Shown: positions 1 to 64,000 of the stretch, one piece after another
Position numbering within the stretch: position 1 is the first letter of the stretch
How the letters are laid out: each line of letters begins with the position of its first letter
IMG/VR virus record: IMGVR_UViG_3300022696_000117
Span: 1 to 64,000 of that record
From: a virus
Reading direction: 5' to 3' (one strand)
DNA length: 64,000 nt
The notes under the pieces: model-generated
What the model was told of the DNA's origin: nothing
Seen by the model: only the letters and a program-made list of their open reading frames with translations
The model's database searches: none
Translations under genes and position numbers: made by a program

Positions 1-515
1 TTGCGCCGAATCTTCTCTACCTCTCCCTGGGAGAGATCAACCCGAAAGTCCCCGGCGGTCGGGACCGGCTGGATGTCTACCTCGACCCTGTATCTGTCCG
101 GCAGCTCCGTCACGTCAGGATATTCATTCCGATCAAACATCGTGCCGAGGGTCTGTTCGCGGCTCCGGACGAATCTCGGGTACTCGATGCACAGCTCATT
201 GACGAATTTCTTTCGCTCCTGCATCAGGTCACCGAGCCCCTGCATGAAATCGAAATGTATCTTCGCCGGCATTATCCGATAGGCCGAATTCCAGGGCATG
301 CTGTGCTTGTCCCTGAACTTCTTGATCTTGCCGTTTGAGGTTACGATTTTGGCCAGGGCCTCCTTGGGGAGGAGGTTTTTGGTGTACTTCCCGGCGTCCT
401 TGTCTGCCTTGTTGCGCTCGTTGGTCTCCTGGGTGACCGCCTTGTCGACGATCTTCCCGGTCCAGGTAGACATGTGAACCTGAACGAGCATTGCCTTATT
501 GGTGATGTCGGTCAT
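1..515 (-). CDS. Phage protein of unknown function, C-terminus cut by window edge
   Basis: The frame is open from an ATG at 515 (AAGGAGAAG ribosome site eight bases before it) to the window edge, giving at least 171 residues beginning MTDITNKAMLVQVHMSTWTG. It is rich in Lys, Arg and Glu and has no membrane segment. The opening resembles the DUF3150 family, which in phages and plasmids often sits near MoxR-type AAA+ genes; a MoxR-type gene lies 900 bp upstream in the same operon. That family link is from memory of the N-terminal pattern only, and no function is known. The plus-strand frame at 1-282 is its shadow. Confidence 0.7.
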   Translation of the reverse strand, partial: MTDITNKAMLVQVHMSTWTGKIVDKAVTQETNERNKADKDAGKYTKNLLPKEALAKIVTSNGKIKKFRDKHSMPWNSAYRIMPAKIHFDFMQGLGDLMQERKKFVNELCIEYPRFVRSREQTLGTMFDRNEYPDVTELPDRYRVEVDIQPVPTAGDFRVDLSQGEVEKIRR

Positions 516-537
516 TTTTCTTCTCCTTGGTCTTGGG

Positions 538-840
538 TTATTCTTCCGGGCTTGTGATCAGGCCGTTGTTGATTGCTTTTCTGATAATCTCCCTTCGGTG
601 GACCAACCCATACCGCTTGTCGTCGGCTTCGGACCACCCCGGAAGATCCCTGATGTCAAACATGTGGCTGTCAGAATCAAACATGGCGTCCGGATCTGTC
701 GTGTAGTGGTAGTCCATCCGCTGGCCCTCTTCGTCGTTCTTGTACGTGTGATAAACGCTGGTGTCGTTCTTGTACGTGTGATAAACGCTGGTGCCTGAAA
801 AAACCCAGAACAACTCAGGATCCACCCATTTATAAGGCAT
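538..840 (-). CDS. Small hypothetical protein with an internal tandem duplication
   Basis: This 100-residue protein begins MPYKWVDPELFW; its ATG overlaps the TGA of the upstream gene (TGATG), the usual sign of translational coupling. Residues 16-35 are a perfect duplication of ten residues (TSVYHTYKND twice), encoded by a 30-bp direct tandem repeat. The rest is acidic and aromatic with no recognisable domain. The intact duplication suggests either a recent slippage event that the protein tolerates or an assembly artefact. Confidence 0.6.
   Translation of the reverse strand: MPYKWVDPELFWVFSGTSVYHTYKNDTSVYHTYKNDEEGQRMDYHYTTDPDAMFDSDSHMFDIRDLPGWSEADDKRYGLVHRREIIRKAINNGLITSPEE
734..793. repeat. 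Perfect 2 x 30-bp tandem repeat inside a gene
   Basis: Positions 734-763 and 764-793 are identical. The unit length is a multiple of three, so the frame of the host gene is kept. Confidence 0.9.
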
Positions 841-1181
841 CACAACCTCCCTTTCATTTTGAGGGCGACATGCTTGGCCAGAACCTTCTGGCCCTGCTCG
901 CTCTCTTCGTCAATGTTCATCATTTCCAGCCACTGCCGGGGATGTTTCCTCTCGGAGACCCCGAAAATGGAGGCATACAAATACGGACTGTCTTCGTGGA
1001 GCTTCCTGGCAAAGGCCAGGGTCTCCACATGTCGGTAATAAGTGTGCGGGTCCCGGGCGGTCGGCGCCGGGACGTCGCGGAATAGACTCCGATAATAATC
1101 GTGCGGCCTCCAGCGGCCGGCCTGGTCTTTCTTGCCAAGCCGCCGGTGGGCGCCAGGCGGTAGCCGCTGTGGTTGATACAT
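840..1181 (-). CDS. Small basic hypothetical protein, paralogue of the next gene upstream
   Basis: The 113-residue protein begins MYQPQRLPPGAH. The N-terminal third is Arg-, Pro- and Tyr-rich. The C-terminal half (HVETLAFARKL...LYASIFGV...VLAKHVALKMKG) aligns with the 81-aa protein encoded immediately upstream, notably the ending K-H-V-A-L-K-M-K-G against Q-H-V-A-W-R-M-K-G. No known family. It is translationally coupled to both neighbours by overlapping start and stop codons. Confidence 0.65.
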   Translation of the reverse strand: MYQPQRLPPGAHRRLGKKDQAGRWRPHDYYRSLFRDVPAPTARDPHTYYRHVETLAFARKLHEDSPYLYASIFGVSERKHPRQWLEMMNIDEESEQGQKVLAKHVALKMKGRL

Positions 1182-1426
1182 TATCTGCCTCCTTTCATCC
1201 TCCAGGCGACGTGTTGGGCGAGAATCTGTTTCGCTTCTTCGCCCTCCGGGTCTATGCCGGAGGCTTCTATGAAGAGGTTGGGAAACATGAACGGCTCGAC
1301 ATTGGAATACTTGAACAGGTTTCTTGTCACAGTTTTCATGGAGTGGCAGTTCGCGTATTCATTCATGAGGTGATTGGCTGAGACGTGGAACCTTTCAGCC
1401 AACCTCTGGATCAGCTTCCCGGTCAT
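1181..1426 (-). CDS. Small hypothetical protein, tandem paralogue
   Basis: I chose the ATG at 1426 because it forms an ATGA overlap with the stop of the AAA+ gene; an earlier in-frame start at 1462 would lie inside that gene. The 81-residue product begins MTGKLIQRLAERF and shares its C-terminal pattern (QILAQHVAWRMKGG) with the next gene downstream, so the two look like a duplicated pair. Cotranscription with a MoxR-type ATPase suggests a shared but unknown job. Confidence 0.65.
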   Translation of the reverse strand: MTGKLIQRLAERFHVSANHLMNEYANCHSMKTVTRNLFKYSNVEPFMFPNLFIEASGIDPEGEEAKQILAQHVAWRMKGGR

Positions 1427-2445
1427 TCCTGCACCACCACATCCTTGTGTTTCACGGCCCACTCAATGAAGGCCCGGGTGTTAGTGATATCGCCGTTCTT
1501 CGTGACGGCGTCAGTGACCAGCAGGACCGAGAACTCCTCGGGCATGCGGTTGGCGTATCGAACGATTCGCCCGAAATTCTCCTCGTCGGCCTTGTGGCTC
1601 AGGGCACCACACAGAGCATAAAGGACCGGGATGTTTTCGGACTTGGCCATGTCAGGGACCGGCGCATTGTCCGGGTCCATAATGACCTTGTCGACGTTCG
1701 GCAGGTTTCGGTAGACCTTGAGGAAGCTCAGGAACTCAACGGCGAAGCCTTCGCCGGCGGCTCCTTTGTAGACCTCGAATTCCATGCCCTGGGGGACTCC
1801 GCCGTCCATCGACATCAGATCGCCGACGTTGTGGATCGTTCTCGGGCAGGGGCTGTTGACCAGCTCAAAAGTGGGCTGGAAATCGTGGAGTAAATTCGGC
1901 TTGAACCGCATGCAGGCGATCAGCTCTGTGGGGACGCCCTTCTTTAGTGCCCACACCACCCAATCGTTAAGGTCGGGTTCCAGCTCAACGATGGTCTTGA
2001 ACCTCGACTTTACCGGCTCAAGCATTCCGGTCACACCAGCCTTGTGCTGCTTGCGGTTGGTGGCACCGACGAATGCGACGTGTTCGGAGACCTTTTTCCC
2101 GTTGATCTCACGAGCAAGCAACGGCTGCATAAGCGCTTTCTGAACCGCAGGTTCCGCTTGGCCCACATCGTCAAAGAAGAACGCCGTCAGTTCGGATGCC
2201 TCGATCATCGACAGAAGTTCACCGAAGGGAAGGAATTCAGCCTTGCCATCGACAATGGCCGGCAGTCCCTTGTAGTCGGTGGGGTCGCTGATAACCGGGT
2301 GAGAGATGATGACGTTGGCCCCGACTGCTACGGCAGCCTGCTTTACGATGTCGGTCTTCCCGATGCCCGGGGCCCCCGCTACCAGAACGGGGTACTTGGC
2401 TTTGATGGTTGATTCGAGAAACATTTTCAATTGACTCGGTTTCAT
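1423..2445 (-). CDS. MoxR-family AAA+ ATPase
   Basis: This 340-residue ATPase has Walker A GAPGIGKT at residues 24-31, a Walker B region with FFFDDV near residue 90, and a sensor-1-like stretch VGATNRK near residue 129. That order and spacing fit the MoxR/RavA branch of AAA+ proteins, which remodel or activate partner proteins, often together with a von Willebrand factor A domain protein. No such partner is visible here, although the left edge cuts the operon. The start is supported by an AAGGAGG site. It heads a block of overlapping small genes. Its client is unknown; plausible roles are maturation of a phage enzyme or a replication or takeover step. Confidence 0.85.
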   Translation of the reverse strand: MKPSQLKMFLESTIKAKYPVLVAGAPGIGKTDIVKQAAVAVGANVIISHPVISDPTDYKGLPAIVDGKAEFLPFGELLSMIEASELTAFFFDDVGQAEPAVQKALMQPLLAREINGKKVSEHVAFVGATNRKQHKAGVTGMLEPVKSRFKTIVELEPDLNDWVVWALKKGVPTELIACMRFKPNLLHDFQPTFELVNSPCPRTIHNVGDLMSMDGGVPQGMEFEVYKGAAGEGFAVEFLSFLKVYRNLPNVDKVIMDPDNAPVPDMAKSENIPVLYALCGALSHKADEENFGRIVRYANRMPEEFSVLLVTDAVTKNGDITNTRAFIEWAVKHKDVVVQE

Positions 2446-2474
2446 GTAGTCCTCCTTGGCTTTTTGTTTTTGGG

Positions 2475-2487
2475 TTCCAATTGGGAA
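2475..2487. promoter_or_regulatory. Operator-like palindrome upstream of the AAA+ operon
   Basis: TTCCAATTGGGAA lies 30 bp before the start codon of the MoxR gene. It is one of a family of intergenic sites fitting TWCCC-N4-GGGWAA found before at least seven transcription units in this window; see the copy in the promoter at 26686-26701. Confidence 0.5.
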
Positions 2488-2490
2488 AAA

Positions 2491-3021
2491 TCATGCCGCA
2501 GATCCGGCCAGGTCATTCCAAATTTGTTTGAGATGCCACTCTACGGTTTGCTCTTCGTCTTGGATTTGGAGACTTTCGACTGTCAAGCTGCCAGAGTCAA
2601 ATCTGTTATCCACGCAGTCATCATCGACTCCCTGGATAACGAACTCAACTTTTTTGGTATACAGGTTCCTGTGATATTTGACCCACGAATCATATTGGCG
2701 GTGTTCGTAACCATTCAGAAAGTCTGGAAGCGTTTCACTTAAAAGAAAACTGGCATCGTCAATTACATCTACAATTCTGGTTACAACCTCCTCTTCGTCG
2801 CTACCTTCGGCCGATGGGTCTGGATCGACATGGAAAAAGGTTACATAGGGGCCGTAAAAAGCAATTGATATGGGCTCAAGCGCGAACGCCTTCAGGACAT
2901 TCAGGGTCCCGGCTTCACGCCGGAAGTTTTTCATAACCTGCTCAGTAACATTAAACGCTCCCACGTTGGGGGCACCGGCCATTTCCGGGTTGTCAGGCCG
3001 GCAATAAAATATGCACCACAT
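2491..3021 (-). CDS. Hypothetical protein
   Basis: The 176-residue soluble, acidic protein begins MWCIFYCRPDNPEMAG. A GGGAGGG ribosome site precedes the ATG. I see no known motif. The composition (many Asp and Glu, a central VDPDPSAEG loop) gives no functional hint. It forms its own unit between two operator-like palindromes, so it may be transcribed from its own promoter. Confidence 0.65.
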   Translation of the reverse strand: MWCIFYCRPDNPEMAGAPNVGAFNVTEQVMKNFRREAGTLNVLKAFALEPISIAFYGPYVTFFHVDPDPSAEGSDEEEVVTRIVDVIDDASFLLSETLPDFLNGYEHRQYDSWVKYHRNLYTKKVEFVIQGVDDDCVDNRFDSGSLTVESLQIQDEEQTVEWHLKQIWNDLAGSAA

Positions 3022-3034
3022 AATCCCTCCCTGG

Positions 3035-3049
3035 TTCCCGCTTGGGGAA
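3035..3049. promoter_or_regulatory. Operator-like palindrome before a hypothetical gene
   Basis: TTCCC-GCTTG-GGGAA lies 14 bp upstream of the start at 3021. On the minus strand it is preceded by TTGCGC-CCTGAAC, and the copy at 23394 is preceded by the closely similar TTGTCC-TGAATT, so the conserved element is longer than the palindrome alone. Confidence 0.5.
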
Positions 3050-3076
3050 GTTCAGGGCGCAAAAATGGCCCTGGGT

Positions 3077-3637
3077 TTAAATTTTAAAGGGTAACCTGCT
3101 CACTATCTCAGAAGCTGTCTGGTCTCTTCTGATAGGCTCGGTCTTGAATTCGTATAATTCTCCGTTAAGCTCCGCCAGCATCCATCGACACCAGTCGAGC
3201 GTCAGGCCGAAATGGTCCTTGGCATTCACCGAATCCTCCCGTTCGATCATAACTTTTTTCACCTTTGAGTACCAGCCGGCCTGCTCTGCCCGGCCTCTCG
3301 CGTCCAGACGGTCCAGATATAGGATGGCTACGGCATGCTTGAGTTTTTCTATCACCTTCGGCATCTGTTTCAAGATGGCGTGTTCTGCATTTGAAACTGG
3401 ATGGATACGCAGCTCTGCCGAGACCAGGCTCCTGCTGAACTTGAATCTCAGCTTCTCTTTCGGCTCTCCGATAAAGTCCAGCACCCTAATTGTGATATCG
3501 AAATCCCCGAGTGCTCTGCCTTTGGTCAGAGAGACCCAGGTGAAGCTGTTGAGCTTTTGTATCGCCTCCCTGTTCGGAGTGATGCGATGTGCCACGACTA
3601 AGGCTGTGGCTACTTCCTTGACTCTTTGTGGGTTCAT
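3077..3637 (-). CDS. Hypothetical protein
   Basis: The 186-residue basic protein begins MNPQRVKEVATALVVAH. No transmembrane segment, cysteine cluster or known motif. The C-terminal half alternates helix-like segments (EKLKHAVAILYLDRL, GLTLDWCRWMLAEL). The upstream gene's stop overlaps its start. Function unknown. Confidence 0.65.
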   Translation of the reverse strand: MNPQRVKEVATALVVAHRITPNREAIQKLNSFTWVSLTKGRALGDFDITIRVLDFIGEPKEKLRFKFSRSLVSAELRIHPVSNAEHAILKQMPKVIEKLKHAVAILYLDRLDARGRAEQAGWYSKVKKVMIEREDSVNAKDHFGLTLDWCRWMLAELNGELYEFKTEPIRRDQTASEIVSRLPFKI

Positions 3638-4011
3638 TTGAACAATCCTTCCAGTTGTCTGGCGACGTTCTTTGCCAGGGCAGAATCGCTTGGCCAGGCT
3701 ACCATGATGTTTCCGGTAAGAAGATCCCTTGCTCCGTCATGTCGAGCTATGATCAGCATGGCTCGTTCGTGAACATAATAGGAGTGCCGCCGCAGCTTCA
3801 CGATGTATTTGCCGAACATGAATTCTACATAATCATCCGTGCCGGGCGCAGCCTTCATTTCGACCAAGGACGCCACCAGATATTCGGCCAGCTCATCGGC
3901 AGTTTCCACCACGCCATCAAGAACTATCCTCCCCACCGGCAACCCCATCCTGCGCTTGGCGGAGACATGCGCCACCATCTCATCCGGTGAGTTGTAGACC
4001 GGGTCGGTCAT
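3634..4011 (-). CDS. Hypothetical protein, first of three tandem paralogues
   Basis: The 125-residue protein begins MTDPVYNSPDEMVAH. Its opening (SPDEMVAHVSAKRRMG.P) aligns with the next gene upstream (SPEELADHLIVMWRIGRP) and more loosely with the third (NVDELAIYLLLAARKAEAHG). All three end in a helix that looks like a small assembly or binding motif. No known family. The genes overlap by four bases or more, so they are translated as a set. Confidence 0.65.
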   Translation of the reverse strand: MTDPVYNSPDEMVAHVSAKRRMGLPVGRIVLDGVVETADELAEYLVASLVEMKAAPGTDDYVEFMFGKYIVKLRRHSYYVHERAMLIIARHDGARDLLTGNIMVAWPSDSALAKNVARQLEGLFK

Positions 4012-4307
4012 GAGTCCTCCTTTCCGAACACGTCGCCGAAATGGTTGATTAGGGCCTGGATTGTCCTTTCCCGGGCCTCCTCCAGGGTATGCCCCAACCC
4101 GTATCGCTTATACGTGACCTGGTATCTTGGTGGCCCCAGGTCATTTTTTATGTAAAGATCGAAGTGTATGTATTCGGCTCCGGTCAGCGGCGTAGCATCG
4201 AATTTGATCTCTTTGTACCTGAACCAAGTCTTAACAACCCGCGGCCTCCCGATCCTCCACATCACGATCAGGTGATCGGCCAGCTCTTCAGGGCTTTTGT
4301 AGTTCAT
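4008..4307 (-). CDS. Hypothetical protein, second tandem paralogue
   Basis: I placed the start at 4307 because AGGAGG lies six bases upstream; the longer frame to 4349 begins inside the neighbouring gene with a Gly-rich tail. The product has 99 residues, opens MNYKSPEELADHL and contains an alternating beta-like stretch (YIHFDLYIKNDL, YQVTYKRYG). Related to the genes on both sides. Function unknown. Confidence 0.65.
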   Translation of the reverse strand: MNYKSPEELADHLIVMWRIGRPRVVKTWFRYKEIKFDATPLTGAEYIHFDLYIKNDLGPPRYQVTYKRYGLGHTLEEARERTIQALINHFGDVFGKEDS

Positions 4308-4689
4308 GGCGCCTCCTGTTCCTCTGTTCAGACCTGTACCCCCTGGCATATTTGAAAGCCCATGCGATATCCTTCCTTAGCTTCGCGGCCAGCTCGGCAT
4401 GAAGGTCGGCGTTAGGAAGGCTAAACCTGCTGTACCGTTCTAAACTGTTGTGCTCGCCCCAAGTGGACGCCAAAGAGACAGGGGGCTCTTCGAGCCCGAC
4501 AGGCTTTGGTCTCACCAAGAGATCAAAGGATCTACTTATAGGATGGGGATAGCGCTGTAACATTATTACAACATCTCTGAACCTTACATGCACAAGCCCG
4601 CCGTGCGCCTCCGCCTTCCTGGCAGCCAAAAGCAGGTAGATTGCGAGTTCATCCACATTCTTGAATAAGTTCGGCTTCAGTGTCTCCAT
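4288..4689 (-). CDS. Hypothetical protein, third tandem paralogue
   Basis: The 133-residue basic protein begins METLKPNLFKNVDELA. It overlaps the downstream paralogue by 20 bp and the upstream gene by 41 bp, dense packing typical of phage early operons. The start has a GGAGGAAG site that lies inside the Glu-rich 3' end of the upstream gene. No recognised domain. Confidence 0.6.
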   Translation of the reverse strand: METLKPNLFKNVDELAIYLLLAARKAEAHGGLVHVRFRDVVIMLQRYPHPISRSFDLLVRPKPVGLEEPPVSLASTWGEHNSLERYSRFSLPNADLHAELAAKLRKDIAWAFKYARGYRSEQRNRRRHELQKP

Positions 4690-5230
4690 CTTCTTCCTCC
4701 TCCTCCACGATCACGCCGATATCCACCAGGTAGGCGCGCTCCTCTTTCCACCAATCGTCAATATATTCGGCGGACCCCCTTACTGCCTTGTTCAGAGGCC
4801 GAAGGGCGCCGAGGAAGCGTTCGGCTTCTTTCAGGCCGTCGGAAGCATCGGTAGCATCATCGTCATCCTCTATGGAGTATGCGATAGCCTCCACGTTGAC
4901 GACCTTATCAACGTCGATGGTCGTTGAGTATCCCCGGCCTCGGACTCCATGGTATGAATATCCATCCGGGTAAAACGTGGCGCCCCTACTTCCATCCTGG
5001 TAGATATTCCAGTCGTATCCGTACTCATCCTTGATCCAGTCCTGGATATATTCGATCTCCTGCTCGATGTAATGGTATAAGCTGTTGTAGAAATGCTCCC
5101 ACTCGTCGTCATCCACTTCCGGCCAGAAAGCAGAGTACGATCCATTGTGATATACGTTTCTCCACTCCTCCTCAATCTCCGGGACCAACTCTTCCAGGAT
5201 TTTAAGGCAGGCGATTTGTCTTGCGTTCAT
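4649..5230 (-). CDS. Very acidic hypothetical protein
   Basis: The 193-residue protein begins MNARQIACLKILEEL and is strongly acidic throughout (runs DDDE, EDDDD, EEEEED), with many Tyr and Trp. Such charge could indicate DNA mimicry, as in several phage anti-restriction proteins, but I see no family match and treat this only as an idea. CCAAGGAGG precedes the start. Confidence 0.65.
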   Translation of the reverse strand: MNARQIACLKILEELVPEIEEEWRNVYHNGSYSAFWPEVDDDEWEHFYNSLYHYIEQEIEYIQDWIKDEYGYDWNIYQDGSRGATFYPDGYSYHGVRGRGYSTTIDVDKVVNVEAIAYSIEDDDDATDASDGLKEAERFLGALRPLNKAVRGSAEYIDDWWKEERAYLVDIGVIVEEEEEDGDTEAELIQECG

Positions 5231-5245
5231 GGTTCCTCCTTGGCT

Positions 5246-5530
5246 TCAGCAGAAGATGTATTCAATGGCGCTGTGGACTATATAAACACACGGCTGGCCC
5301 TTGAACTTGGACTTGTGGAAGCTCACCGCATAATCGTCTTTGATGTGGAAGTCGCAGGCTCCGGGCTTGTCCCTTTCGCCACGGTACGAATAGTCCGGGA
5401 ATATCTCTTCCACGTGTGGAGGCTTGACGTATTTTTTGAATGTCTTCCAGGTTATCTCCCGGCTGTTGTCGATCATTTCGTGAAGCGCCTCAACATCCTT
5501 GCATGAGACACAGTTGATTAAATATTTCAT
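5246..5530 (-). CDS. Small hypothetical protein
   Basis: The 94-residue protein begins MKYLINCVSCKDVEAL and has four cysteines (C7, C10, one central, one at the last residue). The early Cys-x2-Cys could bind metal but lacks a clear partner pair. CCAAGGAGG precedes the start, the same leader string used by the next gene downstream. Function unknown. Confidence 0.6.
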   Translation of the reverse strand: MKYLINCVSCKDVEALHEMIDNSREITWKTFKKYVKPPHVEEIFPDYSYRGERDKPGACDFHIKDDYAVSFHKSKFKGQPCVYIVHSAIEYIFC

Positions 5531-5718
5531 GGTTCCTCCTTGGCATTTTTCGGTTATAAATCATCACCACACTATGCTTTTAGCCTTTTCGGAGACGTCC
5601 GGCGGTAGCCGGGCGCCTCGGGAAGGGCTAAATCATGAAGCCCAGTCTTTTCTACTTTTTCGACTTTGGGGATATCTTCTGTCTTAAACGTCATTGTGAG
5701 ATGGCATCTGTCGCCCAT
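5491..5718 (-). CDS. Possible small protein (75 aa), overlapping the next gene
   Basis: From an ATG at 5718 with GGAGG at the right distance, a frame runs 75 codons (MGDRCHLTMTFKTEDIPKVE...) and ends 40 bp inside the next gene. The start region sits directly downstream of the GTTACA repeat cluster, where a transcript should begin. The ribosome site is good but the C-terminal part looks random, so the gene may be real, frameshifted or spurious. Confidence 0.3.
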
Positions 5719-5728
5719 ATTACCTCCA

Positions 5729-5829
5729 GGTTACATCAGGTTACATTTTTACACTGAAAAATGTAACCTATGTTAAGTTAATAACCTCGGGCACTTACGG
5801 CCCGAGGTTACAAAGTTACAAAAGTTACA
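5729..5829. repeat. Cluster of GGTTACA / TGTAACC motifs
   Basis: Copies occur at 5729-5735, 5739-5745, 5762-5768 (inverted), 5806-5812, 5815-5820 and 5824-5829. The same heptamer makes up the much larger array at 17754-18192. Both arrays sit directly upstream of minus-strand operons, so a shared protein probably binds them. Confidence 0.7.
5783..5809 (-). terminator. Stem-loop inside the GTTACA cluster, possible terminator
   Basis: AACCTCGGGC (5783-5792) pairs perfectly with GCCCGAGGTT (5800-5809) around a 7-nt loop. On the minus strand it follows the gene at 5847-6170 and is followed by TTATTAACTT, a weak U tract. It could end that operon or be a dyad bound by protein. Confidence 0.5.
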
Positions 5830-5846
5830 AAAATTTTCGTAGATTT

Positions 5847-6170
5847 TTAGTGGAGCAAATCTCCGGCCCCGATCCGAACGAATTTCTCTTTAAGCTCGGG
5901 GTTGAGGCCCGGGTCGATGCCCTTTATGATGAGGTCGGTTTTCATGTCTTTCAGGTAATCGACGAACTCCTCTGCCGATTCGAACTCGGTCAGATTGACG
6001 TCACCCTCTGCGAACTCCACCACCTGAAGGGCTTCCGGGTTGCACCAGCTCCCATAATACCAGGCGTCCTGCCGGGTATCCACCTGCGCCCACCCTTTCT
6101 TGGTTGAGCAGAGGTTGAAGTCGAACTGGTAGCGGTCGCAGTCCGGGATGAACCAGTGTTGGGTTTTCAT
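5847..6170 (-). CDS. Hypothetical protein
   Basis: The 107-residue protein begins MKTQHWFIPDCDRYQF. It is Trp- and Asp-rich with an N-terminal beta-like half and an acidic helical C-terminus (SAEEFVDYLKDMKTD). GGAGGTGG precedes the ATG, which overlaps the upstream stop. Last gene of the operon led by the clamp. Function unknown. Confidence 0.6.
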   Translation of the reverse strand: MKTQHWFIPDCDRYQFDFNLCSTKKGWAQVDTRQDAWYYGSWCNPEALQVVEFAEGDVNLTEFESAEEFVDYLKDMKTDLIIKGIDPGLNPELKEKFVRIGAGDLLH

Positions 6171-6436
6171 GGCGTTTCCACCTCCCTACCAGGGTAATAG
6201 GCTATGGCTTCACCCTTTTCATCGAAATATTTGATGCTCCAGGTCGGGTGACAGTTGTGCTTACCCTTGCCCATCTTCAGGGTGTTGGTGAACTTCACGT
6301 CCAGATTGCAGGATGAATTCATACCGACGATGGTGCCGGGCTCACCGTCCACCTCCACCATCATCCCGAGCCTGGGAAAGGAGAGCCCCCGGCATCGCTG
6401 GATGTCTTCGATAAACTGCTTTTCTTTTTTGGTCAT
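6167..6436 (-). CDS. Small hypothetical protein, SH3-like
   Basis: The 89-residue protein begins MTKKEKQFIEDIQ. The stretch GMMVEVDGEPGTIVGMNSS...LDVKF looks like the start of a small beta-barrel (SH3 or KOW-like) domain seen in many short phage proteins. Lies between the clamp gene and the operon end. The call rests on pattern only. Confidence 0.55.
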   Translation of the reverse strand: MTKKEKQFIEDIQRCRGLSFPRLGMMVEVDGEPGTIVGMNSSCNLDVKFTNTLKMGKGKHNCHPTWSIKYFDEKGEAIAYYPGREVETP

Positions 6437-6446
6437 GGCGTCTACC

Positions 6447-7598
6447 CTAAACCCGCATCGGCATAACGATCCCCTTGAAGGTCTCGTCGCCGCCGTTTAC
6501 GTGAATGGCATCATCGCTACCCCGACCGAATCCGAGGCAGGTCTTGCCGTTTTTCACGCCGGTCTTGATGGCGTGGATGAGCAGCTCTGCGTCTACGCCG
6601 ATCTCGAACGGTTCGTTCGGGATGCGGCCGTCACATTTGACGTCAGGCTTTTCGAACTCGCCGACGTCGGGGTTTGAGGAACGGAAGTTGATATTCTCCT
6701 CATTGATCGTCATGATCACACCTCGGTATGCTTTGGATCGGACCACAAGAGCCTGTTCCAGGGCCCTTTTCAGGTCGGCGGTGTTTACCTCGACGAAGTC
6801 GGTCCGGCTGAGGTCGTCGACCAGTGAATGGTATGTCGGGAAGTCCGAATCGAACGGCCTGGTGTAGACCGTGATCGGATCGGTGCCGTATTTGGCTCTC
6901 GGCTTGATGCTGAATCGGGACCAGCGCTCATAGGAATGGTCCAGAACCACCGACTCGGCCAGGAGCGCCACCTTTTTCAGGGTGGCCTTTTCGATTAGGA
7001 GCTGATCGTCGGTCAGGATTTCCAGAGGGACCGAATACAGGCAACTCCCGTCGGTGGACACCATTTGATTGTTGGGACCATCGAAATAGCAGGCGTTCGT
7101 GTGGGCCCGGGTGTCTTTCTCTTCTTGATAAAGCCCGGGCGGCATCCACATTTTCAGAACATCCGGCTTGTCGAGGTCCAACATTGTGAAGGTCTGGCCG
7201 ATCTCGGGCACATCCGGGAAGTCTTCGGGCGGCTGGACATGCAGGCCCCTATAGGGGCCGATCGCAAGCGAGACTTCGCGGTACGAGATCGATGTGTCTC
7301 CGATCTCGTCGGGCTTGACGTAGTGAGTCTCGAAATCCAGGCCGAGTTCAATTTCCGGATCTCCGGACTTCTTCAGGATGTCCAGCAGCATCTTCGGGTT
7401 GATGCAGCACCCGTCGTCTGAACCTGTGGCGTCCTTAATTTCTATCGGGACCAAACAGAAATTGGTCATGTCGGACCCGATCACCGCCTCGTGCTTCGCG
7501 GAGATACAGACGCTGTTGGTTACTGCCAGAGAGGTGCTTCCGGCAAACTTCTTGGCGATCTCGACAGCGTTGACGAGATCATTGCGATTGATTCGCAT
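6447..7598 (-). CDS. dnaN: DNA polymerase sliding clamp, beta-subunit (DnaN) homologue
   Basis: The 383-residue length and three-domain layout fit the bacterial beta clamp, a ring that tethers DNA polymerase to DNA. The N-terminus has the family pattern (ND-L-NAVEIAKKFAG), and the C-terminus ends GIVMPMRV, close to the conserved VVMPMRL tail that lines the protein-binding pocket. AAAAGGAG precedes the start. No DNA polymerase or clamp loader is in the window, so the clamp either serves a polymerase encoded elsewhere in the phage or recruits the host enzyme. The gene follows a terminator and a 200-nt structured leader, so it probably has its own promoter. Confidence 0.75.
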   Translation of the reverse strand: MRINRNDLVNAVEIAKKFAGSTSLAVTNSVCISAKHEAVIGSDMTNFCLVPIEIKDATGSDDGCCINPKMLLDILKKSGDPEIELGLDFETHYVKPDEIGDTSISYREVSLAIGPYRGLHVQPPEDFPDVPEIGQTFTMLDLDKPDVLKMWMPPGLYQEEKDTRAHTNACYFDGPNNQMVSTDGSCLYSVPLEILTDDQLLIEKATLKKVALLAESVVLDHSYERWSRFSIKPRAKYGTDPITVYTRPFDSDFPTYHSLVDDLSRTDFVEVNTADLKRALEQALVVRSKAYRGVIMTINEENINFRSSNPDVGEFEKPDVKCDGRIPNEPFEIGVDAELLIHAIKTGVKNGKTCLGFGRGSDDAIHVNGGDETFKGIVMPMRV

Positions 7599-7654
7599 GG
7601 GCTACTCCTTTTGTTTTTTGGGTTATTTTGGATCAGGGTTAAACAGGGTAGGGG

Positions 7655-7800
7655 GAAGAACCTTCGGAGCACAGCTTCAGAGGGAGTTAGCGGGGGCCAG
7701 GGCGACGGCCCCCGCAGCCAAGGAGCACAGCAGTTCGAGGTGAAGGTTCGCCCTCGTGAGCCCCGATTCGAGATCGAGGCTCAAGGCGGCGAGCCTTTGC
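7655..7800 (-). ncRNA. Structured leader RNA upstream of the clamp gene
   Basis: No gene fits here, but several strong helices nest: GAACCTTC (7658-7665) with GAAGGTTC (7742-7749) closes a domain that holds the 9-bp stem GCGGGGGCC (7690-7698) with GGCCCCCGC (7707-7715). A second hairpin pairs 7758-7762 with 7778-7782 and 7764-7767 with 7773-7776, and 7777-7782 can instead pair with 7791-7796. GGAGCACAG occurs twice (7666, 7722). It lies downstream of a minus-strand terminator and before the clamp start. It could be a 5' leader that controls the clamp or a separate small RNA. Confidence 0.45.
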
Positions 7801-7805
7801 GGGTT

Positions 7806-7842
7806 GAAATAAAAAGCCCCCGGGAGACAGCCCCCCAGGGGC
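7806..7842 (-). terminator. Intrinsic terminator
   Basis: On the minus strand a 9-bp stem (7842-7834 with 7824-7816, one G-U pair, 9-nt loop) is followed by TTTTTATTT. It ends the transcript carrying the parB group and the 29-aa membrane gene. Confidence 0.85.
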
Positions 7843-7890
7843 CGGGCACCCAGGTAAACCGAATTGAAACCTGGGCGCCCTGTGATTGGT

Positions 7891-7980
7891 TCAGGGTAGA
7901 AAGTAGCTGATGGCCATGCTTATCACGATGATGGCCAGGGCGATCTTTGTATGGTACGGATCGTCGTTGTGCTTACTCAT
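7891..7980 (-). CDS. 29-aa single-span membrane protein
   Basis: The ATG at 7980 follows AAAGGAGG (12 bases away). The product begins MSKHNDDPYHTK and continues as one hydrophobic helix, IALAIIVISMAISYFL, ending in Pro. A charged N-terminus plus one span suggests a small inner-membrane peptide. Phage peptides of this type act in lysis, superinfection exclusion or stress, but nothing here decides between these. The terminator follows directly. Confidence 0.55.
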   Translation of the reverse strand: MSKHNDDPYHTKIALAIIVISMAISYFLP

Positions 7981-8125
7981 CGTTCAAATTTTCCTCCTTT
8001 GGTTTTGGGTTGGTATTTTCAGGTTTTCACGGAACTCCATTGTGATTGGGCCGATGCGCTCCTCCCAGGCGCAGAGCGGCTCGATCGGGGGTGGGGTGTG
8101 GGAGATTGGTTAAGTTTTTGAGTAT

Positions 8126-8410
8126 TTACCGAAGCCAATTGGGCAGGCCCTTTAGGTCCTCGGGCTCCACCTCTTTGTATTCGGCTTCATAGACTGGGGT
8201 GCCGTTGGCTTCGGCGTATTCGCGGACTGCCTTGCCGGCAGGGGTGTACTTGGGCGGCTTCCATCCAGAGCAATGGTCGTATTCGTCGCATCCGTGCTGG
8301 TCCTGGTCCACATCTCTCGGGTCGAGCAATTCACCGTTCGGCCCGCGGAGACACTTTTTGAAGGTGTTGTAGTAGCAGTTCGTACAGTTTCTTTCGGGTA
8401 CGTGAGACAT
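8126..8410 (-). CDS. Cysteine-rich hypothetical protein
   Basis: The 94-residue protein begins MSHVPERNCTNCYYN. Cysteines at C9, C12 (Cys-x2-Cys) and about C20, with more near residues 41 and 47, could hold zinc. The C-terminus is acidic. GGAGGC precedes the start. Family not recognised. Confidence 0.6.
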   Translation of the reverse strand: MSHVPERNCTNCYYNTFKKCLRGPNGELLDPRDVDQDQHGCDEYDHCSGWKPPKYTPAGKAVREYAEANGTPVYEAEYKEVEPEDLKGLPNWLR

Positions 8411-8456
8411 AAAGCCTCCTTGCCCCGTCGTGGGAACCGGGGCGGTGGTGGGTGGG

Positions 8457-8714
8457 TTATGGTTTGTTTTTGGGCTTGACCTCTACGATATCGGCCACGT
8501 TGCCGTCCCTGTTTCTGACCTTCAGAACGCAATAGCCGTAGTAGTTAGCGGCAGCGATATAAAAAGCCTGCCCGGTGGCCATAGCCTCTTCGAAATCAGC
8601 GTAGACAGACTTCCTGTCGAGCGAGACGAACTCGGGGGAAAGGCCGATATACCCCGAATCCGAATGAGAGCATATTTCGTCTATCTTCTCTTCAGAAGCG
8701 AATGTTCTCTTCAT
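8457..8714 (-). CDS. Small hypothetical protein
   Basis: The 85-residue protein begins MKRTFASEEKIDEICS. It has alternating beta-like strands (AFYIAAANYYGYCVLKVRNRDG) and no known motif. GAGGAGGG precedes the ATG. It lies downstream of parB in the same orientation. Confidence 0.55.
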   Translation of the reverse strand: MKRTFASEEKIDEICSHSDSGYIGLSPEFVSLDRKSVYADFEEAMATGQAFYIAAANYYGYCVLKVRNRDGNVADIVEVKPKNKP

Positions 8715-8723
8715 AAACCCTCC

Positions 8724-8906
8724 TCAGCAATGTTGCGGATATTTTGCGACGATGATCTCGTAGACCTCCGGTCGCCAGTCCCGGACCAACGATAACAGCC
8801 GGGGCCGGTCGTCGATGTTCACCTTCCGAAGGAAGTCTATGGCGATTGCGTTTGCGACCGGCTCGGGTGGGCCGGTCGCGTATGCGGGGTGGGTGAGAAA
8901 ATCCAT
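8724..8906 (-). CDS. Small hypothetical protein coupled to parB
   Basis: The 60-residue protein begins MDFLTHPAYATG. Its ATG overlaps the parB stop (TAATG), so translation is probably coupled. Mostly helical with a C-terminal YEIIVAKYPQHC. No known family; in plasmid partition loci small genes beside parB are often accessory factors, which is an inference from position only. Confidence 0.5.
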   Translation of the reverse strand: MDFLTHPAYATGPPEPVANAIAIDFLRKVNIDDRPRLLSLVRDWRPEVYEIIVAKYPQHC

Positions 8907-9859
8907 TATGCGGCAACCTCGGATACCTCTTCGAGCTGGCCGGACTGGGCCTTATACAGTCGGATCGTGTTTTGGTAGTGGGCGACCATGCGAGACATGG
9001 TTTTGATGGTCTCTTCCACCTCGGGGAGATTCCCGCGCTTGGCCTTGACCACAACAGCGGCCTTGCCGTTATTATAACCTCCCTCCTCGAAGGACTTCAG
9101 GGCCTTCTGAAGCTTTGCGAAGGCTTTGCCGGCGTTCTTGAGCCCGGATTTGTCCTGCATTTCTTCTTTCTGCTCGGGGAAGAGGGTTTTCTGAGCCTTG
9201 TCCGCGGCGAAGGCGTCCATGGCGGCGATCATGTCGTCGGCCTTCTTTTTGCCCTTGGCGGACTTCCAGGCGGCGGTCTGGGTGGCGGCGTTCTCCGGGT
9301 ATATCTTGAGAAGGTGTTCGGCCACCTTGAACGGGCATTTTCCGCCGTTTATATCATTCCGGAGCTGGTCCGGGAGACCGGCGAGGGCGATATCCCGGTT
9401 GATGATGGAGACCGAGAAGCCGAGGGCCTCGGCCAACTCCTCTGGGGTGTCTCCGTCCTTGACGGCCTGGACAAAGGAGTCGGCCGTCTCCAGCCATTGC
9501 TGGTTGATGCGGGCGGAGTTCTCGATCATCTGGATGCGGCGGACTTTCTTCAGGTCGTCGTTGGTGTAATTCCGTATGACGGCCTTGATGGTTCCGCGTT
9601 CCCGGAGCTTTTCCCGGACCATGTGGCCCTGATACCGGCATTCCCCGCAGACGATCATATACTTTTTCTTGCTTGTGGGATCAGGGTGGGGGCGCACAAT
9701 GATCGGCTGAATCTGCCCTTCCTGCTCGATTGAGCGACCGATCCGAACGATCTCGGCTTCGGGCTTGACCTTACGGGGCTGGTCGGGGTCGGTTTCAATC
9801 TCGATCAGGGGCAGGGATACAACCTGCTCGTTCTCTTGAGCTTCATCAAATTTTGTCAT
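8906..9859 (-). CDS. parB: ParB-family DNA-binding protein
   Basis: The 317-residue protein carries the ParB/Spo0J order of motifs: the box-I pattern IETDPDQPRK near residue 22, the nucleotide-binding GECRYQGHM near residue 75 (consensus GERR-R-A), IENSARINQQ near residue 113, and a helix-turn-helix (TPEELAEALGFSVSIINRDI) near residue 138. ParB proteins bind parS sites, slide along DNA as CTP-gated clamps and segregate plasmids and chromosomes with a ParA ATPase. GGAGG precedes the start. No ParA is visible in the window. A perfect parS-like site lies at 14603-14618. It could also serve as a phage transcription regulator, as some ParB-like proteins do. Confidence 0.85.
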   Translation of the reverse strand: MTKFDEAQENEQVVSLPLIEIETDPDQPRKVKPEAEIVRIGRSIEQEGQIQPIIVRPHPDPTSKKKYMIVCGECRYQGHMVREKLRERGTIKAVIRNYTNDDLKKVRRIQMIENSARINQQWLETADSFVQAVKDGDTPEELAEALGFSVSIINRDIALAGLPDQLRNDINGGKCPFKVAEHLLKIYPENAATQTAAWKSAKGKKKADDMIAAMDAFAADKAQKTLFPEQKEEMQDKSGLKNAGKAFAKLQKALKSFEEGGYNNGKAAVVVKAKRGNLPEVEETIKTMSRMVAHYQNTIRLYKAQSGQLEEVSEVAA

Positions 9860-9961
9860 GGTAAATCCTCCTTGGCAGGGGGGTTATTGGTACAGGGATA
9901 TCCTGTCCACCTGCTCCGCCGACCGGGAGTGGGGTCGGCGGATGAGGTTGATGGGATAATT

Positions 9962-10639
9962 TTAGAACAGGTTCTCTATCCAAAGCTTGGAGGGGTCGTC
10001 CTGCCTCCTGACGTATTCCCCGTTTTTGCCTATCTCATAAACCCATGCGTTGGTTATTTCAGGTTCTGTCCCGGCGGTTTCCGCTATGTCGTGGGCCTTT
10101 TCAATCGCAGCCTCATTCCAGGCCTCAGCCTGGAACTCGCCGATTGCTACGAAAGACCCACCGACGTCGTTGATTTGCCCGCAAACCGCGAATTTCCGTA
10201 GGGGCACCCACTTGACCATCACGACTTCCAAGTCGTCAAGCGTTGCGACCGGGGTGTCGCCTTCGGCCTTGGAGGCCCTTACGCCGCCTTTTGGCCGAAT
10301 AGCCAGACCATTTTGGACGCCGTCCCAAAACGCCCTCTCCTGTTCAGGGAGGGATGGACAGGCTGCCTTGAGAACCGCAGTTGTTACGGGATGACCGCAC
10401 AAGTTCCGGTTGACCCTTTCCAGCATTGAGCGGACGTTTTCTTCTCCATGTATCGGCGTGATCTCCAGCCGACCCTCACTGAATGTTGGGGCTACTACGG
10501 TTGAGAGGAGGGTCAAGGCCCTTCCCTCAGTAACCTGGAAAACGGTGTCACTGTCGCAACTGTCACAGGTAGGCCAGTTGCGGCCGAAAAACCGTCCGGT
10601 TGAAATCGTCCCGCAGGAATCACATTCGAATTTTTCCAT
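9962..10639 (-). CDS. Zinc-ribbon protein with a DUF1874 (AcrIII-1 ring-nuclease-like) domain
   Basis: The 225-residue protein has three parts. Residues 1-35 form a zinc ribbon (C5, C8, then C25, C28). Residues about 40-145 follow the DUF1874 / STIV-B116 pattern: an opening strand LTLLSTVVAPTF-EG, a helix, then CGHPVTTAVLK corresponding to the family's IGH-STA motif whose His is catalytic in AcrIII-1, then R-x-EGDT-VATLDDLEVV like the family's GD-ALV strand. About 70 residues follow with no match. AcrIII-1 proteins cleave cyclic tetra-adenylate and so switch off type III CRISPR defence. The ribbon and tail are additions to the usual 100-residue protein. I am moderately sure of the family and not sure of the activity. 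Confidence 0.55.
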   Translation of the reverse strand: MEKFECDSCGTISTGRFFGRNWPTCDSCDSDTVFQVTEGRALTLLSTVVAPTFSEGRLEITPIHGEENVRSMLERVNRNLCGHPVTTAVLKAACPSLPEQERAFWDGVQNGLAIRPKGGVRASKAEGDTPVATLDDLEVVMVKWVPLRKFAVCGQINDVGGSFVAIGEFQAEAWNEAAIEKAHDIAETAGTEPEITNAWVYEIGKNGEYVRRQDDPSKLWIENLF

Positions 10640-10708
10640 TTTTTTGCTCCTTGGCTAAGGGTATTGGTTTCTACACATCTATTACGGCATTCGACCGGGA
10701 AAATTCAA

Positions 10709-10861
10709 TTAAAAGATGAAATCTTCATCCGGCGTGTTTTCGACGTAAACGATTATTTCATCCGGGGAATACCAGCACCAGTCAAGGCGCAGGTGGTCCG
10801 GATTCTTGTATTTGGGGCTATGGAACATGGCTGAAATCGTGTCTAGAAGTGTTTTGACCAT
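10709..10861 (-). CDS. 50-aa hypothetical protein
   Basis: I took the ATG at 10861 because AAAGGAG precedes it; the longer frame to 10951 begins inside the structured RNA region. The product begins MVKTLLDTISAMFHSP and ends in acidic residues. Function unknown. It is the first gene downstream of the giant RNA on the same strand. Confidence 0.6.
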   Translation of the reverse strand: MVKTLLDTISAMFHSPKYKNPDHLRLDWCWYSPDEIIVYVENTPDEDFIF

Positions 10862-10889
10862 GATAAAACTCCTTTCAGCCCCGGTCGAA

Positions 10890-12112
10890 TACCCTAATAG
10901 GTGTGCAGACGGGCGTATTTCAGCCGACGCTCTACCAAGCGAAGACAACACGAGCTAAACCCGATGGCCCAAGGACAGAAATCGTCCTTTGAGGTCGTGA
11001 GCCGGTCTTTCCCTTGCGGTACTCGCACCGGACGGACAAAGCCGCACCTCCGAGGGCCGGGGGCGTTCACTCGCTATACACCCTTGCACACCAAATACAG
11101 AGCGCAGAATCGGGATATCACTTCAGGAATCCCGCAGCTCCTTTTGCGAATACTCAGGCGTTCGCGACTACGCTTGAACTTTCACCCATTGGGCTACTCG
11201 CCATCAGCGTGTCCCGACGGCCCGGACCAATGTCCATTGGAGGCCACAGCGTTTCCTGCCTATACCCGGCTTCACTGCACAAAGAGACAGCGACGCACAC
11301 GTTTAGACGCTCAGGAGCTTTGTTTTCCCAGTCGGATCAATCCTCGATCCTTTGCTCTGGTTCCTCTTCTGTGACCCCGAAGAGGGCTTGATACGCCGTC
11401 ACCGGCATACCGGGGCACACGTCAAGCCCGACGGGCAGGGGCTTATAACATCCCAAGCAGGGAAGCGATTATGTCGCCGCTCACCTTTATTTCAGTGTAC
11501 AGATCCATAGGGGTGAGGTCCCCGACCGGTGATATCGTCACCAATCGCTCAGTGAGACCAACGAAAACAGATTGTTGACCCATCGGATAACGACCCGAGA
11601 TCTCCTGAGAAATCTTCCGCCGCCGGATGCCTTTTTACGACCCATGCCGAACCAGAAATCACATGGGCAAGATCAGGAGCATATTAGCATATGCTTATTT
11701 ACGTCCACCCAGACATTGGACGGCTTTTCTCTCCACAAGCAGGGGATGATACATATGGGGGTTTCGATACCATGAGAAGCGTATCAGTGAGGGTGAATCC
11801 GGTAATCCGTACCGGCCGCGGCATCGTTTTACTGTAGGGGTGGTACTCAGCATTCGCACAGTTGGCCTACGATGAAAGGCCCAGAGAATCCGCTCAGGGG
11901 GGTGGATACCAGGTTCGACCTTACTGATGGCAGGTAAGCCGGGATCAGTGAGACCGGGGTATCCGGACCGACGAGACCATGTATTTGCGAGCGCAGACCA
12001 AACATGGTCAATTCTGCGATATTGTTTATCGCCGGTGTCGAGGTTTTCACCTCATTAAGACCTTCAATCTAAATTGAAGGCCTTAATGAAGCCCCGTCAT
12101 GGAGACGGGGGA
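10890..12112 (-). ncRNA. Candidate giant structured non-coding RNA, about 1.2 kb
   Basis: No frame here starts from a ribosome site or resembles a protein, but perfect stems occur along the whole length: 10971-10976 with 10984-10989; 11002-11006 with 11027-11031; 11111-11116 with 11129-11134; 11227-11231 with 11236-11240 inside 11219-11222 with 11242-11245; 11363-11369 with 11379-11385; 11384-11391 with 11422-11429; 11464-11470 with 11543-11549; 11528-11532 with 11538-11542; 11641-11646 with 11662-11667; 11678-11684 with 11689-11695; 11702-11707 with 11717-11722; 11799-11804 with 11810-11815; 11904-11910 with 11958-11964; 11975-11982 with 12002-12009; 12053-12068 with 12073-12088; 12092-12098 with 12104-12110. 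Size, phage context and many nested helices recall GOLLD and ROOL RNAs; I cannot match it to either. Strand is set by a G-U pair in the 16-bp helix that would be an A-C mismatch on the plus strand, and by the flanking minus-strand genes. Other helices are neutral or slightly favour plus. Confidence 0.65.
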
Positions 12113-12116
12113 AAGA

Positions 12117-12560
12117 TCATTTCATAGCAGAGAGCATTTGTTCGAATTCTCTCTTGCTTTTAATCAGCTCCCGTTTCAAGTCTTGATTCGAGGTGAAGCG
12201 AATTTCTTTTTTAATTTCTCTCACACGCTGAATCAGACCCATTTTAAACTCCTCTCTCTCTTTGTCCTGCCTCGCTTTCGCCTTCCTGTACTCCGGGAGA
12301 CCCGGATCATAAACATTGGCAAAAGCATATAGAGCCAGGGGAGAAGCCAAAATCGAAACAACAGCGACCGGCAAAGATACAGCACCGGTGACACCGCCGA
12401 CAACACCACCTACAAACAATCCCGTCATGGTCATGTTCGATACGTGGAATTGCCAGGAACCAAAGTCGTTCTGTGCTTGTTCCCACAAGGTCCGAGACTC
12501 AGCGGGACCAGGGAGAACCAGAACGCAGACCATAGCCAATAGGATGATAATTCTTTTCAT
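12117..12560 (-). CDS. Exported or membrane-anchored protein of unknown function
   Basis: The 147-residue protein begins with a clear signal sequence (MKRIIILLAMVCVLVLPGPAES), has a second hydrophobic stretch near residues 48-80 (LFVGGVVGGVTGAVSLPVAV, then SILASPLALYAFA) and ends in a charged coiled-coil-like tail (RKAKARQDKEREEFK...). Probably an envelope protein with a cytoplasmic or periplasmic coiled coil. Its place between the RNA and the regulatory module, away from the other operons, suggests a gene expressed on its own from lysogens, for example for superinfection exclusion; that is inference. Codon use is AT-richer than its left neighbours. Confidence 0.65.
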   Translation of the reverse strand: MKRIIILLAMVCVLVLPGPAESRTLWEQAQNDFGSWQFHVSNMTMTGLFVGGVVGGVTGAVSLPVAVVSILASPLALYAFANVYDPGLPEYRKAKARQDKEREEFKMGLIQRVREIKKEIRFTSNQDLKRELIKSKREFEQMLSAMK

Positions 12561-12607
12561 ACAGCTCCTAATGGTTGAGGGTTCCTACATTCGGGTATTG
12601 CTACCCG

Positions 12608-12642
12608 GGTAAGTATCTGATAGTGTGTATCAGGTACTTACC
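12608..12642. repeat. Long inverted repeat in a promoter region
   Basis: 12608-12622 pairs with 12628-12642 over 15 positions (one G-T) around a 5-nt loop. It lies 48 bp upstream of the minus-strand gene start at 12560 and 60 bp before the plus-strand ribbon-helix-helix gene. It is most likely a binding dyad; the GTGTGTATC-GGTAC core resembles the palindrome at 13200-13218. Confidence 0.6.
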
Positions 12643-12668
12643 TGAGGAGCAATGTTCCTGCTTTCTTG

Positions 12669-13091
12669 CTTACTATTATCCTGAACTCCGGAAAGCGTAA
12701 CAAAAAAAATGAAAAAATTTGAAACACCCGAAATTACAGGGAAAACAGAAAGAAAGAACATTTCCATCAAACCAGGGATAAGAGAAATAGCTGAACACAT
12801 GGCCAGTGAAGACCGGCGATCGTTCAGCAATTTGCTCGAATTCCTGATAATGAAGGAGGCGGAGAAACGCGGCATCATCAGGGATACCTGAACCTCCGTC
12901 TTGCTTACTGTTATCCTGATGGGCGGAAAGTGTAACATCTTTTTTTGTGCTGTAATATCAAGATGTTACAACAATAGGATACTTTTCTCAATTGTGTATC
13001 CTATGCACCAAAATTTGTTACCGGAAATACCGTTTTTTGGTGCTTCATCCCTTCTTATTTACTATTATCCTGAACCTCGGAAAGCGTAACA
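12669..13091 (+). repeat. Three dispersed 34-bp direct repeats
   Basis: Near-identical 34-bp units occupy 12669-12702, 12904-12937 and 13058-13091. All start (C/T)TTACTRTTATCCTGA and end CGGAAAGYGTAACA. The first ends seven bases before the ribbon-helix-helix gene, the second begins 12 bases after it, and the third lies 190 bp before the next gene. The TATTAT could be a -10 element and the GGAAAG a weak ribosome site. They may be operators for the small regulator they flank or relics of a duplication. Confidence 0.75.
12709..12891 (+). CDS. Ribbon-helix-helix (CopG/Arc-like) regulator
   Basis: This 60-residue protein has a strand KNISIKPG followed by two helices (IREIAEHMASEDRR, SFSNLLEFLIMKEAEKRG), the ribbon-helix-helix fold of small dimeric repressors such as CopG and Arc. 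There is no strong ribosome site: GGAAAG of the upstream 34-bp repeat lies 13 bases before the ATG. Being bracketed by two 34-bp repeats suggests it controls itself and perhaps the following large gene. Plasmid copy-number and addiction regulators often look like this. Confidence 0.7.
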   Translation: MKKFETPEITGKTERKNISIKPGIREIAEHMASEDRRSFSNLLEFLIMKEAEKRGIIRDT

Positions 13092-13199
13092 TATGTGTGA
13101 AAATAATTTTTAAATGGCTGTTTTTATTGTGTTTCTTCGCTTGTGGGCTTTTCCGAATTGTAAAACTTTTGTAAAAGGTTCTATAACTTATGTTGTTTA

Positions 13200-13234
13200 T
13201 TGTGTATCTGGTACACAATATGCTTTTATATAAT
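13200..13234 (+). promoter_or_regulatory. Palindromic operator and -10 box before the 410-aa gene
   Basis: TTGTGTA-TCTGG-TACACAA (13200-13218) is a perfect palindrome. A TATAAT -10 box follows at 13229-13234, about 50 bp before the start codon. No good -35 is present, so the palindrome may hold an activator or a repressor. A diverged copy (TTGTGTATCC-ATGCACCAA) lies near 12990. Confidence 0.55.
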
Positions 13235-13282
13235 CGCGTGCGCTCATTTGGAGCGGATAACCTAAGCCAAGGAGAAAACAAA

Positions 13283-14515
13283 ATGAGAAAAGCGAATGAA
13301 AAAGAATTGACCGGGTATCAAGCGATTGTAAAGAAAATTAGGAAACAAAAGGGATTTGTCACTAAAACGCGCACCGGATCGTTTAAAGAGGGTGAACGAG
13401 AGGAATCCCGACTCGATGCTTTACAGGATGGCATGGTAGCCCTACTGGAAAAGGGGGAGGAATTGAGCAAAACAAACATATCCCGCTATGCCGAAATGTC
13501 ACACAAGCGGATAAAGCGGGATATCGCTCAAAGGATGAGATACAAGGCGAGCTCAACCGCCGTTGACTCCGAAACGTCTGAAATTATTGATATTTTAGAA
13601 AATTTTCCGGATTCCCAAAAGGGTAATAAAAAAATGATGGCCCTAGCACATGGCGCGATTATTAAACGATTAAAAAACAAGCGGTTGCGCTCCATTTACA
13701 TTCTAAAATTCAAGCTGGGATATAGTGACCAACGAACCGGGGAGTGTCTCGGATTGTCTCGTATGCAAATACACCGAGAAAAAAAGGTTTTAATGGAAAT
13801 TCTAAAAACGCCCGAACTAAGGGAATTGTACAATGAATTAAAGGGGTTAATCGGTTTAGAGGGAATAGAATCCCCGAATAAAAAGCATTATCCCGAGAAA
13901 ATGGCGGATAAGGCCTTAAAGGAGATCGCTCGGAATTTAAACGATCGGGAGCGCCTTTTGTTTGAGGAGGTATACCTTAATGATTCAGAGGATATCGAGG
14001 ATTTAAACGAAAAATATGTGAATAAAATCAACCGCTTAAACGCGAAAATCGCCTTTAAATTCCCGCATTTGGTAGCAGGGTTAAGGAAAGCCGTTTTTAA
14101 CTCTCCTGAGAGGTATCGTAAGGCTAGGGTAAGATATAAGGACAGTTTCAACCGGAGACGATTAGCGGATATGGCTTCAGATGTCAAACGACTGGAAAAC
14201 CCTGGGAGGTTTTTTGATAAAGATAATAAGAGATATCTACGAGCGGTGCCGCCGGTGGAGCGAATGCCTAGGGCACCTTTTGTGGGCAACCCTGAAAGCC
14301 TGTTTTATCAGACCGAAAAACCGGTTTTAATCGACTGGAGCACCAAAGGCTATCAACTCCCCATGACGGTATTTACGGTTCCACTTAGCCCTTGGCAGGT
14401 TAATCAGCGTAAGATCAACCGGATGTTTTCGGGCGCATGGATCGAGATTGACGGCAGGGCTATCAGATGGAACCGGGATAATTACACCTTAAGGCCGAGC
14501 GGAGTGATTGAGTAA
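13283..14515 (+). CDS. DNA-binding protein with two HTH-like segments; possible replication or transcription initiator
   Basis: I placed the start at 13283 because AAGGAG precedes it; the frame is open to 13190. The 410-residue basic protein has an HTH-like segment near residues 62-84 (LSKTNISRYAEMSHKRIKRDI) and a second near residues 150-180 (LGYSDQRTGECLGLSRMQIHREKKVL) that resembles sigma-factor region 4. The C-terminal third has no match. Base composition is clearly AT-richer than the rest of the window. An intrinsic terminator, a parS site and three palindromic repeats follow at once, the arrangement of a plasmid replication and partition region. I do not recognise the family. Confidence 0.65.
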   Translation: MRKANEKELTGYQAIVKKIRKQKGFVTKTRTGSFKEGEREESRLDALQDGMVALLEKGEELSKTNISRYAEMSHKRIKRDIAQRMRYKASSTAVDSETSEIIDILENFPDSQKGNKKMMALAHGAIIKRLKNKRLRSIYILKFKLGYSDQRTGECLGLSRMQIHREKKVLMEILKTPELRELYNELKGLIGLEGIESPNKKHYPEKMADKALKEIARNLNDRERLLFEEVYLNDSEDIEDLNEKYVNKINRLNAKIAFKFPHLVAGLRKAVFNSPERYRKARVRYKDSFNRRRLADMASDVKRLENPGRFFDKDNKRYLRAVPPVERMPRAPFVGNPESLFYQTEKPVLIDWSTKGYQLPMTVFTVPLSPWQVNQRKINRMFSGAWIEIDGRAIRWNRDNYTLRPSGVIE

Positions 14516-14544
14516 GCCATAGCGCCACATAGGCCGAGTTAAAA

Positions 14545-14577
14545 GCCCCATGCCGTTTTCCGGTATGGGGTTTTTTT
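14545..14577 (+). terminator. Intrinsic terminator
   Basis: CCCCATGCCG (14546-14555) pairs with CGGTATGGGG (14561-14570), one G-U, loop TTTTC, followed by seven T. It ends the 410-aa gene's transcript. Confidence 0.9.
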
Positions 14578-14602
14578 GTGTCTGGTGTTCCACTGGTCGG
14601 AT

Positions 14603-14618
14603 TGTTCCACGTGGAACA
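14603..14618. promoter_or_regulatory. parS-like ParB binding site
   Basis: TGTTCCACGTGGAACA is a perfect palindrome that fits the parS consensus TGTTNCACGTGNAACA; the symmetry extends to 20 bp (14601-14620). Two decayed relatives flank it (GTTCCACTGG at 14587 and TTCCATGTGGGAA at 14627). The window encodes a ParB at 8906-9859. Confidence 0.75.
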
Positions 14619-14649
14619 ATTAAGGATTCCATGTGGGAAAATGTGGAAT

Positions 14650-14719
14650 GGGTCATTTTGACCCGAACGCTGACTATGGGTCATTTTGACCCATTATATA
14701 AAGCGGGTCATTTTGACCC
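14650..14719. repeat. Three copies of a 15-bp palindrome (iteron-like)
   Basis: GGGTCATTTTGACCC occurs without change at 14650-14664, 14678-14692 and 14705-14719, spaced 28 and 27 bp apart. The spacing is about 2.6 helical turns, so consecutive sites face different sides of the helix. A dimeric protein must bind; candidates are the 410-aa protein, the ribbon-helix-helix protein or ParB. Confidence 0.9.
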
Positions 14720-15137
14720 ATTGGTGCAATGTTTTTATTGCATTTACGGGAATTTGATGATTGACTCTTACCGCAAGATACGCTCACAACGAAAATCGTA
14801 CGGAACGCCGAACAATCGCCAGCCGTCGAAAGCTTTTCCGAACGATCATTTTTCAGCCCGCAAAACAACAAAATTTCCAGCGGTTCACGTTGCTTTATAG
14901 GGTATTAAGTAATTTTAAGGCCCCTCGATCTATCTCAAAGGGGACGGGTCTCTATATGCGCCTACGCAGTACTCACCACAAAATTTTCCCCCCAAATTCC
15001 AACATTTTACAAATTTTTTCCAAAATTCCCTTTACTTTTCCCGGATTCCAGCAATATCCTTGAATCGAGCGACAAACCATACAGAATTCGCGCAAAAAAC
15101 AAAAGAAAAGCATAAAACATCACGAGGAGCGAGAAAA
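14720..15137. other. Intergenic region without a credible gene
   Basis: About 420 bp, AT-rich, between the 15-bp palindromes and the next gene. Short frames lack ribosome sites. It contains T-rich runs (near 14990-15045) and, with the palindromes and parS, could be part of a plasmid-type origin. No clear promoter was found. Confidence 0.5.
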
Positions 15138-15734
15138 ATGTCTATAAGAGCCACGGATCTCTACGATTTGACCCTTTCGAAAGGGAATCTTTGCCAACAT
15201 GGCGACACAATGCCCGTAATTGCGTGGGATGCTCTAACTTTGTGCCCAGGCGACAACAAATGCAAGATTTATGATCGATGTCCCTATACAAAGCGCGAAG
15301 GAACCAAATGCCGCATCGAAGTCAACTACATGAACGCAGTCTATCAGGCATTTCTTCCCATTATCGAGAAAACCGACGACATGATGATCCGAATTAAGAT
15401 CGGGATGCACATAATCCCGCTTTATCTCCAGCTATGCCGTCTCAAGAAGACCGAGCTGGCCCTGAACGGGGAGACCTGCTACCAGACTCCGAAGGGTTCC
15501 ATCATGACGCACCCGGCGTACAAGTCGATCAATGAAACCCTCCGATCTCTGGAGCGCGAGATCTCCGGGCCGTTCCTGACGTATATCAGGGGCCTGGGCT
15601 TTCAACGTGTTCCGTATGAAGGTCTCGAGGGTCCGGTGCTCAATGGCGCCCTGTCGGGAGACGCGAGCTATTACACCCAGATGGAGCAGGCCGAACCGAA
15701 GAGAAAAAAGCCCGGACCGAAGAAAAAATCATAG
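15138..15734 (+). CDS. Cys-rich protein, possible P27-type small terminase subunit
   Basis: I chose the ATG at 15138, behind GAGGAGCGAG; the frame is open to 15060. The 198-residue protein has a central zinc-like cluster (CPGDNKCKIYDRCPYTKREGTKC, cysteines near residues 36-58). Later it has the pattern MTHPAYKSINETLRSLEREISGP, similar to the HPA-K-I-EA-R-LR-L stretch of P27-family small terminases, and a basic tail (KRKKPGPKKK). Small terminases recognise the packaging start and hand DNA to the large subunit, which here lies 23 kb away. The likeness is modest; a DNA-binding regulator is the main alternative. Confidence 0.45.
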   Translation: MSIRATDLYDLTLSKGNLCQHGDTMPVIAWDALTLCPGDNKCKIYDRCPYTKREGTKCRIEVNYMNAVYQAFLPIIEKTDDMMIRIKIGMHIIPLYLQLCRLKKTELALNGETCYQTPKGSIMTHPAYKSINETLRSLEREISGPFLTYIRGLGFQRVPYEGLEGPVLNGALSGDASYYTQMEQAEPKRKKPGPKKKS

Positions 15735-15941
15735 CGTGACATATACTCTGACGTCTACGAGGTGAGCCATTTCGTCCATAAAGAACCCCTCTCTGTTTTT
15801 GCGCTTGGCCCTGACGTTGACGGTCTCGATTTTTTCAACCGAGGTTCCGGTTTCTTTCTGGAATCGATCGATGAGCTGCGCGATCTCGTCTTCGAGTTCT
15901 TTTCGCTTCTCGACTATTTCATCGACTGTGATTGTGTTCAT
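15729..15941 (-). CDS. Small coiled-coil hypothetical protein
   Basis: Start taken at 15941 (MNTITVDEIVEKRKEL), four bases inside the end of the upstream gene. The 70-residue protein is a charged helix (EKRKELEDEIAQLIDRFQKE) followed by beta-like VNVRAKRKN and VDVRVYVTL. It converges with the plus-strand gene, overlapping by six bases. Unknown function. Confidence 0.55.
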   Translation of the reverse strand: MNTITVDEIVEKRKELEDEIAQLIDRFQKETGTSVEKIETVNVRAKRKNREGFFMDEMAHLVDVRVYVTL

Positions 15942-16129
15942 GGTCGCCTCACTTTCCTCCACCATTGCTTAAGTTCCCTGACCTCCAGAGGATCTTTTCC
16001 TTTTTCGGTTGGGCCGAGGACCCAGACCGGTTCGCCGTTTTCTTCGTAGACCCGGACCACCTTAAAAATGTTGCCGGTGAAGATGTGGCGCATCATGTCT
16101 CCGGCCCTGACGTCTTTCTCGATAACCAT
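15938..16129 (-). CDS. Small SH3-like protein, tandem paralogue
   Basis: The 63-residue protein begins MVIEKDVRAGDMMRHI. It aligns with its upstream neighbour: RAGDMMRHIFTGNIFKVVRVYEENGEPVWVL against RRGDRVRNIHTMKEFLVIYIQDIDGETVWTL. Both look like a five-stranded SH3-type barrel. A duplicated gene pair with overlapping stop and start. Role unknown. Confidence 0.6.
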   Translation of the reverse strand: MVIEKDVRAGDMMRHIFTGNIFKVVRVYEENGEPVWVLGPTEKGKDPLEVRELKQWWRKVRRP

Positions 16130-16314
16130 CAGCTCCTCACTTTCGACCAGTTGAACATCCTGGACTCCCGAACGGTCAGCCCATTGTCGAGGGTCCAGAC
16201 TGTTTCACCATCGATATCCTGAATGTAGATCACCAGGAATTCCTTCATGGTGTGGATGTTCCGAACCCGATCGCCTCGTCTGACTTCCAGGCCGTTGGTT
16301 GCCGTCGATGTCAT
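16129..16314 (-). CDS. Small SH3-like protein, tandem paralogue
   Basis: The 61-residue protein begins MTSTATNGLEVRRGDRV. It is the duplicate of the next gene downstream over about 40 residues. The shared pattern GD-R-I-T-F-V-I-G-VW-L suggests a small barrel that could bind nucleic acid or protein. It overlaps the MazG gene by four bases. Confidence 0.6.
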   Translation of the reverse strand: MTSTATNGLEVRRGDRVRNIHTMKEFLVIYIQDIDGETVWTLDNGLTVRESRMFNWSKVRS

Positions 16315-16643
16315 CGGTTATCCCCCGATCCGTTCAACTTGCCTCTGTTCTGTCTCGACGCAAGCTTGTTGATGTTGCCCTGCGCGATGTCACCAAGATG
16401 AAGATCGAATTCACACGCCACGTTTGCGACGTACCAAAGGACATCACCGAGTTCCTTTGCGATCTCCTCCCGGTCTTCATCGGTAGGGGTTCCTTTTTTA
16501 TCCCGAAGAATCTTCTTTACCTTTTCAGCCACCTCCCCGGCTTCTCCGCTTAGTCCGAGGGTTGGATATGTGAAGTTCCGGTTCAGGTCAGGATATATCG
16601 CCGTTGATCTTGCCTTCTCCTGATACTCTTGAAAACCAATCAT
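16311..16643 (-). CDS. MazG-like nucleotide pyrophosphohydrolase
   Basis: Start at 16643, with AGGAGGT eight bases before and an ATGA overlap with the resolvase gene. The 110-residue all-alpha protein has the metal-binding pattern GEAGEVAEKVKK followed by EIAKELGDVLWYV, the EExxE and ExxD motifs of MazG-type enzymes that hydrolyse nucleoside triphosphates to monophosphates. In phages such enzymes trim the nucleotide pool or lower the alarmone ppGpp. It lies in one operon with a dATP/dGTP diphosphohydrolase-like gene. Confidence 0.85.
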   Translation of the reverse strand: MIGFQEYQEKARSTAIYPDLNRNFTYPTLGLSGEAGEVAEKVKKILRDKKGTPTDEDREEIAKELGDVLWYVANVACEFDLHLGDIAQGNINKLASRQNRGKLNGSGDNR

Positions 16644-17104
16644 CCGTCCACCTCCTGCGCCGCCCACCTTGCGATGTGGACGGCGTCTGCTTCGTTGTCG
16701 TCTTCCGGATCTCTGCCGAGGATTTCTTTGGCTGCCGAGATCATGTCGTCTTTGCCGGCGTTCCCTTTACCACATGCGAACTTCTTGAGGGTCCCGGTCT
16801 CCACGGTCATGTACGGGATCTCTCTGGCGTCCGCCACTTCCTGGACCCGGCCGGTCAGATTTACACAGATCTCCGTCGCGGCCCCGCCTCTGTGATGGGC
16901 CCGTTCATAGGATATCAGCTCGACCTTCGGTAGGAACCCGGCCATCTTCTCCAGCCAGTTTCGGAACCGAAGAAACATGATGCCGTTGGACTCACCCCGC
17001 TTCTTGCTGAAGTCCTGGACTCCGGACTCCAGAACCTTCCCATTGCAGCTGTCCCACAGGCACCATCCGGTTTTGGTTGCACAATCAAGCCCGAGTACGA
17101 TCAT
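16640..17104 (-). CDS. RuvC-like Holliday-junction resolvase
   Basis: The 154-residue protein has the RNase H-like fold motifs of RuvC: D7 in LGLDCATKTGW, E67 in ISYERAHH, and a C-terminal NEADAVHIARWA with D140. These acidic residues bind two metal ions and cut four-way junctions. Length matches bacterial RuvC-type phage resolvases. It would clear branched DNA before packaging. Overlaps both neighbours by four bases. Confidence 0.85.
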   Translation of the reverse strand: MIVLGLDCATKTGWCLWDSCNGKVLESGVQDFSKKRGESNGIMFLRFRNWLEKMAGFLPKVELISYERAHHRGGAATEICVNLTGRVQEVADAREIPYMTVETGTLKKFACGKGNAGKDDMISAAKEILGRDPEDDNEADAVHIARWAAQEVDG

Positions 17105-17301
17105 CCTTTCCCGCCTTTCTTTTTGTGCTCTTCAATACAATCTATCATCATTCGGCAGAGCAATCCTCCGGCCCTGGCTGTTCTCTTCGCCATGATCAGC
17201 TCGTCATGCCACAGCATCCCGATCCAATCGGTCCCGTTCCATTCGATGTTTACGGTGTAGTCGTCCCCGCATGCCTCCTGAAGCAAGTCCATAACGCTCA
17301 T
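17101..17301 (-). CDS. Small hypothetical protein
   Basis: The 66-residue protein begins MSVMDLLQEACGDDYTV and has the pattern V-N-I-E-W-N-G-T-D-W-I-G-M-L, then a basic C-terminal helix ending KKKGGKG. Overlaps both neighbours by four bases. No known family. Confidence 0.55.
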   Translation of the reverse strand: MSVMDLLQEACGDDYTVNIEWNGTDWIGMLWHDELIMAKRTARAGGLLCRMMIDCIEEHKKKGGKG

Positions 17302-17723
17302 TCTTCCCCCTTCCCGGGCCGATCATCCAGCTCCGGCCTTGTTTCCAGTGTCCACAGAATAGAGAGGAGCGAGAATATAGCCCCTCCCAGGTGGTGCTTC
17401 TTGACTCCGAGCTTCTCGGCATCCGGGTCCCAATCCTCCCGAAGCCAGAAGAAGACGATGATATGCCTCAAAGCCGCCGCCGCCATTACCGATGTGAAGA
17501 ATCCCTTCCTCCAGGACTCTCTTTGATATTTGAGGAGGCCCTCCTGATACGCAGGAACCACATATTTGACCAGCATGTCCATAGGCAAAAGAGATACATC
17601 CGGCTTTGCCTCCTCCTTGTAGTTTTTAGGAGCCATATCTCCTACAGAGGTTACAACGACACCCTCCGATTTGTAACCGGAGCCCCTCCCAAGCTTTACT
17701 CTATCCCAAAACGACACATCCAC
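17298..17723 (-). CDS. dATP/dGTP diphosphohydrolase-like protein (DUF5664 type)
   Basis: The 141-residue protein follows a common phage pattern: LLPMDMLVKYVVPAYQEGLLKYQRESWRKGF, then a helix with LRHI...FFWLREDWDPDAEKLGVKKHHLGGAIFSLLSILWTL. In the family, RH and the later HL-A-A-F residues form an HD-like metal site acting on purine deoxynucleotides. MazZ of 2-aminoadenine phages belongs nearby, but neither PurZ nor a matching polymerase is in the window, so base modification is not implied. First gene of its operon, just downstream of the iteron array. Confidence 0.65.
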   Translation of the reverse strand: MDVSFWDRVKLGRGSGYKSEGVVVTSVGDMAPKNYKEEAKPDVSLLPMDMLVKYVVPAYQEGLLKYQRESWRKGFFTSVMAAAALRHIIVFFWLREDWDPDAEKLGVKKHHLGGAIFSLLSILWTLETRPELDDRPGKGEE

Positions 17724-17753
17724 CTCCTGATTAAAGGAATTATCTTTTCGAAA

Positions 17754-18192
17754 TGTAACCTCGGTTACATCTTTCGCACATTGGTTACAGTTTTTGTTAC
17801 CTGCCGAGCGGCCTGTTTTCGGCCCCTTTCACAATCAAGATATCGTGCGCTAACCCCCCGATTGTTGAAAATGTAACCTTTTGTAACCTAAATGTAACCT
17901 CTCTTTTTGCCAATGATTATAACATCTTACAAAGCCAATTTTTACCGAGGTTACAAAGTTACAAAGAAAAATGTAACCTCATATTATGGCGACTTCGGCC
18001 TCTTGATTTTTTCCTCGCATTTTTTTGCCGGTTACATTTCCATGTAACTTTTGTAACCTGGCCCTGAGTTACACCCCTATATATATATATAACCTAGTAT
18101 ATAACTATTTATTATTATTATTATTATAGGGCCTCATCCGGATGAAAGTAACCGTAAAACTTGAGGTTACATCCAGGTTACAAAAGGTTACA
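17754..18192. repeat. Iteron array with AT-rich tract, candidate replication origin
   Basis: At least a dozen copies of GGTTACA or its complement TGTAACC lie in 440 bp, for example at 17754, 17763, 17783, 17872, 17882, 17893, 17949, 17972, 18030, 18052, 18165, 18176 and 18186, in both orientations. Between the groups, 18080-18128 is almost pure A and T (alternating TA, then TTA repeats), like a duplex-unwinding element. No gene fits. The surroundings are SSB, HNH, resolvase and nucleotide enzymes. It may equally be a dense regulator-binding site for the operon starting at 17723. Confidence 0.7.
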
Positions 18193-18206
18193 TTTTTAAC
18201 ATCGTC

Positions 18207-18716
18207 CTATATACAGCTGTTATCATTGGTATATTTTCCGCTGGCATGTCTGGCACGATACGTAGCTTTCGCCTCTCCCACTGACTCGTCCGCGTGGTGC
18301 CTCTTGCCGTGCAGCTTGAGGTGGTGGCTGCGACAAAGCCATGTGATGGAAAGCGGCTTTGAGTAGTCCTCGTGATGAGCTTCAGCGTCCGCCTTACCAC
18401 ATACGCTGCACCGTCCCTTTTTTATCTCGCCGGATCTTATGCCGTTGGACACAGCGATCCTTGCCTTATATTTCTCGTGGTTCACAGCTCTGCGCTCCCT
18501 CTGCTTGGAAACCGCATATGCTCTCCGCTCCGGATCTTTCCATCTGCGCTTCTCATATTTAGTATAGTGGTCGATCCGCTTTCTATAGTTTTTGGACACA
18601 TCCTTTTTAGCGCAAAGCTTGCACTTGTTCAGGTGCCCATCTGCCATCGCCGGATGCCGGTAAAACTCATCGAGGCTTTTAACCTTTTCACACTTAAAAC
18701 ATTTTTTAGTAATCAT
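18207..18716 (-). CDS. HNH endonuclease with N-terminal zinc ribbon
   Basis: The 169-residue protein opens with CFKCEKVKSLDEF and CKLCAKK (zinc ribbon), has a basic middle, and ends with the HNH core CSVCGKADAEAHHEDYSKPL followed by WLCRSHHLKLHG. Such phage enzymes are free-standing homing endonucleases or packaging nicking factors. The gene stands alone between the candidate origin and ssb, a common place for a homing gene. Confidence 0.85.
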   Translation of the reverse strand: MITKKCFKCEKVKSLDEFYRHPAMADGHLNKCKLCAKKDVSKNYRKRIDHYTKYEKRRWKDPERRAYAVSKQRERRAVNHEKYKARIAVSNGIRSGEIKKGRCSVCGKADAEAHHEDYSKPLSITWLCRSHHLKLHGKRHHADESVGEAKATYRARHASGKYTNDNSCI

Positions 18717-18729
18717 ATCAGTACCTTAT

Positions 18730-19227
18730 CTAAAAGGGAATATCCTCGTCATCAGGCGCCTGCGTAGGATCGTATCCGCTGCCCCCAACACCCCCCCCAT
18801 TATTCGTTGGTATCTTGGGGGTCGAGCCGGCCGCACCGGCGCCGCCGCCCGCCGCCGCGTCGGGTGGGGCTGACCCTTGCTGTTGGTTGTTGGTGCCTCC
18901 TCCGAGCATCTGGAGGTCCCTGGCGATGATTTCCGTGGTCCAGCGGCGGTTGCCTTCCTTGTCCTGCCACTCCCTGGTTTGGATTTTGCCTTCGATATAA
19001 ACCTTGGAGCCTTTGGTGAGGTACTGGTTGCAGATCTCGGCGAGGCGCCTGAAGGCCACTATACGCAGCCACTCGGTCTTCTCCCGCTTTTCGCCGGTGC
19101 TCTTGTCGGTCCAGGATTCGGACACGGCTACCGAAAAGTTCGATACCGCCGTGCCGTCGTCCATATGTCTTGCTTCCGGGTCCCGTCCGAGGTTCCCTAC
19201 GATAATCGCTTTGTTTACACCCGCCAT
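18730..19227 (-). CDS. ssb: Single-stranded DNA-binding protein
   Basis: The 165-residue protein begins [22 protein letters not shown], the classic bacterial SSB opening, followed by the OB fold, a Gly-, Gln- and Pro-rich linker and the acidic tip DDEDIPF that recruits partner proteins. It coats single strands during replication and recombination. Complete and of normal length. Confidence 0.95.
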
Positions 19228-19228
19228 C

Positions 19229-19459
19229 TCACCTGCCTCCCTTCGTCTGTTTCATGATTGCATCTTTTGCCTTCTCGACCTCTTCCCGGACCTCCTGGAA
19301 GAAGGCTGCGTGGCCGTACATACGGATACACCTGGCCAGCCATGCCGTTGGTCTGATTTCCGGGTAGTTCCCGGGGACTCCGTCCATTTCCATGCACATC
19401 GCCTTGATCTCCTGTCTCAGAAGGGCGTTGAACTTCGCTGCATCGTCTTTAAGGTTCAT
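19229..19459 (-). CDS. Small hypothetical protein
   Basis: The 76-residue helical protein begins [16 protein letters not shown] and has no motif I recognise. It lies between ssb and a basic protein gene, overlapping the latter by four bases, so it may belong to the replication group. Confidence 0.55.
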
Positions 19460-19905
19460 GGTGTGACGTCCTCCACTACGCCCATCGCGCGTCTGAATTC
19501 GGTTGTCCTTTCTTCTTTGGACAGCTTCTCGAAAGCCTTCTGGACCTGCGAGCCCTGCGAGTCGAGTATCTGTCTGAGCATACTCGCCTTGGCGTCTTCC
19601 ATGGTGAGGTGGATGTTGCCCATCCTCATCGGCTTCCCTGGTCCGCCTGGAGAAAAGGTCTCCGCCAGCGTCCCCTTCTTTTTCATCCTCTCCGCCGCCC
19701 GCGCCGCCGCCATCATCCGTTTGCAGTGGTTGGTCAGCATGATGTGGGCTCGTTCCTGAAGCTCCTCGGCGCAGGCCTCCGGATTGTCGTCTGGTTCGAG
19801 TTCGGCTTCGAGCCGGATCTCGGGGAGCGCCCCGAAGCCATCGGCGGGGAAGTCGCCACGAGCCTTCACTGCCGTCGCTACAGCCGTAATCTTGGTAATC
19901 CTCAC
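19456..19905 (-). CDS. Hypothetical protein, GTG start
   Basis: I took the GTG at 19905, which overlaps the lysozyme stop (GTGA) and has GAGGAGGT at the right distance; the frame is open to 19977. The 149-residue product begins (M)RITKITAVATAVKARG and contains an Arg-, Ala- and Lys-rich helix (NHCKRMMAAARAAERMKKKG). It could bind nucleic acid. No family recognised. Confidence 0.55.
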   Translation of the reverse strand: MRITKITAVATAVKARGDFPADGFGALPEIRLEAELEPDDNPEACAEELQERAHIMLTNHCKRMMAAARAAERMKKKGTLAETFSPGGPGKPMRMGNIHLTMEDAKASMLRQILDSQGSQVQKAFEKLSKEERTTEFRRAMGVVEDVTP

Positions 19906-20717
19906 CGTGGCACCTCCTCCCCCGTCTCGATCATGTGCTTCAGCCGGACCGCCCGGCCCTTGACCTGGCAGAACCACTTCGAGTCGGCCATCTCAGTGCC
20001 GGCGTCCAGCCACCGCTCATCCTTGACCGCGGAGATAAACCGCTTGAACCCGAGAAACCCGGCCATGCCGAGGTTGAAGCGCATATCGATGAGTGCATGC
20101 TGTCTTGCATCGGTGAGGTTCGGCCAGTTCGGGAAGGTTCTTTCCATATCGATGACGCATTCGTTGATGTCTCGATCCAGAAGGATCATCGCCTCTGCGT
20201 GAGAGAGCCCCTTCTTGTCGAGGCATCTTCCGACGCCGATCGTGGGATGCCCCGTGATCGTGTCTCCCGGACCGAGAGGCTTTCCGTCGTAATCGTCGTA
20301 GACCGTCAGCCGCTGGCCCTCGTGTTCAGCGAGCTGCTGTTTCAGTCGATCCCATTTCATATTGTTTTTCTCCTTTTGCTTGGTAATCCATTCTGATTTT
20401 TCAAGGACGGCTCCGGCCGCTTTGGTCCAGGCTTCTTGGACCCGCTTCGAGGCGGCTTCCCATTCGTTTTTGAACGTAAGCCCGAGATATTCCCTGTGCG
20501 TCTCGTAAGCGGTGGAGGCCAGCCATGCCATAGAGGCACCAGCCGGCGGTTCCTCTTCGGGTTCCGGTTGGGAAAAATTGACCGATAAAAAATCCTTCCG
20601 GAGTTCTTTCCCGCAGCGGCCGCAATTGATTGTGGAGACCCACCGGCCTTCGCCGTCTACGCTGACAATCGCGGGGCTTGAGTCGTCGTGCATGCCGAGG
20701 CTGCAAAGGATGCTCAT
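19902..20717 (-). CDS. T4-type lysozyme (GH24) with an N-terminal zinc-ribbon extension
   Basis: The C-terminal 150 residues are a phage lysozyme: LAEHEGQRLTVYDDYDGKPLGPG with the catalytic Glu, then HPTIGVGRCLDKKGLSHAEA, and QHALIDMRFNLGMAGFLGF near the end. It cleaves the glycan strands of peptidoglycan at lysis. The first 119 residues hold a small Cys pair (NCGRCGKEL) like DUF1660 and a helical linker. An internal ATG at 20360 has AAGGAG upstream and would give a standard 153-residue lysozyme, so two proteins may be made from one frame. No signal sequence, so a holin would be needed; the nearby gene at 21802 has an N-terminal hydrophobic segment but is not a clear holin. Confidence 0.8.
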   Translation of the reverse strand: MSILCSLGMHDDSSPAIVSVDGEGRWVSTINCGRCGKELRKDFLSVNFSQPEPEEEPPAGASMAWLASTAYETHREYLGLTFKNEWEAASKRVQEAWTKAAGAVLEKSEWITKQKEKNNMKWDRLKQQLAEHEGQRLTVYDDYDGKPLGPGDTITGHPTIGVGRCLDKKGLSHAEAMILLDRDINECVIDMERTFPNWPNLTDARQHALIDMRFNLGMAGFLGFKRFISAVKDERWLDAGTEMADSKWFCQVKGRAVRLKHMIETGEEVPR

Positions 20718-20968
20718 CCGTCGCCTCCGTCGTCCTGGTCCGTCTTTCTGGCCAAGCCTTTAAAAATGATCGGGGTGAAGCTTTCGTCCAGCTTTGCCAC
20801 CGCGACACTGTCGTCGAGCAGTCCGGACCTGAAGGCGACAAGGGCGCCCGGATCGAACCCGCTGGTCGTGACATGGCTTACCCGTTCATCCTGCACGAAG
20901 ACCGCGGCAGCCCGCTTTGCAAAATCAATCACCGTTTCCATTTCCTCTATGTCAATAATCATGCCCAT
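20714..20968 (-). CDS. Hypothetical protein
   Basis: Start at 20968 (GGAGG six bases before; MGMIIDIEEMETVIDF), since the longer frame enters the upstream gene. The 84-residue protein has an N-terminal amphipathic helix and an acidic tail (DQDDGGDG). Overlaps the lysozyme start by four bases. Unknown. Confidence 0.55.
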   Translation of the reverse strand: MGMIIDIEEMETVIDFAKRAAAVFVQDERVSHVTTSGFDPGALVAFRSGLLDDSVAVAKLDESFTPIIFKGLARKTDQDDGGDG

Positions 20969-20969
20969 A

Positions 20970-21185
20970 TCAATCCTCCACCCCCTGATGCCTGCACAAC
21001 CCTTCCCGCAAATCCTTCCCGCAGACATTGCATTTTGGTACGGGGTGATGGAAAGAGCCTTGGAGGCAGCACATTTCAGGCTTGCTCATGACGTGCGACG
21101 GGTGCCGCTCCCAGGTCCTCCAGACAGTTTTTTCGCATGCGGCGCACTTCCATACCACCGGGTATCGCTTGGTTGCCCTGCTCAT
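20970..21185 (-). CDS. Zinc-ribbon hypothetical protein
   Basis: The 71-residue protein has Cys-x2-Cys at CAAC near residue 14, and later MCCL and CNVCGKDL with a final C-RH, enough for one or two zinc sites. Small zinc proteins of this kind in phages are often host-takeover or DNA-binding factors. Overlaps its upstream neighbour by four bases. Confidence 0.6.
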   Translation of the reverse strand: MSRATKRYPVVWKCAACEKTVWRTWERHPSHVMSKPEMCCLQGSFHHPVPKCNVCGKDLREGLCRHQGVED

Positions 21186-21805
21186 GGCTTGATCCTCCCG
21201 AACATGTTGCAGGCAGACCCGGTCCAGCTTGAAAATATTCTTTCCGCAATCACCTTTTTTGTCAGGGCGATAGTCGCCCTTATGTCAGCCATGGCGTCAT
21301 GCGCGTTGGCCAGGGCTATACCGAAGTGCTTGCACATGGTTTCAAGCTTACAGTCCTTGGTTTCGATGATCCCTGCCCTCCAAAGGCAAACCAGAACAGG
21401 GTACGGATCTATCGGCTGGAATTGAAGATGATCCCAGAAGGCATATGGCCCTCCTGAGCACTTTTCATACCATGCCGAAAGAAACTGGAGGTCGAACTGG
21501 TTATTGTATCCTCCCGGGATATACCGTTTGGCTTTGTTTTTTCTGAAGCCATGCCTGTCAAGGATGCAATTTAATTTTTGGTATGCTTCCAGCGGATCCA
21601 TGAACGTGCTGATCTCATCCATGGCGACTCCGTTCACAGCAAGAGCTTCTTTGGAAATCAGATCCCCCTTGAAGGGCTTCATCTTCAGGTTGAACTCTTC
21701 GACAAGCCCTTCCTCGGTTTCGATCGCCCCAGCTATTTGAATTACACCATGCCTGCCAGGCTCGGTTCCTGTAGTTTCAAGGTCATTCCAGAATATTCTT
21801 TTCAT
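21182..21805 (-). CDS. DnaQ-like 3'-5' exonuclease (DEDD family)
   Basis: The 207-residue protein shows ExoI FWNDLETTGTEPG (catalytic D and E), ExoII GGYNNQFDLQFL (D), and ExoIII ANAHDAMADIRAT (H and D). That order is the DEDDh signature of RNase T, DnaQ and related exonucleases. It may proofread for a replicative polymerase or process ends for recombination. Not fused to a polymerase. Confidence 0.85.
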   Translation of the reverse strand: MKRIFWNDLETTGTEPGRHGVIQIAGAIETEEGLVEEFNLKMKPFKGDLISKEALAVNGVAMDEISTFMDPLEAYQKLNCILDRHGFRKNKAKRYIPGGYNNQFDLQFLSAWYEKCSGGPYAFWDHLQFQPIDPYPVLVCLWRAGIIETKDCKLETMCKHFGIALANAHDAMADIRATIALTKKVIAERIFSSWTGSACNMFGRIKP

Positions 21806-22149
21806 GGCCGAACCCCCGTAGCCATCTGAAGCTCATAGATGGCTCGTTCAAGATGCCCGAGGTTGTCCGCGGGATCGCTCGTTTCGTCGGTCTCTATCCT
21901 GATTACGATTCGGTAGATCTTTCCGTCTTCGGTCTCGAAGGTTCCGTCGGTTTCGACAGGCCTGCCGGGAGGGGCAAGCGGGCTGACTTGCTCTGAAACA
22001 TAGACGACGTATCTATCGGTCCGGACCCCGTTTACCGCCGGCTGCTCCACGATCACTTCAGCACCCCAGGCCGACGTTGCTAGTAAGATCGCACCGGCTG
22101 CTATCAGCTTTGCCGGTTTGTCGCAAAGATCGCAGAATGCTCGTTTCAT
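21802..22149 (-). CDS. Exported hypothetical protein
   Basis: The 115-residue protein has a short basic start with two cysteines, then a hydrophobic stretch LIAAGAILLATSAWGA that ends in a likely signal cleavage site, then a beta-rich domain (VIVEQPAVNG, RYVVYVSEQV, YRIVIRIETDE). It is likely periplasmic or membrane-anchored. Position near the lysozyme allows a lysis role such as a spanin, but the sequence does not show one. Confidence 0.55.
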   Translation of the reverse strand: MKRAFCDLCDKPAKLIAAGAILLATSAWGAEVIVEQPAVNGVRTDRYVVYVSEQVSPLAPPGRPVETDGTFETEDGKIYRIVIRIETDETSDPADNLGHLERAIYELQMATGVRP

Positions 22150-22352
22150 GCTCCCTCCAAAATCATCACGGCCGAGTCATAGGCTTCCTCATAGCCCTGG
22201 CCGACAGGGCTGTAGAGGTCTTGCTGAATATATCCCGGCAGGCTCTTAAAGCATTTCCAGCAGAAAGACTTCCCCCTGGCTTTCATCTTGCCGCAGATGC
22301 ACTCCTCGCTTTTGAGTTGGTCGATGTAAAAAAGTCTGTCGCTTGGTTTCAT
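22146..22352 (-). CDS. Small Cys-rich protein
   Basis: Start at 22352 (GGAG site; MKPSDRLFYIDQL). The 68-residue protein has CICGKMKARGKSFCWKC, a compact zinc-ribbon-like set of four cysteines near residues 18-34. Overlaps both neighbours by four bases. Function unknown. Confidence 0.6.
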   Translation of the reverse strand: MKPSDRLFYIDQLKSEECICGKMKARGKSFCWKCFKSLPGYIQQDLYSPVGQGYEEAYDSAVMILEGA

Positions 22353-23038
22353 TTTTTCTCCACTTTTTTGAAAGTTATGGCCCAGACCCAGGGATTTGAA
22401 AGCCAGTCGATACCAGGCTTCTTCCCGTTCAGAACCTCCCAATATTCGTAGAAATGCTCCGAGGGGTACTGGCCGATGTAATCGTTGCCAGCGGGGGTGA
22501 CGACTGCCGTAGATTCGAATCCCTCGGCAATCGCGTCCTCTTCGCTGATTTGATTGAGTCGTTGAACCCGAATATCCGTGATTTCAAGGAATATCCGGCA
22601 GACCCACTTGGGCATGAAGATGGAGGGGCGCCAAGGGCCCTCGTCGAGACTGTCGGCCTTGTATTCGATCGGCCGAGTTTTTAAATATTCCAGGTCGAGG
22701 CCCTTGAGGCTTCCTTCGAGAATATCTGGGTCAAGGGCTTCGTATCCAGCGAATGCCTGCCCCTCCCATAGCCGCCAGGTTTCCCGAACCCACAAGCGGT
22801 CGCCGACCCTTCCATATGGACACAGATATGCCCGTGGCTCAAAGATCCCGGTTTTCCCTGTCTTACTCAACGGCATCCAAAGGCTTTCCCCGTCCACTTC
22901 CCCATTCTCGAACCGGTCCAGATTGCTCGTACCGGTGCAAACAGGCTGCGGCCTCAAAGGCCTTCGTGTCTGCGTCTTCCGCCCATTCAAAATCAAACGA
23001 ACCATCTCGGTGCTGAATAAAGTCGGCAGCTCCCTCAT
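22349..23038 (-). CDS. ASCH-related phage protein
   Basis: Start at 23038 behind GGAGG; the longer frame to 23212 lacks a site. The 229-residue protein follows a well-known phage family: an opening LPTLFSTEMVRLILNGRKTQTRRPL, then a central GDRLWVRETWR, MPKWVCRIFLEITDIRVQRLNQISEEDAIAEG, and a final WE-LNGKKPGIDWLSNPWVWAITF. The fold is ASCH-like (RNA- or nucleotide-binding). It is often annotated as a morphogenetic protein without proof. Confidence 0.75.
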   Translation of the reverse strand: MRELPTLFSTEMVRLILNGRKTQTRRPLRPQPVCTGTSNLDRFENGEVDGESLWMPLSKTGKTGIFEPRAYLCPYGRVGDRLWVRETWRLWEGQAFAGYEALDPDILEGSLKGLDLEYLKTRPIEYKADSLDEGPWRPSIFMPKWVCRIFLEITDIRVQRLNQISEEDAIAEGFESTAVVTPAGNDYIGQYPSEHFYEYWEVLNGKKPGIDWLSNPWVWAITFKKVEKK

Positions 23039-23154
23039 CGTTTGTCCTCCCTCCCTTCGCTCATCCTGATCCCATACGTGACCCACTTGAAGGCCAGAAA
23101 CGATCTCCCCAGATCGTCCTTTTCCGTTCGCCACACTTTGATTTTCTTGGTCAT
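23035..23154 (-). CDS. 39-aa small protein
   Basis: The ATG at 23154 has AAGGAG seven bases upstream. The product begins MTKKIKVWRTEKDDLG, ends SEGREDKR, and its stop overlaps the ASCH start (ATGA). Basic, with a short strand-like middle (RSFLAFKWVTYGI). Its ribosome site and coupling make it credible despite its size. Confidence 0.5.
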   Translation of the reverse strand: MTKKIKVWRTEKDDLGRSFLAFKWVTYGIRMSEGREDKR

Positions 23155-23168
23155 GGTTTTCTCCTTGG

Positions 23169-23369
23169 TTAAATTTTGTAGGGCGTGTGAACAGGACATT
23201 CATCGAATTCACACGTCAGTCCCCGCTTGGCCATCTCCTTTACCAGCGTCCGGCATCTCCGGCAGTAGTACCAAAGCCCGGGAGCCACCGGTCGCCGCCC
23301 ACACATTTTGCACGTCCGTTTCTGTCTGGGCTCCTTCGCCCGTTCCGGATTGTGCTGCCTCGAAAGCAT
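23169..23369 (-). CDS. Small zinc-finger protein
   Basis: Start at 23369 behind GGGAG (MLSRQHNPERAK). The 66-residue protein has CKMCGRRPVAPGLWYYCRRC (C-x2-C, 13, C-x2-C) and later two more cysteines. A single zinc ribbon in a basic protein. It begins right after an operator-like palindrome. Unknown role. Confidence 0.6.
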   Translation of the reverse strand: MLSRQHNPERAKEPRQKRTCKMCGRRPVAPGLWYYCRRCRTLVKEMAKRGLTCEFDECPVHTPYKI

Positions 23370-23393
23370 TGTTTCTCCCTTCACCCAAAAAGG

Positions 23394-23406
23394 TCCCATT
23401 TGGGAA
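23394..23406. promoter_or_regulatory. Operator-like palindrome
   Basis: TCCCATTTGGGAA lies 25 bp upstream of the gene starting at 23369, in the gap after the primase gene. It is a member of the TWCCC-N4-GGGWAA family. Confidence 0.5.
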
Positions 23407-23420
23407 AATTCAGGACAAAA

Positions 23421-25976
23421 TTAATTGAGACATCTGGCCCCCACCGGGCCCATTACCGCGTCGTATCTGAAGATCATAGATCTCCGGCTCTTCGATGTCT
23501 GGTTCCACGAGTATTTCACCGCTCTCTGCGACTCCATGAATGCGGAGTGATTCTCTAGCGCCTCCTTCAGCTCCTTGGTAGAAGCAACTACCTTATACCC
23601 TCTTTTGTCGAGGGCCTTGGTAAGCTCCGGAAGATGAAGCCTGATTTCGTTCGCGTCCGGCTTCAACATGAGGCATAGCCCGATATCTTCATTCCATTCC
23701 TCTTCGCCGATGCCGAGGACCAGGTCGAAGAAATATTCGGCCAGGGCGCCGGCTTCTCGGGAACACTCCTTCTGTTTTGCGATCCCGATCTCTTGAAGAT
23801 ATGACTCCAGCGGATAGGCGATTCCGAGTTGGTCCATGAAGAGCCGATGGAACGCCAGGACCGTGGCGTGATTCTCGTTGATTCGGTTATCCGAGATGTA
23901 GCATCTCAAATCGGCTTTAGCCCGAACGAACTCCTGGAACCATGTGTCTTTGTAGTGAGGATGCTGCTGAATGACTGAAATGTAAAATGCGCCGAAGTCT
24001 GAAAGGGGGATGTCGCGGAGTTTGTCAAAGGCGAGCTTGGATCCGATGCTCTGATAGTCCTTCGAGAAATAAGAGGATATGACCCGCTCCCTCTGCGGCT
24101 TGTTTTCCCATGGTTCCCTGTTCTGGGCGAAGGCGATCCCGCCCTTGAGCTTCAGGGTCTCCGTCCTGTTGTCGGTGGACTTGATCCCCTTGATCTGGAG
24201 TGGGGCGTCATTGTATCCGCCGAGGACGAAGCGAAAATCAAACTTGGCTTTCTGCGCCGCCTTGTCCGCCTCGATGATGCCCTGGAATAGATTGGATCTC
24301 TGTGAAAGCAGCCGCACGATCCCGACCGCCGTGTCGCTCGGTTTGATCTGGTGGCCCTCTTCGTCAAGGCACTGCATGGCGTTCAGGAACACCATCATGT
24401 TCGATTTGCCGGTGCCGGGTTCTCCGTAATAAGACAGGAACGGAAACTGCCGGCATTTGGCTTTGATGTCGCCGACGAACCACGACGCGATGGTCCACGC
24501 AACTCCGACAGCGGCCCGGTCCCCCCATGCGTCGATCAGGAGGTTATAGATATCCTTAATCGGTGTTCCGGTCGTGGGGACCAGGTCCGGAAGCTGTGCG
24601 GCTCTCAGGAACCGCCGCGTACCACAGTCGAAGATTCCCGTTTCCTGGTCCGGGTAGACGATCTTCCTGGTCTGGTCGATCATGAACTCTCGGAATACGT
24701 ACCCGCCTGACTCACGATCATAGCCCTTCTGCTGAAGCTGTCTGACGATTGGTGCCTTGGATGTGGTGATCTGGTTCAACAGGCTCACCACCGGCGCCTT
24801 CTCTCCGCTCCACACGGCGTTCGCTCTGGACAAAAAGAGCGTCGTCATCTGGGCCGCGGAGCTTAACTCATTCGCCGTTGCCGTGAACCTGGTCGGTGCG
24901 CCCTTCGGCTTTCGCACCTCGATATTGTATCGGTAGACCGGCTCATCCGGGTTCTGGTTTTCCAAAAGAAAGGAGACGACGCGGCAGGTGAAGTTCGACA
25001 CCGGGCTGCACATCACTTCCGGCTCCTTTTTATTGCTGAGGGAACTGAAGTAATATTTGCTTCCCCAGTCGAAAAGCCCGGCCGGTTTCCCGCGATGCTC
25101 GTACCAGACCTGGGCATACTCCTGGGCGTTCTTTGCGATCGCAAGCCGCCCCATGAACAGAAGCTCCTCCCATTGTGTGTCGATCCACGCGGCCGCGTCC
25201 TGGGCGTCTTTGGTGACCAGAAGATCGTTCCAGTCGCCATGCGGAAGACACACGTGCTGCATGTCCGGATGCTTCTTGTGCCAGTTGCGGTGAGCCTTCC
25301 ACCCGGCGGAATCGTTGTCGAAGGCGAAAATCAATTCCTTCCACATCGACAGGTCTATGTTCGCCGGGTCCCGCTTCGACGCCAGAACGGCGATCGCCTG
25401 GAAGCCCATCTCGATCAGGGCCAGGGCGTCTATGACACCCTCGGTAACGTATGTCGGTTTGGAGTAATCATAGCTCAGGGCCGGGTGCTGCCAGTACAGA
25501 CCCTCCTGTGATCCGAAGCCGTGGCCTTTCTGCTCACCCTTGGGAGGGTTGAAAATCCGTCCGTTCCATACCTCCTTGCCCGCCGAGTTTACCCCCACAT
25601 AAAAAAGAATGCCGCCGACCCCGAGGCCGCGGCAATTTTTTATGTACTTGAAATTCAGACCCTCAGCCGCCTTTTCGATTCCGCGAATCGACAGGAACCT
25701 TTTCGCCGGCAGATGAGGGTCTGTTTCTGTAGCGGGGTATCTTTCCTCGATCGAGGAAAGCAGGTTGGGAAAAACCCTTGTTATGGCGGTCGTTTCGCCG
25801 CATTTGTTGTTCCGGTGGCATATGATGGCCAGAGGAGAGGCCGAGTAGGCAAAGGCTTCCGGCCGTTGACATTCCGGGCAAATTATGTTCTCTATGTATT
25901 TCCCAACAATCTTCGCTTTGGGACTCCAATAGGGAGAATCCCTAAGCTGTTCCAAAATTTCGTCTGCTGAAAGCAT
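23421..25976 (-). CDS. DNA primase-helicase with Toprim and P-loop domains
   Basis: The 851-residue protein has an N-terminal zinc site (CPECQRP, then CHRNNKCG, residues about 33-60), a Toprim domain with YVTEGVIDALALIEMG near residue 185 and IFAFDNDSAGW near residue 225, and a C-terminal ATPase with P-loop YYGEPGTGKSNMM near residue 515. This joins primer synthesis to helicase activity, as in many phage replication proteins. The ATPase half looks like a D5/SF3-type helicase rather than DnaB, judged from the single clear P-loop and following R-rich motifs. It would act at the candidate origin 6 kb away. Complete. Confidence 0.85.
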   Translation of the reverse strand: MLSADEILEQLRDSPYWSPKAKIVGKYIENIICPECQRPEAFAYSASPLAIICHRNNKCGETTAITRVFPNLLSSIEERYPATETDPHLPAKRFLSIRGIEKAAEGLNFKYIKNCRGLGVGGILFYVGVNSAGKEVWNGRIFNPPKGEQKGHGFGSQEGLYWQHPALSYDYSKPTYVTEGVIDALALIEMGFQAIAVLASKRDPANIDLSMWKELIFAFDNDSAGWKAHRNWHKKHPDMQHVCLPHGDWNDLLVTKDAQDAAAWIDTQWEELLFMGRLAIAKNAQEYAQVWYEHRGKPAGLFDWGSKYYFSSLSNKKEPEVMCSPVSNFTCRVVSFLLENQNPDEPVYRYNIEVRKPKGAPTRFTATANELSSAAQMTTLFLSRANAVWSGEKAPVVSLLNQITTSKAPIVRQLQQKGYDRESGGYVFREFMIDQTRKIVYPDQETGIFDCGTRRFLRAAQLPDLVPTTGTPIKDIYNLLIDAWGDRAAVGVAWTIASWFVGDIKAKCRQFPFLSYYGEPGTGKSNMMVFLNAMQCLDEEGHQIKPSDTAVGIVRLLSQRSNLFQGIIEADKAAQKAKFDFRFVLGGYNDAPLQIKGIKSTDNRTETLKLKGGIAFAQNREPWENKPQRERVISSYFSKDYQSIGSKLAFDKLRDIPLSDFGAFYISVIQQHPHYKDTWFQEFVRAKADLRCYISDNRINENHATVLAFHRLFMDQLGIAYPLESYLQEIGIAKQKECSREAGALAEYFFDLVLGIGEEEWNEDIGLCLMLKPDANEIRLHLPELTKALDKRGYKVVASTKELKEALENHSAFMESQRAVKYSWNQTSKSRRSMIFRYDAVMGPVGARCLN

Positions 25977-26037
25977 CCGATCCCCACCCCTTTTTAAATT
26001 GGACGATAGTTAAATACCTGCCTGGGAATCAAACATG

Positions 26038-26051
26038 TATCCAATTGGGAA
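26038..26051. promoter_or_regulatory. Operator-like palindrome before the primase gene
   Basis: TATCCAATTGGGAA lies about 60 bp before the primase-helicase start and belongs to the regulon family of sites. Confidence 0.5.
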
Positions 26052-26106
26052 GATTGAGGCGTTAAAAAAATTACCAGTGGTTTGCTCAGAATTTTTTAGG
26101 CCGGAG

Positions 26107-26535
26107 CTACTTCTCTTTTTTTTTCTCTGCGCCTTCCTCCCAAAGGCGTTGAAGAAGCTTCCCTGGGTCCGTTCCGGACTCCTGAAATTTTAAGGCATAC
26201 TTACGAAGCGTCTCGTTTTCGTATACCGTCAAAGTGTGTATGTAATTTGCCTCTGCCTCATTTAGGTCCAGCTTTTCCTTCATTTCTTGTACGCTCAAAA
26301 TACCACCCCCTATAAAAAGTGCGAGGTGTTCCTCTGTCACCGTTCTCTCATGCTTTTCAAAATGCACATATTCGCTGAGTCGGTTTTGAGGCACCCCTGT
26401 AACACTGGAGATCTCTACGTAGGTCCACCCCTCTACGGAGGCCATAAACGCAAGCTTGCGCCCCACGTATTCAGTCACTTTCTCCAGTAGTTCCTTTTTT
26501 TCTTTACGTCTTAGCCAACTTACTTTCTTAGCCAT
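26107..26535 (-). CDS. HTH regulator, candidate master repressor
   Basis: Start at 26535 (MAKKVSWLRRKEKK, GGAGG 11 bases before). The 142-residue protein has a helix-turn-helix near residues 37-60 (EGWTYVEISSVTGVPQNRLSEYV), a second helical domain, and a charged tail (GAEKKKEK). It is transcribed away from the early operon, with a 380-bp divergent promoter region between them that holds a perfect palindrome and several half-sites. This is the layout of a phage switch, so I infer it binds TWCCC-N4-GGGWAA sites. It lacks a RecA-cleavable protease domain, so induction would need another signal. Confidence 0.65.
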   Translation of the reverse strand: MAKKVSWLRRKEKKELLEKVTEYVGRKLAFMASVEGWTYVEISSVTGVPQNRLSEYVHFEKHERTVTEEHLALFIGGGILSVQEMKEKLDLNEAEANYIHTLTVYENETLRKYALKFQESGTDPGKLLQRLWEEGAEKKKEK

Positions 26536-26568
26536 TCTACAAAATCCTCCTTTGTTGGACAATGTTTT

Positions 26569-26708
26569 CCCAAGCAGTTTTTGGTTCTCGGGAGTATCTA
26601 CAGGAGGTCAGCGGACAAGTCAAGAATTTTTTCCCAATTTTTTACCCAAAACTTTTCCCAACTCTTTTCCATTTTCCGCTTGACTTTTCCCAGACGGGAA
26701 ACTATAAG
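26569..26708 (+). promoter_or_regulatory. Early promoter with operator in its spacer, plus half-sites
   Basis: TTGACT (26680-26685), a 17-bp spacer and TATAAG (26703-26708) form a strong sigma-70 promoter. The perfect palindrome TTTCCC-AGAC-GGGAAA (26686-26701) fills the spacer. Upstream are half-sites TTTTCCCA or TTTTACCCA near 26571, 26633, 26641 and 26653. A protein on the palindrome would block RNA polymerase. Confidence 0.75.
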
Positions 26709-26762
26709 GGATCTTAGCGGGGATAAGCCTGAACTTTCAGGCCCCCGAGTTGACAATACCCC

Positions 26763-26894
26763 GACGGCTCGGGACGGCACCCGAGCCGTCAAACCAATCT
26801 TAAAAGGCGAAAGGAGGAGTCGGTGTAGACGAAAACAAAGATTGAATCGTTTAGAGTGCTGTCAAAACTGCCCGGGCCTATCTGGGGGCCCGGG
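26763..26894 (+). other. Early-operon leader with two strong hairpins
   Basis: GACGGCTCGGG (26763-26773) pairs perfectly with 26780-26790 around a 6-nt loop, and CCCGGGCC (26871-26878) pairs with GGCCCGGG (26887-26894). Neither is followed by a T run, so simple termination is unlikely. The 210-nt leader may bind protein or slow polymerase, as antitermination sites do. Confidence 0.55.
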
Positions 26895-26918
26895 TAACTT
26901 CACCAAGGGAATCTCAAC

Positions 26919-27509
26919 ATGCAGACCATCAATTACTCACAAATAGTCGGATATCATCATGCCAGAAAAGGCCGTCCGCTTCGAAAGCCGACCCGCGGCG
27001 AACTCGACACAATCCTGACCCTTGCCTACGCGATGGCGCTACACGGCTGGATCGTCGAACAAACCGCACCGCCGGCGCCCGATGCGTCGACTGATGAACA
27101 GATCGAATATATCACCATGCTTTCACTGGCTGATTCGGTGAGAGAGCAGGTGATGGAGGCGTACAAAGGCTACGACTGCGCCGTATCCGAAGAGCAGGTC
27201 AAGGAAATCGACAAAAAGATCGACAAGCTGAAGGCAAAGATGTGGTCTAAACCGCAGACGATGCAGGTCTACTGCTCGTTCGTTCTGAAGCGGATCAGCG
27301 ATCACCTCGAAATTCCGAAGCGAAAGTTGAAAAACGGCCGTGTGGTTCCGAAGAAATCCGGCTGGATCAAAAACAAAGGTATCCGCGAATCATTAAAAGC
27401 GGTCAATTCCTGTGTCTACTCCCTCCTCCAGCATTTCGATCCGGAGACCGATGACGTAGACGCGATGGACAACGGAAAAGAAGCCCAGAGATATTGGGCA
27501 ACACTGTAA
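26919..27509 (+). CDS. Hypothetical protein, first gene of early operon
   Basis: The 196-residue basic protein begins MQTINYSQIVGYHHARK. It has a long helical middle (EQVKEIDKKIDKLKAKMWSK) and no recognised domain. No strong ribosome site is seen (CAAGGGAATC precedes). As the first product after the regulated promoter it may take part in the switch or early takeover. Confidence 0.6.
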   Translation: MQTINYSQIVGYHHARKGRPLRKPTRGELDTILTLAYAMALHGWIVEQTAPPAPDASTDEQIEYITMLSLADSVREQVMEAYKGYDCAVSEEQVKEIDKKIDKLKAKMWSKPQTMQVYCSFVLKRISDHLEIPKRKLKNGRVVPKKSGWIKNKGIRESLKAVNSCVYSLLQHFDPETDDVDAMDNGKEAQRYWATL

Positions 27510-27520
27510 AGGAGGATACA

Positions 27521-27736
27521 ATGAGCGAATGGATGTTCAAGATAGGCGAAACGGTAGCCATAAAGGCGAGTCGAGAATGGGGCGAGGTTATCGGCCGGGC
27601 CGAATACGCCCAGACCGAACCACACTACCTCATAAGATACAGGGCTGCTGACGGCCGAGCTGTCGAAGCGTGGTGGGGGGAGTCTTCTCTGGTGACGGAA
27701 GACTCGCTGGAAGCCAGTGCTCCGGGGGAGGCCTGA
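27521..27736 (+). CDS. Small SH3-like protein
   Basis: Start at 27521 behind AAAGGAGG. The 71-residue protein (MSEWMFKIGETVAIKASREW) has the pattern of a small barrel seen in many phage accessory proteins: FKIGETV, GEVIGRAEY, YLIRYRAADG, W-ESSLV. Possible nucleic-acid or peptide binder. Confidence 0.65.
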   Translation: MSEWMFKIGETVAIKASREWGEVIGRAEYAQTEPHYLIRYRAADGRAVEAWWGESSLVTEDSLEASAPGEA

Positions 27737-27960
27737 TGCGGGAACAAAAAGCAAAGAACCTGCGCCGCATGGTTTACGGCGATCTGGCCAGAAGAGGACA
27801 CGGCTACGTTCGCAAAGACGGCGGCTATATGGCCACCGGGCGGAGACGGATCTACCGGGCTGCAAAGAAGGCCATCAAAGAAAATCCTGAACTGTCGGCA
27901 GAAGCGGTGGTCGAGGCCCTGACCGTCGAGGCGGTCAAGCATAAAATGATCAGAAAATAA
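27736..27960 (+). CDS. Small basic hypothetical protein
   Basis: The ATG overlaps the previous stop (TGATG) and has GGGGGAGG upstream. The 74-residue product (MREQKAKNLRRMVYGD) is very basic and helical, with Y-V-R-K-D-G-G-Y-M-A-T-G-R-R-R in the middle. Likely nucleic-acid binding; family unknown. Confidence 0.6.
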   Translation: MREQKAKNLRRMVYGDLARRGHGYVRKDGGYMATGRRRIYRAAKKAIKENPELSAEAVVEALTVEAVKHKMIRK

Positions 27961-27970
27961 GGAGAAAAAA

Positions 27971-28378
27971 ATGTCGCAATTATCAGTAAGACCGGTAACC
28001 CTGGAGAATCTCGGCGGCGGAGTCCTGGCCGAGAAATTTGATGTTTCCTGGCAGCGGGTCATGGACAACCTCATGGACCCGAACACCAAGCAATCCGTGA
28101 ATCGGGAAATCAACATCAAAATCAAGATCAAGCCGTCCGAGGAACGCGAGATTTGCAACCTCGAAATCGAATGCACCGAGAAACTGGCGCCGGATTACGG
28201 TTACGGCACCATGGTCTTCATCGACAAGGACATCAAGGGCAAGCACGAAGCCTTCGAAAACAATCCGCGGCAGCCGCAACTTCCGTTCAAGGAAAAGGAA
28301 GATGCCACCGAGCCCGCCGATGAAGAAACCGAATCCAAAAACAACGTCCGAGTGATCGGGGGAGGGAAGAAAGAATGA
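27971..28378 (+). CDS. Phage protein of a common early-operon type, function unknown
   Basis: The 135-residue protein begins MSQLSVRPVTLENLGGG. It has a beta-rich core (INIKIKIKPSEEREICNLEIECTEKLAP) and a disordered acidic tail ending NNVRVIGGGKKE. Similar small proteins often sit directly before DUF2303/YfdQ-like genes, as here. AAGGAG precedes the start. Confidence 0.6.
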   Translation: MSQLSVRPVTLENLGGGVLAEKFDVSWQRVMDNLMDPNTKQSVNREINIKIKIKPSEEREICNLEIECTEKLAPDYGYGTMVFIDKDIKGKHEAFENNPRQPQLPFKEKEDATEPADEETESKNNVRVIGGGKKE

Positions 28379-29124
28379 TCGATTCAAGCTTTATAGACAA
28401 GATCGAATCCATGGCGCTGCCGGTCAAGGTGTCCAGTCTCAACGGTGAGCATATCCGCAGGGGCCAGTACAACTATGAGCTGGTCCGGCCCGAGCCCTTC
28501 CCGGCGGTATCCGTCCGGACCCTCACTGGTCTTCTGGATTACATCGGTGAAAAAATCGACGGTGGCTGCGATGGTAATTTCATCCATGTCTCCAACCCGA
28601 GCCGGGTATCCCTTTGTGGTTTTTCAGACGAGGATAAGCATCGTGATGTCTATGCCGAGGCAGGCGCCATGCCCTGCGAGTTTCCATTCAACACTTACCA
28701 TGCCCACGAAGAGTTCATCGTTCGTGCCATGGCGGCTTTTGTCCGAAACGACAAGCTGGTCGAGGTTCTTCAGGCCGTCTCCACCATGCGGCACGAGAAG
28801 ATCCAGACCTCCAGGGACGACAACATGAGCCAGGAGATCAGCGTTCGTGAGGGGATCTCACGATCCTTATCGGTCAAGATCGAAAACCCGGTCACCCTCC
28901 AGCCGTATTCCACATTCGCAGAGATAGACCAACCTGAGAGAGACTTCGTTCTCAGGTTTAGAGGGGGTGGTGACCGCGGAGACATCAGCCTTGCCCTTTT
29001 CGAGGTCGACGGCCGGTCTTGGGAGGGTGCGACCGTCCTCCAGATCAAGGCATATCTGGTCCAGAGGATTCAGGAGCTGGTTGACGCAGGAGTAATCAGC
29101 AGAGCGATTCCGGTGATCGCCTAA
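28375..29124 (+). CDS. DUF2303 / YfdQ-like protein
   Basis: The 249-residue protein has the layout of the YfdQ family: an N-terminal LTGLLDYIGEKIDG region, a YHAHEEFIVRAMAAFV middle, then a domain with EISVREGISRSLSVKIENPVTLQPYSTFAEIDQP and a C-terminal RIQELVDAG. YfdQ homologues are prophage proteins with no proven biochemical role. Overlaps the previous gene by four bases. Matched by pattern only. Confidence 0.5.
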   Translation: MIDSSFIDKIESMALPVKVSSLNGEHIRRGQYNYELVRPEPFPAVSVRTLTGLLDYIGEKIDGGCDGNFIHVSNPSRVSLCGFSDEDKHRDVYAEAGAMPCEFPFNTYHAHEEFIVRAMAAFVRNDKLVEVLQAVSTMRHEKIQTSRDDNMSQEISVREGISRSLSVKIENPVTLQPYSTFAEIDQPERDFVLRFRGGGDRGDISLALFEVDGRSWEGATVLQIKAYLVQRIQELVDAGVISRAIPVIA

Positions 29125-29142
29125 AAAAACAAGGGGGTGTGG

Positions 29143-29442
29143 ATGCGGTACAAGGATTTAGTGGGAGAGGTTTGGGAAAAAAGCTCGGACCTCAGAAGCA
29201 GAAACGCAGCGCAGCGAACCGTAGACCTGGTGATCTCCGTCTTTAAGGAGGCCCTTCTCGCCGGAGACGACGTGAAGCTGCCCAAATTCGGCAGGCTTCA
29301 GCCGAGAACGGCCAAGAAGAGGACAGTGATGTCTCCACTCATTCCTGGAGGCGGATCGGTAGAGGTCCCAGAGCGGAAACTGGTGAAATTCGACGCATAC
29401 AAAGGCCTCAAAGAGGGGCTCAACAGCGGGGGTGGAGAATGA
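29143..29442 (+). CDS. HU/IHF-like DNA-binding protein
   Basis: Start at 29143 behind AGGGGG. The 99-residue protein has two N-terminal helices (LVGEVWEKSSDLRSRNAAQRTV, VISVFKEALLAG) then DDVKLPKFGRLQPRTAKKRTV, a beta-arm region with PLIPGGGSVEVPERKLVKF and a final helix, the HU/IHF plan. The arm lacks the usual NP tip (PGG instead), so bending may differ. Probably organises DNA for replication or recombination by the next genes. Confidence 0.7.
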   Translation: MRYKDLVGEVWEKSSDLRSRNAAQRTVDLVISVFKEALLAGDDVKLPKFGRLQPRTAKKRTVMSPLIPGGGSVEVPERKLVKFDAYKGLKEGLNSGGGE

Positions 29443-30695
29443 CTGAAATAAGGGATCGGGCGCTGGCCGTAATCGACCAGGCGCCGGAAGAAGTTAAAGG
29501 GTATCTTCTTGCGCTGGAGAAGAAGGACGTGGTGGCCCTCGGGATAGATGAGGCGTTCGTTCTGAGGGATTCCGAGGGCCAGATCAAGGCGTTCAAGCAG
29601 ACGGTGCATTTGTCGCTTCAGAATGGGGGCCTGATTCAACCTGTTTACAACGGCCCTTCCGTCGTGTCGGCCCAGGGCTACGAAATAATTAACGAGGCCA
29701 CAGGGGCCAGCGTAATCTTCCCGAAGACTGTGCTGGTCGACGGAGAGGAGAAGCCCAATCCGTTTGTGGTCCGGGAAAAAGGCCACATCACGCAGATAAT
29801 CTGTCGGGCGGTGGCCTTCAAATACAGCTCTAAGGGCATTCCCATGACCCGGGACTGGACCACCGTTTACGACGTCAGGAAGTATCGAGCCGCAGACCTG
29901 TTCGCCAAAGCCAAGAAATTTCCGCAGGCGTTTATGGCCCTGCCGGCGGACATGAAACCATCGGACCTGGATCTCGACATCAAGGGGCCGCAGGCATGGG
30001 CCAAGACAGAGATCAACGATGAGGTAAATCTCTGGTACAACACCCGCCATCCTGAGTGTCTCGATTGGCTGAAACATATCATCAACCGGGAGAAAAAGGT
30101 GCTCGACTACGCACAGACCTTCGCGGCAAGAAACGCCGCAAAGCATCTTCACGGAATCCAGAGGCCCCCGGGGCAGATCGGCCAGAATGGGAACACCGTC
30201 CCTGTTCCAGCGTGGACCTTCACGGTCCTCTGTTGGAGGCCGGTCGGGCAGAACATTATCAAGTGGGATACGGCACAGTACGAAGCCCTCCAGGGCCGGG
30301 TTGATCGAATGCTGAAGGGTGAAAACGAGTTCAAGGGCCAACATCTGGACTACAAGGCCGGCTCAGAAGAGATCGACCAGGAAGCCTATGCCGATCCCAC
30401 CGTGATGGAACCGGAAGACGGCCCGGCTCAGATCGAGGTCCAGGAATTCGAGGGCCCGGAAGGGGCTGATGAGCCCAACGAGGCCCCCGACGACTCAGAG
30501 TCGGTCTCCGGTCCGAAGTTGGATTACGTCACACAGGTTTCGTCCATTCGAGACGATCCCGAGCTAAATCGATTCTTTCTTGAAGCCTGCGATGCGCTCA
30601 AGATCGATCCGAAGGCAGAACTGTCCCAAGAGCAGGCAGAGGCGTTGTTTCAGGGCATCTCCAACTCGATAGACCAGGCCGACAAGGAGGGATAG
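29439..30695 (+). CDS. Probable recombination-associated protein
   Basis: The 418-residue protein begins MTEIRDRALAVIDQ. It sits between the HU-like and Rad50-like genes. A central region (GHITQIICRAVAFKYSSKGIPMTRDWTTVYDVRKYRAADLFAKA) and a long acidic tail (PDDSESVSG, EDGPAQIEVQEFEGPEG) recall single-strand annealing proteins, but I cannot place it in RecT, Erf or Sak. Homologues would show whether it is an annealing protein. No enzymatic motif is visible. Confidence 0.45.
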   Translation: MTEIRDRALAVIDQAPEEVKGYLLALEKKDVVALGIDEAFVLRDSEGQIKAFKQTVHLSLQNGGLIQPVYNGPSVVSAQGYEIINEATGASVIFPKTVLVDGEEKPNPFVVREKGHITQIICRAVAFKYSSKGIPMTRDWTTVYDVRKYRAADLFAKAKKFPQAFMALPADMKPSDLDLDIKGPQAWAKTEINDEVNLWYNTRHPECLDWLKHIINREKKVLDYAQTFAARNAAKHLHGIQRPPGQIGQNGNTVPVPAWTFTVLCWRPVGQNIIKWDTAQYEALQGRVDRMLKGENEFKGQHLDYKAGSEEIDQEAYADPTVMEPEDGPAQIEVQEFEGPEGADEPNEAPDDSESVSGPKLDYVTQVSSIRDDPELNRFFLEACDALKIDPKAELSQEQAEALFQGISNSIDQADKEG

Positions 30696-30696
30696 C

Positions 30697-31764
30697 ATGA
30701 TCACAAGGGTATGGGCGAGAAATTTCAAGGGAGCCTCATTCAAGCAGCCGCTATCCGAAAGAACGCTTTTCGTTGGTCCAAACGGCATCGGGAAAACGCT
30801 TCGAGCCCAGGCGCTGACCCTGGCGGTCAATGGATATATTCCCGGGACATCGAAGCTGAACCGGGATATCCACGCCGCCTACGCCACCGCCGCGAAGATG
30901 GCGGTCGGGTTCGAGCTCGGCGGGATCCAGTTCGAGAGGATTTTCCAGGCTGCCGGCGAGAAAGTGTCGTGCCTCTACAGGATCGATGGAGCAAAATATA
31001 GCGCCAAGGACTTCCAAGTGGAGATGGCCAAGGCAGGCGACCCGCAGATTTGCGACCTCACGGCTTTCCTTGGCCTGTCGGACCCGAAAAAGATCGAGGA
31101 GATATTTAAGTCCTATCCGCCGTCAGGGAATCTTAAGGGTATTGAGTCGGAGGTTCACCGAGCTAAAGAAAAAATCAATATCTACAATAGAGAAATCCAA
31201 TCCAACGAAAGAAGCATCGAGCGTCTGTCCAAATCCAGGGCCTCACTCGAACTTCCGGCCGGGACCCTCCCTGAGCTTCAGGCCCGGATTGGATCCCTCG
31301 AAAAGGATCTCGCTGAAGCGCAGGAAGAAGAACGCAGGCAAAGGGATGAGCTGCAGCGAGAAAGGGAGGCCGAGGAGCGCAGGGCCGTTGAAAAGAGGCA
31401 GGCTGAACTGAAAGCCAAACGCGATGCTGAAGAGGCTGAGGCCAGGCGGCGTGAGCAGGAGGATTTTGAGCGCAGAAAGGCGGCATGGGAGGCCAAACAG
31501 AAGCGCGAGGCCGAGGAGCTTGAGCGGAGAAAAGCCGAGGAGGCTTCCCGCAGAGAACAGATGAAGGAAGAGAGCCTTCATCCTCCTGGCTCGAAAGATC
31601 CTCCGGTCCCTGAGCCTCAACCTGCACCAGAACCGGTCCATATCGGTGCGATCGCGTCCATCAACCGGATTATTGCAAAAATGAACGAGGGGGGATGCCC
31701 GAATTGCTCCGCAAAGATGACTGCCATTATTGAGCGCAGGAAGCTTAAAGGAGGTGCTGCATGA
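30697..31764 (+). CDS. Rad50-like ATPase, N-terminal half ending at the zinc hook
   Basis: The 355-residue protein has Walker A GPNGIGKT at residues 27-34, a Rad50-type N-terminal fold, and from about residue 150 a long Glu- and Arg-rich coiled coil. It ends with GGCPNCSAK near residue 334, a zinc-hook CxxC. Where a full Rad50 would turn back down the coiled coil, the gene stops, and the next gene supplies the returning coil and C-terminal ATPase half. AAGGAGG precedes the start. Rad50 with a nuclease partner processes DNA ends; a separate Mre11 or SbcD gene was not seen. Confidence 0.75.
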   Translation: MITRVWARNFKGASFKQPLSERTLFVGPNGIGKTLRAQALTLAVNGYIPGTSKLNRDIHAAYATAAKMAVGFELGGIQFERIFQAAGEKVSCLYRIDGAKYSAKDFQVEMAKAGDPQICDLTAFLGLSDPKKIEEIFKSYPPSGNLKGIESEVHRAKEKINIYNREIQSNERSIERLSKSRASLELPAGTLPELQARIGSLEKDLAEAQEEERRQRDELQREREAEERRAVEKRQAELKAKRDAEEAEARRREQEDFERRKAAWEAKQKREAEELERRKAEEASRREQMKEESLHPPGSKDPPVPEPQPAPEPVHIGAIASINRIIAKMNEGGCPNCSAKMTAIIERRKLKGGAA

Positions 31765-32414
31765 CTGAACTTGACATGATGACCACGCAGGTAGGGGCCC
31801 TCAAACAGGCGATTCACGACGAGCGGGCCAAGCGGGATCTCTTCGTGAAGGCGTCCACCCTCGATGAGGAGATCCAGAAGATCTCATCCGACACCGAGGA
31901 GCTTCGTGAGCAGCTCAAGGACGCGAAAGCCAAACACGCCGACGCCATACGCCGAAGAGACGAAGCGGTCAGAACCTCCCTCGGGGCCATGGAGCGAAGA
32001 ATCCAGAAGATGCTGCCTTTCGGTGAAGCGGCGCTCAATCTCACCGAAGATGGGCGGCTGGTAATCGGCTGGATCATCGGAGAAAAAAGCATCCCCTATT
32101 GGGCACTTTCCGGGGGGCAGAAGATGATTTTCGATCCGGCTCTCGCCTTCGCCATGCTCGGGAAAGCGCAGTCCAAGATCGTGATCATGGAAGGCGCCGA
32201 GATGGACACCCGCCATCTCACGGAAACCATACAGCAGATCGCCGAAAGCCGGCCGGAGGCGCAAATCATCTGCGCCACCTGGCACGAACCTGACGGAGAG
32301 GTTGATGGATGGGAAACCGTGAAGCTGGAGGGGTCCGATGCCGAAAGCGGGGCACAGGAGGAAGGCGAAGAAGAAGTGGATGACTCACAAGAAGGCGAAG
32401 ACGAAGGCGCATAA
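31761..32414 (+). CDS. Rad50-like ATPase, C-terminal half
   Basis: The 217-residue protein starts with a coiled coil (residues about 10-80), then has the ABC-signature LSGGQ at residues 116-120 and a Walker-B-like segment SKIVIMEGAEMD at residues 138-149. The usual LLLDEP pattern reads VIMEG, so the metal-binding Asp seems replaced by Met, with the following Glu kept. It ends in an acidic tail. It overlaps the N-terminal half by four bases (ATGA), so both are probably made in equal amounts. Confidence 0.75.
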   Translation: MTELDMMTTQVGALKQAIHDERAKRDLFVKASTLDEEIQKISSDTEELREQLKDAKAKHADAIRRRDEAVRTSLGAMERRIQKMLPFGEAALNLTEDGRLVIGWIIGEKSIPYWALSGGQKMIFDPALAFAMLGKAQSKIVIMEGAEMDTRHLTETIQQIAESRPEAQIICATWHEPDGEVDGWETVKLEGSDAESGAQEEGEEEVDDSQEGEDEGA

Positions 32415-32619
32415 GCTCTTCGACCAGTTGTGGCAGGGGGGAATGATGAGCCGGTCGGATGCTTATCGATGGTTGTCCGACCGGCTCAATATCCCGCTTC
32501 ATCGGTGTCACTTTCGATATTTCGGCACAGGAATGTGTAAGCGGGTGATCAGGGTCATGAACCAGGTTAAACCAAGGGAAATCAAAAATGAATATCACAG
32601 ACAAACCACAACTCAATGA
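32338..32619 (+). CDS. Small zinc-finger-like phage protein (DUF3268-like)
   Basis: The ATG at 32338 follows GGAGGGG. The 93-residue protein has a basic start (MPKAGHRRKAKKKWMTHKKAK) and a segment MSRSDAYRWLSDRLNIPLHRCHFRYFGTGMCKRVI that fits the short zinc-binding domain of DUF3268 (R-AYxWL, CH, C-R). It overlaps the end of the ATPase gene by 77 bp in another frame and the helicase start by 32 bp. Confidence 0.6.
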   Translation: MPKAGHRRKAKKKWMTHKKAKTKAHKLFDQLWQGGMMSRSDAYRWLSDRLNIPLHRCHFRYFGTGMCKRVIRVMNQVKPREIKNEYHRQTTTQ

Positions 32620-34363
32620 GCACCAGCAGGCTGCGGTTGAGGCATCGGAGCCCAGGGTCCTTGTCCGGGCCGGCGCAGGCTCCGGAAAGACTCGAGTTCT
32701 CACCGAGCGGATCGCATACCTGATCGAGGACCGTCAGGCAAGTCCGCACGAAATCATGGCCTTCACCTTCACCCGGAAAGCCGCCCAGGAAATGAAAGAA
32801 CGGCTCCTTGTGCGGGTCGGAAGCGCCGCCCACAAGATCGACATCGGTACATTCCATGCCGTGGGCCTCGATTTCATCCAACGCCATGCCGAAATGATCG
32901 GATTCAGGCAGGCGGTGACCGTATACGGTGAATGGGAAACCAACCACCTGATCGAAAGGGCCGCTGAGGCCCTGGGGTATAGGACAGGGAAGAAATGGAA
33001 GACACCGAAGAAGCTCATCGTGGATACGTTCAAGAGTTGCGATGAACGAGGCGAGGAGCCGGAACGGCTTCATCCGCTTCGGCCGCTTTTCGATTCCTTC
33101 ATGACGACATGCAGGTCGAACAACGCAATGCACTTCGGAGCCATTCTGGTGCATTTCAGGGACCTGATTCAGTGTATCAAGAATCTCTATCCCATCCAGT
33201 ATGTGTTGACCGACGAGGCTCAGGACAATGATGAGTTACAGTGGGAGATTTTGGAGCTTCTCCAGGAGCAATTCGGGGCGGAATTGTTTTGCGTTGGTGA
33301 TCCTGACCAGTCCATTTACGAATTCCGTGGCGCCGTTCCGCAATATCTGATCGAGCACCAGGACGATTTCGCCGTTTATGATCTTCCGGAGAACTATCGG
33401 TCTTTCAGGCCGATTGTGGAGGCGGCGAACAGCCTCATTGGGCACAATAGCGACCGTATCGGAAGCCCAATGTCCTGCGCCAGGGCCGGCGGTGATTCGA
33501 GCGCAAGCTTTGTGCTGGAGAATTTCGACAGCGCCGTTGTGGTGGAATATTTGAAGGCCCGGAAGCTGGAGCCATCCAGAACCGCAATCCTCGCCAGAAA
33601 TCATTTTCTTCTGATGAAACTCGCCAATATCATGGACGAGCAGGGGATCCACTACCATTATATCGGCAAAAAAAGCTCGATCACCAGGACCGAGGAGTTC
33701 CAACGATTTCACGCCTACATGAAGCTGTTGGTCAATCCGTATGACGACTTCTCATTCATGCTGGCATCCGAAGCCCTTGGTGTTTCTGTCGAACAGCTGA
33801 GGGCCCTGCGGCTGGAATCTACCCAAACAGGCGATGGGGCGTTCAGCATCTGGAGCCGGCAGGAGTTCAGCAGCCCCCCGAAATGGGTGGAGTTCTTTAA
33901 TACCGCCCACAAGGACAGCTGGAGCGTTTACCGAATTGCCGGCTTCATCCAGGACAACGGCGGCTTTGAAGACGATAAAGTCTGGCGGTTCGTCATGGAA
34001 TGGTTCGAGGCGAACCCGACCGAGAGCCTGGAGGAGTACCTTTATTGGGTTTCCACCTACGACATCCATGACGAGCTTGCAGACGACAGCAGCCAGGATT
34101 GCTATCAGCTGGCCACCATCCACGGCGCCAAGGGCCTCGAATGGCCCAACGTGATCATCGCCGGGGTGAACGAGGGCCTTTTGCCGTCGTCTCAGGCGAT
34201 TCGGTGCGGCGATATCGAGGGTGAGCGGCGGCTGATGTATGTGGCCATGACCCGGGCCGAAGAAAAGTTGATCCTTACGATCCGTCCGGAGGAGACCGTG
34301 AACGCCCGCGGGCAGGTGAACGTGAATCCTGTGAGCCGGTTTGTGGAGGAGGCGGGGTTATGA
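32588..34363 (+). CDS. UvrD/Rep-like superfamily 1 helicase
   Basis: The 591-residue protein shows SF1A motifs: Q-motif LNEHQQAAVEA, Walker A VRAGAGSGKTRVL, motif Ia AFTFTRKAAQEM, motif II YVLTDEAQDND, motif III VGDPDQSIYEFRGA, motif IV-V TIHGAKGLEWPNVI, motif VI ERRLMYVAMTRAEEKL. It unwinds DNA 3' to 5' in repair and recombination. Slightly short compared with host UvrD (about 720), so an accessory domain may be reduced. Confidence 0.9.
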   Translation: MNITDKPQLNEHQQAAVEASEPRVLVRAGAGSGKTRVLTERIAYLIEDRQASPHEIMAFTFTRKAAQEMKERLLVRVGSAAHKIDIGTFHAVGLDFIQRHAEMIGFRQAVTVYGEWETNHLIERAAEALGYRTGKKWKTPKKLIVDTFKSCDERGEEPERLHPLRPLFDSFMTTCRSNNAMHFGAILVHFRDLIQCIKNLYPIQYVLTDEAQDNDELQWEILELLQEQFGAELFCVGDPDQSIYEFRGAVPQYLIEHQDDFAVYDLPENYRSFRPIVEAANSLIGHNSDRIGSPMSCARAGGDSSASFVLENFDSAVVVEYLKARKLEPSRTAILARNHFLLMKLANIMDEQGIHYHYIGKKSSITRTEEFQRFHAYMKLLVNPYDDFSFMLASEALGVSVEQLRALRLESTQTGDGAFSIWSRQEFSSPPKWVEFFNTAHKDSWSVYRIAGFIQDNGGFEDDKVWRFVMEWFEANPTESLEEYLYWVSTYDIHDELADDSSQDCYQLATIHGAKGLEWPNVIIAGVNEGLLPSSQAIRCGDIEGERRLMYVAMTRAEEKLILTIRPEETVNARGQVNVNPVSRFVEEAGL

Positions 34364-34635
34364 AGCAAGTATACAAATACATTCTTCGCCTTGATAGGCC
34401 TATCTGTGAAATACCAAAAGGCGGCACAATCCGCCATGTGGATGAGCAGCTCGGAAATATTTGCGTTTGGGTTGAAGTTGACCCTGATCAGCCAAAAGAG
34501 AAACGGCGCTTCGAGATTTACGGGACAGGCCATACGATTAGAGAAGATATGGGCGTAACCCGTGTGTACCTTGGTTCCGTGAAGCTTGAAGGTGGTGCGC
34601 TCATTTTTCATATTTATGAGCACACCGGTATATAA
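34360..34635 (+). CDS. Widespread small phage protein (DUF7352-like)
   Basis: The 91-residue beta-rich protein begins MKQVYKYILRLD. It follows a pattern common in phages: an opening I-x-L-x-V-x-D-x-x-P, WVEVDPDQPKEKRRFEIYGTGHTI, then YLGSVKLEGGALIFHIYE. Function unknown in the family. The label is from memory. Confidence 0.6.
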   Translation: MKQVYKYILRLDRPICEIPKGGTIRHVDEQLGNICVWVEVDPDQPKEKRRFEIYGTGHTIREDMGVTRVYLGSVKLEGGALIFHIYEHTGI

Positions 34636-34658
34636 TCCAGGACACTCGAGCGTACAGA

Positions 34659-36056
34659 ATGAAACTCACCATCTCCAACTACCTCCAGCTCTACGGCCAC
34701 CCGATGGAGTTGGAGAAGCACCTCACCAGGCTCCTCACCATCCAGAACCCGAGGTGGCTTGACAACGAGAAGATGAACCGGTGGCAGGGCAATACCGCTC
34801 GATTCCTGACCTATTTCCACACCGACGGCCTCGGGACGATGTCCGTACCCCGGGGCCTGGCCGTGCATGTCTGGAGGTGGTGCAAGGATCATGGGGCAGA
34901 GGTTGAGGTTGAGGATAAACGGGCGTCTTTTCCTGGTCTCAACATCAACTTCATGGGCCGCGGCCTTCGGCAATATCAGGTAGAAGCCGCGGAGGCCGTC
35001 CTGAAAAGAGACGCGGGGGTCCTCTGCGCTCCGACCGGGTCCGGAAAGACCGTCATGGCGCTTTATCTGATTGCAAAAAGGGACCAACCGACGGTCATAG
35101 TGGTCCACACGAAGGACCTGGCCAACCAATGGATAGACCGCATAGGCCAGTTCCTCGGAATAGACGCCGGAGATATCGGACTGATCGGGGCTGGCAAGAA
35201 GACCGTCAATCCGAATGGCCTAAATGTGGCCCTGGTTCAAACCCTGTACGGCTGCGCCGATGAAATCGCATCCCATATCGGCCATCTCGTGGTTGACGAA
35301 TGCCACCGGGCCCCGAGCCGGACTTTCAACGAGGCCGTAACCGCGTTCTCATCCAAGTACATTCTCGGCCTCACAGCCACCCCGTTCCGCCGGGACAAAA
35401 TGACCAACCTGATTTATTGGTTTCTCGGTGATCAGGTCCATAAAATAGAGCCGGACGGCCTTCGAGAAGACGGGCACATTCTCACCGCGGATGTGGTGGT
35501 CCGCAAAACCGACTTCAAGGCGTATTCCGACCCTAAGAACGAATACGCCAAGATGCTCTCGGAGCTGTCTTCTGATCTCCACAGGAACCGCATGATCGTT
35601 CAAGACGTGGCCGACATCGTAAACTCCGAAGAAGAGGGCGTGTGCCTGGTCCTGTCAGACAGGAAAGAGCACTGCGAGATCCTGAAGTCGGCGATTACCA
35701 CCGAAAAGAAGATCCCGGCGGTCGTTCTTACCGGAGACACGCCGAATAAGCAGCGAGAAATGATCATCGACATGGTCAACCGCGGGGCGGTGCCGGTTGT
35801 GGTGGCCACCGGGCAGCTCATCGGCGAAGGGTTCGACTGCAAGAACCTGACGAACCTTTTTTTGGCCATGCCGATCAAGTTCTCAGGGCGCCTGATCCAG
35901 TATCTCGGCCGGGTGCTTCGGCCTGCGCCGGGCAAGGAGCGGGCGCTTATCTATGACTACGAGGATGCCAAGGTGGGTGTTCTCCGCAATTCCGCCTCCG
36001 GGCGGAGGAGGGTGTATAGGCAAAATGGATTTTCGATCACAAGAGAGGGAGCTTGA
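34659..36056 (+). CDS. SF2 DEAD/DEAH-type helicase (UvsW/XPB-like)
   Basis: The 465-residue protein has GLRQYQVEAAEAVL (Q region), Walker A APTGSGKTVMAL, motif II VVDECHRAPS, motif III GLTATPFRRD, then IGEGFDCKNL and QYLGRVLRPAPGKERA (motifs V and VI). An N-terminal region of about 90 residues may bind DNA. UvsW-type helicases remodel branched DNA and R-loops during phage replication. Complete. Confidence 0.9.
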   Translation: MKLTISNYLQLYGHPMELEKHLTRLLTIQNPRWLDNEKMNRWQGNTARFLTYFHTDGLGTMSVPRGLAVHVWRWCKDHGAEVEVEDKRASFPGLNINFMGRGLRQYQVEAAEAVLKRDAGVLCAPTGSGKTVMALYLIAKRDQPTVIVVHTKDLANQWIDRIGQFLGIDAGDIGLIGAGKKTVNPNGLNVALVQTLYGCADEIASHIGHLVVDECHRAPSRTFNEAVTAFSSKYILGLTATPFRRDKMTNLIYWFLGDQVHKIEPDGLREDGHILTADVVVRKTDFKAYSDPKNEYAKMLSELSSDLHRNRMIVQDVADIVNSEEEGVCLVLSDRKEHCEILKSAITTEKKIPAVVLTGDTPNKQREMIIDMVNRGAVPVVVATGQLIGEGFDCKNLTNLFLAMPIKFSGRLIQYLGRVLRPAPGKERALIYDYEDAKVGVLRNSASGRRRVYRQNGFSITREGA

Positions 36057-36432
36057 ACTGTTTGCGCCTCCGGATTACTGGACGATGCCGGTGGAGGCGC
36101 TGAAGGAAATAGCCGGTGGGTGCGGCGCAGGCAGGGGGCTTGGCGATACGCTGGTTCCGGATACCGCCTGGGGGTTATCGATCAAGCCGGCCTGCAAAAT
36201 CCACGATTTCATGTACCATTTCGGCGAATGCCTGGAAGACAAAAAGGCTGCGGACAGGGTGTTTTTGAACAATATGATCAGGATTATCGAGGCAAGAACG
36301 AGGTTCTCCTTTTTGGCACGGCTCCGCCTTCAGCGGTGCAGAACCTATTTCTTCTTCGTCAAATATTTAGGTGGGCCGGCATTCTGGAAACGCAAAAATC
36401 CCGACGCAACAATCGGAAAGGTAGCCGCATAA
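36025..36432 (+). CDS. Phospholipase A2-like phage protein
   Basis: Start at 36025, inside the end of the helicase gene. The 135-residue protein has the fold signature CGAGRGLGDTLVPDTAWG, then KPACKIHDFMYHFGECLEDKKAADRVFLNNM. The C-x2-HD-x2-Y motif followed by a helix with AD-L-N-M closely matches the PLA2 core of parvovirus VP1 and similar proteins (ARIHD-RY...AD-LL-NI), where His and Asp are catalytic. The parvovirus form has no disulfides. It would cleave membrane lipids, for lysis, entry or host defence escape. Location in the early operon is unexpected. Confidence 0.55.
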   Translation: MDFRSQERELELFAPPDYWTMPVEALKEIAGGCGAGRGLGDTLVPDTAWGLSIKPACKIHDFMYHFGECLEDKKAADRVFLNNMIRIIEARTRFSFLARLRLQRCRTYFFFVKYLGGPAFWKRKNPDATIGKVAA

Positions 36433-36686
36433 TGGAGTTGAGTCTGCACGAAATGGACACACTGGTCGACATGATCGCCGAGAGGGTCGCCCAAAAGCTG
36501 GAAGCCAGGCTTTCACCCGGGAAGTGGCTGACGTTCGAGGAAGCCATGCGGATGATGAAGATCAAGTCAAAAGACACCCTCCGGAAGCGATTGATCGATG
36601 GTGACGTATACGGGATCAAGGACGGGGGGAAGTGGAAGGTTGATCGGGAATCTATCGAGGATTATTTGAATCAGGAGAGGGTATGA
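36432..36686 (+). CDS. HTH_17 excisionase-like protein
   Basis: The 84-residue protein has a helical start (LHEMDTLVDMIAERVAQKLEARL) then WLTFEEAMRMMKIKSKDTLRKRLIDGDVYGIKDGGKWKVDRESIEDYL, the MerR/Xis-type winged helix. Small proteins like this are phage excisionases or directionality factors, and the integrase gene is 850 bp downstream on the same strand. The ATG overlaps the previous stop (TAATG). Confidence 0.7.
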   Translation: MELSLHEMDTLVDMIAERVAQKLEARLSPGKWLTFEEAMRMMKIKSKDTLRKRLIDGDVYGIKDGGKWKVDRESIEDYLNQERV

Positions 36687-36774
36687 CGTGCCGGGGGGGG
36701 TGTTCTCGGCTAATATCAGGGAAGTTTTACCTGTTAATCAATGGTTATACTTTTATACAAGAAAGGGATTAATT

Positions 36775-37047
36775 ATGTACAATATTGAACAGATGGGCAT
36801 GATAACGGAAAGAGAATGCGAACCTGATTATAAAAAGGTCGCTGAAGTCAAGGAAAAAGAGCTTGATTTGATTTCGGATTTGATTTCTAACCTTTGTTTA
36901 TTTGCCGATATGGTCGGCACACATGGGTTCAGAGATGCACACGGCAGAAATATGTTTCATGAGTTTTTGGGCACTCTGTCCCTTGACAAAAGGAATCGTG
37001 AGAAACAGTTGGAAGAGTTGAATAGTCGTATAGAAAAAAAAGTATAA
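36775..37047 (+). CDS. Small hypothetical protein
   Basis: Start at 36775 behind AAAGGGA. The 90-residue protein begins MYNIEQMGMITEREC and is helical and charged. Low GC compared with neighbours, so it may have been gained separately. It is followed by a pair of competing hairpins. Unknown. Confidence 0.55.
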   Translation: MYNIEQMGMITERECEPDYKKVAEVKEKELDLISDLISNLCLFADMVGTHGFRDAHGRNMFHEFLGTLSLDKRNREKQLEELNSRIEKKV

Positions 37048-37050
37048 CCC

Positions 37051-37118
37051 AGCGATGAACACGGACAAGCAGGGCATCGCTTTTGTAGCAGATTCATAAT
37101 CACCGGTTGCCCTGCTTG
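37051..37118 (+). promoter_or_regulatory. Two mutually exclusive stem-loops (attenuator-like)
   Basis: AGCGATG (37051-37057) pairs with CATCGCT (37075-37081), followed by TTTTGT, a terminator-like hairpin. Its loop and stem (CAAGCAGGGCA, 37066-37076) pair instead with TGCCCTGCTTG (37108-37118) over 11 bp. Only one can form, as in an attenuator. Confidence 0.55.
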
Positions 37119-37150
37119 CCGGTTATCTATTACGTTAAAAAAGAGGCATA

Positions 37151-37375
37151 ATGGCCGAGATAAAGCTATGCGCTACGACTAAGGATGGTCCGTCCATGCC
37201 AAGTGACCTGTCGGCTTGGACAGCGGACGAACCCTGGCCGGGTGGAGGCACCGTCAAGGTTTTGAAGTTTGGCATCGGAGATTCCACAATTACAATCTGG
37301 CCGGCTGACCCGGACAAAATTCATAATCTTAGCGCCAGGCTTTCCAAGATCGCTTATGAGCTGAAAGGGGGGTAG
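37151..37375 (+). CDS. Small hypothetical protein
   Basis: The 74-residue protein begins MAEIKLCATTKDGP. It has a beta-rich middle (TVKVLKFGIGDSTITIW) and a C-terminal helix. AAAGAGGC precedes. It lies between the attenuator-like hairpins and the integrase. Unknown. Confidence 0.55.
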   Translation: MAEIKLCATTKDGPSMPSDLSAWTADEPWPGGGTVKVLKFGIGDSTITIWPADPDKIHNLSARLSKIAYELKGG

Positions 37376-37380
37376 GGCGA

Positions 37381-37563
37381 ATGACCTTCGAAGAATGGCT
37401 CCGCACCCTCCCGGATGAATATCCTGCGGAGGGGTACATTTGCGGCTTACTGCGGATGGCTTGGAATGCGGCCCTTTCCGAAAACGGTCATGAGTCCTTG
37501 ACCAACCCCCACAACCCTGATAACTCAGTCTCTAATGAAAGCGAGACTGTGGAAAAGAAATAA
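37381..37563 (+). CDS. Small hypothetical protein overlapping integrase start
   Basis: The 60-residue acidic protein begins MTFEEWLRTLPDEYPAE. It overlaps the integrase start by 29 bp, so it may tune integrase translation. The AGGGCG before the start is a modest ribosome site. Unknown. Confidence 0.5.
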   Translation: MTFEEWLRTLPDEYPAEGYICGLLRMAWNAALSENGHESLTNPHNPDNSVSNESETVEKK

Positions 37564-38578
37564 CGGCCAGTATTATGCCCTGTGGGAGGAGGATGGGCGG
37601 ACCCGGCAGAAGTCCCTTAAAACCGACTCCCTCAAAATAGCCAACCGGCGGTTGAAAAACTTCAACCGGGATCTGCTGGCCGGCAGCGTCAAGAAGCTCT
37701 CCCAGACAGTCCCGAAGGTCACCCTCGGCGAGCTTCGGGAAGCCTTCCTCAAATTCAAAGACGGCAGGGTGGCCAAAACCACCCTTGCCATCTACGAAAC
37801 CTCTTTTGATCACGCAGAAAAAACCCTCGGGGAAGATATCCCCATTACGCACATCACACAAAAGCGCCTGGAGCAGGTCATGGACGACATGATGGCGTCC
37901 GGGCTCAAGCCTCCGACCGTCAACAAGCACCGACGGCACCTGCGGACGGTTTTCAACCAGGCCTACGATTGGAACTATCTGGAGAAGCCGATCAAGATGC
38001 CTAAGCCTCTGCGAGAGGAGGAGCGTCTCCGGTTCCTGTCAATCGATGAACTCAGAAAGCTCATCGATTGCATCGACGATCAGGAGTTTTTCGACTTCTG
38101 CATGTTGTCGGCCTACACCGGAATGAGATCCGGGGAGCTTCTGAGAATGATGCGGGGCCACGTCGACCGGCCGGAGGGTTTTCTATTGGTCACCTCTGAA
38201 CAGAAAAACAAGGCGGACTGGATTATCCCGATCAATGACCATGCGAGGGAGATCCTGGACAGGTGCCTTTCCAGAAATCACGGACCGAGAGTGTTTCCTA
38301 AATGGCGGCTGGAGTGGGTTTCGAAGAAATTCAAGAAATATGCGAGGAAGTCAGGCTTGAAAGATTGTCGGTTCCATGATCTGAGGCATACCTTTGCAAG
38401 CCACCTTGCAATGGGTGGCCAGGATCTCCTGGTCATTCAGATGCTCATGCGCCACAAGTCCATGTCGTCGACGATGGTGTACGCCAAGCTGTCTCCAGAA
38501 CACCTTTCCAGGGCCAGCAACAGCCTTAACTTCGGCCCGATGCCGATACCTTCCACGAAGAAGGACGGCAAGGCATAA
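37535..38578 (+). CDS. int: Tyrosine recombinase / phage integrase
   Basis: The 347-residue protein has a core-binding domain (about residues 62-150) and the catalytic set R198 (YTGMRSGELL), H281 and R284 (HDLRHTFAS), H307 (MRHKS) and Y316 (MVYAKL). It integrates phage DNA at the tRNA site represented by attP just downstream. The N-terminal 55 residues (RLWKRNNGQYYALWEEDGRT) form an arm-binding domain. Translation start overlaps the upstream gene with no strong ribosome site, so expression may be low. Confidence 0.95.
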   Translation: MKARLWKRNNGQYYALWEEDGRTRQKSLKTDSLKIANRRLKNFNRDLLAGSVKKLSQTVPKVTLGELREAFLKFKDGRVAKTTLAIYETSFDHAEKTLGEDIPITHITQKRLEQVMDDMMASGLKPPTVNKHRRHLRTVFNQAYDWNYLEKPIKMPKPLREEERLRFLSIDELRKLIDCIDDQEFFDFCMLSAYTGMRSGELLRMMRGHVDRPEGFLLVTSEQKNKADWIIPINDHAREILDRCLSRNHGPRVFPKWRLEWVSKKFKKYARKSGLKDCRFHDLRHTFASHLAMGGQDLLVIQMLMRHKSMSSTMVYAKLSPEHLSRASNSLNFGPMPIPSTKKDGKA

Positions 38579-38630
38579 TGGAACCCAAAGTGGAAAGCAT
38601 CCCCCAAAACAGCTGCTTCCAAGGTCTGTT

Positions 38631-38937
38631 TTTGCAATATCTTTGCAATGCCCAGAGATTGTGTTTCCATTGCAAATCCATTGCAAAATTTTTCCTATTG
38701 CAAAAACCTCTCAGATGGCTTACCGTAAATGACTGAATTGAGGGGTTATTTTTGGTACGCCCGGCAGGATTCGAACCTGCGGCCTACGGATTAGAAGTCC
38801 GTTCCAGCCCACAGCTGAAAACCCCGCAATTTCAAGTAATTCCCTAAAAATCAGACCCTTGTAAAGCTTTCCCGGATGGGTAAAATGGACTAAAACGGGC
38901 CATTTCGGGCTCATTTTTCATTGCAAAACATTGCAAT
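38631..38937. other. attP: attP region with integrase arm sites
   Basis: Arm-type repeats ATTGCAAA or TTTGCAAT lie on the left at 38631-38638, 38642-38649, 38669-38676, 38680-38687 and 38697-38704, and on the right at 38920-38927 and 38930-38937. Between them lies the 3' half of a tRNA gene. Multiple arms left and two right is the lambda-like plan. An intact attP means this sequence is not an integrated prophage junction. Confidence 0.75.
38753..38802 (-). other. 3' half of tRNA-Arg(UCU), attP core
   Basis: On the minus strand there is a 5-bp anticodon stem (ACGGA with TCCGT) and loop CTTCTAA with anticodon TCT, a perfect T arm (GCAGG-TTCGAAT-CCTGC), the acceptor 3' strand CGGGCGT, A and CCA. 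The 5' half (acceptor strand and D arm) is missing, so it is not a working tRNA gene but the identity block shared with the host. Confidence 0.85.
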
Positions 38938-38953
38938 TCTACCCAAACGGGTA
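38859..38953 (+). promoter_or_regulatory. Two operators and a promoter before terL
   Basis: TTGTAA (38859-38864), 16 bp and TAAAAT (38881-38886) form a promoter, and TTTCCC-GGAT-GGGTAAA (38868-38884) overlaps the spacer and -10. A second palindrome TACCC-AAAC-GGGTA is at 38940-38953. It is the same design as the early promoter at 26680. Confidence 0.55.
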
Positions 38954-38980
38954 AAGTAAAGGATACCAGCCAGGAATAAA

Positions 38981-40816
38981 ATGGCCAAGTTCAACGCAGC
39001 GTATCGCAACGGCGGGGAGGGAATGACCCAATGGGTTGAGGATTTCGTTCGGATGCCGATCTATCCGGAGGGCAGCCCTATTCCAGTTTGGGTTCCCATG
39101 AACGACCTGCCTCAAGAGCCCAATCTCGACACCGGAAGGTCATACCAGACGATATGGGACGCACAGAAAGACATCCTCCACGAGGCCCTCGCCATGAAAA
39201 ACGGCCGGTTCATCCACCGGCTGATCGTCCTGTGCTGGATGCGTGGCGAAGGAAAGACCGTCATAGGGCCCTGCCTGATCAATCTGTGGAAATTCATGAA
39301 CTGGCCCAGGCAGAACATTGTCCTCGGAGCCAACTCCAAAGATCAGACCAAGTTCATCACTTTCGATATCATCCGTGACATGATTCTGAACAGCCCCAAC
39401 CTGCTTGCGTTGGTCGGCAAGAAGAATATCCGGGAAAAAGAGATCCGGCTGAGAGACGCAAAAGGCAACGTCGTGTCAACCATCAGAGCTGTCTCATCTT
39501 TTTCCGGCATCCTGTCGAACATCACCGGGTACGCTTTCAGCGAAATCTTTCAGATGAACAACCCGGAATTTTTCCAGCAGATCGACGGATCCATCCGAAA
39601 TGTTCCCAACGCGATGGGCGTCATCGACTCCACAGTGTCATCGAAGGACCATATCCTGTACCAGCTCTACGAAGCCGATCGTGACGGCCAGGACCCGACC
39701 ATCTATTTTTCATACCGGTGCTCTCACGATGGCGACTATCGAGATTACTGGCATCCCAACCAGAATCAGAGTCAGCTTGACTCATATCGGGTGAAGTTCA
39801 AGGCAGGCAACGGGTTCAAGCGGTATTTTCAGAACCTGTGGTCTGCCGGCTCCGAAAAGTTTTTTCCGGAAGAGATCATCGAGGCATCCTATTATGTCGG
39901 TCTCTATGGGCGACCGAACGATTTCAACGGAATCAAGGAGCAGATATCCAGAATACATGGACTCAGGCGGGAGATTGATGCTTTTGCCAAAAAGGATGTC
40001 GAGCTTGCTGATTTCAAAATCAGATTCGAGGTCGCCCGAAAAGAGCTTCAACCGGTTGAGGACATCTACCAGCTTGGTACGACCCAGGGCCTCCCGCGGC
40101 ATTGTTCAATCGATGAGCTGGAGGATCTCTCCGACTTTTTCGATACCGATTGGGCCATCGCCGCCGGCATCGACCGGGCCGACCCGGGAAAGACCAGGAC
40201 CGGGGCAAGAACCATGCTGTCCGTGGTAGGCAAGGGCATGATCGGCAGCCGATCCAATCCGCATCTCTGGACCTCGATTGCCAAGGACTATATCTATTGC
40301 GTCCTCCATGTGGCCGACATCGCAGATCATAGTTTGGTCGGCATCAAAGCCGAAATCCTGAAATGCCACGAGGAATATGAAGGGGTGGATCTGGTATCGT
40401 CAGAACGATTCGGGCTTTGGGATCTGAAGGAGTGGGGTGAGGAGAACGACATACGGTTCGACCTGATATACCCGACCTTCGATCGCCAGAAGGACGCCTT
40501 CTACGAGTTTTTCCGGATCATGGATTCGGGCCGGCTCAAGATGCCGCGAGTGTATGTCCCGGGGTCCCGGAGTTCGGACATTCTCCGCGAGGAGCTATCA
40601 ATGTTCGAGAGCGAAATCAGATCAGAGACGCAGGGCTGGTTCGGTTCTCCTGAAAAGAAAAAGATGAAAGGCGTCCAGGACGATTTGGTCTTTGCAATGG
40701 CGTGGGCCGTCTACGGCGCCAGGGTTCTCACCGTAGACGACTTTCGGGGCAGGGGGGCAAAGGTTGAGTTCGGGGATTCTATTTCTCCGAGGGGATTGCT
40801 CGGAGCGTATGCTTGA
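38981..40816 (+). CDS. terL: Terminase large subunit
   Basis: The 611-residue protein has an ATPase P-loop WMRGEGKT at residues 86-93, a possible Walker B followed by TGYAFSEIF near residue 190, and an RNase H-type nuclease: AAGIDRADPGKTRTG near residue 395 (Asp) and DDLVFAMAWAV near residue 570 (Asp). It pumps DNA into capsids and cuts it. It stands alone on the plus strand; the small subunit is not adjacent. The converging tail gene begins with no gap after its stop. Confidence 0.85.
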   Translation: MAKFNAAYRNGGEGMTQWVEDFVRMPIYPEGSPIPVWVPMNDLPQEPNLDTGRSYQTIWDAQKDILHEALAMKNGRFIHRLIVLCWMRGEGKTVIGPCLINLWKFMNWPRQNIVLGANSKDQTKFITFDIIRDMILNSPNLLALVGKKNIREKEIRLRDAKGNVVSTIRAVSSFSGILSNITGYAFSEIFQMNNPEFFQQIDGSIRNVPNAMGVIDSTVSSKDHILYQLYEADRDGQDPTIYFSYRCSHDGDYRDYWHPNQNQSQLDSYRVKFKAGNGFKRYFQNLWSAGSEKFFPEEIIEASYYVGLYGRPNDFNGIKEQISRIHGLRREIDAFAKKDVELADFKIRFEVARKELQPVEDIYQLGTTQGLPRHCSIDELEDLSDFFDTDWAIAAGIDRADPGKTRTGARTMLSVVGKGMIGSRSNPHLWTSIAKDYIYCVLHVADIADHSLVGIKAEILKCHEEYEGVDLVSSERFGLWDLKEWGEENDIRFDLIYPTFDRQKDAFYEFFRIMDSGRLKMPRVYVPGSRSSDILREELSMFESEIRSETQGWFGSPEKKKMKGVQDDLVFAMAWAVYGARVLTVDDFRGRGAKVEFGDSISPRGLLGAYA

Positions 40817-41419
40817 TCAAAGCATTATTTTGAGTTCAAGTTCCGATATGTCGAAGGTATCAGCCTCGTTGCCGGTCAGAGAAACGGTTATGTAAACAGA
40901 CGGCCAGGCTTCTGTGATTCCAGAGAAGTCGAGTTCATCCTTCCATAACAACAGGTCTTCCCATTCATTGACCGTCGACATCGGAACCCATGTTTGCGAA
41001 AAGATAGTGGTCCCAACGTCTCCTTCCATGCCCACATAGAAAGCGGGTGAGCCAACATCAGTTCTTCTGCATCTGGCTCTTATTTCAGCTTTTGTGGCTT
41101 TTCTTAAAATTGATCCTGATATGCTGCTATACCGCCACAAGTTAAGGCTGTAGGTGTCGCTTGCGTTGGTGTTTATGGCCGTGGCGTAATCGGTGTCAAC
41201 CGGTGCGTCGATTCCATTTGAAATCAACTTATACCTGTCCCCATCCAGGCCGACCGAGGCGGCGAAGTTTCCGCTCCACACTCCGGTAGCAAACGCACGA
41301 ACCGGATTTTGCACAAACATCAGGGTTTCAATTGAAAGGCTTACTTCTGAGATTGCGTCTTCCATCCCGGAGGCTATTTCTCCGGAAATAACCACATTTC
41401 CTGATTCAGGCCGTATCAT
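40817..41419 (-). CDS. Structural or tip-associated hypothetical protein
   Basis: The 200-residue beta-rich protein begins MIRPESGNVVISGEI. It looks like a carbohydrate-binding or fibre-type domain (Ser-, Thr- and Val-rich with alternating strands), and ends VYITVSLTGNEADTFDI. It is the most distal gene of the tail operon and overlaps the gene before it by four bases. Unknown. Confidence 0.6.
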   Translation of the reverse strand: MIRPESGNVVISGEIASGMEDAISEVSLSIETLMFVQNPVRAFATGVWSGNFAASVGLDGDRYKLISNGIDAPVDTDYATAINTNASDTYSLNLWRYSSISGSILRKATKAEIRARCRRTDVGSPAFYVGMEGDVGTTIFSQTWVPMSTVNEWEDLLLWKDELDFSGITEAWPSVYITVSLTGNEADTFDISELELKIML

Positions 41420-42525
41420 ATAACACCCCCATAAATCGTTACTTCGTTTGATTCAGAAAGATCGGTTATGTGGATGCCGACCTTGAAGGCGCCCTTCAGG
41501 TCCCAATCTACATCAGGTGATCTGTACTTGCCGGTTGCATCTTGGAACTGAGCGGTCCCCATGGCTGATCGCTTGGTCGTCAAAACATCCAGATCCTGAA
41601 CGCTGCCGGAGTGTGTGACTGTCAATTTCGGATAATATGAAACATTGTCTATGTAAAACTCGGTCAAACCCAACATGCTTAAAAACGGTTCAGGCTGGAG
41701 GTATATCCATACCGAAGCATCTCTGACCCACTCAGGCCTGTCTACTGCCGCCTGGACGGCTGCGGCCACATTAGGTGACGTCTCCCATGTTCCGTTGGTG
41801 CCTGGCGACAAATCCCAATCAACTCCTGTCGAAGATTCTGCAAGCGCCATGAAGGCGAAAGCCCTGTCTTTGTCGGTTCCGTTCGCGCTCAGGACGGCTT
41901 CTACTTGCTTTTCGGTGAACGCATATACTTTGAGATTTTGCGCGTGGCCCCCGTAGCTGGCCGCCAGCCTTAAATCGATGGTGGCGGAATCTATCGTGGT
42001 TCCCCTTTCGGCGTCTATCGCCGGAAACTTTAGAAGCTGCGTTACCGTTTCGCTGTCTCCGTCTGCGGACTTTTCGCCAACCCATGCGTTTCCTGGGTAA
42101 ATAACGTAATCTTCCCATACAGCGGCTTCGAGTGTACCTCCGTCTGGGTACATTGCGCCGTACTCGTGTCGATCCGAGTATTCCTGCTCCATGGTCCCGC
42201 CGCCGGTTTTTATCATAGAGACGATTGGCGTCATGTCCACGGATCCATCTATTTGGCTATGAACAGGGGAAACGACCAGAGACGACTTGTCCCCTACCGG
42301 CAGCATATTGTCGACCAGGTCGTCAGGCAGGCTGGAAAGGTCGACCGTGTCGGGGCTCGAAACCTCGACAGTAATTCCCCTGATCTTTTTCATCTCAGCA
42401 GCTCGGCTTGCGATATCAACCACCTGGATGTATCGAAGGTTCTGGTACTCATCCCTCTCGTTGGCAAGCCGTGTTGCAACGATGTCGCCAATGTCTGCTT
42501 CTTTAACCTTGACTCCGTATTCCAT
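41416..42525 (-). CDS. Tail protein with DNRLRE-like domain
   Basis: Start at 42525 behind AAGGAG. The 369-residue protein has an N-terminal phage-tail-like part, then about residues 155-320 with a DNRLRE-like jelly-roll pattern: TVTQLLKFPAIDAERGTTIDSATIDLRL, LKVYAFTEKQVE, NVAAAVQAAVDRPEWV, ASVWIYLQ and YPKLTVTHSG. DNRLRE domains occur in surface proteins that bind polysaccharides. Probably part of the tail tip or fibre. Confidence 0.6.
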   Translation of the reverse strand: MEYGVKVKEADIGDIVATRLANERDEYQNLRYIQVVDIASRAAEMKKIRGITVEVSSPDTVDLSSLPDDLVDNMLPVGDKSSLVVSPVHSQIDGSVDMTPIVSMIKTGGGTMEQEYSDRHEYGAMYPDGGTLEAAVWEDYVIYPGNAWVGEKSADGDSETVTQLLKFPAIDAERGTTIDSATIDLRLAASYGGHAQNLKVYAFTEKQVEAVLSANGTDKDRAFAFMALAESSTGVDWDLSPGTNGTWETSPNVAAAVQAAVDRPEWVRDASVWIYLQPEPFLSMLGLTEFYIDNVSYYPKLTVTHSGSVQDLDVLTTKRSAMGTAQFQDATGKYRSPDVDWDLKGAFKVGIHITDLSESNEVTIYGGVI

Positions 42526-42535
42526 CACAATCTCC

Positions 42536-43585
42536 TTATTCTTCCGGTTCTTCCGTCTGGATGTCTATTAGGTCGACCGAGCCCAGTATCGGCGCCATGA
42601 GTTGGGCCTGCCTTGGAGCGTTTGGGTCAGGTGGGTAGGCTCGGTACGGCGTTGCGAGAGCAATCAGGTCTACGAGCATCTGTGACATGTCTGGGGAGTA
42701 GTCCACTTTATATGGCGGTTCGTCGTTGTCGTCGTCAGGGTCCATATTAACCGCCTGCGGTTCTCCGAAGATGCGGCTCCCTGCGATAATATTGCTGGTT
42801 CCGCCTATAGCAGGGTTGGTCATTGACCCGTCCATTTGCTGAACCGCATATACTCCAGACATGGGAGAATACCCCCATGAGAAAGCAAGATATGCGTAGT
42901 CCATAGGGGCGGGGTTCATTGGAACATAGTCAGCTTGAGACTTGCCTTCTATGTTGGTTGTCGAACGGTATGTGCCTGGGTGGTCTGGAAAATCTGTGTG
43001 CCCGAGAAGTATGCGCAGGCCCCTGTCGTAGGCGTTGTTTTGCGGAAATCGCGGATCGTATGAATATTGAATGTTGTTATACTCAAAACGGAACAGCGTG
43101 TCCCCTGACATTGTGAATTCGTATGTGAATATTCTTTCCGGGAAAGTTTTTGTTCTCCATTTTGTTATCGGCACGTCGTCCTTCAGGTTCCACATTTGGG
43201 CGTAGGCGGTTTCGACCCAATTCCCTCCTGGGTCTGTGTATATCGCCAAGGCTCCAAAGATGGCGACCCTAATTCGGCACGGCTTTACGTCTTTCACGAA
43301 ACCGACCACCTCAAAAGTTTTTACGCCAACTGACGCCCTGTGTCTGTACGCCAGGACCAAGACCCTGTCTCCGGCGTTGAAGGCAGACCAGCCGTTATCA
43401 ACCACCTGCTGGCCCTCGCAGTGGTAGAATATGGGAACGTCAGCCTCTTCTCCATGATCATCTATATTTACGACTGCGGTTTTCGTGTCGCCATCGACTG
43501 AAACGATTGTGCCCTGTTTCATTGCGGCGTCGAAAACGTCGGTTACATTGTTTCCGAAGTCGATATATTCGTGCTGTTCAGCCAT
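42536..43585 (-). CDS. Tail tip protein
   Basis: Start at 43585 (MAEQHEYIDFGNN), overlapping the previous stop; the longer frame starts upstream in that gene. The 349-residue protein contains a barrel-like stretch QGTIVSVDGDTKTAVVNIDDHGEEADVPIFYHCEG and FNAGDRVLVLAYR. That recalls the OB-fold tip proteins (gpV-like) that carry cargo at the tail end. Family not certain. Confidence 0.6.
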   Translation of the reverse strand: MAEQHEYIDFGNNVTDVFDAAMKQGTIVSVDGDTKTAVVNIDDHGEEADVPIFYHCEGQQVVDNGWSAFNAGDRVLVLAYRHRASVGVKTFEVVGFVKDVKPCRIRVAIFGALAIYTDPGGNWVETAYAQMWNLKDDVPITKWRTKTFPERIFTYEFTMSGDTLFRFEYNNIQYSYDPRFPQNNAYDRGLRILLGHTDFPDHPGTYRSTTNIEGKSQADYVPMNPAPMDYAYLAFSWGYSPMSGVYAVQQMDGSMTNPAIGGTSNIIAGSRIFGEPQAVNMDPDDDNDEPPYKVDYSPDMSQMLVDLIALATPYRAYPPDPNAPRQAQLMAPILGSVDLIDIQTEEPEE

Positions 43586-44904
43586 CAAGCGCCTTCCCAA
43601 CCGATTTTCATCGGGATGATTACATAATTCGATTTTGCCGGGTCCAGGGCAGAGCCTTCAGGAGCGTCCGCGGTAAAGCCGAAGGTGTTGGCCCAATGGA
43701 CCGTTCCGTCTTTGGCTCGAATGACCGAAAAGCCGGTCTCCTTAAACTCAGGCCGGATCATATTTGCAAAATGCCTTGGAGACGCAAGCCACCCACCGAA
43801 AACACTTTCAGCGTCGTTGAAACCCTTGGCCAGATTTTCGCCAGTCCCCATTTCCTGTGCGTTCATTCCGTATCCTGTCGCTGTTATCCGCTCCTGCGAG
43901 CTTGATCCGTCAGAGCCTGTGTGCCCTATAAAGCTATTGGATACCATATCCTTGCAGTGGTTCTGAGCGGCAGACGCAAGGTTGGTATTGATGCTTAGTC
44001 TTCCCACGCCATGTTCTTCACGCAGGGCGTTGATCAAATTCAGCAGAATCCTCGTTTGACTCCTAAGCGCCGAGTCGTCTTCACCTGAATATTCAACCTG
44101 CCCGAGGTCGCAATTCAGATCGCATGAATCTTGAGCGCTCATGAGAAAAACCCAATCTCCGACCTCGTAGTCAACATGGTCCGATGCCCTGCATGCGTAG
44201 AGGACGCCTTCTACCTCGACGATATAGTAGATGGTCGTTGAGTCGTAATCCCCCCTGACCTCTTTGACAACTCCACCCGTGATTGAGCACGTCCGATAGT
44301 ATTTTTTCCCGCAGACGACCTCTTTTTCCCTTTTACCATCGGTAAAAAAAAGGTGGGCCCTGGCTTCCATTCCCGGGACCATTATGCCGTTGTCCAGAAC
44401 GTCGTATTCCTGTGGCGGTATTTTATAGGATTTGCAGTCCGTCCTCTCGTTTTTGTCTACCTCTGTCCTCGGCACTCCGTTTCGGCTGCCCGACTTGTAG
44501 GTTTCCGCAAACAGCTCTCCACTGGTGTCATCAAGCCCCTTGTGCCCTGTCACAACCGTTCTGAACCATTGGCAATGATACGGCCGGTAGACATCGATAT
44601 GGGGGTACGGCTCCAGCGACGTGACGGCCCCGCTTATCGGGTGGAATGTCTCAGGGTCTCTGGCGATGCTGATGCACTCTTCCAGGACGTCGCAATTGAA
44701 AGGCTCGTAATCGGCCGAGTTCGGTAGCCTGACGATCACCCTGTTCCTTTCGATTTCCATTTCCGGATCTCGAATCGCCAAGGTGATCAGTTTTTTTTCT
44801 TCGCTGACGCTTGCACCCTTTCCGCAATTCTGACCGGATGGTTCTGCATAGCAGGAGCCCGGGACAGTTCCGCACAGGGGGATGTATATCTTCCTGCTTC
44901 CCAT
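43585..44904 (-). CDS. Tail protein with C-terminal CAP (SCP) domain
   Basis: The 439-residue protein begins MGSRKIYIPLCGTVPG. The N-terminal 280 residues, with many cysteines, look structural. Residues about 285-425 are a CAP/SCP domain: LLNLINALREEHGVGRLSINTNLASAAQNHCKDMVSN, FIGHTGSDG, ERITATGYG, GENLAKGF and VHWANTFGF. CAP domains are common in secreted bacterial and eukaryotic proteins and bind lipids or cell walls; in a phage tail the domain could bind the host surface. The upstream gene's stop overlaps its start (TAATG). Confidence 0.75.
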   Translation of the reverse strand: MGSRKIYIPLCGTVPGSCYAEPSGQNCGKGASVSEEKKLITLAIRDPEMEIERNRVIVRLPNSADYEPFNCDVLEECISIARDPETFHPISGAVTSLEPYPHIDVYRPYHCQWFRTVVTGHKGLDDTSGELFAETYKSGSRNGVPRTEVDKNERTDCKSYKIPPQEYDVLDNGIMVPGMEARAHLFFTDGKREKEVVCGKKYYRTCSITGGVVKEVRGDYDSTTIYYIVEVEGVLYACRASDHVDYEVGDWVFLMSAQDSCDLNCDLGQVEYSGEDDSALRSQTRILLNLINALREEHGVGRLSINTNLASAAQNHCKDMVSNSFIGHTGSDGSSSQERITATGYGMNAQEMGTGENLAKGFNDAESVFGGWLASPRHFANMIRPEFKETGFSVIRAKDGTVHWANTFGFTADAPEGSALDPAKSNYVIIPMKIGWEGA

Positions 44905-46271
44905 TATTCTTCGTCTTCTTTCGGCTCAGGTATCGTTACCTGATAGGTAGCCGATTTGCCGTCTTTGTCGGCTGAAACCTGATAGGTAGCCTTCGGCGTC
45001 AAAAGCCCCACCCCGCACGAACCATCTGTTCCGGTAACGAAGGTCTGGCCTCCTATCCTTACTGTGGCCCCCGGGACCGGCGAATTTTCGCTGCAATCCC
45101 ATACCACGACCACGTCGTATTCTTCAGGGCCGAGCGATTTTTCGTCGGTGAAGTTGACCGTAAGAGAGGCGCTTTGATCTCCCTGCACCGCCACCACGAG
45201 GGCCGGCACAGGCCCTATATCAGGATCTCCTAGGTCGCCTATTCTTTCGTCAACTACCAGGCTCCACCGGTCGAACTTGACGAAATAGTAGACCTTGAGG
45301 ATCGCCGTAATTTTTTCAGGGACTGTTATTTCTGCGCCGCTAAACCTGGGAGATACTCCAGGATCTCTTCCGATCCACTCCCATCCCTGGATACCTGAAG
45401 GCGTTGAGGAGAGGGACGCTGAAGGTGCGTTGCCGAACTGGACGTCCTGTTCGATCGGCATCTTGCTCCTTACACCGCTCCCTTCGGGCCTCAGCCTGCC
45501 CCAGGTAGACCTCATCGTGTAGTCTTCCCGGGTTGCCTTAAAAACCCGAATGTATGCCTTTTCTCCGAAGACAAATTCCGACTTTACGGTGGGCTCCGCT
45601 TCCGGGTCTTCAGGATCAGGAGGCTCTACGTTCATGTCTTCGTCAAGGGCGAGGGACAGGCTTCCGTGCGTCTCATCAGCACTGCCATCTGAAAAGTTCA
45701 CCGTAAGGTTCGCTTTTTGGCTTCCCTGTATCGCAATGACCAGGGACGGCATGGCATCCTCATCGCCTATGCCGAGGCCGCCGGTTCCGTTGTCGACCTT
45801 CAGGCTCCAGCGATCGAATCGAACAAGATATTTAACCCTCAAAACTCCTATCGTCGGTTTCTCAAGGGTTGCAACCGCCTCTGTGAACGACGGCTCGAAT
45901 CCAGGGTCTGTCCCGACCCATTCCCACCCCTGGATTGTTGACGGAACAGCCGAAAGAGACCCCTCAAAGGTTTGGGTGAATACGATGTCTTCCGTTATGG
46001 GCGTTTTGCTTTCGACCTCTTCTTTTTCGAGCTTGAGCGTCCCCCATGTCGTGAGCATGGTATACGGATCTGTATTCGGTCTGGTGACCTTGATGTATGC
46101 CTTTTCTCCGAAAGCGAACTCAGACTTTATTGTGGGCTCTCCCCCTGGTTCGGCAGCCGGTTCAAGATTCATGTCCTCGTCGAGCGCGAGAGCGATAGAC
46201 TTTTCTCCTCCGGCCTCTCCCTCTATCCCGAATTGCACCTCAAGTGTGGCTGATACTTTGTCTGCGCCCAT
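44904..46271 (-). CDS. Tail protein with a duplicated beta-domain and Ig-like tail
   Basis: The 455-residue protein contains the same 190-residue domain twice (ALDEDMNLEP...EFAFGEKAYIKVTRP, and ALDEDMNVEP...EFVFGEKAYIRVFKA). A C-terminal carboxypeptidase-regulatory-like fold follows (VVVVWDCSENSPVPGATVRIGG...GTDGSCGVGLL). A third copy of the repeated domain is the next gene upstream. Likely a tail-surface decoration or receptor-binding module. Confidence 0.65.
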   Translation of the reverse strand: MGADKVSATLEVQFGIEGEAGGEKSIALALDEDMNLEPAAEPGGEPTIKSEFAFGEKAYIKVTRPNTDPYTMLTTWGTLKLEKEEVESKTPITEDIVFTQTFEGSLSAVPSTIQGWEWVGTDPGFEPSFTEAVATLEKPTIGVLRVKYLVRFDRWSLKVDNGTGGLGIGDEDAMPSLVIAIQGSQKANLTVNFSDGSADETHGSLSLALDEDMNVEPPDPEDPEAEPTVKSEFVFGEKAYIRVFKATREDYTMRSTWGRLRPEGSGVRSKMPIEQDVQFGNAPSASLSSTPSGIQGWEWIGRDPGVSPRFSGAEITVPEKITAILKVYYFVKFDRWSLVVDERIGDLGDPDIGPVPALVVAVQGDQSASLTVNFTDEKSLGPEEYDVVVVWDCSENSPVPGATVRIGGQTFVTGTDGSCGVGLLTPKATYQVSADKDGKSATYQVTIPEPKEDEE

Positions 46272-46775
46272 CTATTGCTCCATTACCCAACAAAGCACTG
46301 ATATGGGCTCTCCGCTGCCGGGCGCAGTCACCGATCCCCGTATAAACTTGGCCCTGTAGGTAACCTCGGCAATCCCGAAGCCCTTTTTGGAGCATCTTAC
46401 ATTCTCTCCGTCTGGGCTTGGGCTCAGTGACCCGAGCCCAGACCCTACCCACTTGTAACTGAACGAGTCGGATATCGGCTTGCTGACACTTGCAGAGCGC
46501 GAGTTTGAAAACGTGATTCTCTCCTTGACCGTCATGGTGCCTGTCCCTCCGGAGCTGGCGCCGCCAATGTTGCTTTCCATCCTGGTTATGGAGAGGTTGG
46601 CCGGCTTTACGAAGATCCTGATGTGGGCGGCCGTTCCGAACGGAAACTGAGTTCTGCCCTCGTTTGCCTCGTCGTCCAGCTCCATGGATATAGATGGCGA
46701 GCTGTCGCTTGACTCTTCGCCTTCTTCCAGACCGAACGACACCTCTAATGTCGCGTGTGCTTTTTCTTCAGCCAT
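46272..46775 (-). CDS. Single-domain paralogue of the repeated tail domain
   Basis: The 167-residue protein begins MAEEKAHATLEVSFGLEEGE. Its features (SMELDDEANEG, FPFGTAAHIRIFVKP, ERITFSNSRSASVSKP, YKWVGSGLGSLSPSP) follow the two repeats of the neighbouring gene in order, so it is a third, unfused copy. Suggests repeated duplication of a surface module. Confidence 0.65.
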   Translation of the reverse strand: MAEEKAHATLEVSFGLEEGEESSDSSPSISMELDDEANEGRTQFPFGTAAHIRIFVKPANLSITRMESNIGGASSGGTGTMTVKERITFSNSRSASVSKPISDSFSYKWVGSGLGSLSPSPDGENVRCSKKGFGIAEVTYRAKFIRGSVTAPGSGEPISVLCWVMEQ

Positions 46776-47046
46776 CTATCTTTACCCTCCTGATAGTGCG
46801 AAATCCTGATAGCCCTGATATTCCGGTTATGACATAAAGCCCGGTGTTCGATTTTTCGAGAAAAACATTTGCGCCTATGGGAACCTTGCCTATCGTAGAC
46901 GGGCATGTAAAAAACCGGTCTCCGATCTGGACCTTGTAGGATCGGCGCAAGGCAGCCTTCAAGACCGTCCCTGTTTGAGACGCTTGTGAAGACGCAGACG
47001 AAGGCGACAGGCTTTTTTGAAGAACGCTTATGAGAGAGAAAGACAT
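46768..47046 (-). CDS. Small tail-associated protein
   Basis: The 92-residue protein begins MSFSLISVLQKSLSPSS. The C-terminal half has beta-like strands YKVQIGDRFFTCPSTIGKV, ANVFLEKSN and GLYVITGISG. It overlaps both neighbours, so it is made with the tail proteins. Unknown. Confidence 0.6.
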   Translation of the reverse strand: MSFSLISVLQKSLSPSSASSQASQTGTVLKAALRRSYKVQIGDRFFTCPSTIGKVPIGANVFLEKSNTGLYVITGISGLSGFRTIRRVKIDG

Positions 47047-49160
47047 TTTATGACCTCAGCGTCGTCCCAGATGGCCGGTCCCTCCATTCTTATTGTGACC
47101 CTTCTCACCTTATTGTTCCCGACACATTCCACGTTTTCGTTTTGGATGAAAGCCGTGCTTCCATCCACGCAATCATCATGATGCGGGGCTGCGAAAGATG
47201 TCAACTCCGTATCATAAATTATGGCATCCAGCTCTGCCGTGCCTCTTTCCACACAGGCTGCCTCGGTCGTCAGCGCGTTGTCGGAAACTGGCGGAGCAGA
47301 CTTATCTCCTGCTCCGATCTCTACGATCACCGCCACCGATGCGGGGTTGTAATAGCTGAACACAGCCAGCAGGTGCTCTATCCTGTGCCGGACAATCTGA
47401 TATCTGCGATATGTGGACTCATATTTGATTTTGGCGACAGCCCACAAGCCGTCGCTCAACACGATGTCTTTGGTATGCGGGGTCCATTTATATTCTCCTG
47501 ACCCCGGCATTTTTCCGATCCATGCGAACTTCAGTATCTTGGTGATGGGGTGGCTTACAGAAGCTTTGCCCTCGGTGAAGGTGATCAGCTCTCTGTCTTC
47601 TACCGGCTCATCGTCATCATCATCGTCTTCCTTTTTCTCTACGATAGGAAATACATGAGAATGTTCACCGAGATCGATTATTTCACCGGCTGTGAGATAT
47701 GTTTCCAGCGGCTTCGGCGGTTCGTTTCCGGGCCAATACGCCCTGACGTGTACCGTTTGTCCGATTATCGGCGAGCTTTCCTCCACCTCCAATGTCGGAG
47801 ATTCAGAGGTGTCGCTTCCGACTCCGGATACCATGATCGCATTGTAGTCCTCTCCGTATCGTATTTCAGGCCCGGAAATGCTTACCAGACGGGTCCGGTC
47901 ATACGACACATCCGGCTTTTGCTTTTGCATGTAGACCGGCCGGGTCGGCCATTCTTTCCTGATTACGATTTCCTCTCCGGGCCCGCTTCTCACGATGGCT
48001 CTCAGCTTTCCGGCGATAGTCTGTAAGCAGGTGATGGGATCTGCATCGAACTCGAAGCCGGCCGGCAGGGGCCAATCGGCGATCTCCCATACTATCCTTC
48101 CGTGCGGCAGAAGGGTTTCAGCTACCTCTTTGGCGCTGGCAGGCTCTTCCAGGACCGGCGCTGACCAATCCTCTGTCAGATACTCCGGTTCGTTCCTGGC
48201 GGACAGGCTGAGGCACGACAGCGAAAACTGGTGCTCCCCGCTCGGCTTTCTGGCGTCGATTATGAACTTGTATATCTTGGTTCCGATGTGGACCTCGACC
48301 CGACATTCTCCACGATGTTTTTTCGGATTAACGGCATAAAACAGCTCCCTGTCCGAGGACGACAGCTCCAGGGTGTTGTGGACGCTGCTTTCGTCGAGAG
48401 AGATAGACGAGGAGGTGATCCTGTGGTTCACCGGCATGCCGTCGATGTAGATGATGTATTTCGTGGTAATCGGTATCGGTGTGCCGCCGCTTCCGCCAGG
48501 CACCGGCATGACGGTTCCGGGCCGGCCGGGCGGGGTTGCGATTTCTACCGAAGGCCGAATGGTCTTCGGCCTCCCGAGCCTGTCGATAGACAGAAGCTGT
48601 GAATAGAAGACATCTTTCTCGTGGAATCGCTCAAGCGCATCAAGCATGCTCGCTCGTTCACCCGGAGACAGTTTTTCGTCGAGCACGATAGATGTCCTGA
48701 ACACTCTGTTCAGGATCTCGGAAATTTCGACCGTGGAGACGTAGGTCCGATTCATCCGGTCTTCCAGCTCGATTATGTCAGGGTTCCGTTCGAAGGTTTC
48801 GGACAGCGTCAACATGGTTGATGACTGAACCCCACGAGACAGGGTGTCGCAAACGAGCAGCGCTTCAGTGAAGACATGGGCCAGTTTTTCCAGGAAAACA
48901 GTGTCTGAGGAGCCGCCGGACATTTTATCCGAAAGCATGAGGCCCGAACTCGACGGAACCCCCCTCGACAACCTTTCCAGCAGGTTCAGGCCTGTGGCCC
49001 AGACTGCCCCTGAAAGTTTTTCTAGGCAGGCCAGGTCTTTCGGGTTTTGCTCAAAGCAATCAGACAGGTCGAAGCCGGAAGATACCGACATCCTGTCGGA
49101 CAGAACGACCTCGCTGTAAAACTCGTCTCCGGAGCTTCCGAGAAGGAGGAGGAGCGTCAT
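47028..49160 (-). CDS. Large tail (tip/hub) protein
   Basis: The 710-residue protein begins MTLLLLLGSSGDEFY. The first 200 residues repeat a motif S-DRMSVSSG / SDKMSGGSS / CDTLSRGVQSS / SETFERN / EDRMNRT / SEILNRV, about 22-25 residues each, probably a coiled or beta-helical rod. The middle (about 235-480) looks like the hub fold (KYIIYIDGMPV, VRVEVHIGTKIYKFIID, ITCLQTIAGKLRAIVRSG). Probably the tail hub between tape measure and tip. Confidence 0.65.
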   Translation of the reverse strand: MTLLLLLGSSGDEFYSEVVLSDRMSVSSGFDLSDCFEQNPKDLACLEKLSGAVWATGLNLLERLSRGVPSSSGLMLSDKMSGGSSDTVFLEKLAHVFTEALLVCDTLSRGVQSSTMLTLSETFERNPDIIELEDRMNRTYVSTVEISEILNRVFRTSIVLDEKLSPGERASMLDALERFHEKDVFYSQLLSIDRLGRPKTIRPSVEIATPPGRPGTVMPVPGGSGGTPIPITTKYIIYIDGMPVNHRITSSSISLDESSVHNTLELSSSDRELFYAVNPKKHRGECRVEVHIGTKIYKFIIDARKPSGEHQFSLSCLSLSARNEPEYLTEDWSAPVLEEPASAKEVAETLLPHGRIVWEIADWPLPAGFEFDADPITCLQTIAGKLRAIVRSGPGEEIVIRKEWPTRPVYMQKQKPDVSYDRTRLVSISGPEIRYGEDYNAIMVSGVGSDTSESPTLEVEESSPIIGQTVHVRAYWPGNEPPKPLETYLTAGEIIDLGEHSHVFPIVEKKEDDDDDDEPVEDRELITFTEGKASVSHPITKILKFAWIGKMPGSGEYKWTPHTKDIVLSDGLWAVAKIKYESTYRRYQIVRHRIEHLLAVFSYYNPASVAVIVEIGAGDKSAPPVSDNALTTEAACVERGTAELDAIIYDTELTSFAAPHHDDCVDGSTAFIQNENVECVGNNKVRRVTIRMEGPAIWDDAEVIKCLSLS

Positions 49161-50602
49161 TATTCGTTGGTCACCCGAATCGGGGTGATATTGTTTTCTT
49201 CAGACTCGGTTCCGGCAGGAACGATCTGTCTGACCCAGATATACATGGCCCCGAGGTGGGTGCTGAATTGAAGCTTGTCTCCGGCAGTCGGAGACCCGAT
49301 CCACCCGAGGTGGTCGACGGTGAATAGAGGCTCACCGGAAGCTGGATTGACAGGGGCGCAATCAGACGAGACGTTAAAAGTCCCAAGCGATCCGCCATTC
49401 ACTCCGGTCACTTGAAACGTGGAGGAGGAAGAGAACGTCAGCTCATAAGCGTCCTCTTCCACGCCGTCGTTCACAAGCTCAATCGGGTAGCTCGTCTCGT
49501 CATATATTCCGCCGGCGGAGGTGTCGTTAAATCCGTCGTAGCTCGCCACCAGATCACCGCCCTGGAGGGCTCCGGAGGCGTATGTGTTCGTTGCGCTGAA
49601 AGCTGTCGCTACCTGGCCGTCCAGGTCGATCGTGCAGATATTCCCGGAATAGGACCAACATTTGTCCCAATAGGTGATGGTTATGTCGGTGCCGTTGTCA
49701 GGGGCGGATACCCATGTCGGCTGAGTGGTCCAGGCCCCGGTCGCCGGGTTTATCTGGCCACCGGTGCAGTGGCCCTCGCAGTTCCCGTCTGAATCGAAGG
49801 TGATGGTCTGGCTCACGCCTGAGCAGGTGGCGGTGATCGTAGGCATAAAGTCCGACTTGATCAGAAGACCGTTGGTAATGCCGGACAAGGCCGAGAGCGT
49901 CGGCTGAACCGCACCGGTCCCGGTTCCGATTGATTCGTCTGTGGTTTTGTTTTCCGGCAGGGGAATTTTCTGTTCGTTGGAAACGCCGGTCTCGTATGTC
50001 ATTACCAAGTCGTTTCCCAAATAGCGCCCTTTTGGGTAAACCAGGTCCGAAGAATAGGTGGCCTTGGACCATGTGCCGTCAGCGTATGAGACCGAATCTC
50101 CGACCTTCACGTCAGAAGCCAAGGTCTGGCCGGCTTTGAACTGATCAGACAGGTAGAGGTATCCACCAGGTACGAACTCCGCTTCGTCGCCCTCCATCTC
50201 AAGCTCAAGCTGAGACTCTCCTCCGGACAGAGATGAGTTGAGTTTGCCTGCGCCGACCCACAGCTTCAGGTCTGCGCTCAACTCTGACTGAACATCTGTT
50301 TCTGTCCCGAGGGCCATCGTTTTTCTGTCTCCGCCATTGGTTGGAGACATAAAAAAGGCCATGGCGTTCAGCGCGGTTTCCGGGGGCGATCCGGACTTTT
50401 CGTTCTTGGCGCCGAACTTCCTGTAGACCGGCTCCTTCGGGCCACCCGGGTATCTGCCGGCCAGAAGATCCATCGCCGAAACATAGTCGAACAGGTTCAG
50501 CTGCGCTCCGGAGATGATCGGAACCCGCCCGATCCGACCGCCGTTTGCCGCGGTATCGGTGTTGTTGACTGCCTTATAAAAAACCAACGACTCAACGCTC
50601 AT
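49160..50602 (-). CDS. Tail protein, distal-tail type
   Basis: The 480-residue protein begins MSVESLVFYKAVNNTD behind AAGGAG. It is rich in Gly, Thr, Ser and Asp, almost free of helix signals, with Ig-like or jelly-roll segments. Position directly after the tape-measure gene and the 134-residue protein fits a distal tail or tip-collar protein, but I recognise no family. Confidence 0.6.
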   Translation of the reverse strand: MSVESLVFYKAVNNTDTAANGGRIGRVPIISGAQLNLFDYVSAMDLLAGRYPGGPKEPVYRKFGAKNEKSGSPPETALNAMAFFMSPTNGGDRKTMALGTETDVQSELSADLKLWVGAGKLNSSLSGGESQLELEMEGDEAEFVPGGYLYLSDQFKAGQTLASDVKVGDSVSYADGTWSKATYSSDLVYPKGRYLGNDLVMTYETGVSNEQKIPLPENKTTDESIGTGTGAVQPTLSALSGITNGLLIKSDFMPTITATCSGVSQTITFDSDGNCEGHCTGGQINPATGAWTTQPTWVSAPDNGTDITITYWDKCWSYSGNICTIDLDGQVATAFSATNTYASGALQGGDLVASYDGFNDTSAGGIYDETSYPIELVNDGVEEDAYELTFSSSSTFQVTGVNGGSLGTFNVSSDCAPVNPASGEPLFTVDHLGWIGSPTAGDKLQFSTHLGAMYIWVRQIVPAGTESEENNITPIRVTNE

Positions 50603-50612
50603 GATATGCTCC

Positions 50613-51017
50613 TTAAAGTTCCATGATTTTAATCGTCAAACTGTGGAATCTGTCATTTTCCTCGAAAACGGGCTTGTTCATGTGGATCGGGACGGCTGAA
50701 ATCACCGGTGGGTCTTCATGCGGAAACCTGAACTTGATTTTTGCTCCATGGTGGTTCCAAACGTACTGTGCGTCAGGCACCTGGGTAAGGGCGTGAAGAT
50801 CGGCCAGGTCTTTGAAAAGGATGGTGGCTGTTGTTTGAGTCCCGGCGAACACCCTTATCGGATTGTAATCCGGGCCCTCGAATAGAATTATGTTTCTGGC
50901 CAGCGCCCGCTCGACCACCGAGAATACCCCGGTGAATGCCAGCGGCTCCTGCTCTACAAGCTCGCTCGGCAATAGCACCAGACGCTCGGTCTCGTTAATA
51001 TCCCATAGCGAAATCAT
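50613..51017 (-). CDS. Small tail protein following the tape measure
   Basis: The 134-residue protein begins MISLWDINETERLVLL with GGAG before the start, and overlaps the tape-measure end by 23 bp. Beta-rich; it ends KIKFRFPHEDPPVISAV...IKIMEL. A gene of this size right after the tape measure is often a distal tail or adaptor component. Confidence 0.6.
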   Translation of the reverse strand: MISLWDINETERLVLLPSELVEQEPLAFTGVFSVVERALARNIILFEGPDYNPIRVFAGTQTTATILFKDLADLHALTQVPDAQYVWNHHGAKIKFRFPHEDPPVISAVPIHMNKPVFEENDRFHSLTIKIMEL

Positions 51018-54000
51018 TCGGTCTCCGTCGTTTTTCCATTCTGATTTGCTCCTTGAACTGTTCTATCTGGTCTACTCTGTCGTAAACCTGAACTGTGGTA
51101 TTGCCAAGAGTTAAATCCATTTTCCCCATATTTGTTGCTTCCTGAGCCGGACGAACGGCCCCACCGGTTGCGAAATGCTGAACGACCTGCTGTGTGAACT
51201 GAGGAACCATCTTCGGGACCGATATCTTGGGCATGACAGGTTTCACCGGCCCACCGAGGCTGAACTTCTGCACGAAAGAGCTCATGATGTCCTTTGCGTC
51301 GGACTTGGATCTGGATCGGAGCCAATTGAAGAAGCCGTGGCCGCCGAAGTTCTGCACGGTCGGCACGTCGATGACATGCTCGTTCGGTGTCAGCATGGCC
51401 GGTACGGTGTCTCCGGTTCCGGACCCGGGCACCCGGCCGCCGGTTGCGTATTTCAGGGGGGTGTCGCCCATCTTGCTGGTGATGTCCTTGGCCATCTTGG
51501 CAAGTTTTTTGAGCTTGCCTTCTGCTTCGGTGGTGTCCAGCTCGAATTTGGTTCCGGACTCAAGCTTATCCATGAACTCACCGGCCTTCTCCCTCGCCCT
51601 GTCGAGACCGGCATTGACTTCTTGTTCCAGCCGCTTCCCGATCGCTTCCAGCCGACCGTCGGTTACGGCCAGGGTCTTCTGGAGGGTGGCTGTGTGTTCC
51701 TCGGTTTTGGCCTGTGCTCTCTCCAGAACCTTAATCCGGCCTTCCTCTTCGGATTTAAGCGTGGAGAACATTTTCTTGACCGCTTCGGTGGATCTGGACC
51801 TTGCCCTCTCTGCGGAGATGATGACCTTTTCTTCGTCCTTGATCTCTCCCGTCATACCCTTGGCGGCGTTCATCGCCTCCTTGATGAGCTTGATCTTTTC
51901 TTCGTACCGATCGTTGCCCATCGCAACCGCTTTGTTGTATTTCTCGTTGATCTCAGCCCACTTGTCCTCGTAGGCTGCCTGTTCCGACATCCCTTCGCGT
52001 TTTTGGTCGCGGAGCCATTCTTCAACCGATTTCTGTTCTTCGGCCAGGCCCCTGCGAATATCGAGGATCTCGTTTGCGACATCCTTTTCCATCTGAAGGG
52101 ACGCTTCAAGCTCAGACTTCAGGGCCTGCCTGGCTTCTTCGTAATGCTTCTTCTTGGCTCTAAGCACCTGCTCGTCGATGTCCTTGACTTCCTCGGCGTA
52201 TTGTTTTTCAGCCTTGGTCATCTCCTTGGCCACATCGACGACGATCTTCTTTTTCTTTTCGGCGCCCTGGACCCGGTTCTGGGCGTCTGACTCGTAGAGG
52301 CGCTTCTTGGCCTCGTTGGCCTCCTTTTCGAGCGTCTCCATATCGATGTAGAATCTTTTGGTGCCTGCCAGAACATCCTGGTTGTGCTTGTCGATCAGGC
52401 CCTCGTTCATCGACCAGAATTTGTGGCGCTCGATGGCGTATTCGAGATCCAGGCGTTCCTGGTCGGTGATGGCCTCGGCTGTCGCCGCGGTCTCCTTGTT
52501 CAGGGCATCTTTTTTGATCCCGAGCGACCTGGCCGCGGCGTCCTTTTCCTTGGCCGCATAGTCGTCCAAGGCCGTGGCAGCAAGCCCGAGGGATTCTCTG
52601 ATGGCGCTGACCCGCTCCTGGGCCATTTTCAGGTTTATGGCTCTGATCTTGTCTTCAATGGTCTGCACCTGGCTGACATCAGGAACGATGCCGTAATATT
52701 GCGCCAGGGCCGCATTCTGTTTTTTGGCGGCGTCTATTTCTTCGCCTGACAACTTGGAATAATCACCAATGGATTCTTTGAGAGAGGCCAGGAACAGCTC
52801 CTTACCCCTGGCGTATTTTTCTTCGGTGCTGAGGGTGCCGAGATAAACCCTGACTTTTTCTGCATGGGCCTCCTTTGCGATCCGGATCTCTTCTTCCGAC
52901 ATCTCCGAGAGAACCCCGATAGATTCGTTCAGGGCCTTGTAGAGCGGGCTGTTTTTCGGAGAGAAGCCTGAGATCTCTTTCTTGAGGAAGGTGCTTTCAG
53001 CCTCGACCTTGAGCCGTTCAAGTTCGGTGATTTCATTCTGGTAGGCTTCGATCTTCTTGGAGGATTCCTCCTGGATTCGCTTGGTCTTGGCCGCGATGTC
53101 GTCCAGGACATTCTGGATGGATGCCTGGCGGGTAACCTTCATTTCGTCTTCGGCGATCTTTTTAAAAGCCTCAAACCTTTCACGCCAAATCGACTGAACC
53201 GTAGCAGAAATCTCTTCTTCGGTGTGTTTCATCGACTTGGCCTTGTTCTGATAGGCAATCGCTTCAGACTTGGTGTCAGCGAAGAACTTTTCGAAAGAGA
53301 TTTTCCTTCTTGAATCCAGTTTTCCGTAAAACTCCTCGAATTCGTTGTACGTGCTTTTTAGAACCCTATGGTCTCTGCTTCCGGTTTTGCTCCAGTCGAA
53401 CAGTTTTTCGAAGAGAGATTTTTTAGGCATTGCGTCGTTTACTTTTTGGGTGCCCTCCTTCACGATGCCCAAAAACTCCAGGATGGTCTGCCAGAAAGAC
53501 TTCTTCGCAGGCTCTCCGTCTTCACCAACGAAAGAGGTGACTATCCGTGGCCTCAAAGCGTTCGCTTCTCTTTCGAATTCTCTGGTGAGGCCGGTCATTT
53601 CTTCGGTTTTTTCTGACAGATCAGTTTCGCTCGACCCCCTGCCTCTGAACCAGACAACGGCTTTTGCAACCAGGCCTTTGCTGATCGTCTCCATCGCCCG
53701 CTTCATTCTGACTGCAACACTGTCGACCACGTTGTCATCGAGCATCGCTTCAAGCGGGTTGATGTCCTTGATGGTCCGCTCCACCTCTTCAAGGGAGGTT
53801 TCAGTCTCGGATTTTATTCTGTTGAAGAACCCGGATACCAACCCAAGTCCTGGAATCTGGTCTGTTATCCAGGCCATGGCCTCCGCAAAGGACTTCTTTA
53901 CGTCAAGCAGAAAGGCATGGATGTAGCCATATGCTTTCATGGTGTAGTCGTTCACCTTCATCGGCAAAGTGCCGAATAGGTCCATGTCGCCTATGATTCT

Positions 54001-57000
54001 GCCGAGATCCCAACCGATGAAGAAAGCCTGAACCGCAGCCATCACCATATTAAACTTGGATGCCACGGTAGCCGCTGCGCCCGCTATCTTTGCCAGGCCG
54101 GTACTCAGACCTGGGACCTTCGCAACCATGGCAGTAAATGCCTTGGCGGCCGAGGACCCGTGCGTAGACAGTTTGGCGAATGCGGTTCTGCCTATTTCGG
54201 AGAGGCCGGTAATGGCTTTTCGTGCCAGGTCCGCAGAAGAAGCCATTACCTTGAACGGTCTTTGTGCGAATTTGAAATACTCTTGCAGCCCCTTTATTCC
54301 AAGCTTGATGCCGGCCACCACGCTTTTGTTCTTATCCATGAAGTCGACAAAAGCAGCGGAGATCCCGTTTTTAGCGTCAGAGGCAATCTTGGCTGGGGCT
54401 GTGAGCGCATCAGTCAGGGCCGTTTTCACCTTCTCAGCGGCGATTTCCGCCTTGTCGGATATGCTTGTCTTTAAATCGAATCCGAGCGTGAAGACTTTCC
54501 CGACATTGGCCATCATGCCGATAGATTTTTTGGTCCAGGCTTCAAAAATTGAACTCATGGCGCCGAGGGCATCGGCCCATTTCGGGGAGAAGTAACCAAC
54601 CGTGTTGTCTATTACGGCCCTGAACGAGTCACCTATGGTAGAAACAAAGCCAAGCGCAATGCCTTCCGCCTCGTCGAGCTTTTTGTTCAGGCCTACAAGG
54701 AAGTCCTCTCCGTCCTGGCCCACCAAAGAGATGATGTATCTTGCGCCCATGTGATAGGCGTCTTCTGCAAGCTGTCGAAGCTCTTTCCCGGTGTTCAGGA
54801 TTTTGTCGATCAGCGGCTCACCATTGTCTGCAATGAACCGCATCGTGAAATTGGTGTTCAGCTTCGATAGAGACGCCTTGAATTTTTCAGAGAAGAACAG
54901 GAACTCGTCCAGCCTGTCTTCAGGGGTCTTTTCGCCCTCATCAGTCACGAGGTTTACGACGAAATTCGGAGAGTGTTTCTTGACCGAATCTGAAAACTCT
55001 TCGAGCTTGGCTTCGGTGGCGTCTATAGCGTCGCCCACAGGCTTTCCTGCGCCGTCCGTGAAGAAGGTCTTGACCTTTTCTGCGTTCTTGTCTGCCTTCT
55101 TGAAGATGCCCCTTATAGAATGGACGACGTTTGAGGCGAAGGCAATTGGGTCGTCTCCGTCCTCCGTCTCTATACCGAGACGCATGATGGCGTTGATGTT
55201 GCCTACGCTCTTCGAAAAAGATGTCGCCTTCGAGATATTCTTCTTTACGCCATCCGTGAAGCTGTCGCCTTCGTCGGTCCCGAAGAAAATTGAAAGACCG
55301 GTCTTCAGACGGCCGGTCCAGGTGGAGAATTTGTTCAGGTTTTCCTTCAGCAGATCAACCTGCTCAGAAACAGGAACACCTTCCGTGGTCCCGTCGCTTC
55401 CGGTAAAGGCTATCCTGAATAGAGCCGCCCCGGCCTTGGCTCGGTCCAGAAGACTGCCCTCGCCTCTGAATTGGGCATAGAGATTACTCAGCTCATCTCC
55501 GCCCTCTACCGAGATTTCGACCTTTTTTTCACCGGATAGGGCATCGGCTTTTTTGCCGAGAGTATCGAGTTCTTTAGACGCTTCCGCGACAGCCGGTCCC
55601 AGGTTGAAAAAACCTGATATTGCCTTGACGGCTCCGCTTCCTCCAATCTTGGAAAAGAATCCGGACGCCGACTCCGCAGCGGATGACAATCCATCTCTCA
55701 GCTTTTCTGCGGTCTCGTATGCCCCTATGAGGGCCTTCGGCATATCTATGCCGAACTTTTCGCCTATCTTCTGTACGGTGATCAGCGCACCGCCGACCGA
55801 GTCGATCATATCGGCGGCTTGCTCTTCAACCGGCCGGCCGTCGTCTCCGAGGATTCCAAAGGTGAGCGTGGCCTTGAGGTCGTTCACCTTGGTCACCAAG
55901 GCTGTGGCGGCCATCAGCGCCTTCTTGGCCTCCTCCGGGATCGGCGCACCGGTCTTTGCAGCCACTACGCCGATCTTCAGCGCGGCCTTGGCTGCATTGA
56001 TGGTGTTCTGCGTCTTTTCGACGTCGCCCATGACCGCTCTGAGTTTGTCTTCTATGGGCATTTTTTGACCTTCGTCAGAAACGAAGACCTCGAAAGCGGT
56101 TTTCATGCCCGATATGGTGCCGGATGCCTCGGAAAATTTCCCCATCATTTTCTCGATGGCGTCATCAAGGGGTATCCCAGTAGCGTCCGAAAATTCGGCG
56201 ATGAAGGAAACAAGCAGGCCACCGATAAACTTGACGAGGGACATGAATTGGTCCTTGGCCCACGACAACCCCTCAGAAAGCGGCATGCCTCCGATCTTTA
56301 TGTCTGCGGTCATTTCGGCAGTGGTTTTGTTGATATAGTCTGACAGGGCCTTGAACTTACCCTTGACCCACTCTACTATCCCCCCGAATGAAATCCCTTC
56401 TTCCGTTTCGAACTTGGCTCTGAACTTTGTTATTGTTTCGTTTATTGAGTCGGAAAGGAGCTTCATCCTTTTTTTGATGTGCTCCATCTGCTCTTCAAGA
56501 GGTGCCCCGTCCTTGGTCCAGAATCTCACCGAGAAAACAGCGCCGAGAGTCCCGATTACCTGCTTCAAGCCCTCGAACCCCTTCAGGGTTTCTGATATCC
56601 TTTGCGTAATCGGCTTCCCGTTTTCTGAGGAAAACTTTATCTTGAACTCGGACGCCTTTCCTTTCACATACTTTGATGCCTCTAAGATATTCTCTTTCAC
56701 CCACTTCAAAGTAGACGAAAGCGGGTTTCCTTCTCCATCGGTGAACTTCGTAATAAAGCTGGTCACCACCCGCCCGACCCGGCGGGCCATCCCCATGATG
56801 CCGCCTTCCATATCCTTGATTTTTTCTGTGAGCGGCTTTACACTGTTGTTTTCGCCCATGAAGGAGACGGTGAAGGTGGAGACCAGGCCCTCAATCAGGC
56901 CTGCCAGGCCCTCTGCGGACTTGGCGACCTCTCCCATTTTTGCGGTGGTAGCCAGTCCGTCGGCTGACAAAAAGTCTGTGGTGAAGGTGCTCCCGAGATT

Positions 57001-60000
57001 AGAGACCAGGTCGCTTAGGCTTTTGGACTCATCGATGATATCCAGAACCCGGTCTTCAAACGGAATGCCGGTTTCGGCTTCGAAGGAAACCATGAACTTG
57101 GTGGCCATCTTGCCGATCTCGGCAGCCACGTCATACCCTGCCTCAACTGTTTTCAGCGCGGCTTCATCGAAAGGTATCCCGTCGTCAGAAACGAACATAG
57201 CCGTGAAGTAGGATTTCAGGCTGTTGATCTTCTCGGACGTGTTCTGGGCGAGAGAAAGGATTTCCCGACTTTCCTCGGACAGGTTTGCGCCGCCCTCTCC
57301 CTTGAAGAGAGTCGTGAAGGTAGCCTTGATGTTGTCTATCTGCTCAGACGTACCTTTTATCCGCCCGTAAACGGACTGGATCGTCTCGAACAGGGGCTTT
57401 TCATCCTTGTCTGCGTCTCCGATAAAGGCGACCTTGAAGATGTTTTTGGCCGCAAACATCTTGCCGATGGTGCTTTTGTAGAGACCGAACGCCTTGGTCA
57501 TGGCCCCGGTCATCAACTCGAAAACAGATGGCCACTCCTTCACATCACCGGCTGCTTCGATTTCAAGGGTGATCGGATCTTTCTGTATTTCCTTCTGGCC
57601 GTCCTTGATGGTTTTGCGGATCTCTTCTATGGCCTTGTCGACCGGTAAGCCCCCGGATGTCTGGAAGTCGACATTGACGACCGAATCGGTCTCTTCGGCA
57701 TCCTTTCTGAGGTCACCGAGTTCGGCCTGGATCTCTTCGATTTTTTCACCGAGGAGCTTTGTGTCTGAAGCAGTCCCGGTGAACACCAGATTGATATTGC
57801 CGTCTACAGCGGTGTCAGCCCTGAACTGGTTGATGTATCCGGTCATTTCCTCGAATGTTTCTTTGAGCCGGGATGTGTTCAGGGTGAACGGGGTCTGGCT
57901 GATCTCCTCTATTTTTTTGCGGTATCCCTCAAGGATGGCTTCGGTCTGCTGGATCTCGCCCCTGATGGCGTCCATCTGGGTTTTGAATTCGGCTCTTTGC
58001 TTTTCGAGGATGGCAACAGCCGCTTCGTGGCTTTTGGTGATGCCCTCCTTGGCCGCGTCGGCTGTCTGCTCGACCGAAGCAATGGTCTTTCCGGATTCAT
58101 CAACCACGTCCCGGGCCAGGCCCTTGAACATGGATTGGGCCTCTCGGACCATCTCAGCGTTCTGAGTTTTGATGCCTTCCGCCAGGAGCCGGTTGGCCTC
58201 TTCACGATCGTTCAGCCACCGCTCCTCGTCGGACATGGTTTTCTGTTGAACGTCCCGCATGTCCTCCATGTAGGACTTGTTTACATTCTCGATCGCTTCG
58301 TTGGTGGACTCTACCTGGCCGCGGAGCCGATCATACTGGCCCTCCAGCTCCCGAATGTGACCGGATACGATGCTCTTGACCTTGTCGTAGGCCCTCCGGA
58401 TACCGGCAACATATTTCTCGTTGACCACCTCCATGTAGCCGATAATTCTGCCCTCGGCCTCCTGGCGGGAGATGGATGCCTTGCGGTACTCCCTGACGGT
58501 CTGATCGATGAAGCCCCTGACTATCTGGACCGCCTTCTGCTCACGGTCCTGGACCGCATCGAGCATCTTGTTGTTTTCGAGCATGTAATCCGCATACTCT
58601 TTTGCCCTGAGCGCGGCCATACTTTCGATCCGGTCCTTCTCGGCCAGGTTCAACTCTTCGGCCCGGTCCTTGAACTGAGAGATCCTCGACCCCAGATTCT
58701 TGTTGAATTCGACGAATCCTACTTTGTCCGCCGCCGACATGTCGTCGATCATTCGTCGGTAGTCTCTGGGAAGCTCCTGGACTGAAGATCGAAACGTGGC
58801 TGCTACACGGCCCACCCTTCCTTCAACCTCTGCGATCGCTGACAACATGGCATCGGCCAGGTCCCTCGCCACTTCAGGACCCACACGCATCGAGTTTATC
58901 ATTTTCAGAATCTCGACACGGTTCATCCCGTACTTCTGGTTCAGGACCAAAAAGGTTTTGGCCAAGTCCCTTATGTTGTCCTTATAGTTTTCAGTGGCCT
59001 CATCAAGCTGTTCTATTAGAACTTTCTGGCCTGGAGCCGCCAGAAGGGGGGATAGGTTTTCGCTCGGCATGGCAGCTGTTCGCTGCCGCTCCATCATGTC
59101 GTATAGAGCCTGAAGCGATTTGGCTTGCTCATCGAGTTCGCCGGTTATTTTGACTTTCTCAACCTCAAGCATGGCTTCTGCGAGCTTCGGATAAGCTAAA
59201 GAGGCGAGGTCGACAACCCCCAGAAGGTCTCTTAGGCTTTCGGCAAGAGATCCTTGTTCCTTTGAGAATCTTTCAAGCATGTTTTCGTATGAATCGTCCG
59301 GCCTCTTTGAGAGCTCTTCGAGTGTTCTCCGGTAAAAAGAAAGGGTCTCCGCACTTTCTTTGAACGCGATGGCCTGAATTCTCGCCTCTTCAGATGTCCT
59401 CTGAAGCGCCGTGCTAAACCTATTGAGGATGATCAACAGGCCGGATATTGCCGTGGTCCATACAATGAAAGGGTTGGCCTGGAGCGCCCGCATGAGCCCT
59501 CTCTTGGCCCATATGGCTGCTCCGGCGGCACCGAAAGACGTGGCTACCCTGGTGAGGTGCTTAGCAAATACAACGATTGCTGTCCCTGCGAAGGCTTTAT
59601 TGAGAAACTGAGCCGCTTTAGCAAGGCTGGCGATCCCTGCCGTAGCAAGCCCAAGCTGAGTCACCAGCCCCCCGAAATCGCTTTTTACGAAACTTTCAAG
59701 GCCCGTGAAAACCACCTTCATGGTATCGGCCAAAACGCCGAATGCGCCTGCGAGACCTCTTTCACCAATAGCAATCGCAAGGTTGCCGGCCCGGTCGGCC
59801 GCATTCTTGAACTTGACCGCGAGGCCAAGGGCCTGGGTGTCAGCCATCTCCATGGCGGTCCCAAGGCGCTTGACCATGTCCATGGCCTCGTCGTATTTGC
59901 CGCTCATGAATGCTTCTGTGATGGCGGCGGCTGCCTGGGCGCCACGAAGCCGGAAGTAATCGTAGGCCTTGCCCATGTCTACGGCGCCCTTGGCGTTGTC

Positions 60001-61518
60001 CCACAAAAGGCCGGATAGATTCTCCAAAACCTTTTCATATCCGATCAACTTCGGATTAAGGTCTTCGAGGGCCACGCCCTGGGCCTGAAGGGCAGCAGCC
60101 ATTTTATCGGTAGGGGCCAGCATTTTGGCGATTACCTGCCGGAGGCCCGTACCGATGGTAGACGCCCGCATACCATTATTTGCAAGAACCATCATGGAGG
60201 CTGCGACCTCTTCCAGAGAGACTCCTGCCTGCGAAGCCGAGATGCCTACGTAGTTGAAGGATGTCCGGAGCTTATCGACTGTCAGTTTCGACTTGTTGAT
60301 GGCGTTGGCGAAAACATCCGCGATCCGGTTCGCCTCCTTGGCCTCGATGTTGAAGGCCCGCATCGTGGAGGTGACCAGATCGGCGGTGGTCGCCATGTCG
60401 GTGAGCGTACCGGTGGCGAGGTTGGCGACGGCCTGGATGGTCTCGATGGCTTCACCGGCTGACAGACCGGCCTGGGCCAGAAGCACCATGCCTTCGCCGA
60501 TCTCGGTGGAGGAAAACTTCGTTTCTCTGGCGATATCGAGCATCTTCGTCGACATCGCCTCGATCTCATGGATGGTGGCGCCGCTGATGGCCTGGAGGTT
60601 TTTCAGGGCCTGGTCGAAGTCGATGATGGCGCTGGTTCCGGCTCTGAGCGCATTGATAAAACCGAAGACCACCGTGGCCGAAGCCATGAAGGTGGCGTAT
60701 TCCTTGAATTTGTGGATCACCTTGCCGAGGATGCTCTCCTGTTTGCCGAGGGCTTCGGTGACCTTGTCGGTGCTGGCCTTCGCTTTATCCGCGGATGCTC
60801 CGGTTCGGGCTTGGATGTTATTCAGAAGCCCCATTGCCGAGTGCATCTTCTGAGCCTGGGTGATCTGCCTTTGGGTGGCGGCGGATAGCTGATCGTAAGC
60901 CAGCGTTATCTTGCCGAGACCTGCGGCTCCGGTCCCGGCCGCAGAGGCGAAAGCCCCGAACATCCCAAGGGACTTCTGGCTTTGAGCGATCCATCGGGTG
61001 AGCCCGGCGACAGATTTGTCGATCTGTCCGGTGAACGCAGCCATGGACGCCCTGGCTAGGACAGCACCCTGAGAGATGCGGCCCATCTCCTGGGTCCACT
61101 TGGCTGACCCCCTGGCGATCCCCTGAACCTTCTGGAGGTATTGATCGAACCCGGCCCTTACCTTGGCCAGGTTTTTGTCGGTTTGAAGGACGACGTTGGC
61201 AGCCGTCCGGTTGGCTGTTGAAAACTTGTTGATGCCCTGGGTTACGGCCTTGAAGGCGTTTTCGTAGGCCTTGCCGCGTTTGGACATCTGCATCAGAGAT
61301 TTGTCAAATTCTGATGTTGCGGATACGGCTTTTTTTATTTCGCTGGAGCTACGCCCGATTTTCGCAAAAGCGTTGGAAATTTCAACGGCGGCGGCGCTGA
61401 CTGTCTTCGCTTTCGCTTCTATTTTGCCGAAAGCTTTGTCGACTGATATAAGCTCATCTAGAAGCGTTTTTGCATTGGCTTCAAATATCGCCCCTAATGT
61501 AACCGTGGTGTCGCTCAT
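50995..61518 (-). CDS. Tape measure protein, about 3,507 residues
   Basis: Start uncertain: I prefer the ATG at 61518 (MSDTTVTLGAIFEANAK) over a TTG at 61587. Residues about 290-500 are the TP901-type tape-measure core (FDQALKNLQAISGATIHEIEAMSTKM, ETKFSSTEIGEGMVLLAQAG, FNYVGISASQAGVSLEEVA). Long helical and coiled-coil segments follow. Roughly 25 degenerate repeats of 50-60 residues with the signature hydrophobic-x-F-x3-(D/E)-G-x-P occur between DNA positions about 54,600 and 57,800. A hydrophobic segment recurs near 53,900-54,250. At about 1.5 angstrom per residue the tail would be around 0.5 micrometre, exceptional for a siphovirus. It is made as one unbroken frame. Confidence 0.9.
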   Translation of the reverse strand: MSDTTVTLGAIFEANAKTLLDELISVDKAFGKIEAKAKTVSAAAVEISNAFAKIGRSSSEIKKAVSATSEFDKSLMQMSKRGKAYENAFKAVTQGINKFSTANRTAANVVLQTDKNLAKVRAGFDQYLQKVQGIARGSAKWTQEMGRISQGAVLARASMAAFTGQIDKSVAGLTRWIAQSQKSLGMFGAFASAAGTGAAGLGKITLAYDQLSAATQRQITQAQKMHSAMGLLNNIQARTGASADKAKASTDKVTEALGKQESILGKVIHKFKEYATFMASATVVFGFINALRAGTSAIIDFDQALKNLQAISGATIHEIEAMSTKMLDIARETKFSSTEIGEGMVLLAQAGLSAGEAIETIQAVANLATGTLTDMATTADLVTSTMRAFNIEAKEANRIADVFANAINKSKLTVDKLRTSFNYVGISASQAGVSLEEVAASMMVLANNGMRASTIGTGLRQVIAKMLAPTDKMAAALQAQGVALEDLNPKLIGYEKVLENLSGLLWDNAKGAVDMGKAYDYFRLRGAQAAAAITEAFMSGKYDEAMDMVKRLGTAMEMADTQALGLAVKFKNAADRAGNLAIAIGERGLAGAFGVLADTMKVVFTGLESFVKSDFGGLVTQLGLATAGIASLAKAAQFLNKAFAGTAIVVFAKHLTRVATSFGAAGAAIWAKRGLMRALQANPFIVWTTAISGLLIILNRFSTALQRTSEEARIQAIAFKESAETLSFYRRTLEELSKRPDDSYENMLERFSKEQGSLAESLRDLLGVVDLASLAYPKLAEAMLEVEKVKITGELDEQAKSLQALYDMMERQRTAAMPSENLSPLLAAPGQKVLIEQLDEATENYKDNIRDLAKTFLVLNQKYGMNRVEILKMINSMRVGPEVARDLADAMLSAIAEVEGRVGRVAATFRSSVQELPRDYRRMIDDMSAADKVGFVEFNKNLGSRISQFKDRAEELNLAEKDRIESMAALRAKEYADYMLENNKMLDAVQDREQKAVQIVRGFIDQTVREYRKASISRQEAEGRIIGYMEVVNEKYVAGIRRAYDKVKSIVSGHIRELEGQYDRLRGQVESTNEAIENVNKSYMEDMRDVQQKTMSDEERWLNDREEANRLLAEGIKTQNAEMVREAQSMFKGLARDVVDESGKTIASVEQTADAAKEGITKSHEAAVAILEKQRAEFKTQMDAIRGEIQQTEAILEGYRKKIEEISQTPFTLNTSRLKETFEEMTGYINQFRADTAVDGNINLVFTGTASDTKLLGEKIEEIQAELGDLRKDAEETDSVVNVDFQTSGGLPVDKAIEEIRKTIKDGQKEIQKDPITLEIEAAGDVKEWPSVFELMTGAMTKAFGLYKSTIGKMFAAKNIFKVAFIGDADKDEKPLFETIQSVYGRIKGTSEQIDNIKATFTTLFKGEGGANLSEESREILSLAQNTSEKINSLKSYFTAMFVSDDGIPFDEAALKTVEAGYDVAAEIGKMATKFMVSFEAETGIPFEDRVLDIIDESKSLSDLVSNLGSTFTTDFLSADGLATTAKMGEVAKSAEGLAGLIEGLVSTFTVSFMGENNSVKPLTEKIKDMEGGIMGMARRVGRVVTSFITKFTDGEGNPLSSTLKWVKENILEASKYVKGKASEFKIKFSSENGKPITQRISETLKGFEGLKQVIGTLGAVFSVRFWTKDGAPLEEQMEHIKKRMKLLSDSINETITKFRAKFETEEGISFGGIVEWVKGKFKALSDYINKTTAEMTADIKIGGMPLSEGLSWAKDQFMSLVKFIGGLLVSFIAEFSDATGIPLDDAIEKMMGKFSEASGTISGMKTAFEVFVSDEGQKMPIEDKLRAVMGDVEKTQNTINAAKAALKIGVVAAKTGAPIPEEAKKALMAATALVTKVNDLKATLTFGILGDDGRPVEEQAADMIDSVGGALITVQKIGEKFGIDMPKALIGAYETAEKLRDGLSSAAESASGFFSKIGGSGAVKAISGFFNLGPAVAEASKELDTLGKKADALSGEKKVEISVEGGDELSNLYAQFRGEGSLLDRAKAGAALFRIAFTGSDGTTEGVPVSEQVDLLKENLNKFSTWTGRLKTGLSIFFGTDEGDSFTDGVKKNISKATSFSKSVGNINAIMRLGIETEDGDDPIAFASNVVHSIRGIFKKADKNAEKVKTFFTDGAGKPVGDAIDATEAKLEEFSDSVKKHSPNFVVNLVTDEGEKTPEDRLDEFLFFSEKFKASLSKLNTNFTMRFIADNGEPLIDKILNTGKELRQLAEDAYHMGARYIISLVGQDGEDFLVGLNKKLDEAEGIALGFVSTIGDSFRAVIDNTVGYFSPKWADALGAMSSIFEAWTKKSIGMMANVGKVFTLGFDLKTSISDKAEIAAEKVKTALTDALTAPAKIASDAKNGISAAFVDFMDKNKSVVAGIKLGIKGLQEYFKFAQRPFKVMASSADLARKAITGLSEIGRTAFAKLSTHGSSAAKAFTAMVAKVPGLSTGLAKIAGAAATVASKFNMVMAAVQAFFIGWDLGRIIGDMDLFGTLPMKVNDYTMKAYGYIHAFLLDVKKSFAEAMAWITDQIPGLGLVSGFFNRIKSETETSLEEVERTIKDINPLEAMLDDNVVDSVAVRMKRAMETISKGLVAKAVVWFRGRGSSETDLSEKTEEMTGLTREFEREANALRPRIVTSFVGEDGEPAKKSFWQTILEFLGIVKEGTQKVNDAMPKKSLFEKLFDWSKTGSRDHRVLKSTYNEFEEFYGKLDSRRKISFEKFFADTKSEAIAYQNKAKSMKHTEEEISATVQSIWRERFEAFKKIAEDEMKVTRQASIQNVLDDIAAKTKRIQEESSKKIEAYQNEITELERLKVEAESTFLKKEISGFSPKNSPLYKALNESIGVLSEMSEEEIRIAKEAHAEKVRVYLGTLSTEEKYARGKELFLASLKESIGDYSKLSGEEIDAAKKQNAALAQYYGIVPDVSQVQTIEDKIRAINLKMAQERVSAIRESLGLAATALDDYAAKEKDAAARSLGIKKDALNKETAATAEAITDQERLDLEYAIERHKFWSMNEGLIDKHNQDVLAGTKRFYIDMETLEKEANEAKKRLYESDAQNRVQGAEKKKKIVVDVAKEMTKAEKQYAEEVKDIDEQVLRAKKKHYEEARQALKSELEASLQMEKDVANEILDIRRGLAEEQKSVEEWLRDQKREGMSEQAAYEDKWAEINEKYNKAVAMGNDRYEEKIKLIKEAMNAAKGMTGEIKDEEKVIISAERARSRSTEAVKKMFSTLKSEEEGRIKVLERAQAKTEEHTATLQKTLAVTDGRLEAIGKRLEQEVNAGLDRAREKAGEFMDKLESGTKFELDTTEAEGKLKKLAKMAKDITSKMGDTPLKYATGGRVPGSGTGDTVPAMLTPNEHVIDVPTVQNFGGHGFFNWLRSRSKSDAKDIMSSFVQKFSLGGPVKPVMPKISVPKMVPQFTQQVVQHFATGGAVRPAQEATNMGKMDLTLGNTTVQVYDRVDQIEQFKEQIRMEKRRRPNDFAMGY

Positions 61519-61630
61519 CGCGTCGCATATCCGGGCCCTCCCTTTGGGGCGATCCCTTATGTGGATGGGGAGGGGGAAGCCGGCCAAGGGTAAACCGGCG
61601 TTCGGGAGCTACCCTATCCCCCAAGCTGGA

Positions 61631-62412
61631 TCAGTGAAGGACCGTACCGATGAATCTTTTGTGCTCCATCCGGAGCTGTTCGGACCATTCCTTCCGTTCT
61701 TCTTTGGTCAGGTGCTCGTAAGTCCGAGGATCCCCGGGAACACAATCCCGATATTTCGGGCTCACGTATGTCATCGGATCTTCCTTCTTTTGATCTGAGG
61801 CGCCGCCATCCACTTTTGCACCGTGGATACCGGCCTCAAACTTCATCCGTTCGACTTCACGTTTCTGGCCGTGGGTCGTAAGCACCTCGATCTGGCCTAT
61901 CGTCAAGCCGCCTTCGAGGAAGCTTCGTTGGTAGATGTCTCGGAGGGTGTATCCGGGGTATCGTTCGAGGACATAGGTGCAGGCTTCTTCGAATGAGTAC
62001 CCTCCGCCTTCCGTTCGAAGAGGTGCCTGTACTTGTCCGCCAGCAAAGGGGCTTTTTCAATCGCCCGCTGATAGTTTACCTCGAAAATGATTTCCATCAC
62101 CTCCAGAAACTGATCGTTATCAATCTCCTCCAGGAGGTCTTCGCCCTTGTGTTCGCCGCAGGTGGCCAGGGTGAGGCTTTCGGCAGAGTTTCGTTGAAGC
62201 GTTCCGACGATGGTGGTCACCCAGGCCATGGGGTTTCTGGCATCATCGGTGGTCATGCTCATGGCGCTGTTGAATGCGTCGGTGATCAAATCGGTCATTC
62301 GAAACTGGCCGGCGACCGACAACGGATACAGGGTGATGGTCATCGGGTTTCGGATTCCGATATCAAGGGTTTTGACCTTCGGGTTCAGTTTTGCAGCATC
62401 GTCTCCAGGCAT
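61631..62412 (-). CDS. Tail assembly chaperone fusion (gpGT-type) by -1 frameshift
   Basis: The frame from 61903-62412 and the downstream frame are joined at the slippery site 62044-62050. In the -1 frame the protein continues past the first frame's stop with good coding character (YSFEEACTYVLERYPGYTLRDIYQRSFLEGGLTIGQIEV) to a stop at 61631. Lambda gpG/gpGT and most long-tailed phages make the two products this way, just before the tape-measure gene. They chaperone the tape measure and recruit tail tube subunits. Fusion length about 259 residues. Confidence 0.75.
61903..62412 (-). CDS. Tail assembly chaperone, short form (gpG-type)
   Basis: The 169-residue unshifted product begins MPGDDAAKLNPKVKTL behind AAGGAG. 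Its last 45 residues (ERKAEGTHSKKPAPMSSND...) are low-complexity, as expected where the ribosome usually terminates and the useful coding has moved to the -1 frame. Placed between the tail tube gene and the tape measure as in other phages. Confidence 0.8.
   Translation of the reverse strand: MPGDDAAKLNPKVKTLDIGIRNPMTITLYPLSVAGQFRMTDLITDAFNSAMSMTTDDARNPMAWVTTIVGTLQRNSAESLTLATCGEHKGEDLLEEIDNDQFLEVMEIIFEVNYQRAIEKAPLLADKYRHLFERKAEGTHSKKPAPMSSNDTPDTPSETSTNEASSKAA
62044..62050 (-). promoter_or_regulatory. Slippery heptamer for -1 ribosomal frameshift
   Basis: On the minus strand the heptamer reads C-CCT-TTG in the zero frame (codons start at 62049 and 62046, both in register with the start at 62412). 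It fits X-XXY-YYZ exactly. The -1 frame is closed by a TGA a few codons upstream, so slippage must occur at or after this point. Confidence 0.65.
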
Positions 62413-62449
62413 ATGCTTTTCTCCTTATAAGGCCGGCTCGCCCACCTGG

Positions 62450-62464
62450 TATCCAAATGGGAAA
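62450..62464. promoter_or_regulatory. Operator-like palindrome before the tail chaperone genes
   Basis: TATCC-AAAT-GGGAAA lies about 40 bp before the chaperone start, between it and the tail tube gene. Member of the TWCCC-N4-GGGWAA family, linking late genes to the same regulator. Confidence 0.45.
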
Positions 62465-62494
62465 GCCGGATTCAAAAAAAATGGGACAAAAAAA

Positions 62495-63415
62495 TTACGC
62501 AGCCTGCTGGAAGTAGATCCGTCCGAGCGGCCCGATGCCGTCGGTGAGGTTCAGGTTCCAGGCAGCGTTACCGCCGCTGATGTCTTCATGGGCCTGAGAA
62601 CCCTGGAAGACGATCGGGACGTTGGATTCCTGCTCGGCCTGGGCCGCGTCTATACCTGAACTCGACTGCGCCCGGGGCAGGATGATGATCATCTTGTGGC
62701 CGTCGGCGTACTCGAAGATCGCTTCGACCCGCACGTAGGCCGGCTGTCCGCCGACACCGAGCGGAATGGAGCCCTGATCCACGTTGCCATACAGGGCGGT
62801 GCCGGTCTCGGCCTTGGTTGTCCAGAAAGTGAAGCTATCATCTGCGGTCCAGGTTCCGGTGAAAAAACTGGCAGGGATGGTGAAGTAGGGGTTTCCGTCA
62901 TTATCCGGAGCCATCTCGGAGTCGAGCGCCGCGAAGGTGTAAACCACTCCGCTTTTTTCTCCGATGATTTTGCCGGCCGTGGCACCGGTGAAAAACACGG
63001 TGAACCTATCGTTCACCGCACCGCCGGCATCGTCGACCGTAATATCTCCGGTGGTGGTCCCGGCATCCGAATTCGTCTCTCCGACATGGATGGCGGCGGA
63101 GACATCCCCGATCGGGTCCAGGCCGTTGGCCAGGGCGTAGTTGAACGGCTTGTGCTCCAGGAAGGCACACTCAACGGAAGCCATAGTGGACAGGGCTTCG
63201 ACGCCGTCAAGGTTCTTCGGGGTCCCGGACTCGTAGTTGTAATTCTCCCGGGTGGCCGTCAGCTTGGTCGATGCCATGGCGCCGATGGAGTTGGCCGCGG
63301 CCAGACAGGGCAGGGGGTTGGAAATGTTCGCGGCGGATTTCCCGACACGAATCTGCATGAATCCAAGGTTTCTGGATTCTACGTTCTTTGATACCGGTCC
63401 TCTTGAGGTAGACAT
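62495..63415 (-). CDS. Major tail (tube) protein
   Basis: The 306-residue protein begins MSTSRGPVSKNVESRN behind AGGAGG. The beta-rich sequence and place (after the tail completion gene, before the chaperones) fit the siphovirus tail tube subunit. An inserted domain near residues 95-215 (GDITVDDAGGAVNDRFTVFFTG, FTIPASFFTGTWTADDSFTFW) looks like an added surface domain. No sheath gene is present, so the tail is non-contractile. Confidence 0.8.
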   Translation of the reverse strand: MSTSRGPVSKNVESRNLGFMQIRVGKSAANISNPLPCLAAANSIGAMASTKLTATRENYNYESGTPKNLDGVEALSTMASVECAFLEHKPFNYALANGLDPIGDVSAAIHVGETNSDAGTTTGDITVDDAGGAVNDRFTVFFTGATAGKIIGEKSGVVYTFAALDSEMAPDNDGNPYFTIPASFFTGTWTADDSFTFWTTKAETGTALYGNVDQGSIPLGVGGQPAYVRVEAIFEYADGHKMIIILPRAQSSSGIDAAQAEQESNVPIVFQGSQAHEDISGGNAAWNLNLTDGIGPLGRIYFQQAA

Positions 63416-63436
63416 AGTTCAGTCCTCCTGAAAAAA

Positions 63437-63898
63437 TTAAATGGTGTTTGCCCATCTCGCCCGAACCGTGAGCGGCGAGACCTTGGTTTGATCAATACCC
63501 TTGAAATTCGGCCCTGGATCGACACGATCTATCATGAGGTGACCGATCTCGGTCCAGGGCGAAACTGTTGTGTCGTAAAGCGGGACCGCTTTGATGCCGT
63601 TGGCCTTGGCCGGGTCCACGAGGTATTTCATGACGGTGTCCTTCAGCCTGGCCCCTTCGATTCCTTCAGGATCTTCCTGGGTGCAGCAGAAGACCGTCCA
63701 CACCGCGGCAGGAAGGTCCGACGCATACGGATCGATGGTTTCCACGTTCACCACGATCCACTTGGTCCAGCCATCCACGGCTTCGATTCCAGCGTCGAAC
63801 AGCACCTTGATTTCTTCGGTCGTTTCCAGGTTATCGACATGGAATTTGACCAAAGAGAGTTTCAAGTTGAGCTCGCTCGAATCGGCAGGCAGGCTCAT
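63437..63898 (-). CDS. Tail completion or terminator protein
   Basis: The 153-residue protein begins MSLPADSSELNLKLSL. It has the length and alternating alpha-beta pattern of siphovirus tail terminators (gpU or HK97 gp10-neighbour types), which cap the tail tube. Its ATG overlaps the previous stop (ATGA). Position supports the call; no unique motif is present. Confidence 0.65.
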   Translation of the reverse strand: MSLPADSSELNLKLSLVKFHVDNLETTEEIKVLFDAGIEAVDGWTKWIVVNVETIDPYASDLPAAVWTVFCCTQEDPEGIEGARLKDTVMKYLVDPAKANGIKAVPLYDTTVSPWTEIGHLMIDRVDPGPNFKGIDQTKVSPLTVRARWANTI

Positions 63899-64000
63899 CT
63901 CTTGACAGCCCTCCGAATCATTTCCTGTTCACTGAACTTTTTCGGCTTCCCGCTGAGAACCGCTTTCTTGATGTGGTCCCGTTCTTTCTGGAGCTTTTTC
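63895..64000 (-). CDS. C-terminus of an upstream structural gene, cut by window edge
   Basis: A minus-strand frame enters from the right edge and ends RRAVKR at 63895-63897, overlapping the next ATG. The 34 visible residues (KKLQKERDHIKKAVLSGKPK, then KFSEQEMIRRAVKR) are basic and helical, as in HK97 gp10-like tail completion proteins. Too short to name. Confidence 0.55.
   Translation of the reverse strand, partial: KKLQKERDHIKKAVLSGKPKKFSEQEMIRRAVKR

Follow-up and report, generated by a model that had tools for sequence, protein, structure and literature searches.

A long non-coding stretch with predicted structures at both ends in a minus-strand gene series of a phage

The window, that is, the whole stretch of DNA analysed here, covers positions 1 to 64,000 of a virus record 82,155 bp long (IMGVR_UViG_3300022696_000117). 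Judged from its gene content, the record is a temperate tailed phage, since we identified genes for an integrase, a terminase, tape-measure and tail proteins, a primase, helicases, a ParB-like protein and a sliding clamp. A codon model trained on the same phage puts the coding share of the record at about 91%. The phage is isolated: by primase, its nearest kin reach 38-40% identity (two short contigs) and 32% (a 61-kb record), and a tblastn search with the terminase against 50,697 phage records returned zero matches. All credible genes from 12,560 down to 5,847 lie on the minus strand, in the order 147-aa gene, the gap that is the subject of this analysis, 50-aa gene, 225-aa gene, ParB-like gene and sliding clamp. 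The features in and around the gap are as follows.

9962-10639, minus strand: 225-aa gene from the ORF list, the next gene downstream, with an N-terminal CxxC...CxxC motif and no family
10670-10699, minus strand: arm C of an inverted repeat, partner of arm B, outside the coordinates of the earlier note
10709-10861, minus strand: 50-aa ORF with the ribosome-binding site AAAGGAG, enclosed by arms B and C; no family
10880-10909, minus strand: arm B of the 30-nt inverted repeat, 28/30 positions pairable on the minus strand including 2 G-U pairs
10910-12045, minus strand (taken from the surrounding operon): non-coding core of 1.14 kb with no period-3 signal, no protein family and shuffle-level pairing
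10929-10957, minus strand: D-arm-like string TAGCTC...GGTAGAGC, with a loop of 15-19 nt, too long for a D arm
12050-12110, minus strand: two adjacent hairpins, 7 bp at 12,110-12,092 and 19 bp at 12,091-12,050
12117-12560, minus strand: 147-aa gene from the ORF list, with an N-terminal hydrophobic, signal-like stretch, upstream of the gap and in the same direction
12670-12702, minus strand: promoter/operator-like repeat 1, TTGTTA, 17 nt, GATAAT (sigma-70-like), the repeat nearest the 147-aa gene
12905-12937, minus strand: promoter/operator-like repeat 2, a near-identical copy
13059-13091, minus strand: promoter/operator-like repeat 3, a near-identical copy

Between the 147-aa and 50-aa genes, 1,255 bp (10,862-12,116) hold no credible gene. 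This is the longest gap in the record (1,477 bp if the 50-aa gene is left unscored), the runner-up being 544 bp. The period-3 signal within it is 0.6-1.2 versus a median of 4.0 elsewhere and is absent in every 300-nt window, and the codon model calls no gene there. Open frames of 118-157 aa are present, for example a 157-aa plus-strand frame at 10,901-11,374, and ten open frames of the gap searched against Pfam and PHROG at E up to 1 gave no match. The earlier note had described the region as lacking a credible gene in otherwise gene-dense DNA, and both halves of this description are borne out. The interval 10,862-12,116 is a real and unusually long (1.25 kb) non-coding stretch.

Structure exceeding chance is found only at the two ends of this stretch. 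At the upstream end, the twin hairpins immediately follow the 147-aa gene's stop codon. The segment 12,046-12,116 folds at -40 kcal/mol with G-U pairs on the minus strand, the local folding z is -6.0 at 11,901-12,100, and no U-tract follows the hairpins. The 16-bp helix with a G-U pair reported earlier is indeed there, as a 16-17-bp hairpin at 12,052-12,089 with one G-U on the minus strand. At the downstream end, arms B and C are 87% complementary (blastn E 5.7e-4), and 10,670-10,909 folds as a 240-nt stem-loop (z -7.2 on the minus strand, -4.7 on the plus strand) that includes the ribosome site and the entire 50-aa frame and lies largely outside the coordinates given in the earlier note. In the longest modelled transcript arm B pairs with arm C (about 0.86-0.87) rather than with the interior at 11,085-11,097 (0.01), and its bases pair with the interior when arm C is absent from the modelled sequence. 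With both arms in the transcript, this preference displaces the fold that the 3' end adopts when the gap is modelled by itself. As the 50-aa gene sits within an imperfect inverted repeat (10670-10909), an invertible or mobile cassette is a further possibility for this segment.

The interior is no more structured than shuffled sequence or coding DNA. Within 10,890-12,112 we counted 84 perfect stems (minimum 5 bp, loop up to 100); dinucleotide shuffles give 82.2±10.2. For imperfect stems, the scores of the top ten total 239 (minus strand) and 238 (plus strand), versus 247±9 and 238±9, respectively, in shuffles, and the minus strand has 110 confident pairs (p>0.9), within the 18-208 spanned by shuffles. 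Folding z for the entire stretch is -4.6 (minus) and -5.2 (plus), so that folding favours neither strand of the gap; without the end hairpins it is -2.3 to -4.3, varying with the shuffles and the exact ends. Coding windows of equal length from the same phage have a mean folding z of -2.2 (sd 1.6, minimum -5.7). Consequently, the evidence originally offered for a giant RNA fails, as neither the many stems spread over the whole length nor the ornate nested and long-range pairing rises above the shuffle level. Two controls were folded in the same way, with z -0.02 for the ROOL RNA carried by plasmid pMP118 and z -2.8 for a segment of 16S rRNA 1,156 nt long. With a genuine ROOL at about 0 and 16S at -2.8, single-sequence energetics therefore cannot decide for or against a giant RNA.

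We also compared the DNA with known RNA families. With the whole of Rfam 15 at gathering score, only a tRNA piece at 38.8 kb matches in the window, and with E up to 5 nothing falls below E 0.6 in the gap region. In particular, OLE, HEARO, group I/II introns and rRNA have no Rfam match in the gap at gathering score or at E up to 5, and neither GOLLD (RF02032, the conserved 3' domain) nor ROOL (RF03087) gives a covariance-model match at E up to 10, the same ROOL search detecting the pMP118 ROOL at 130 bits. Thus the gap matches none of the four families (GOLLD, ROOL, OLE and HEARO) whose covariance models had been named as the check on the giant-RNA proposal. A string suggestive of 23S rRNA, GUACCGCAAGGGAAAG, was rejected, as a search for rRNA families at E up to 5 came up empty. 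The proposed resemblance to a tRNA D arm holds as far as the string itself, which is present on the minus strand, but not for a tRNA: none is found in this region by ARAGORN or by Rfam RF00005 at E up to 10. ARAGORN finds zero tRNA genes in the 82-kb record. The tRNA match of the window (38756-38818) lies beside the integrase gene and reads as the 3' part of a tRNA-Arg, which ARAGORN rejects; it is probably attP.

The three 33-nt boxes upstream share the minus-strand consensus TGTTACRCTTTCCGnnnnTCAGGATAAYAGTAA and point into the operon that bears the gap, with no further copies elsewhere in the 82,155-bp record. No promoter or terminator above chance frames the gap itself. The boxes surround a small gene (12,709-12,891) whose product weakly resembles a ribbon-helix-helix protein, and boxes and gene together perhaps form a small repressor regulon. 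Further upstream, a 544-bp gap (14,516-15,059) contains three copies of the palindrome GGGTCATTTTGACCC at 14650-14722 with 27-28-nt spacing, which are likely operators.

Relatives of the gap were sought in several collections. There was no gap homologue by blastn against phages and plasmids, and no match in scans of viral contigs with the ParB, the clamp, a translated gap frame or the inverted-repeat consensus, nor in scans of genome contigs with the terminase and integrase; whole-record blastn against 47 viral records gave noise only. Scans of viral contigs with SSB found 59 loci without shared synteny, those with the ATPase found seven close relatives sharing the ATPase gene only, and those with a primase alignment identified three kin (L087, L088 and L167). 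Among kin with long records the most distant is the 61-kb G042, and the 60 kb of it that were covered contain nothing comparable to the gap. Since single-sequence pattern scans reach close relatives only, the lack of a gap homologue is weak evidence of absence. Two genes of the window deserve mention in their own right. The ATPase (1423-2445) is 62-69% identical to relatives in phages whose fetched loci have nothing further in common with this one, and by this pattern it looks to have been exchanged on its own. In the midst of the structural genes, 43585-44904 encodes a protein of 439 aa whose C-terminal part is a CAP domain (PF00188).

Intercistronic untranslated regions and structured leaders are a known feature of phage operons. 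The gap resembles them in its same-strand flanking genes, the hairpins after a stop codon, the stem around a ribosome site and, more generally, the above-chance structure at its borders; it differs in being far longer than usual and in having no known homologue. The resemblance to the large phage RNAs is of another kind. A tRNA may sit in the linker of GOLLD RNAs. Many GOLLD members exceed 800 nt, their expression increases on phage lysis and they form a closed 14-mer cage (PMC12286853). ROOL forms a homo-oligomeric nanocage at an abundance comparable to that of 16S rRNA, and both families often occur near tRNA islands (PMC12286853). Like GOLLD, the gap is long, non-coding and in a phage setting. 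However, it lacks an RF02032 match, its pairing is at chance level, at about 1.14-1.25 kb it is longer than the 'many members exceeding 800 nt' reported for GOLLD (PMC12286853), and it is not accompanied by a tRNA island, the sole tRNA piece being the attP-type 3' part 27 kb away. With ROOL it shares the non-coding character and the phage or prophage setting, but it is twice as long and has no RF03087 match.

Taken together, the reading we prefer, with a rough probability of 0.4, is that the gap is a long region between cistrons of a minus-strand operon, left untranslated and bearing cis-acting RNA structures at both ends. The transcript would most likely begin at the promoter/operator-like boxes at ~12.7-13.1 kb, the box at 12,670-12,702 being its likely start, and we infer that it crosses the gap. 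The twin hairpins might stabilise or process the 3' end of the 147-aa messenger, or they might thin read-through. The stem of arms B and C, by enclosing the ribosome site and the 50-aa frame, may limit translation; alternatively, it might be a site of RNase III cleavage. The 1.1 kb between the end structures would remain untranslated, and we assign no function to it, the single sequence of the interior bearing no functional sign. Counted against this explanation are the oddity of 1.1 kb of idle untranslated sequence in a record that is ~91% coding, the hairpins being without a U-tract, and the possibility that the inverted repeat acts as DNA, either as an operator or as a recombination site.

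The main alternatives to an untranslated operon stretch are a relic and an orphan giant RNA. The former, a one-time gene or insertion now decayed past recognition and awaiting deletion, is rather doubtful but would account for an unstructured interior with no period-3 signal, no family and no repeats. The tetranucleotide signature of the stretch points the same way, as it ranks with the most atypical in the window (just 7/111 segments correlate less), although low signature correlation is common to other non-coding or AT-rich parts. Phages, however, usually delete such DNA, and decay to zero coding trace would be surprising next to intact neighbours. Were the stretch still coding, through the 157-aa plus-strand frame or in a frameshifted assembly, the open frames of 118-157 aa would be its signature; yet a 157-codon open frame is by our own estimate not rare by chance at the local base composition, the codon model rejects the frames, and with neither a period-3 signal in any 300-nt window nor a family match we regard such an unrecognised protein as highly improbable. 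An element acting at the DNA level, such as a replication origin, a parS region of the nearby ParB-like gene or a packaging or recombination site, is brought to mind by the close ParB-like and sliding-clamp genes and by the 30-nt inverted repeat flanking the 50-aa gene. It seems improbable, since inside the gap there are no iterons or excess repeats, no DnaA box, no parS-like site, no AT-rich stretch (at most 63% AT in 60 nt) and no clear turning point of GC skew.

A giant structured non-coding RNA of an undescribed class on the minus strand, perhaps an RNA-only assembly like GOLLD and ROOL, was the proposal of the earlier note, and we consider it unlikely. The retention of a long non-coding stretch in gene-dense DNA speaks for it, the true giant RNAs used as controls are no more extreme than the gap, and two sub-folds on the 3' side reach moderate stability (z -3.7 and -3.5), though these were chosen post hoc. 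Against it, pairing is at the shuffle level and the plus strand scores equal to the minus strand, there is no Rfam family and no tRNA gene nearby, the gap has neither an above-chance promoter of its own nor a terminator at its end, and G042 carries nothing comparable. In its more specific form, in which the gap would encode a giant phage RNA (about 1.1-1.25 kb) from an orphan class that is unrelated to GOLLD and ROOL and has its homologues outside the collections searched, the proposal is a shade less likely still.

A general caution follows for claims of this kind. By stem and folding measures a real ROOL resembles shuffled sequence, and stem counts and folding z can neither make nor break a giant-RNA claim. 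If the giant RNA were nonetheless real, it would be a third class beside the two known phage RNAs that form cages.

Follow-up and report, generated by a model that had tools for sequence, protein, structure and literature searches.

The stretch analysed here (the window, 64,000 nucleotides) is the first 64 kb of a virus record of 82,155 bases, IMGVR_UViG_3300022696_000117. Its ORF list and profile searches define a recombination block of plus-strand genes at about 27 to 36 kb, within which the motifs of a Rad50-like ATPase are divided between two neighbouring genes, here called the first and second halves. The relevant features are as follows:

29137–29442, plus strand: HU-like gene of the recombination block
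29439–30695, plus strand: upstream recombinase-like (SSAP-like) gene, 418 aa, phrog_32428 type (E 7.3e-15)
30697–31764, plus strand: first half, 355 aa, an ORF with a predicted ABC/Rad50-type N-lobe, outgoing coil, linker and CxxC
30775–30798, plus strand: Walker A GPNGIGKT, residues 27–34 of the first half (from the sequence)
31696–31707, plus strand: hook-like motif CPNC, residues 334–337, 18 residues from the C-terminus of the first half (from the sequence)
31747–31756, plus strand: Shine–Dalgarno sequence AAAGGAGGTG of the second half, within the end of the first gene (from the sequence)
31761–31764, plus strand: ATGA start/stop overlap of the two halves (from the sequence)
31761–32414, plus strand: second half, 217 aa, an ORF with a predicted returning helix and C-lobe
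32106–32123, plus strand: signature LSGGQK, residues 116–121 of the second half (LSG invariant in 10 of 10)
32178–32207, plus strand: Walker-B/D-loop-like IVIMEGAEMD, residues 140–149 of the second half (10 of 10 second halves, and the unsplit relative L011)
32338–32619, plus strand: small zinc-finger gene (DUF3268; PF11672 3.1e-19), which overlaps both the second half and the helicase gene
32588–34363, plus strand: UvrD-type helicase, downstream of the halves (PF00580 1.1e-58)
about 34659–36056, plus strand: SF2 helicase of the recombination block

Away from this block, the minus strand of the window encodes a DNA polymerase III beta-clamp-like protein (6447–7598; PF02768 9.9e-11), a product of the structural region that carries a CAP (cysteine-rich secretory) domain (43585–44904; 2.6e-20), and a 3530-aa ORF with a PhageMin_Tail domain (50995–61587; 2e-37), a very long tape-measure-like protein.

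The preliminary description of this DNA had assigned Walker A and the outgoing coil to a first gene ending at CPNC, and the returning coil, LSGGQ and the Walker B region to a second gene overlapping it as ATGA. ORFs and motifs agree on each point: the first gene ends soon after CPNC, and in the second a helix predicted at residues 3–84 precedes LSGGQK and IVIMEGAEMD. The assignment of the first half draws on its match to phrog_32642, its AF2 model and Foldseek matches to SMC/Rad50 N-lobes. The phrog_32642 match (E 9.1e-17 across residues 2–86) is a match to an N-lobe profile and marks the resemblance as more than chance; with the position of the gene after a phrog_32428 gene, it places the first half in the phrog_32642 phage family. 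Profile searches, an avenue named at the outset for linking the pair to SbcC and Rad50, gave a divided answer: the window's first half matches phrog_77 (2.7e-5) with an aligned region of 146–290 only, and the curated rad50 model TIGR00606, whose cut-off is 453.75 bits, scored 15.8. The phrog_77 matches fall mostly in the coil. In the related locus L003, the first half matches phrog_77 SbcC at 4.2e-7 and T4-like gp46 regions at about 4e-4 (tblastn); Pfam AAA_23 exceeds its cut-off in that protein, and its matches in the window and L002 are sub-threshold. The second half is assigned from an SMC_N match (8.5e-6, below cut-off), its AF2 model, Foldseek and VIA matches, and an hhalign alignment to residues 500–676 of L011. 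PDB sequence searches gave weak matches only.

The AF2 models, one for each half, are of middling quality (pLDDT 70 and 77; pTM 0.39 and 0.47), with low confidence in the Walker A region of the first half. The first-half model resembles cohesin/Rad50 N-lobes (Foldseek: 7w1m_A, 9.9e-7, and 5dac_A, 6.0e-6; VIA: 6qpw_A, Z 11.3), and the second half is best matched by 1xex_B (Foldseek E 3.9e-5; VIA Z 8.8) and also matches Rad50 1f2u_D (E 2.0e-4; Z 8.2). As the models are of moderate confidence and the TM-scores low, these matches support the fold class of both halves and not its details. In the first-half model, a coil helix (190–291) leads into a low-confidence stretch (288–332) and hook helices (322–332 and 335–353). 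As modelled, the coil does not run unbroken up to the hook, since this long low-confidence stretch intervenes; in the alignment, the linker before the hook is the most variable part of the first half among relatives. The original proposal of a Rad50-like ATPase split at the zinc hook holds insofar as the division falls just after CxxC, and the picture of a hook crowning a coil is not what the model depicts. As for an SMC hinge, no hinge family is among the Pfam matches to E 0.1, and the model consists there of the low-confidence stretch and short helices. Most relatives do not have the long E/R/K-rich helix of the window's first half (31317–31560), and the acidic tail of its second half is likewise missing from most of them.

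Single-sequence searches with either half (viral contigs; tblastn in phages) found no relatives, nor did searches with the SF2 helicase neighbour or scans of genome contigs with the upstream gene. A match in Stenotrophomonas phage Summit (E ~5) spans two hypothetical genes and was judged to be chance. Relatives were obtained through the upstream gene (L002, L003), the first-half alignment (L008, L009, L010, L011) and the second-half alignment (L022, L024, L027, L028, L029). After exclusion of L009, a copy of L008 (the same over the 3,401 bases compared), and L022, which is cut by a contig end, both halves are visible in nine distinct split loci: the window, L002, L003, L008, L010, L024, L027, L028 and L029. 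At all nine, eight of them additional loci from IMG/VR, the halves are two separate genes in the same order; two conserved genes, the motifs divided between them and the gene order are all observed directly. The two-gene arrangement is therefore kept in several distantly related bacterial viruses, and the search for other split pairs that had been suggested for the window was productive. Trees of the first and second halves concur in uniting L003 with L010 (99/98; 100/98) and share a group of L002, L003, L008, L010 and L024 (96/94; 85/93).

The junction between the halves varies among these loci. The 4-nt ATGA overlap occurs in the window, L002 and L010; the overlap is 8 nt in L003 and 1 nt in L027, and L029, L024 and L028 have gaps of 2, 4 and 6 nt, respectively (21 nt in L028 with a later ATG). 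In L008 they lie 192 bases apart, and the interval holds a 67-codon ORF with a CSIC motif. This ORF (L008 7017–7217) sits exactly between the halves, overlaps each of them and has no Pfam match. Relative to the first gene, the second is offset by 2 in five loci, by 1 in two and by 0 in two. A strong Shine–Dalgarno sequence of the window's second ATG overlaps the final codons of the first gene, and similar sequences lie upstream of second halves in relatives too. These observations bear on the view that the pair is a single protein after all, its frames joined by a sequencing error or by programmed frameshifting or readthrough. An overlap of just 4 nt in the window would suit this view; nine distinct two-gene loci in which all three frame offsets occur, the additional ORF in L008 and a ribosome-binding sequence ahead of the second start make it very improbable. 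Since the offsets differ and an ORF intervenes in L008, there is no conserved frameshift or readthrough product, and such a fusion was rejected; the sequencing error that the preliminary description had named among its possible refutations is excluded by the eight other loci with their differing spacing and frames. An intein at the split was also considered and rejected, as no intein-like sequence was seen there by eye and no intein model was prominent in Pfam scans.

An unsplit homologue at the same position, which had been put forward as grounds for abandoning the split, does exist. L011 encodes a single 701-aa chain at the equivalent position, following a phrog_32428 gene (E 3.3e-56) and in a record with a UvrD helicase. 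Residues 3–157 align with first halves (hhalign probability 98.9) and residues 500–676 with second halves (96.7), and its motif IEAAELD is shared with the second halves, with the H-loop His replaced by Asn. Unlike the split pair, L011 has a longer coil and no CxxC, and it is a distant relative (20–28% identity in the first-half region); it does not undo the split. A tblastn search with L011 in phages gave no match. Rad50, SbcC and gp46 are single chains, which suggests that the split is most simply a derived state, with L011 as the one outgroup, on a long branch. We make no claim about the polarity or number of split events, given that the upstream-gene tree is unresolved and L011 forms a very long branch.

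The motifs of the ATPase head are conserved across the divided genes, with consistent substitutions at the catalytic positions. Walker A (GxNxxGK[ST]) is present in nine of nine first halves. LSG is invariant in all ten second halves, with G, C, M or A as the fourth residue, and the same ten proteins invariably carry E144, E147, D149 and the H-loop residues T173 and H175. E144 aligns with the Walker-B Asp position of solved ABC chains. That position is Glu, and the position of the catalytic Glu is A, G or C, in 11 of 11 proteins (ten second halves and L011), so the replacement of the Walker B Asp, first remarked upon in the window, is a family trait and no peculiarity of this virus. The canonical Walker B Asp and catalytic Glu of Rad50, SbcC and gp46 are thus not found here. 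A degenerate Walker B might indicate a decayed remnant on its way to loss, an idea to which we give very little credence, because E144, E147 and D149 are invariant over very divergent members and comparison of the L008 and L022 second halves gives a dN of 0.18 against a dS of 1.29 (dN/dS about 0.14), which indicates purifying selection on the second half.

A separate question is whether the halves still work together. Degenerate catalytic residues, separate genes and the additional ORF in L008 could be read as signs that they have parted functionally, the first serving as a zinc- or DNA-binding coil protein and the second as a regulator, with no ATPase head rebuilt. This is improbable. Every split member examined retains Walker A on its first protein and LSG, the D-loop Asp and the H-loop Thr-His on its second, a pattern expected only if both proteins meet in one site, and the genes are always adjacent and constant in order. 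The Rad50 D-loop Asp is described in PMC7049730 as touching Walker A of the other protomer, and its retention here speaks, by that comparison, for head dimerisation. Judging from these residues, ATP-driven closing looks to be kept and canonical hydrolysis looks to be altered.

The hook itself is less constant. CxxC occurs in eight of nine first halves; L027 has none though it is split, which indicates that the two-gene design does not require a hook. No second half in the alignment carries CxxC. The motif could therefore pair a first half with another first half only, and the earlier suggestion that the hook might rejoin the two halves falls away.

The neighbouring genes point to recombination. 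An upstream gene of the phrog_32428 type is found in eight of nine split loci; profile matches identify it in the window, L002, L003 and L008, and the upstream proteins of the seven split-locus relatives aligned are 40–46% identical to the window's. The window's own upstream gene (29439–30695) has no Pfam match, shows no detectable homology to RecT (hhalign E of 0.53 with the RecT part of L010), and has none to any solved structure in a PDB search. In L010, the slot (4750–5991) is occupied by a chimera of about 60 residues of the phrog_32428 type, a RecT core (phrog_148, 2.7e-55; PF03837, 2.3e-26, over cut-off) and a C-terminal tail common to L002 and L003, an arrangement suggesting that recombinase cores are swapped between conserved ends. 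From this replacement by RecT in one locus, we infer a recombinase role for the window's upstream gene. A UvrD helicase is present in ten of ten records. In L027 it is an 885-aa protein (4463–7120) containing an intein-like segment (PF14890, sub-threshold at 7.7e-4), and in L028 (5560–7489) it appears as two ORFs of 301 and 298 aa, reflecting a frameshift, an insertion or a second split gene.

An Mre11/SbcD-type phosphoesterase was sought with PF00149 (Metallophos), which was positive in 14 of 14 control genomes and in 0 of 12 of our records, these being linear and perhaps incomplete. Neither PF12850 (Metallophos_2) nor a PDDEXK_1 nuclease was found in ten records, likewise perhaps incomplete. 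The pair could still belong to a true Mre11–Rad50-type nuclease complex, as in SbcCD or gp46/47, with a split Rad50 and a nuclease encoded elsewhere, supplied by the host or lying in missing sequence. The matches of the L003 first half to T4-like gp46 and phrog_77 SbcC, and CxxC in nearly all first halves, would fit such a complex. We regard it as unlikely, as no calcineurin-type phosphoesterase is found in the 12 records, the catalytic Glu is missing throughout, and the phrog_77 matches lie mostly in the coil.

We consider it likely that each of the two genes supplies one lobe of a single Rad50/SbcC-like ABC ATPase, which is made as separate, co-translated subunits, is probably nuclease-free and serves phage recombination. 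In this two-subunit ATPase, (i) the lobes would pair into one ATPase head, with the first-half coil packing against the returning helix of the second half; (ii) two such heterodimers would hold ATP at their interface, bound by Walker A from one and LSGGQ from its partner; and (iii) a pair of first halves may share one zinc through their CxxC motifs, linking the arms. With the catalytic Glu absent and no Mre11/SbcD-type nuclease detected, a slow DNA clamp or tether driven mainly by ATP binding would be expected rather than a nuclease complex. Such a complex would hold or organise DNA ends or strands for the adjoining annealing-type recombinase and UvrD-like helicase. A more specific version, which we put forward tentatively, is that a pair of first halves, joined by a zinc hook, forms a frame that second halves leave and join, so that the ring could open at both head and arm without unhooking; it would run on ATP binding with an active site rebuilt around E144/E147 and, without Mre11, would load or hold DNA for the annealing recombinase.

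Like Rad50, SbcC and T4 gp46, the phage pair comprises an N-lobe with Walker A, a coil that bears CxxC towards its distal end, a returning coil, and a C-lobe with an LSGGQ-type signature, D-loop Asp and H-loop His. Unlike them, it is encoded by two genes, has short coils and a disordered linker before the hook, carries Glu for the Walker-B Asp and A, G or C for the catalytic Glu, has lost the hook in L027, and has no Mre11/SbcD partner among records that are perhaps incomplete. In outline the pair would work as they do, yet of their defining features the canonical Walker B and the single chain are absent, and the curated model stays below its cut-off; the pair is therefore not filed as Rad50 and is a variant within the Rad50-like ABC ATPases. 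A precedent for a two-polypeptide head is provided by the P. furiosus SMC and Rad50 heads 1xex (A/B) and 1f2u (C/D), in which N- and C-lobes are also separate chains. Those are laboratory constructs, whereas the phage division is encoded by the virus itself.

Unusual architecture of this gene system in viruses has a counterpart in the Mre11–Rad50 fusions described for Mimivirus and others in PMC3175470, where joining nuclease to ATPase is the opposite of the phage split. Stand-alone protein parts of other enzymes are described for jumbo phages, namely split Pol III alpha and split RNA polymerase subunits (PMC7824862); where that article treats SbcC, it is described as an ortholog with an SbcD partner, and a split is unmentioned there. 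A literature search over titles and the starts of abstracts, with few subscription journals, turned up no natural split of Rad50, SbcC or SMC. Phage enzyme splitting is already known (PMC7824862); within that coverage, a Rad50-like instance with its break at the hook seems new. Two short phage families in PHROG, 28890 and 3518 (144 and 203 positions), match the C-lobe around LSGG/Walker B and may be additional separate C-lobes.

A Rad50 or SMC chain folds back on itself, such that one chain provides both head lobes and both strands of the arm. A stable, natural two-chain version would allow the need for a covalent turn at the hook to be tested in signalling between hook and head. The phage pair also offers a small, apparently nuclease-free model for the role of Rad50-like ATPases in strand-annealing recombination.
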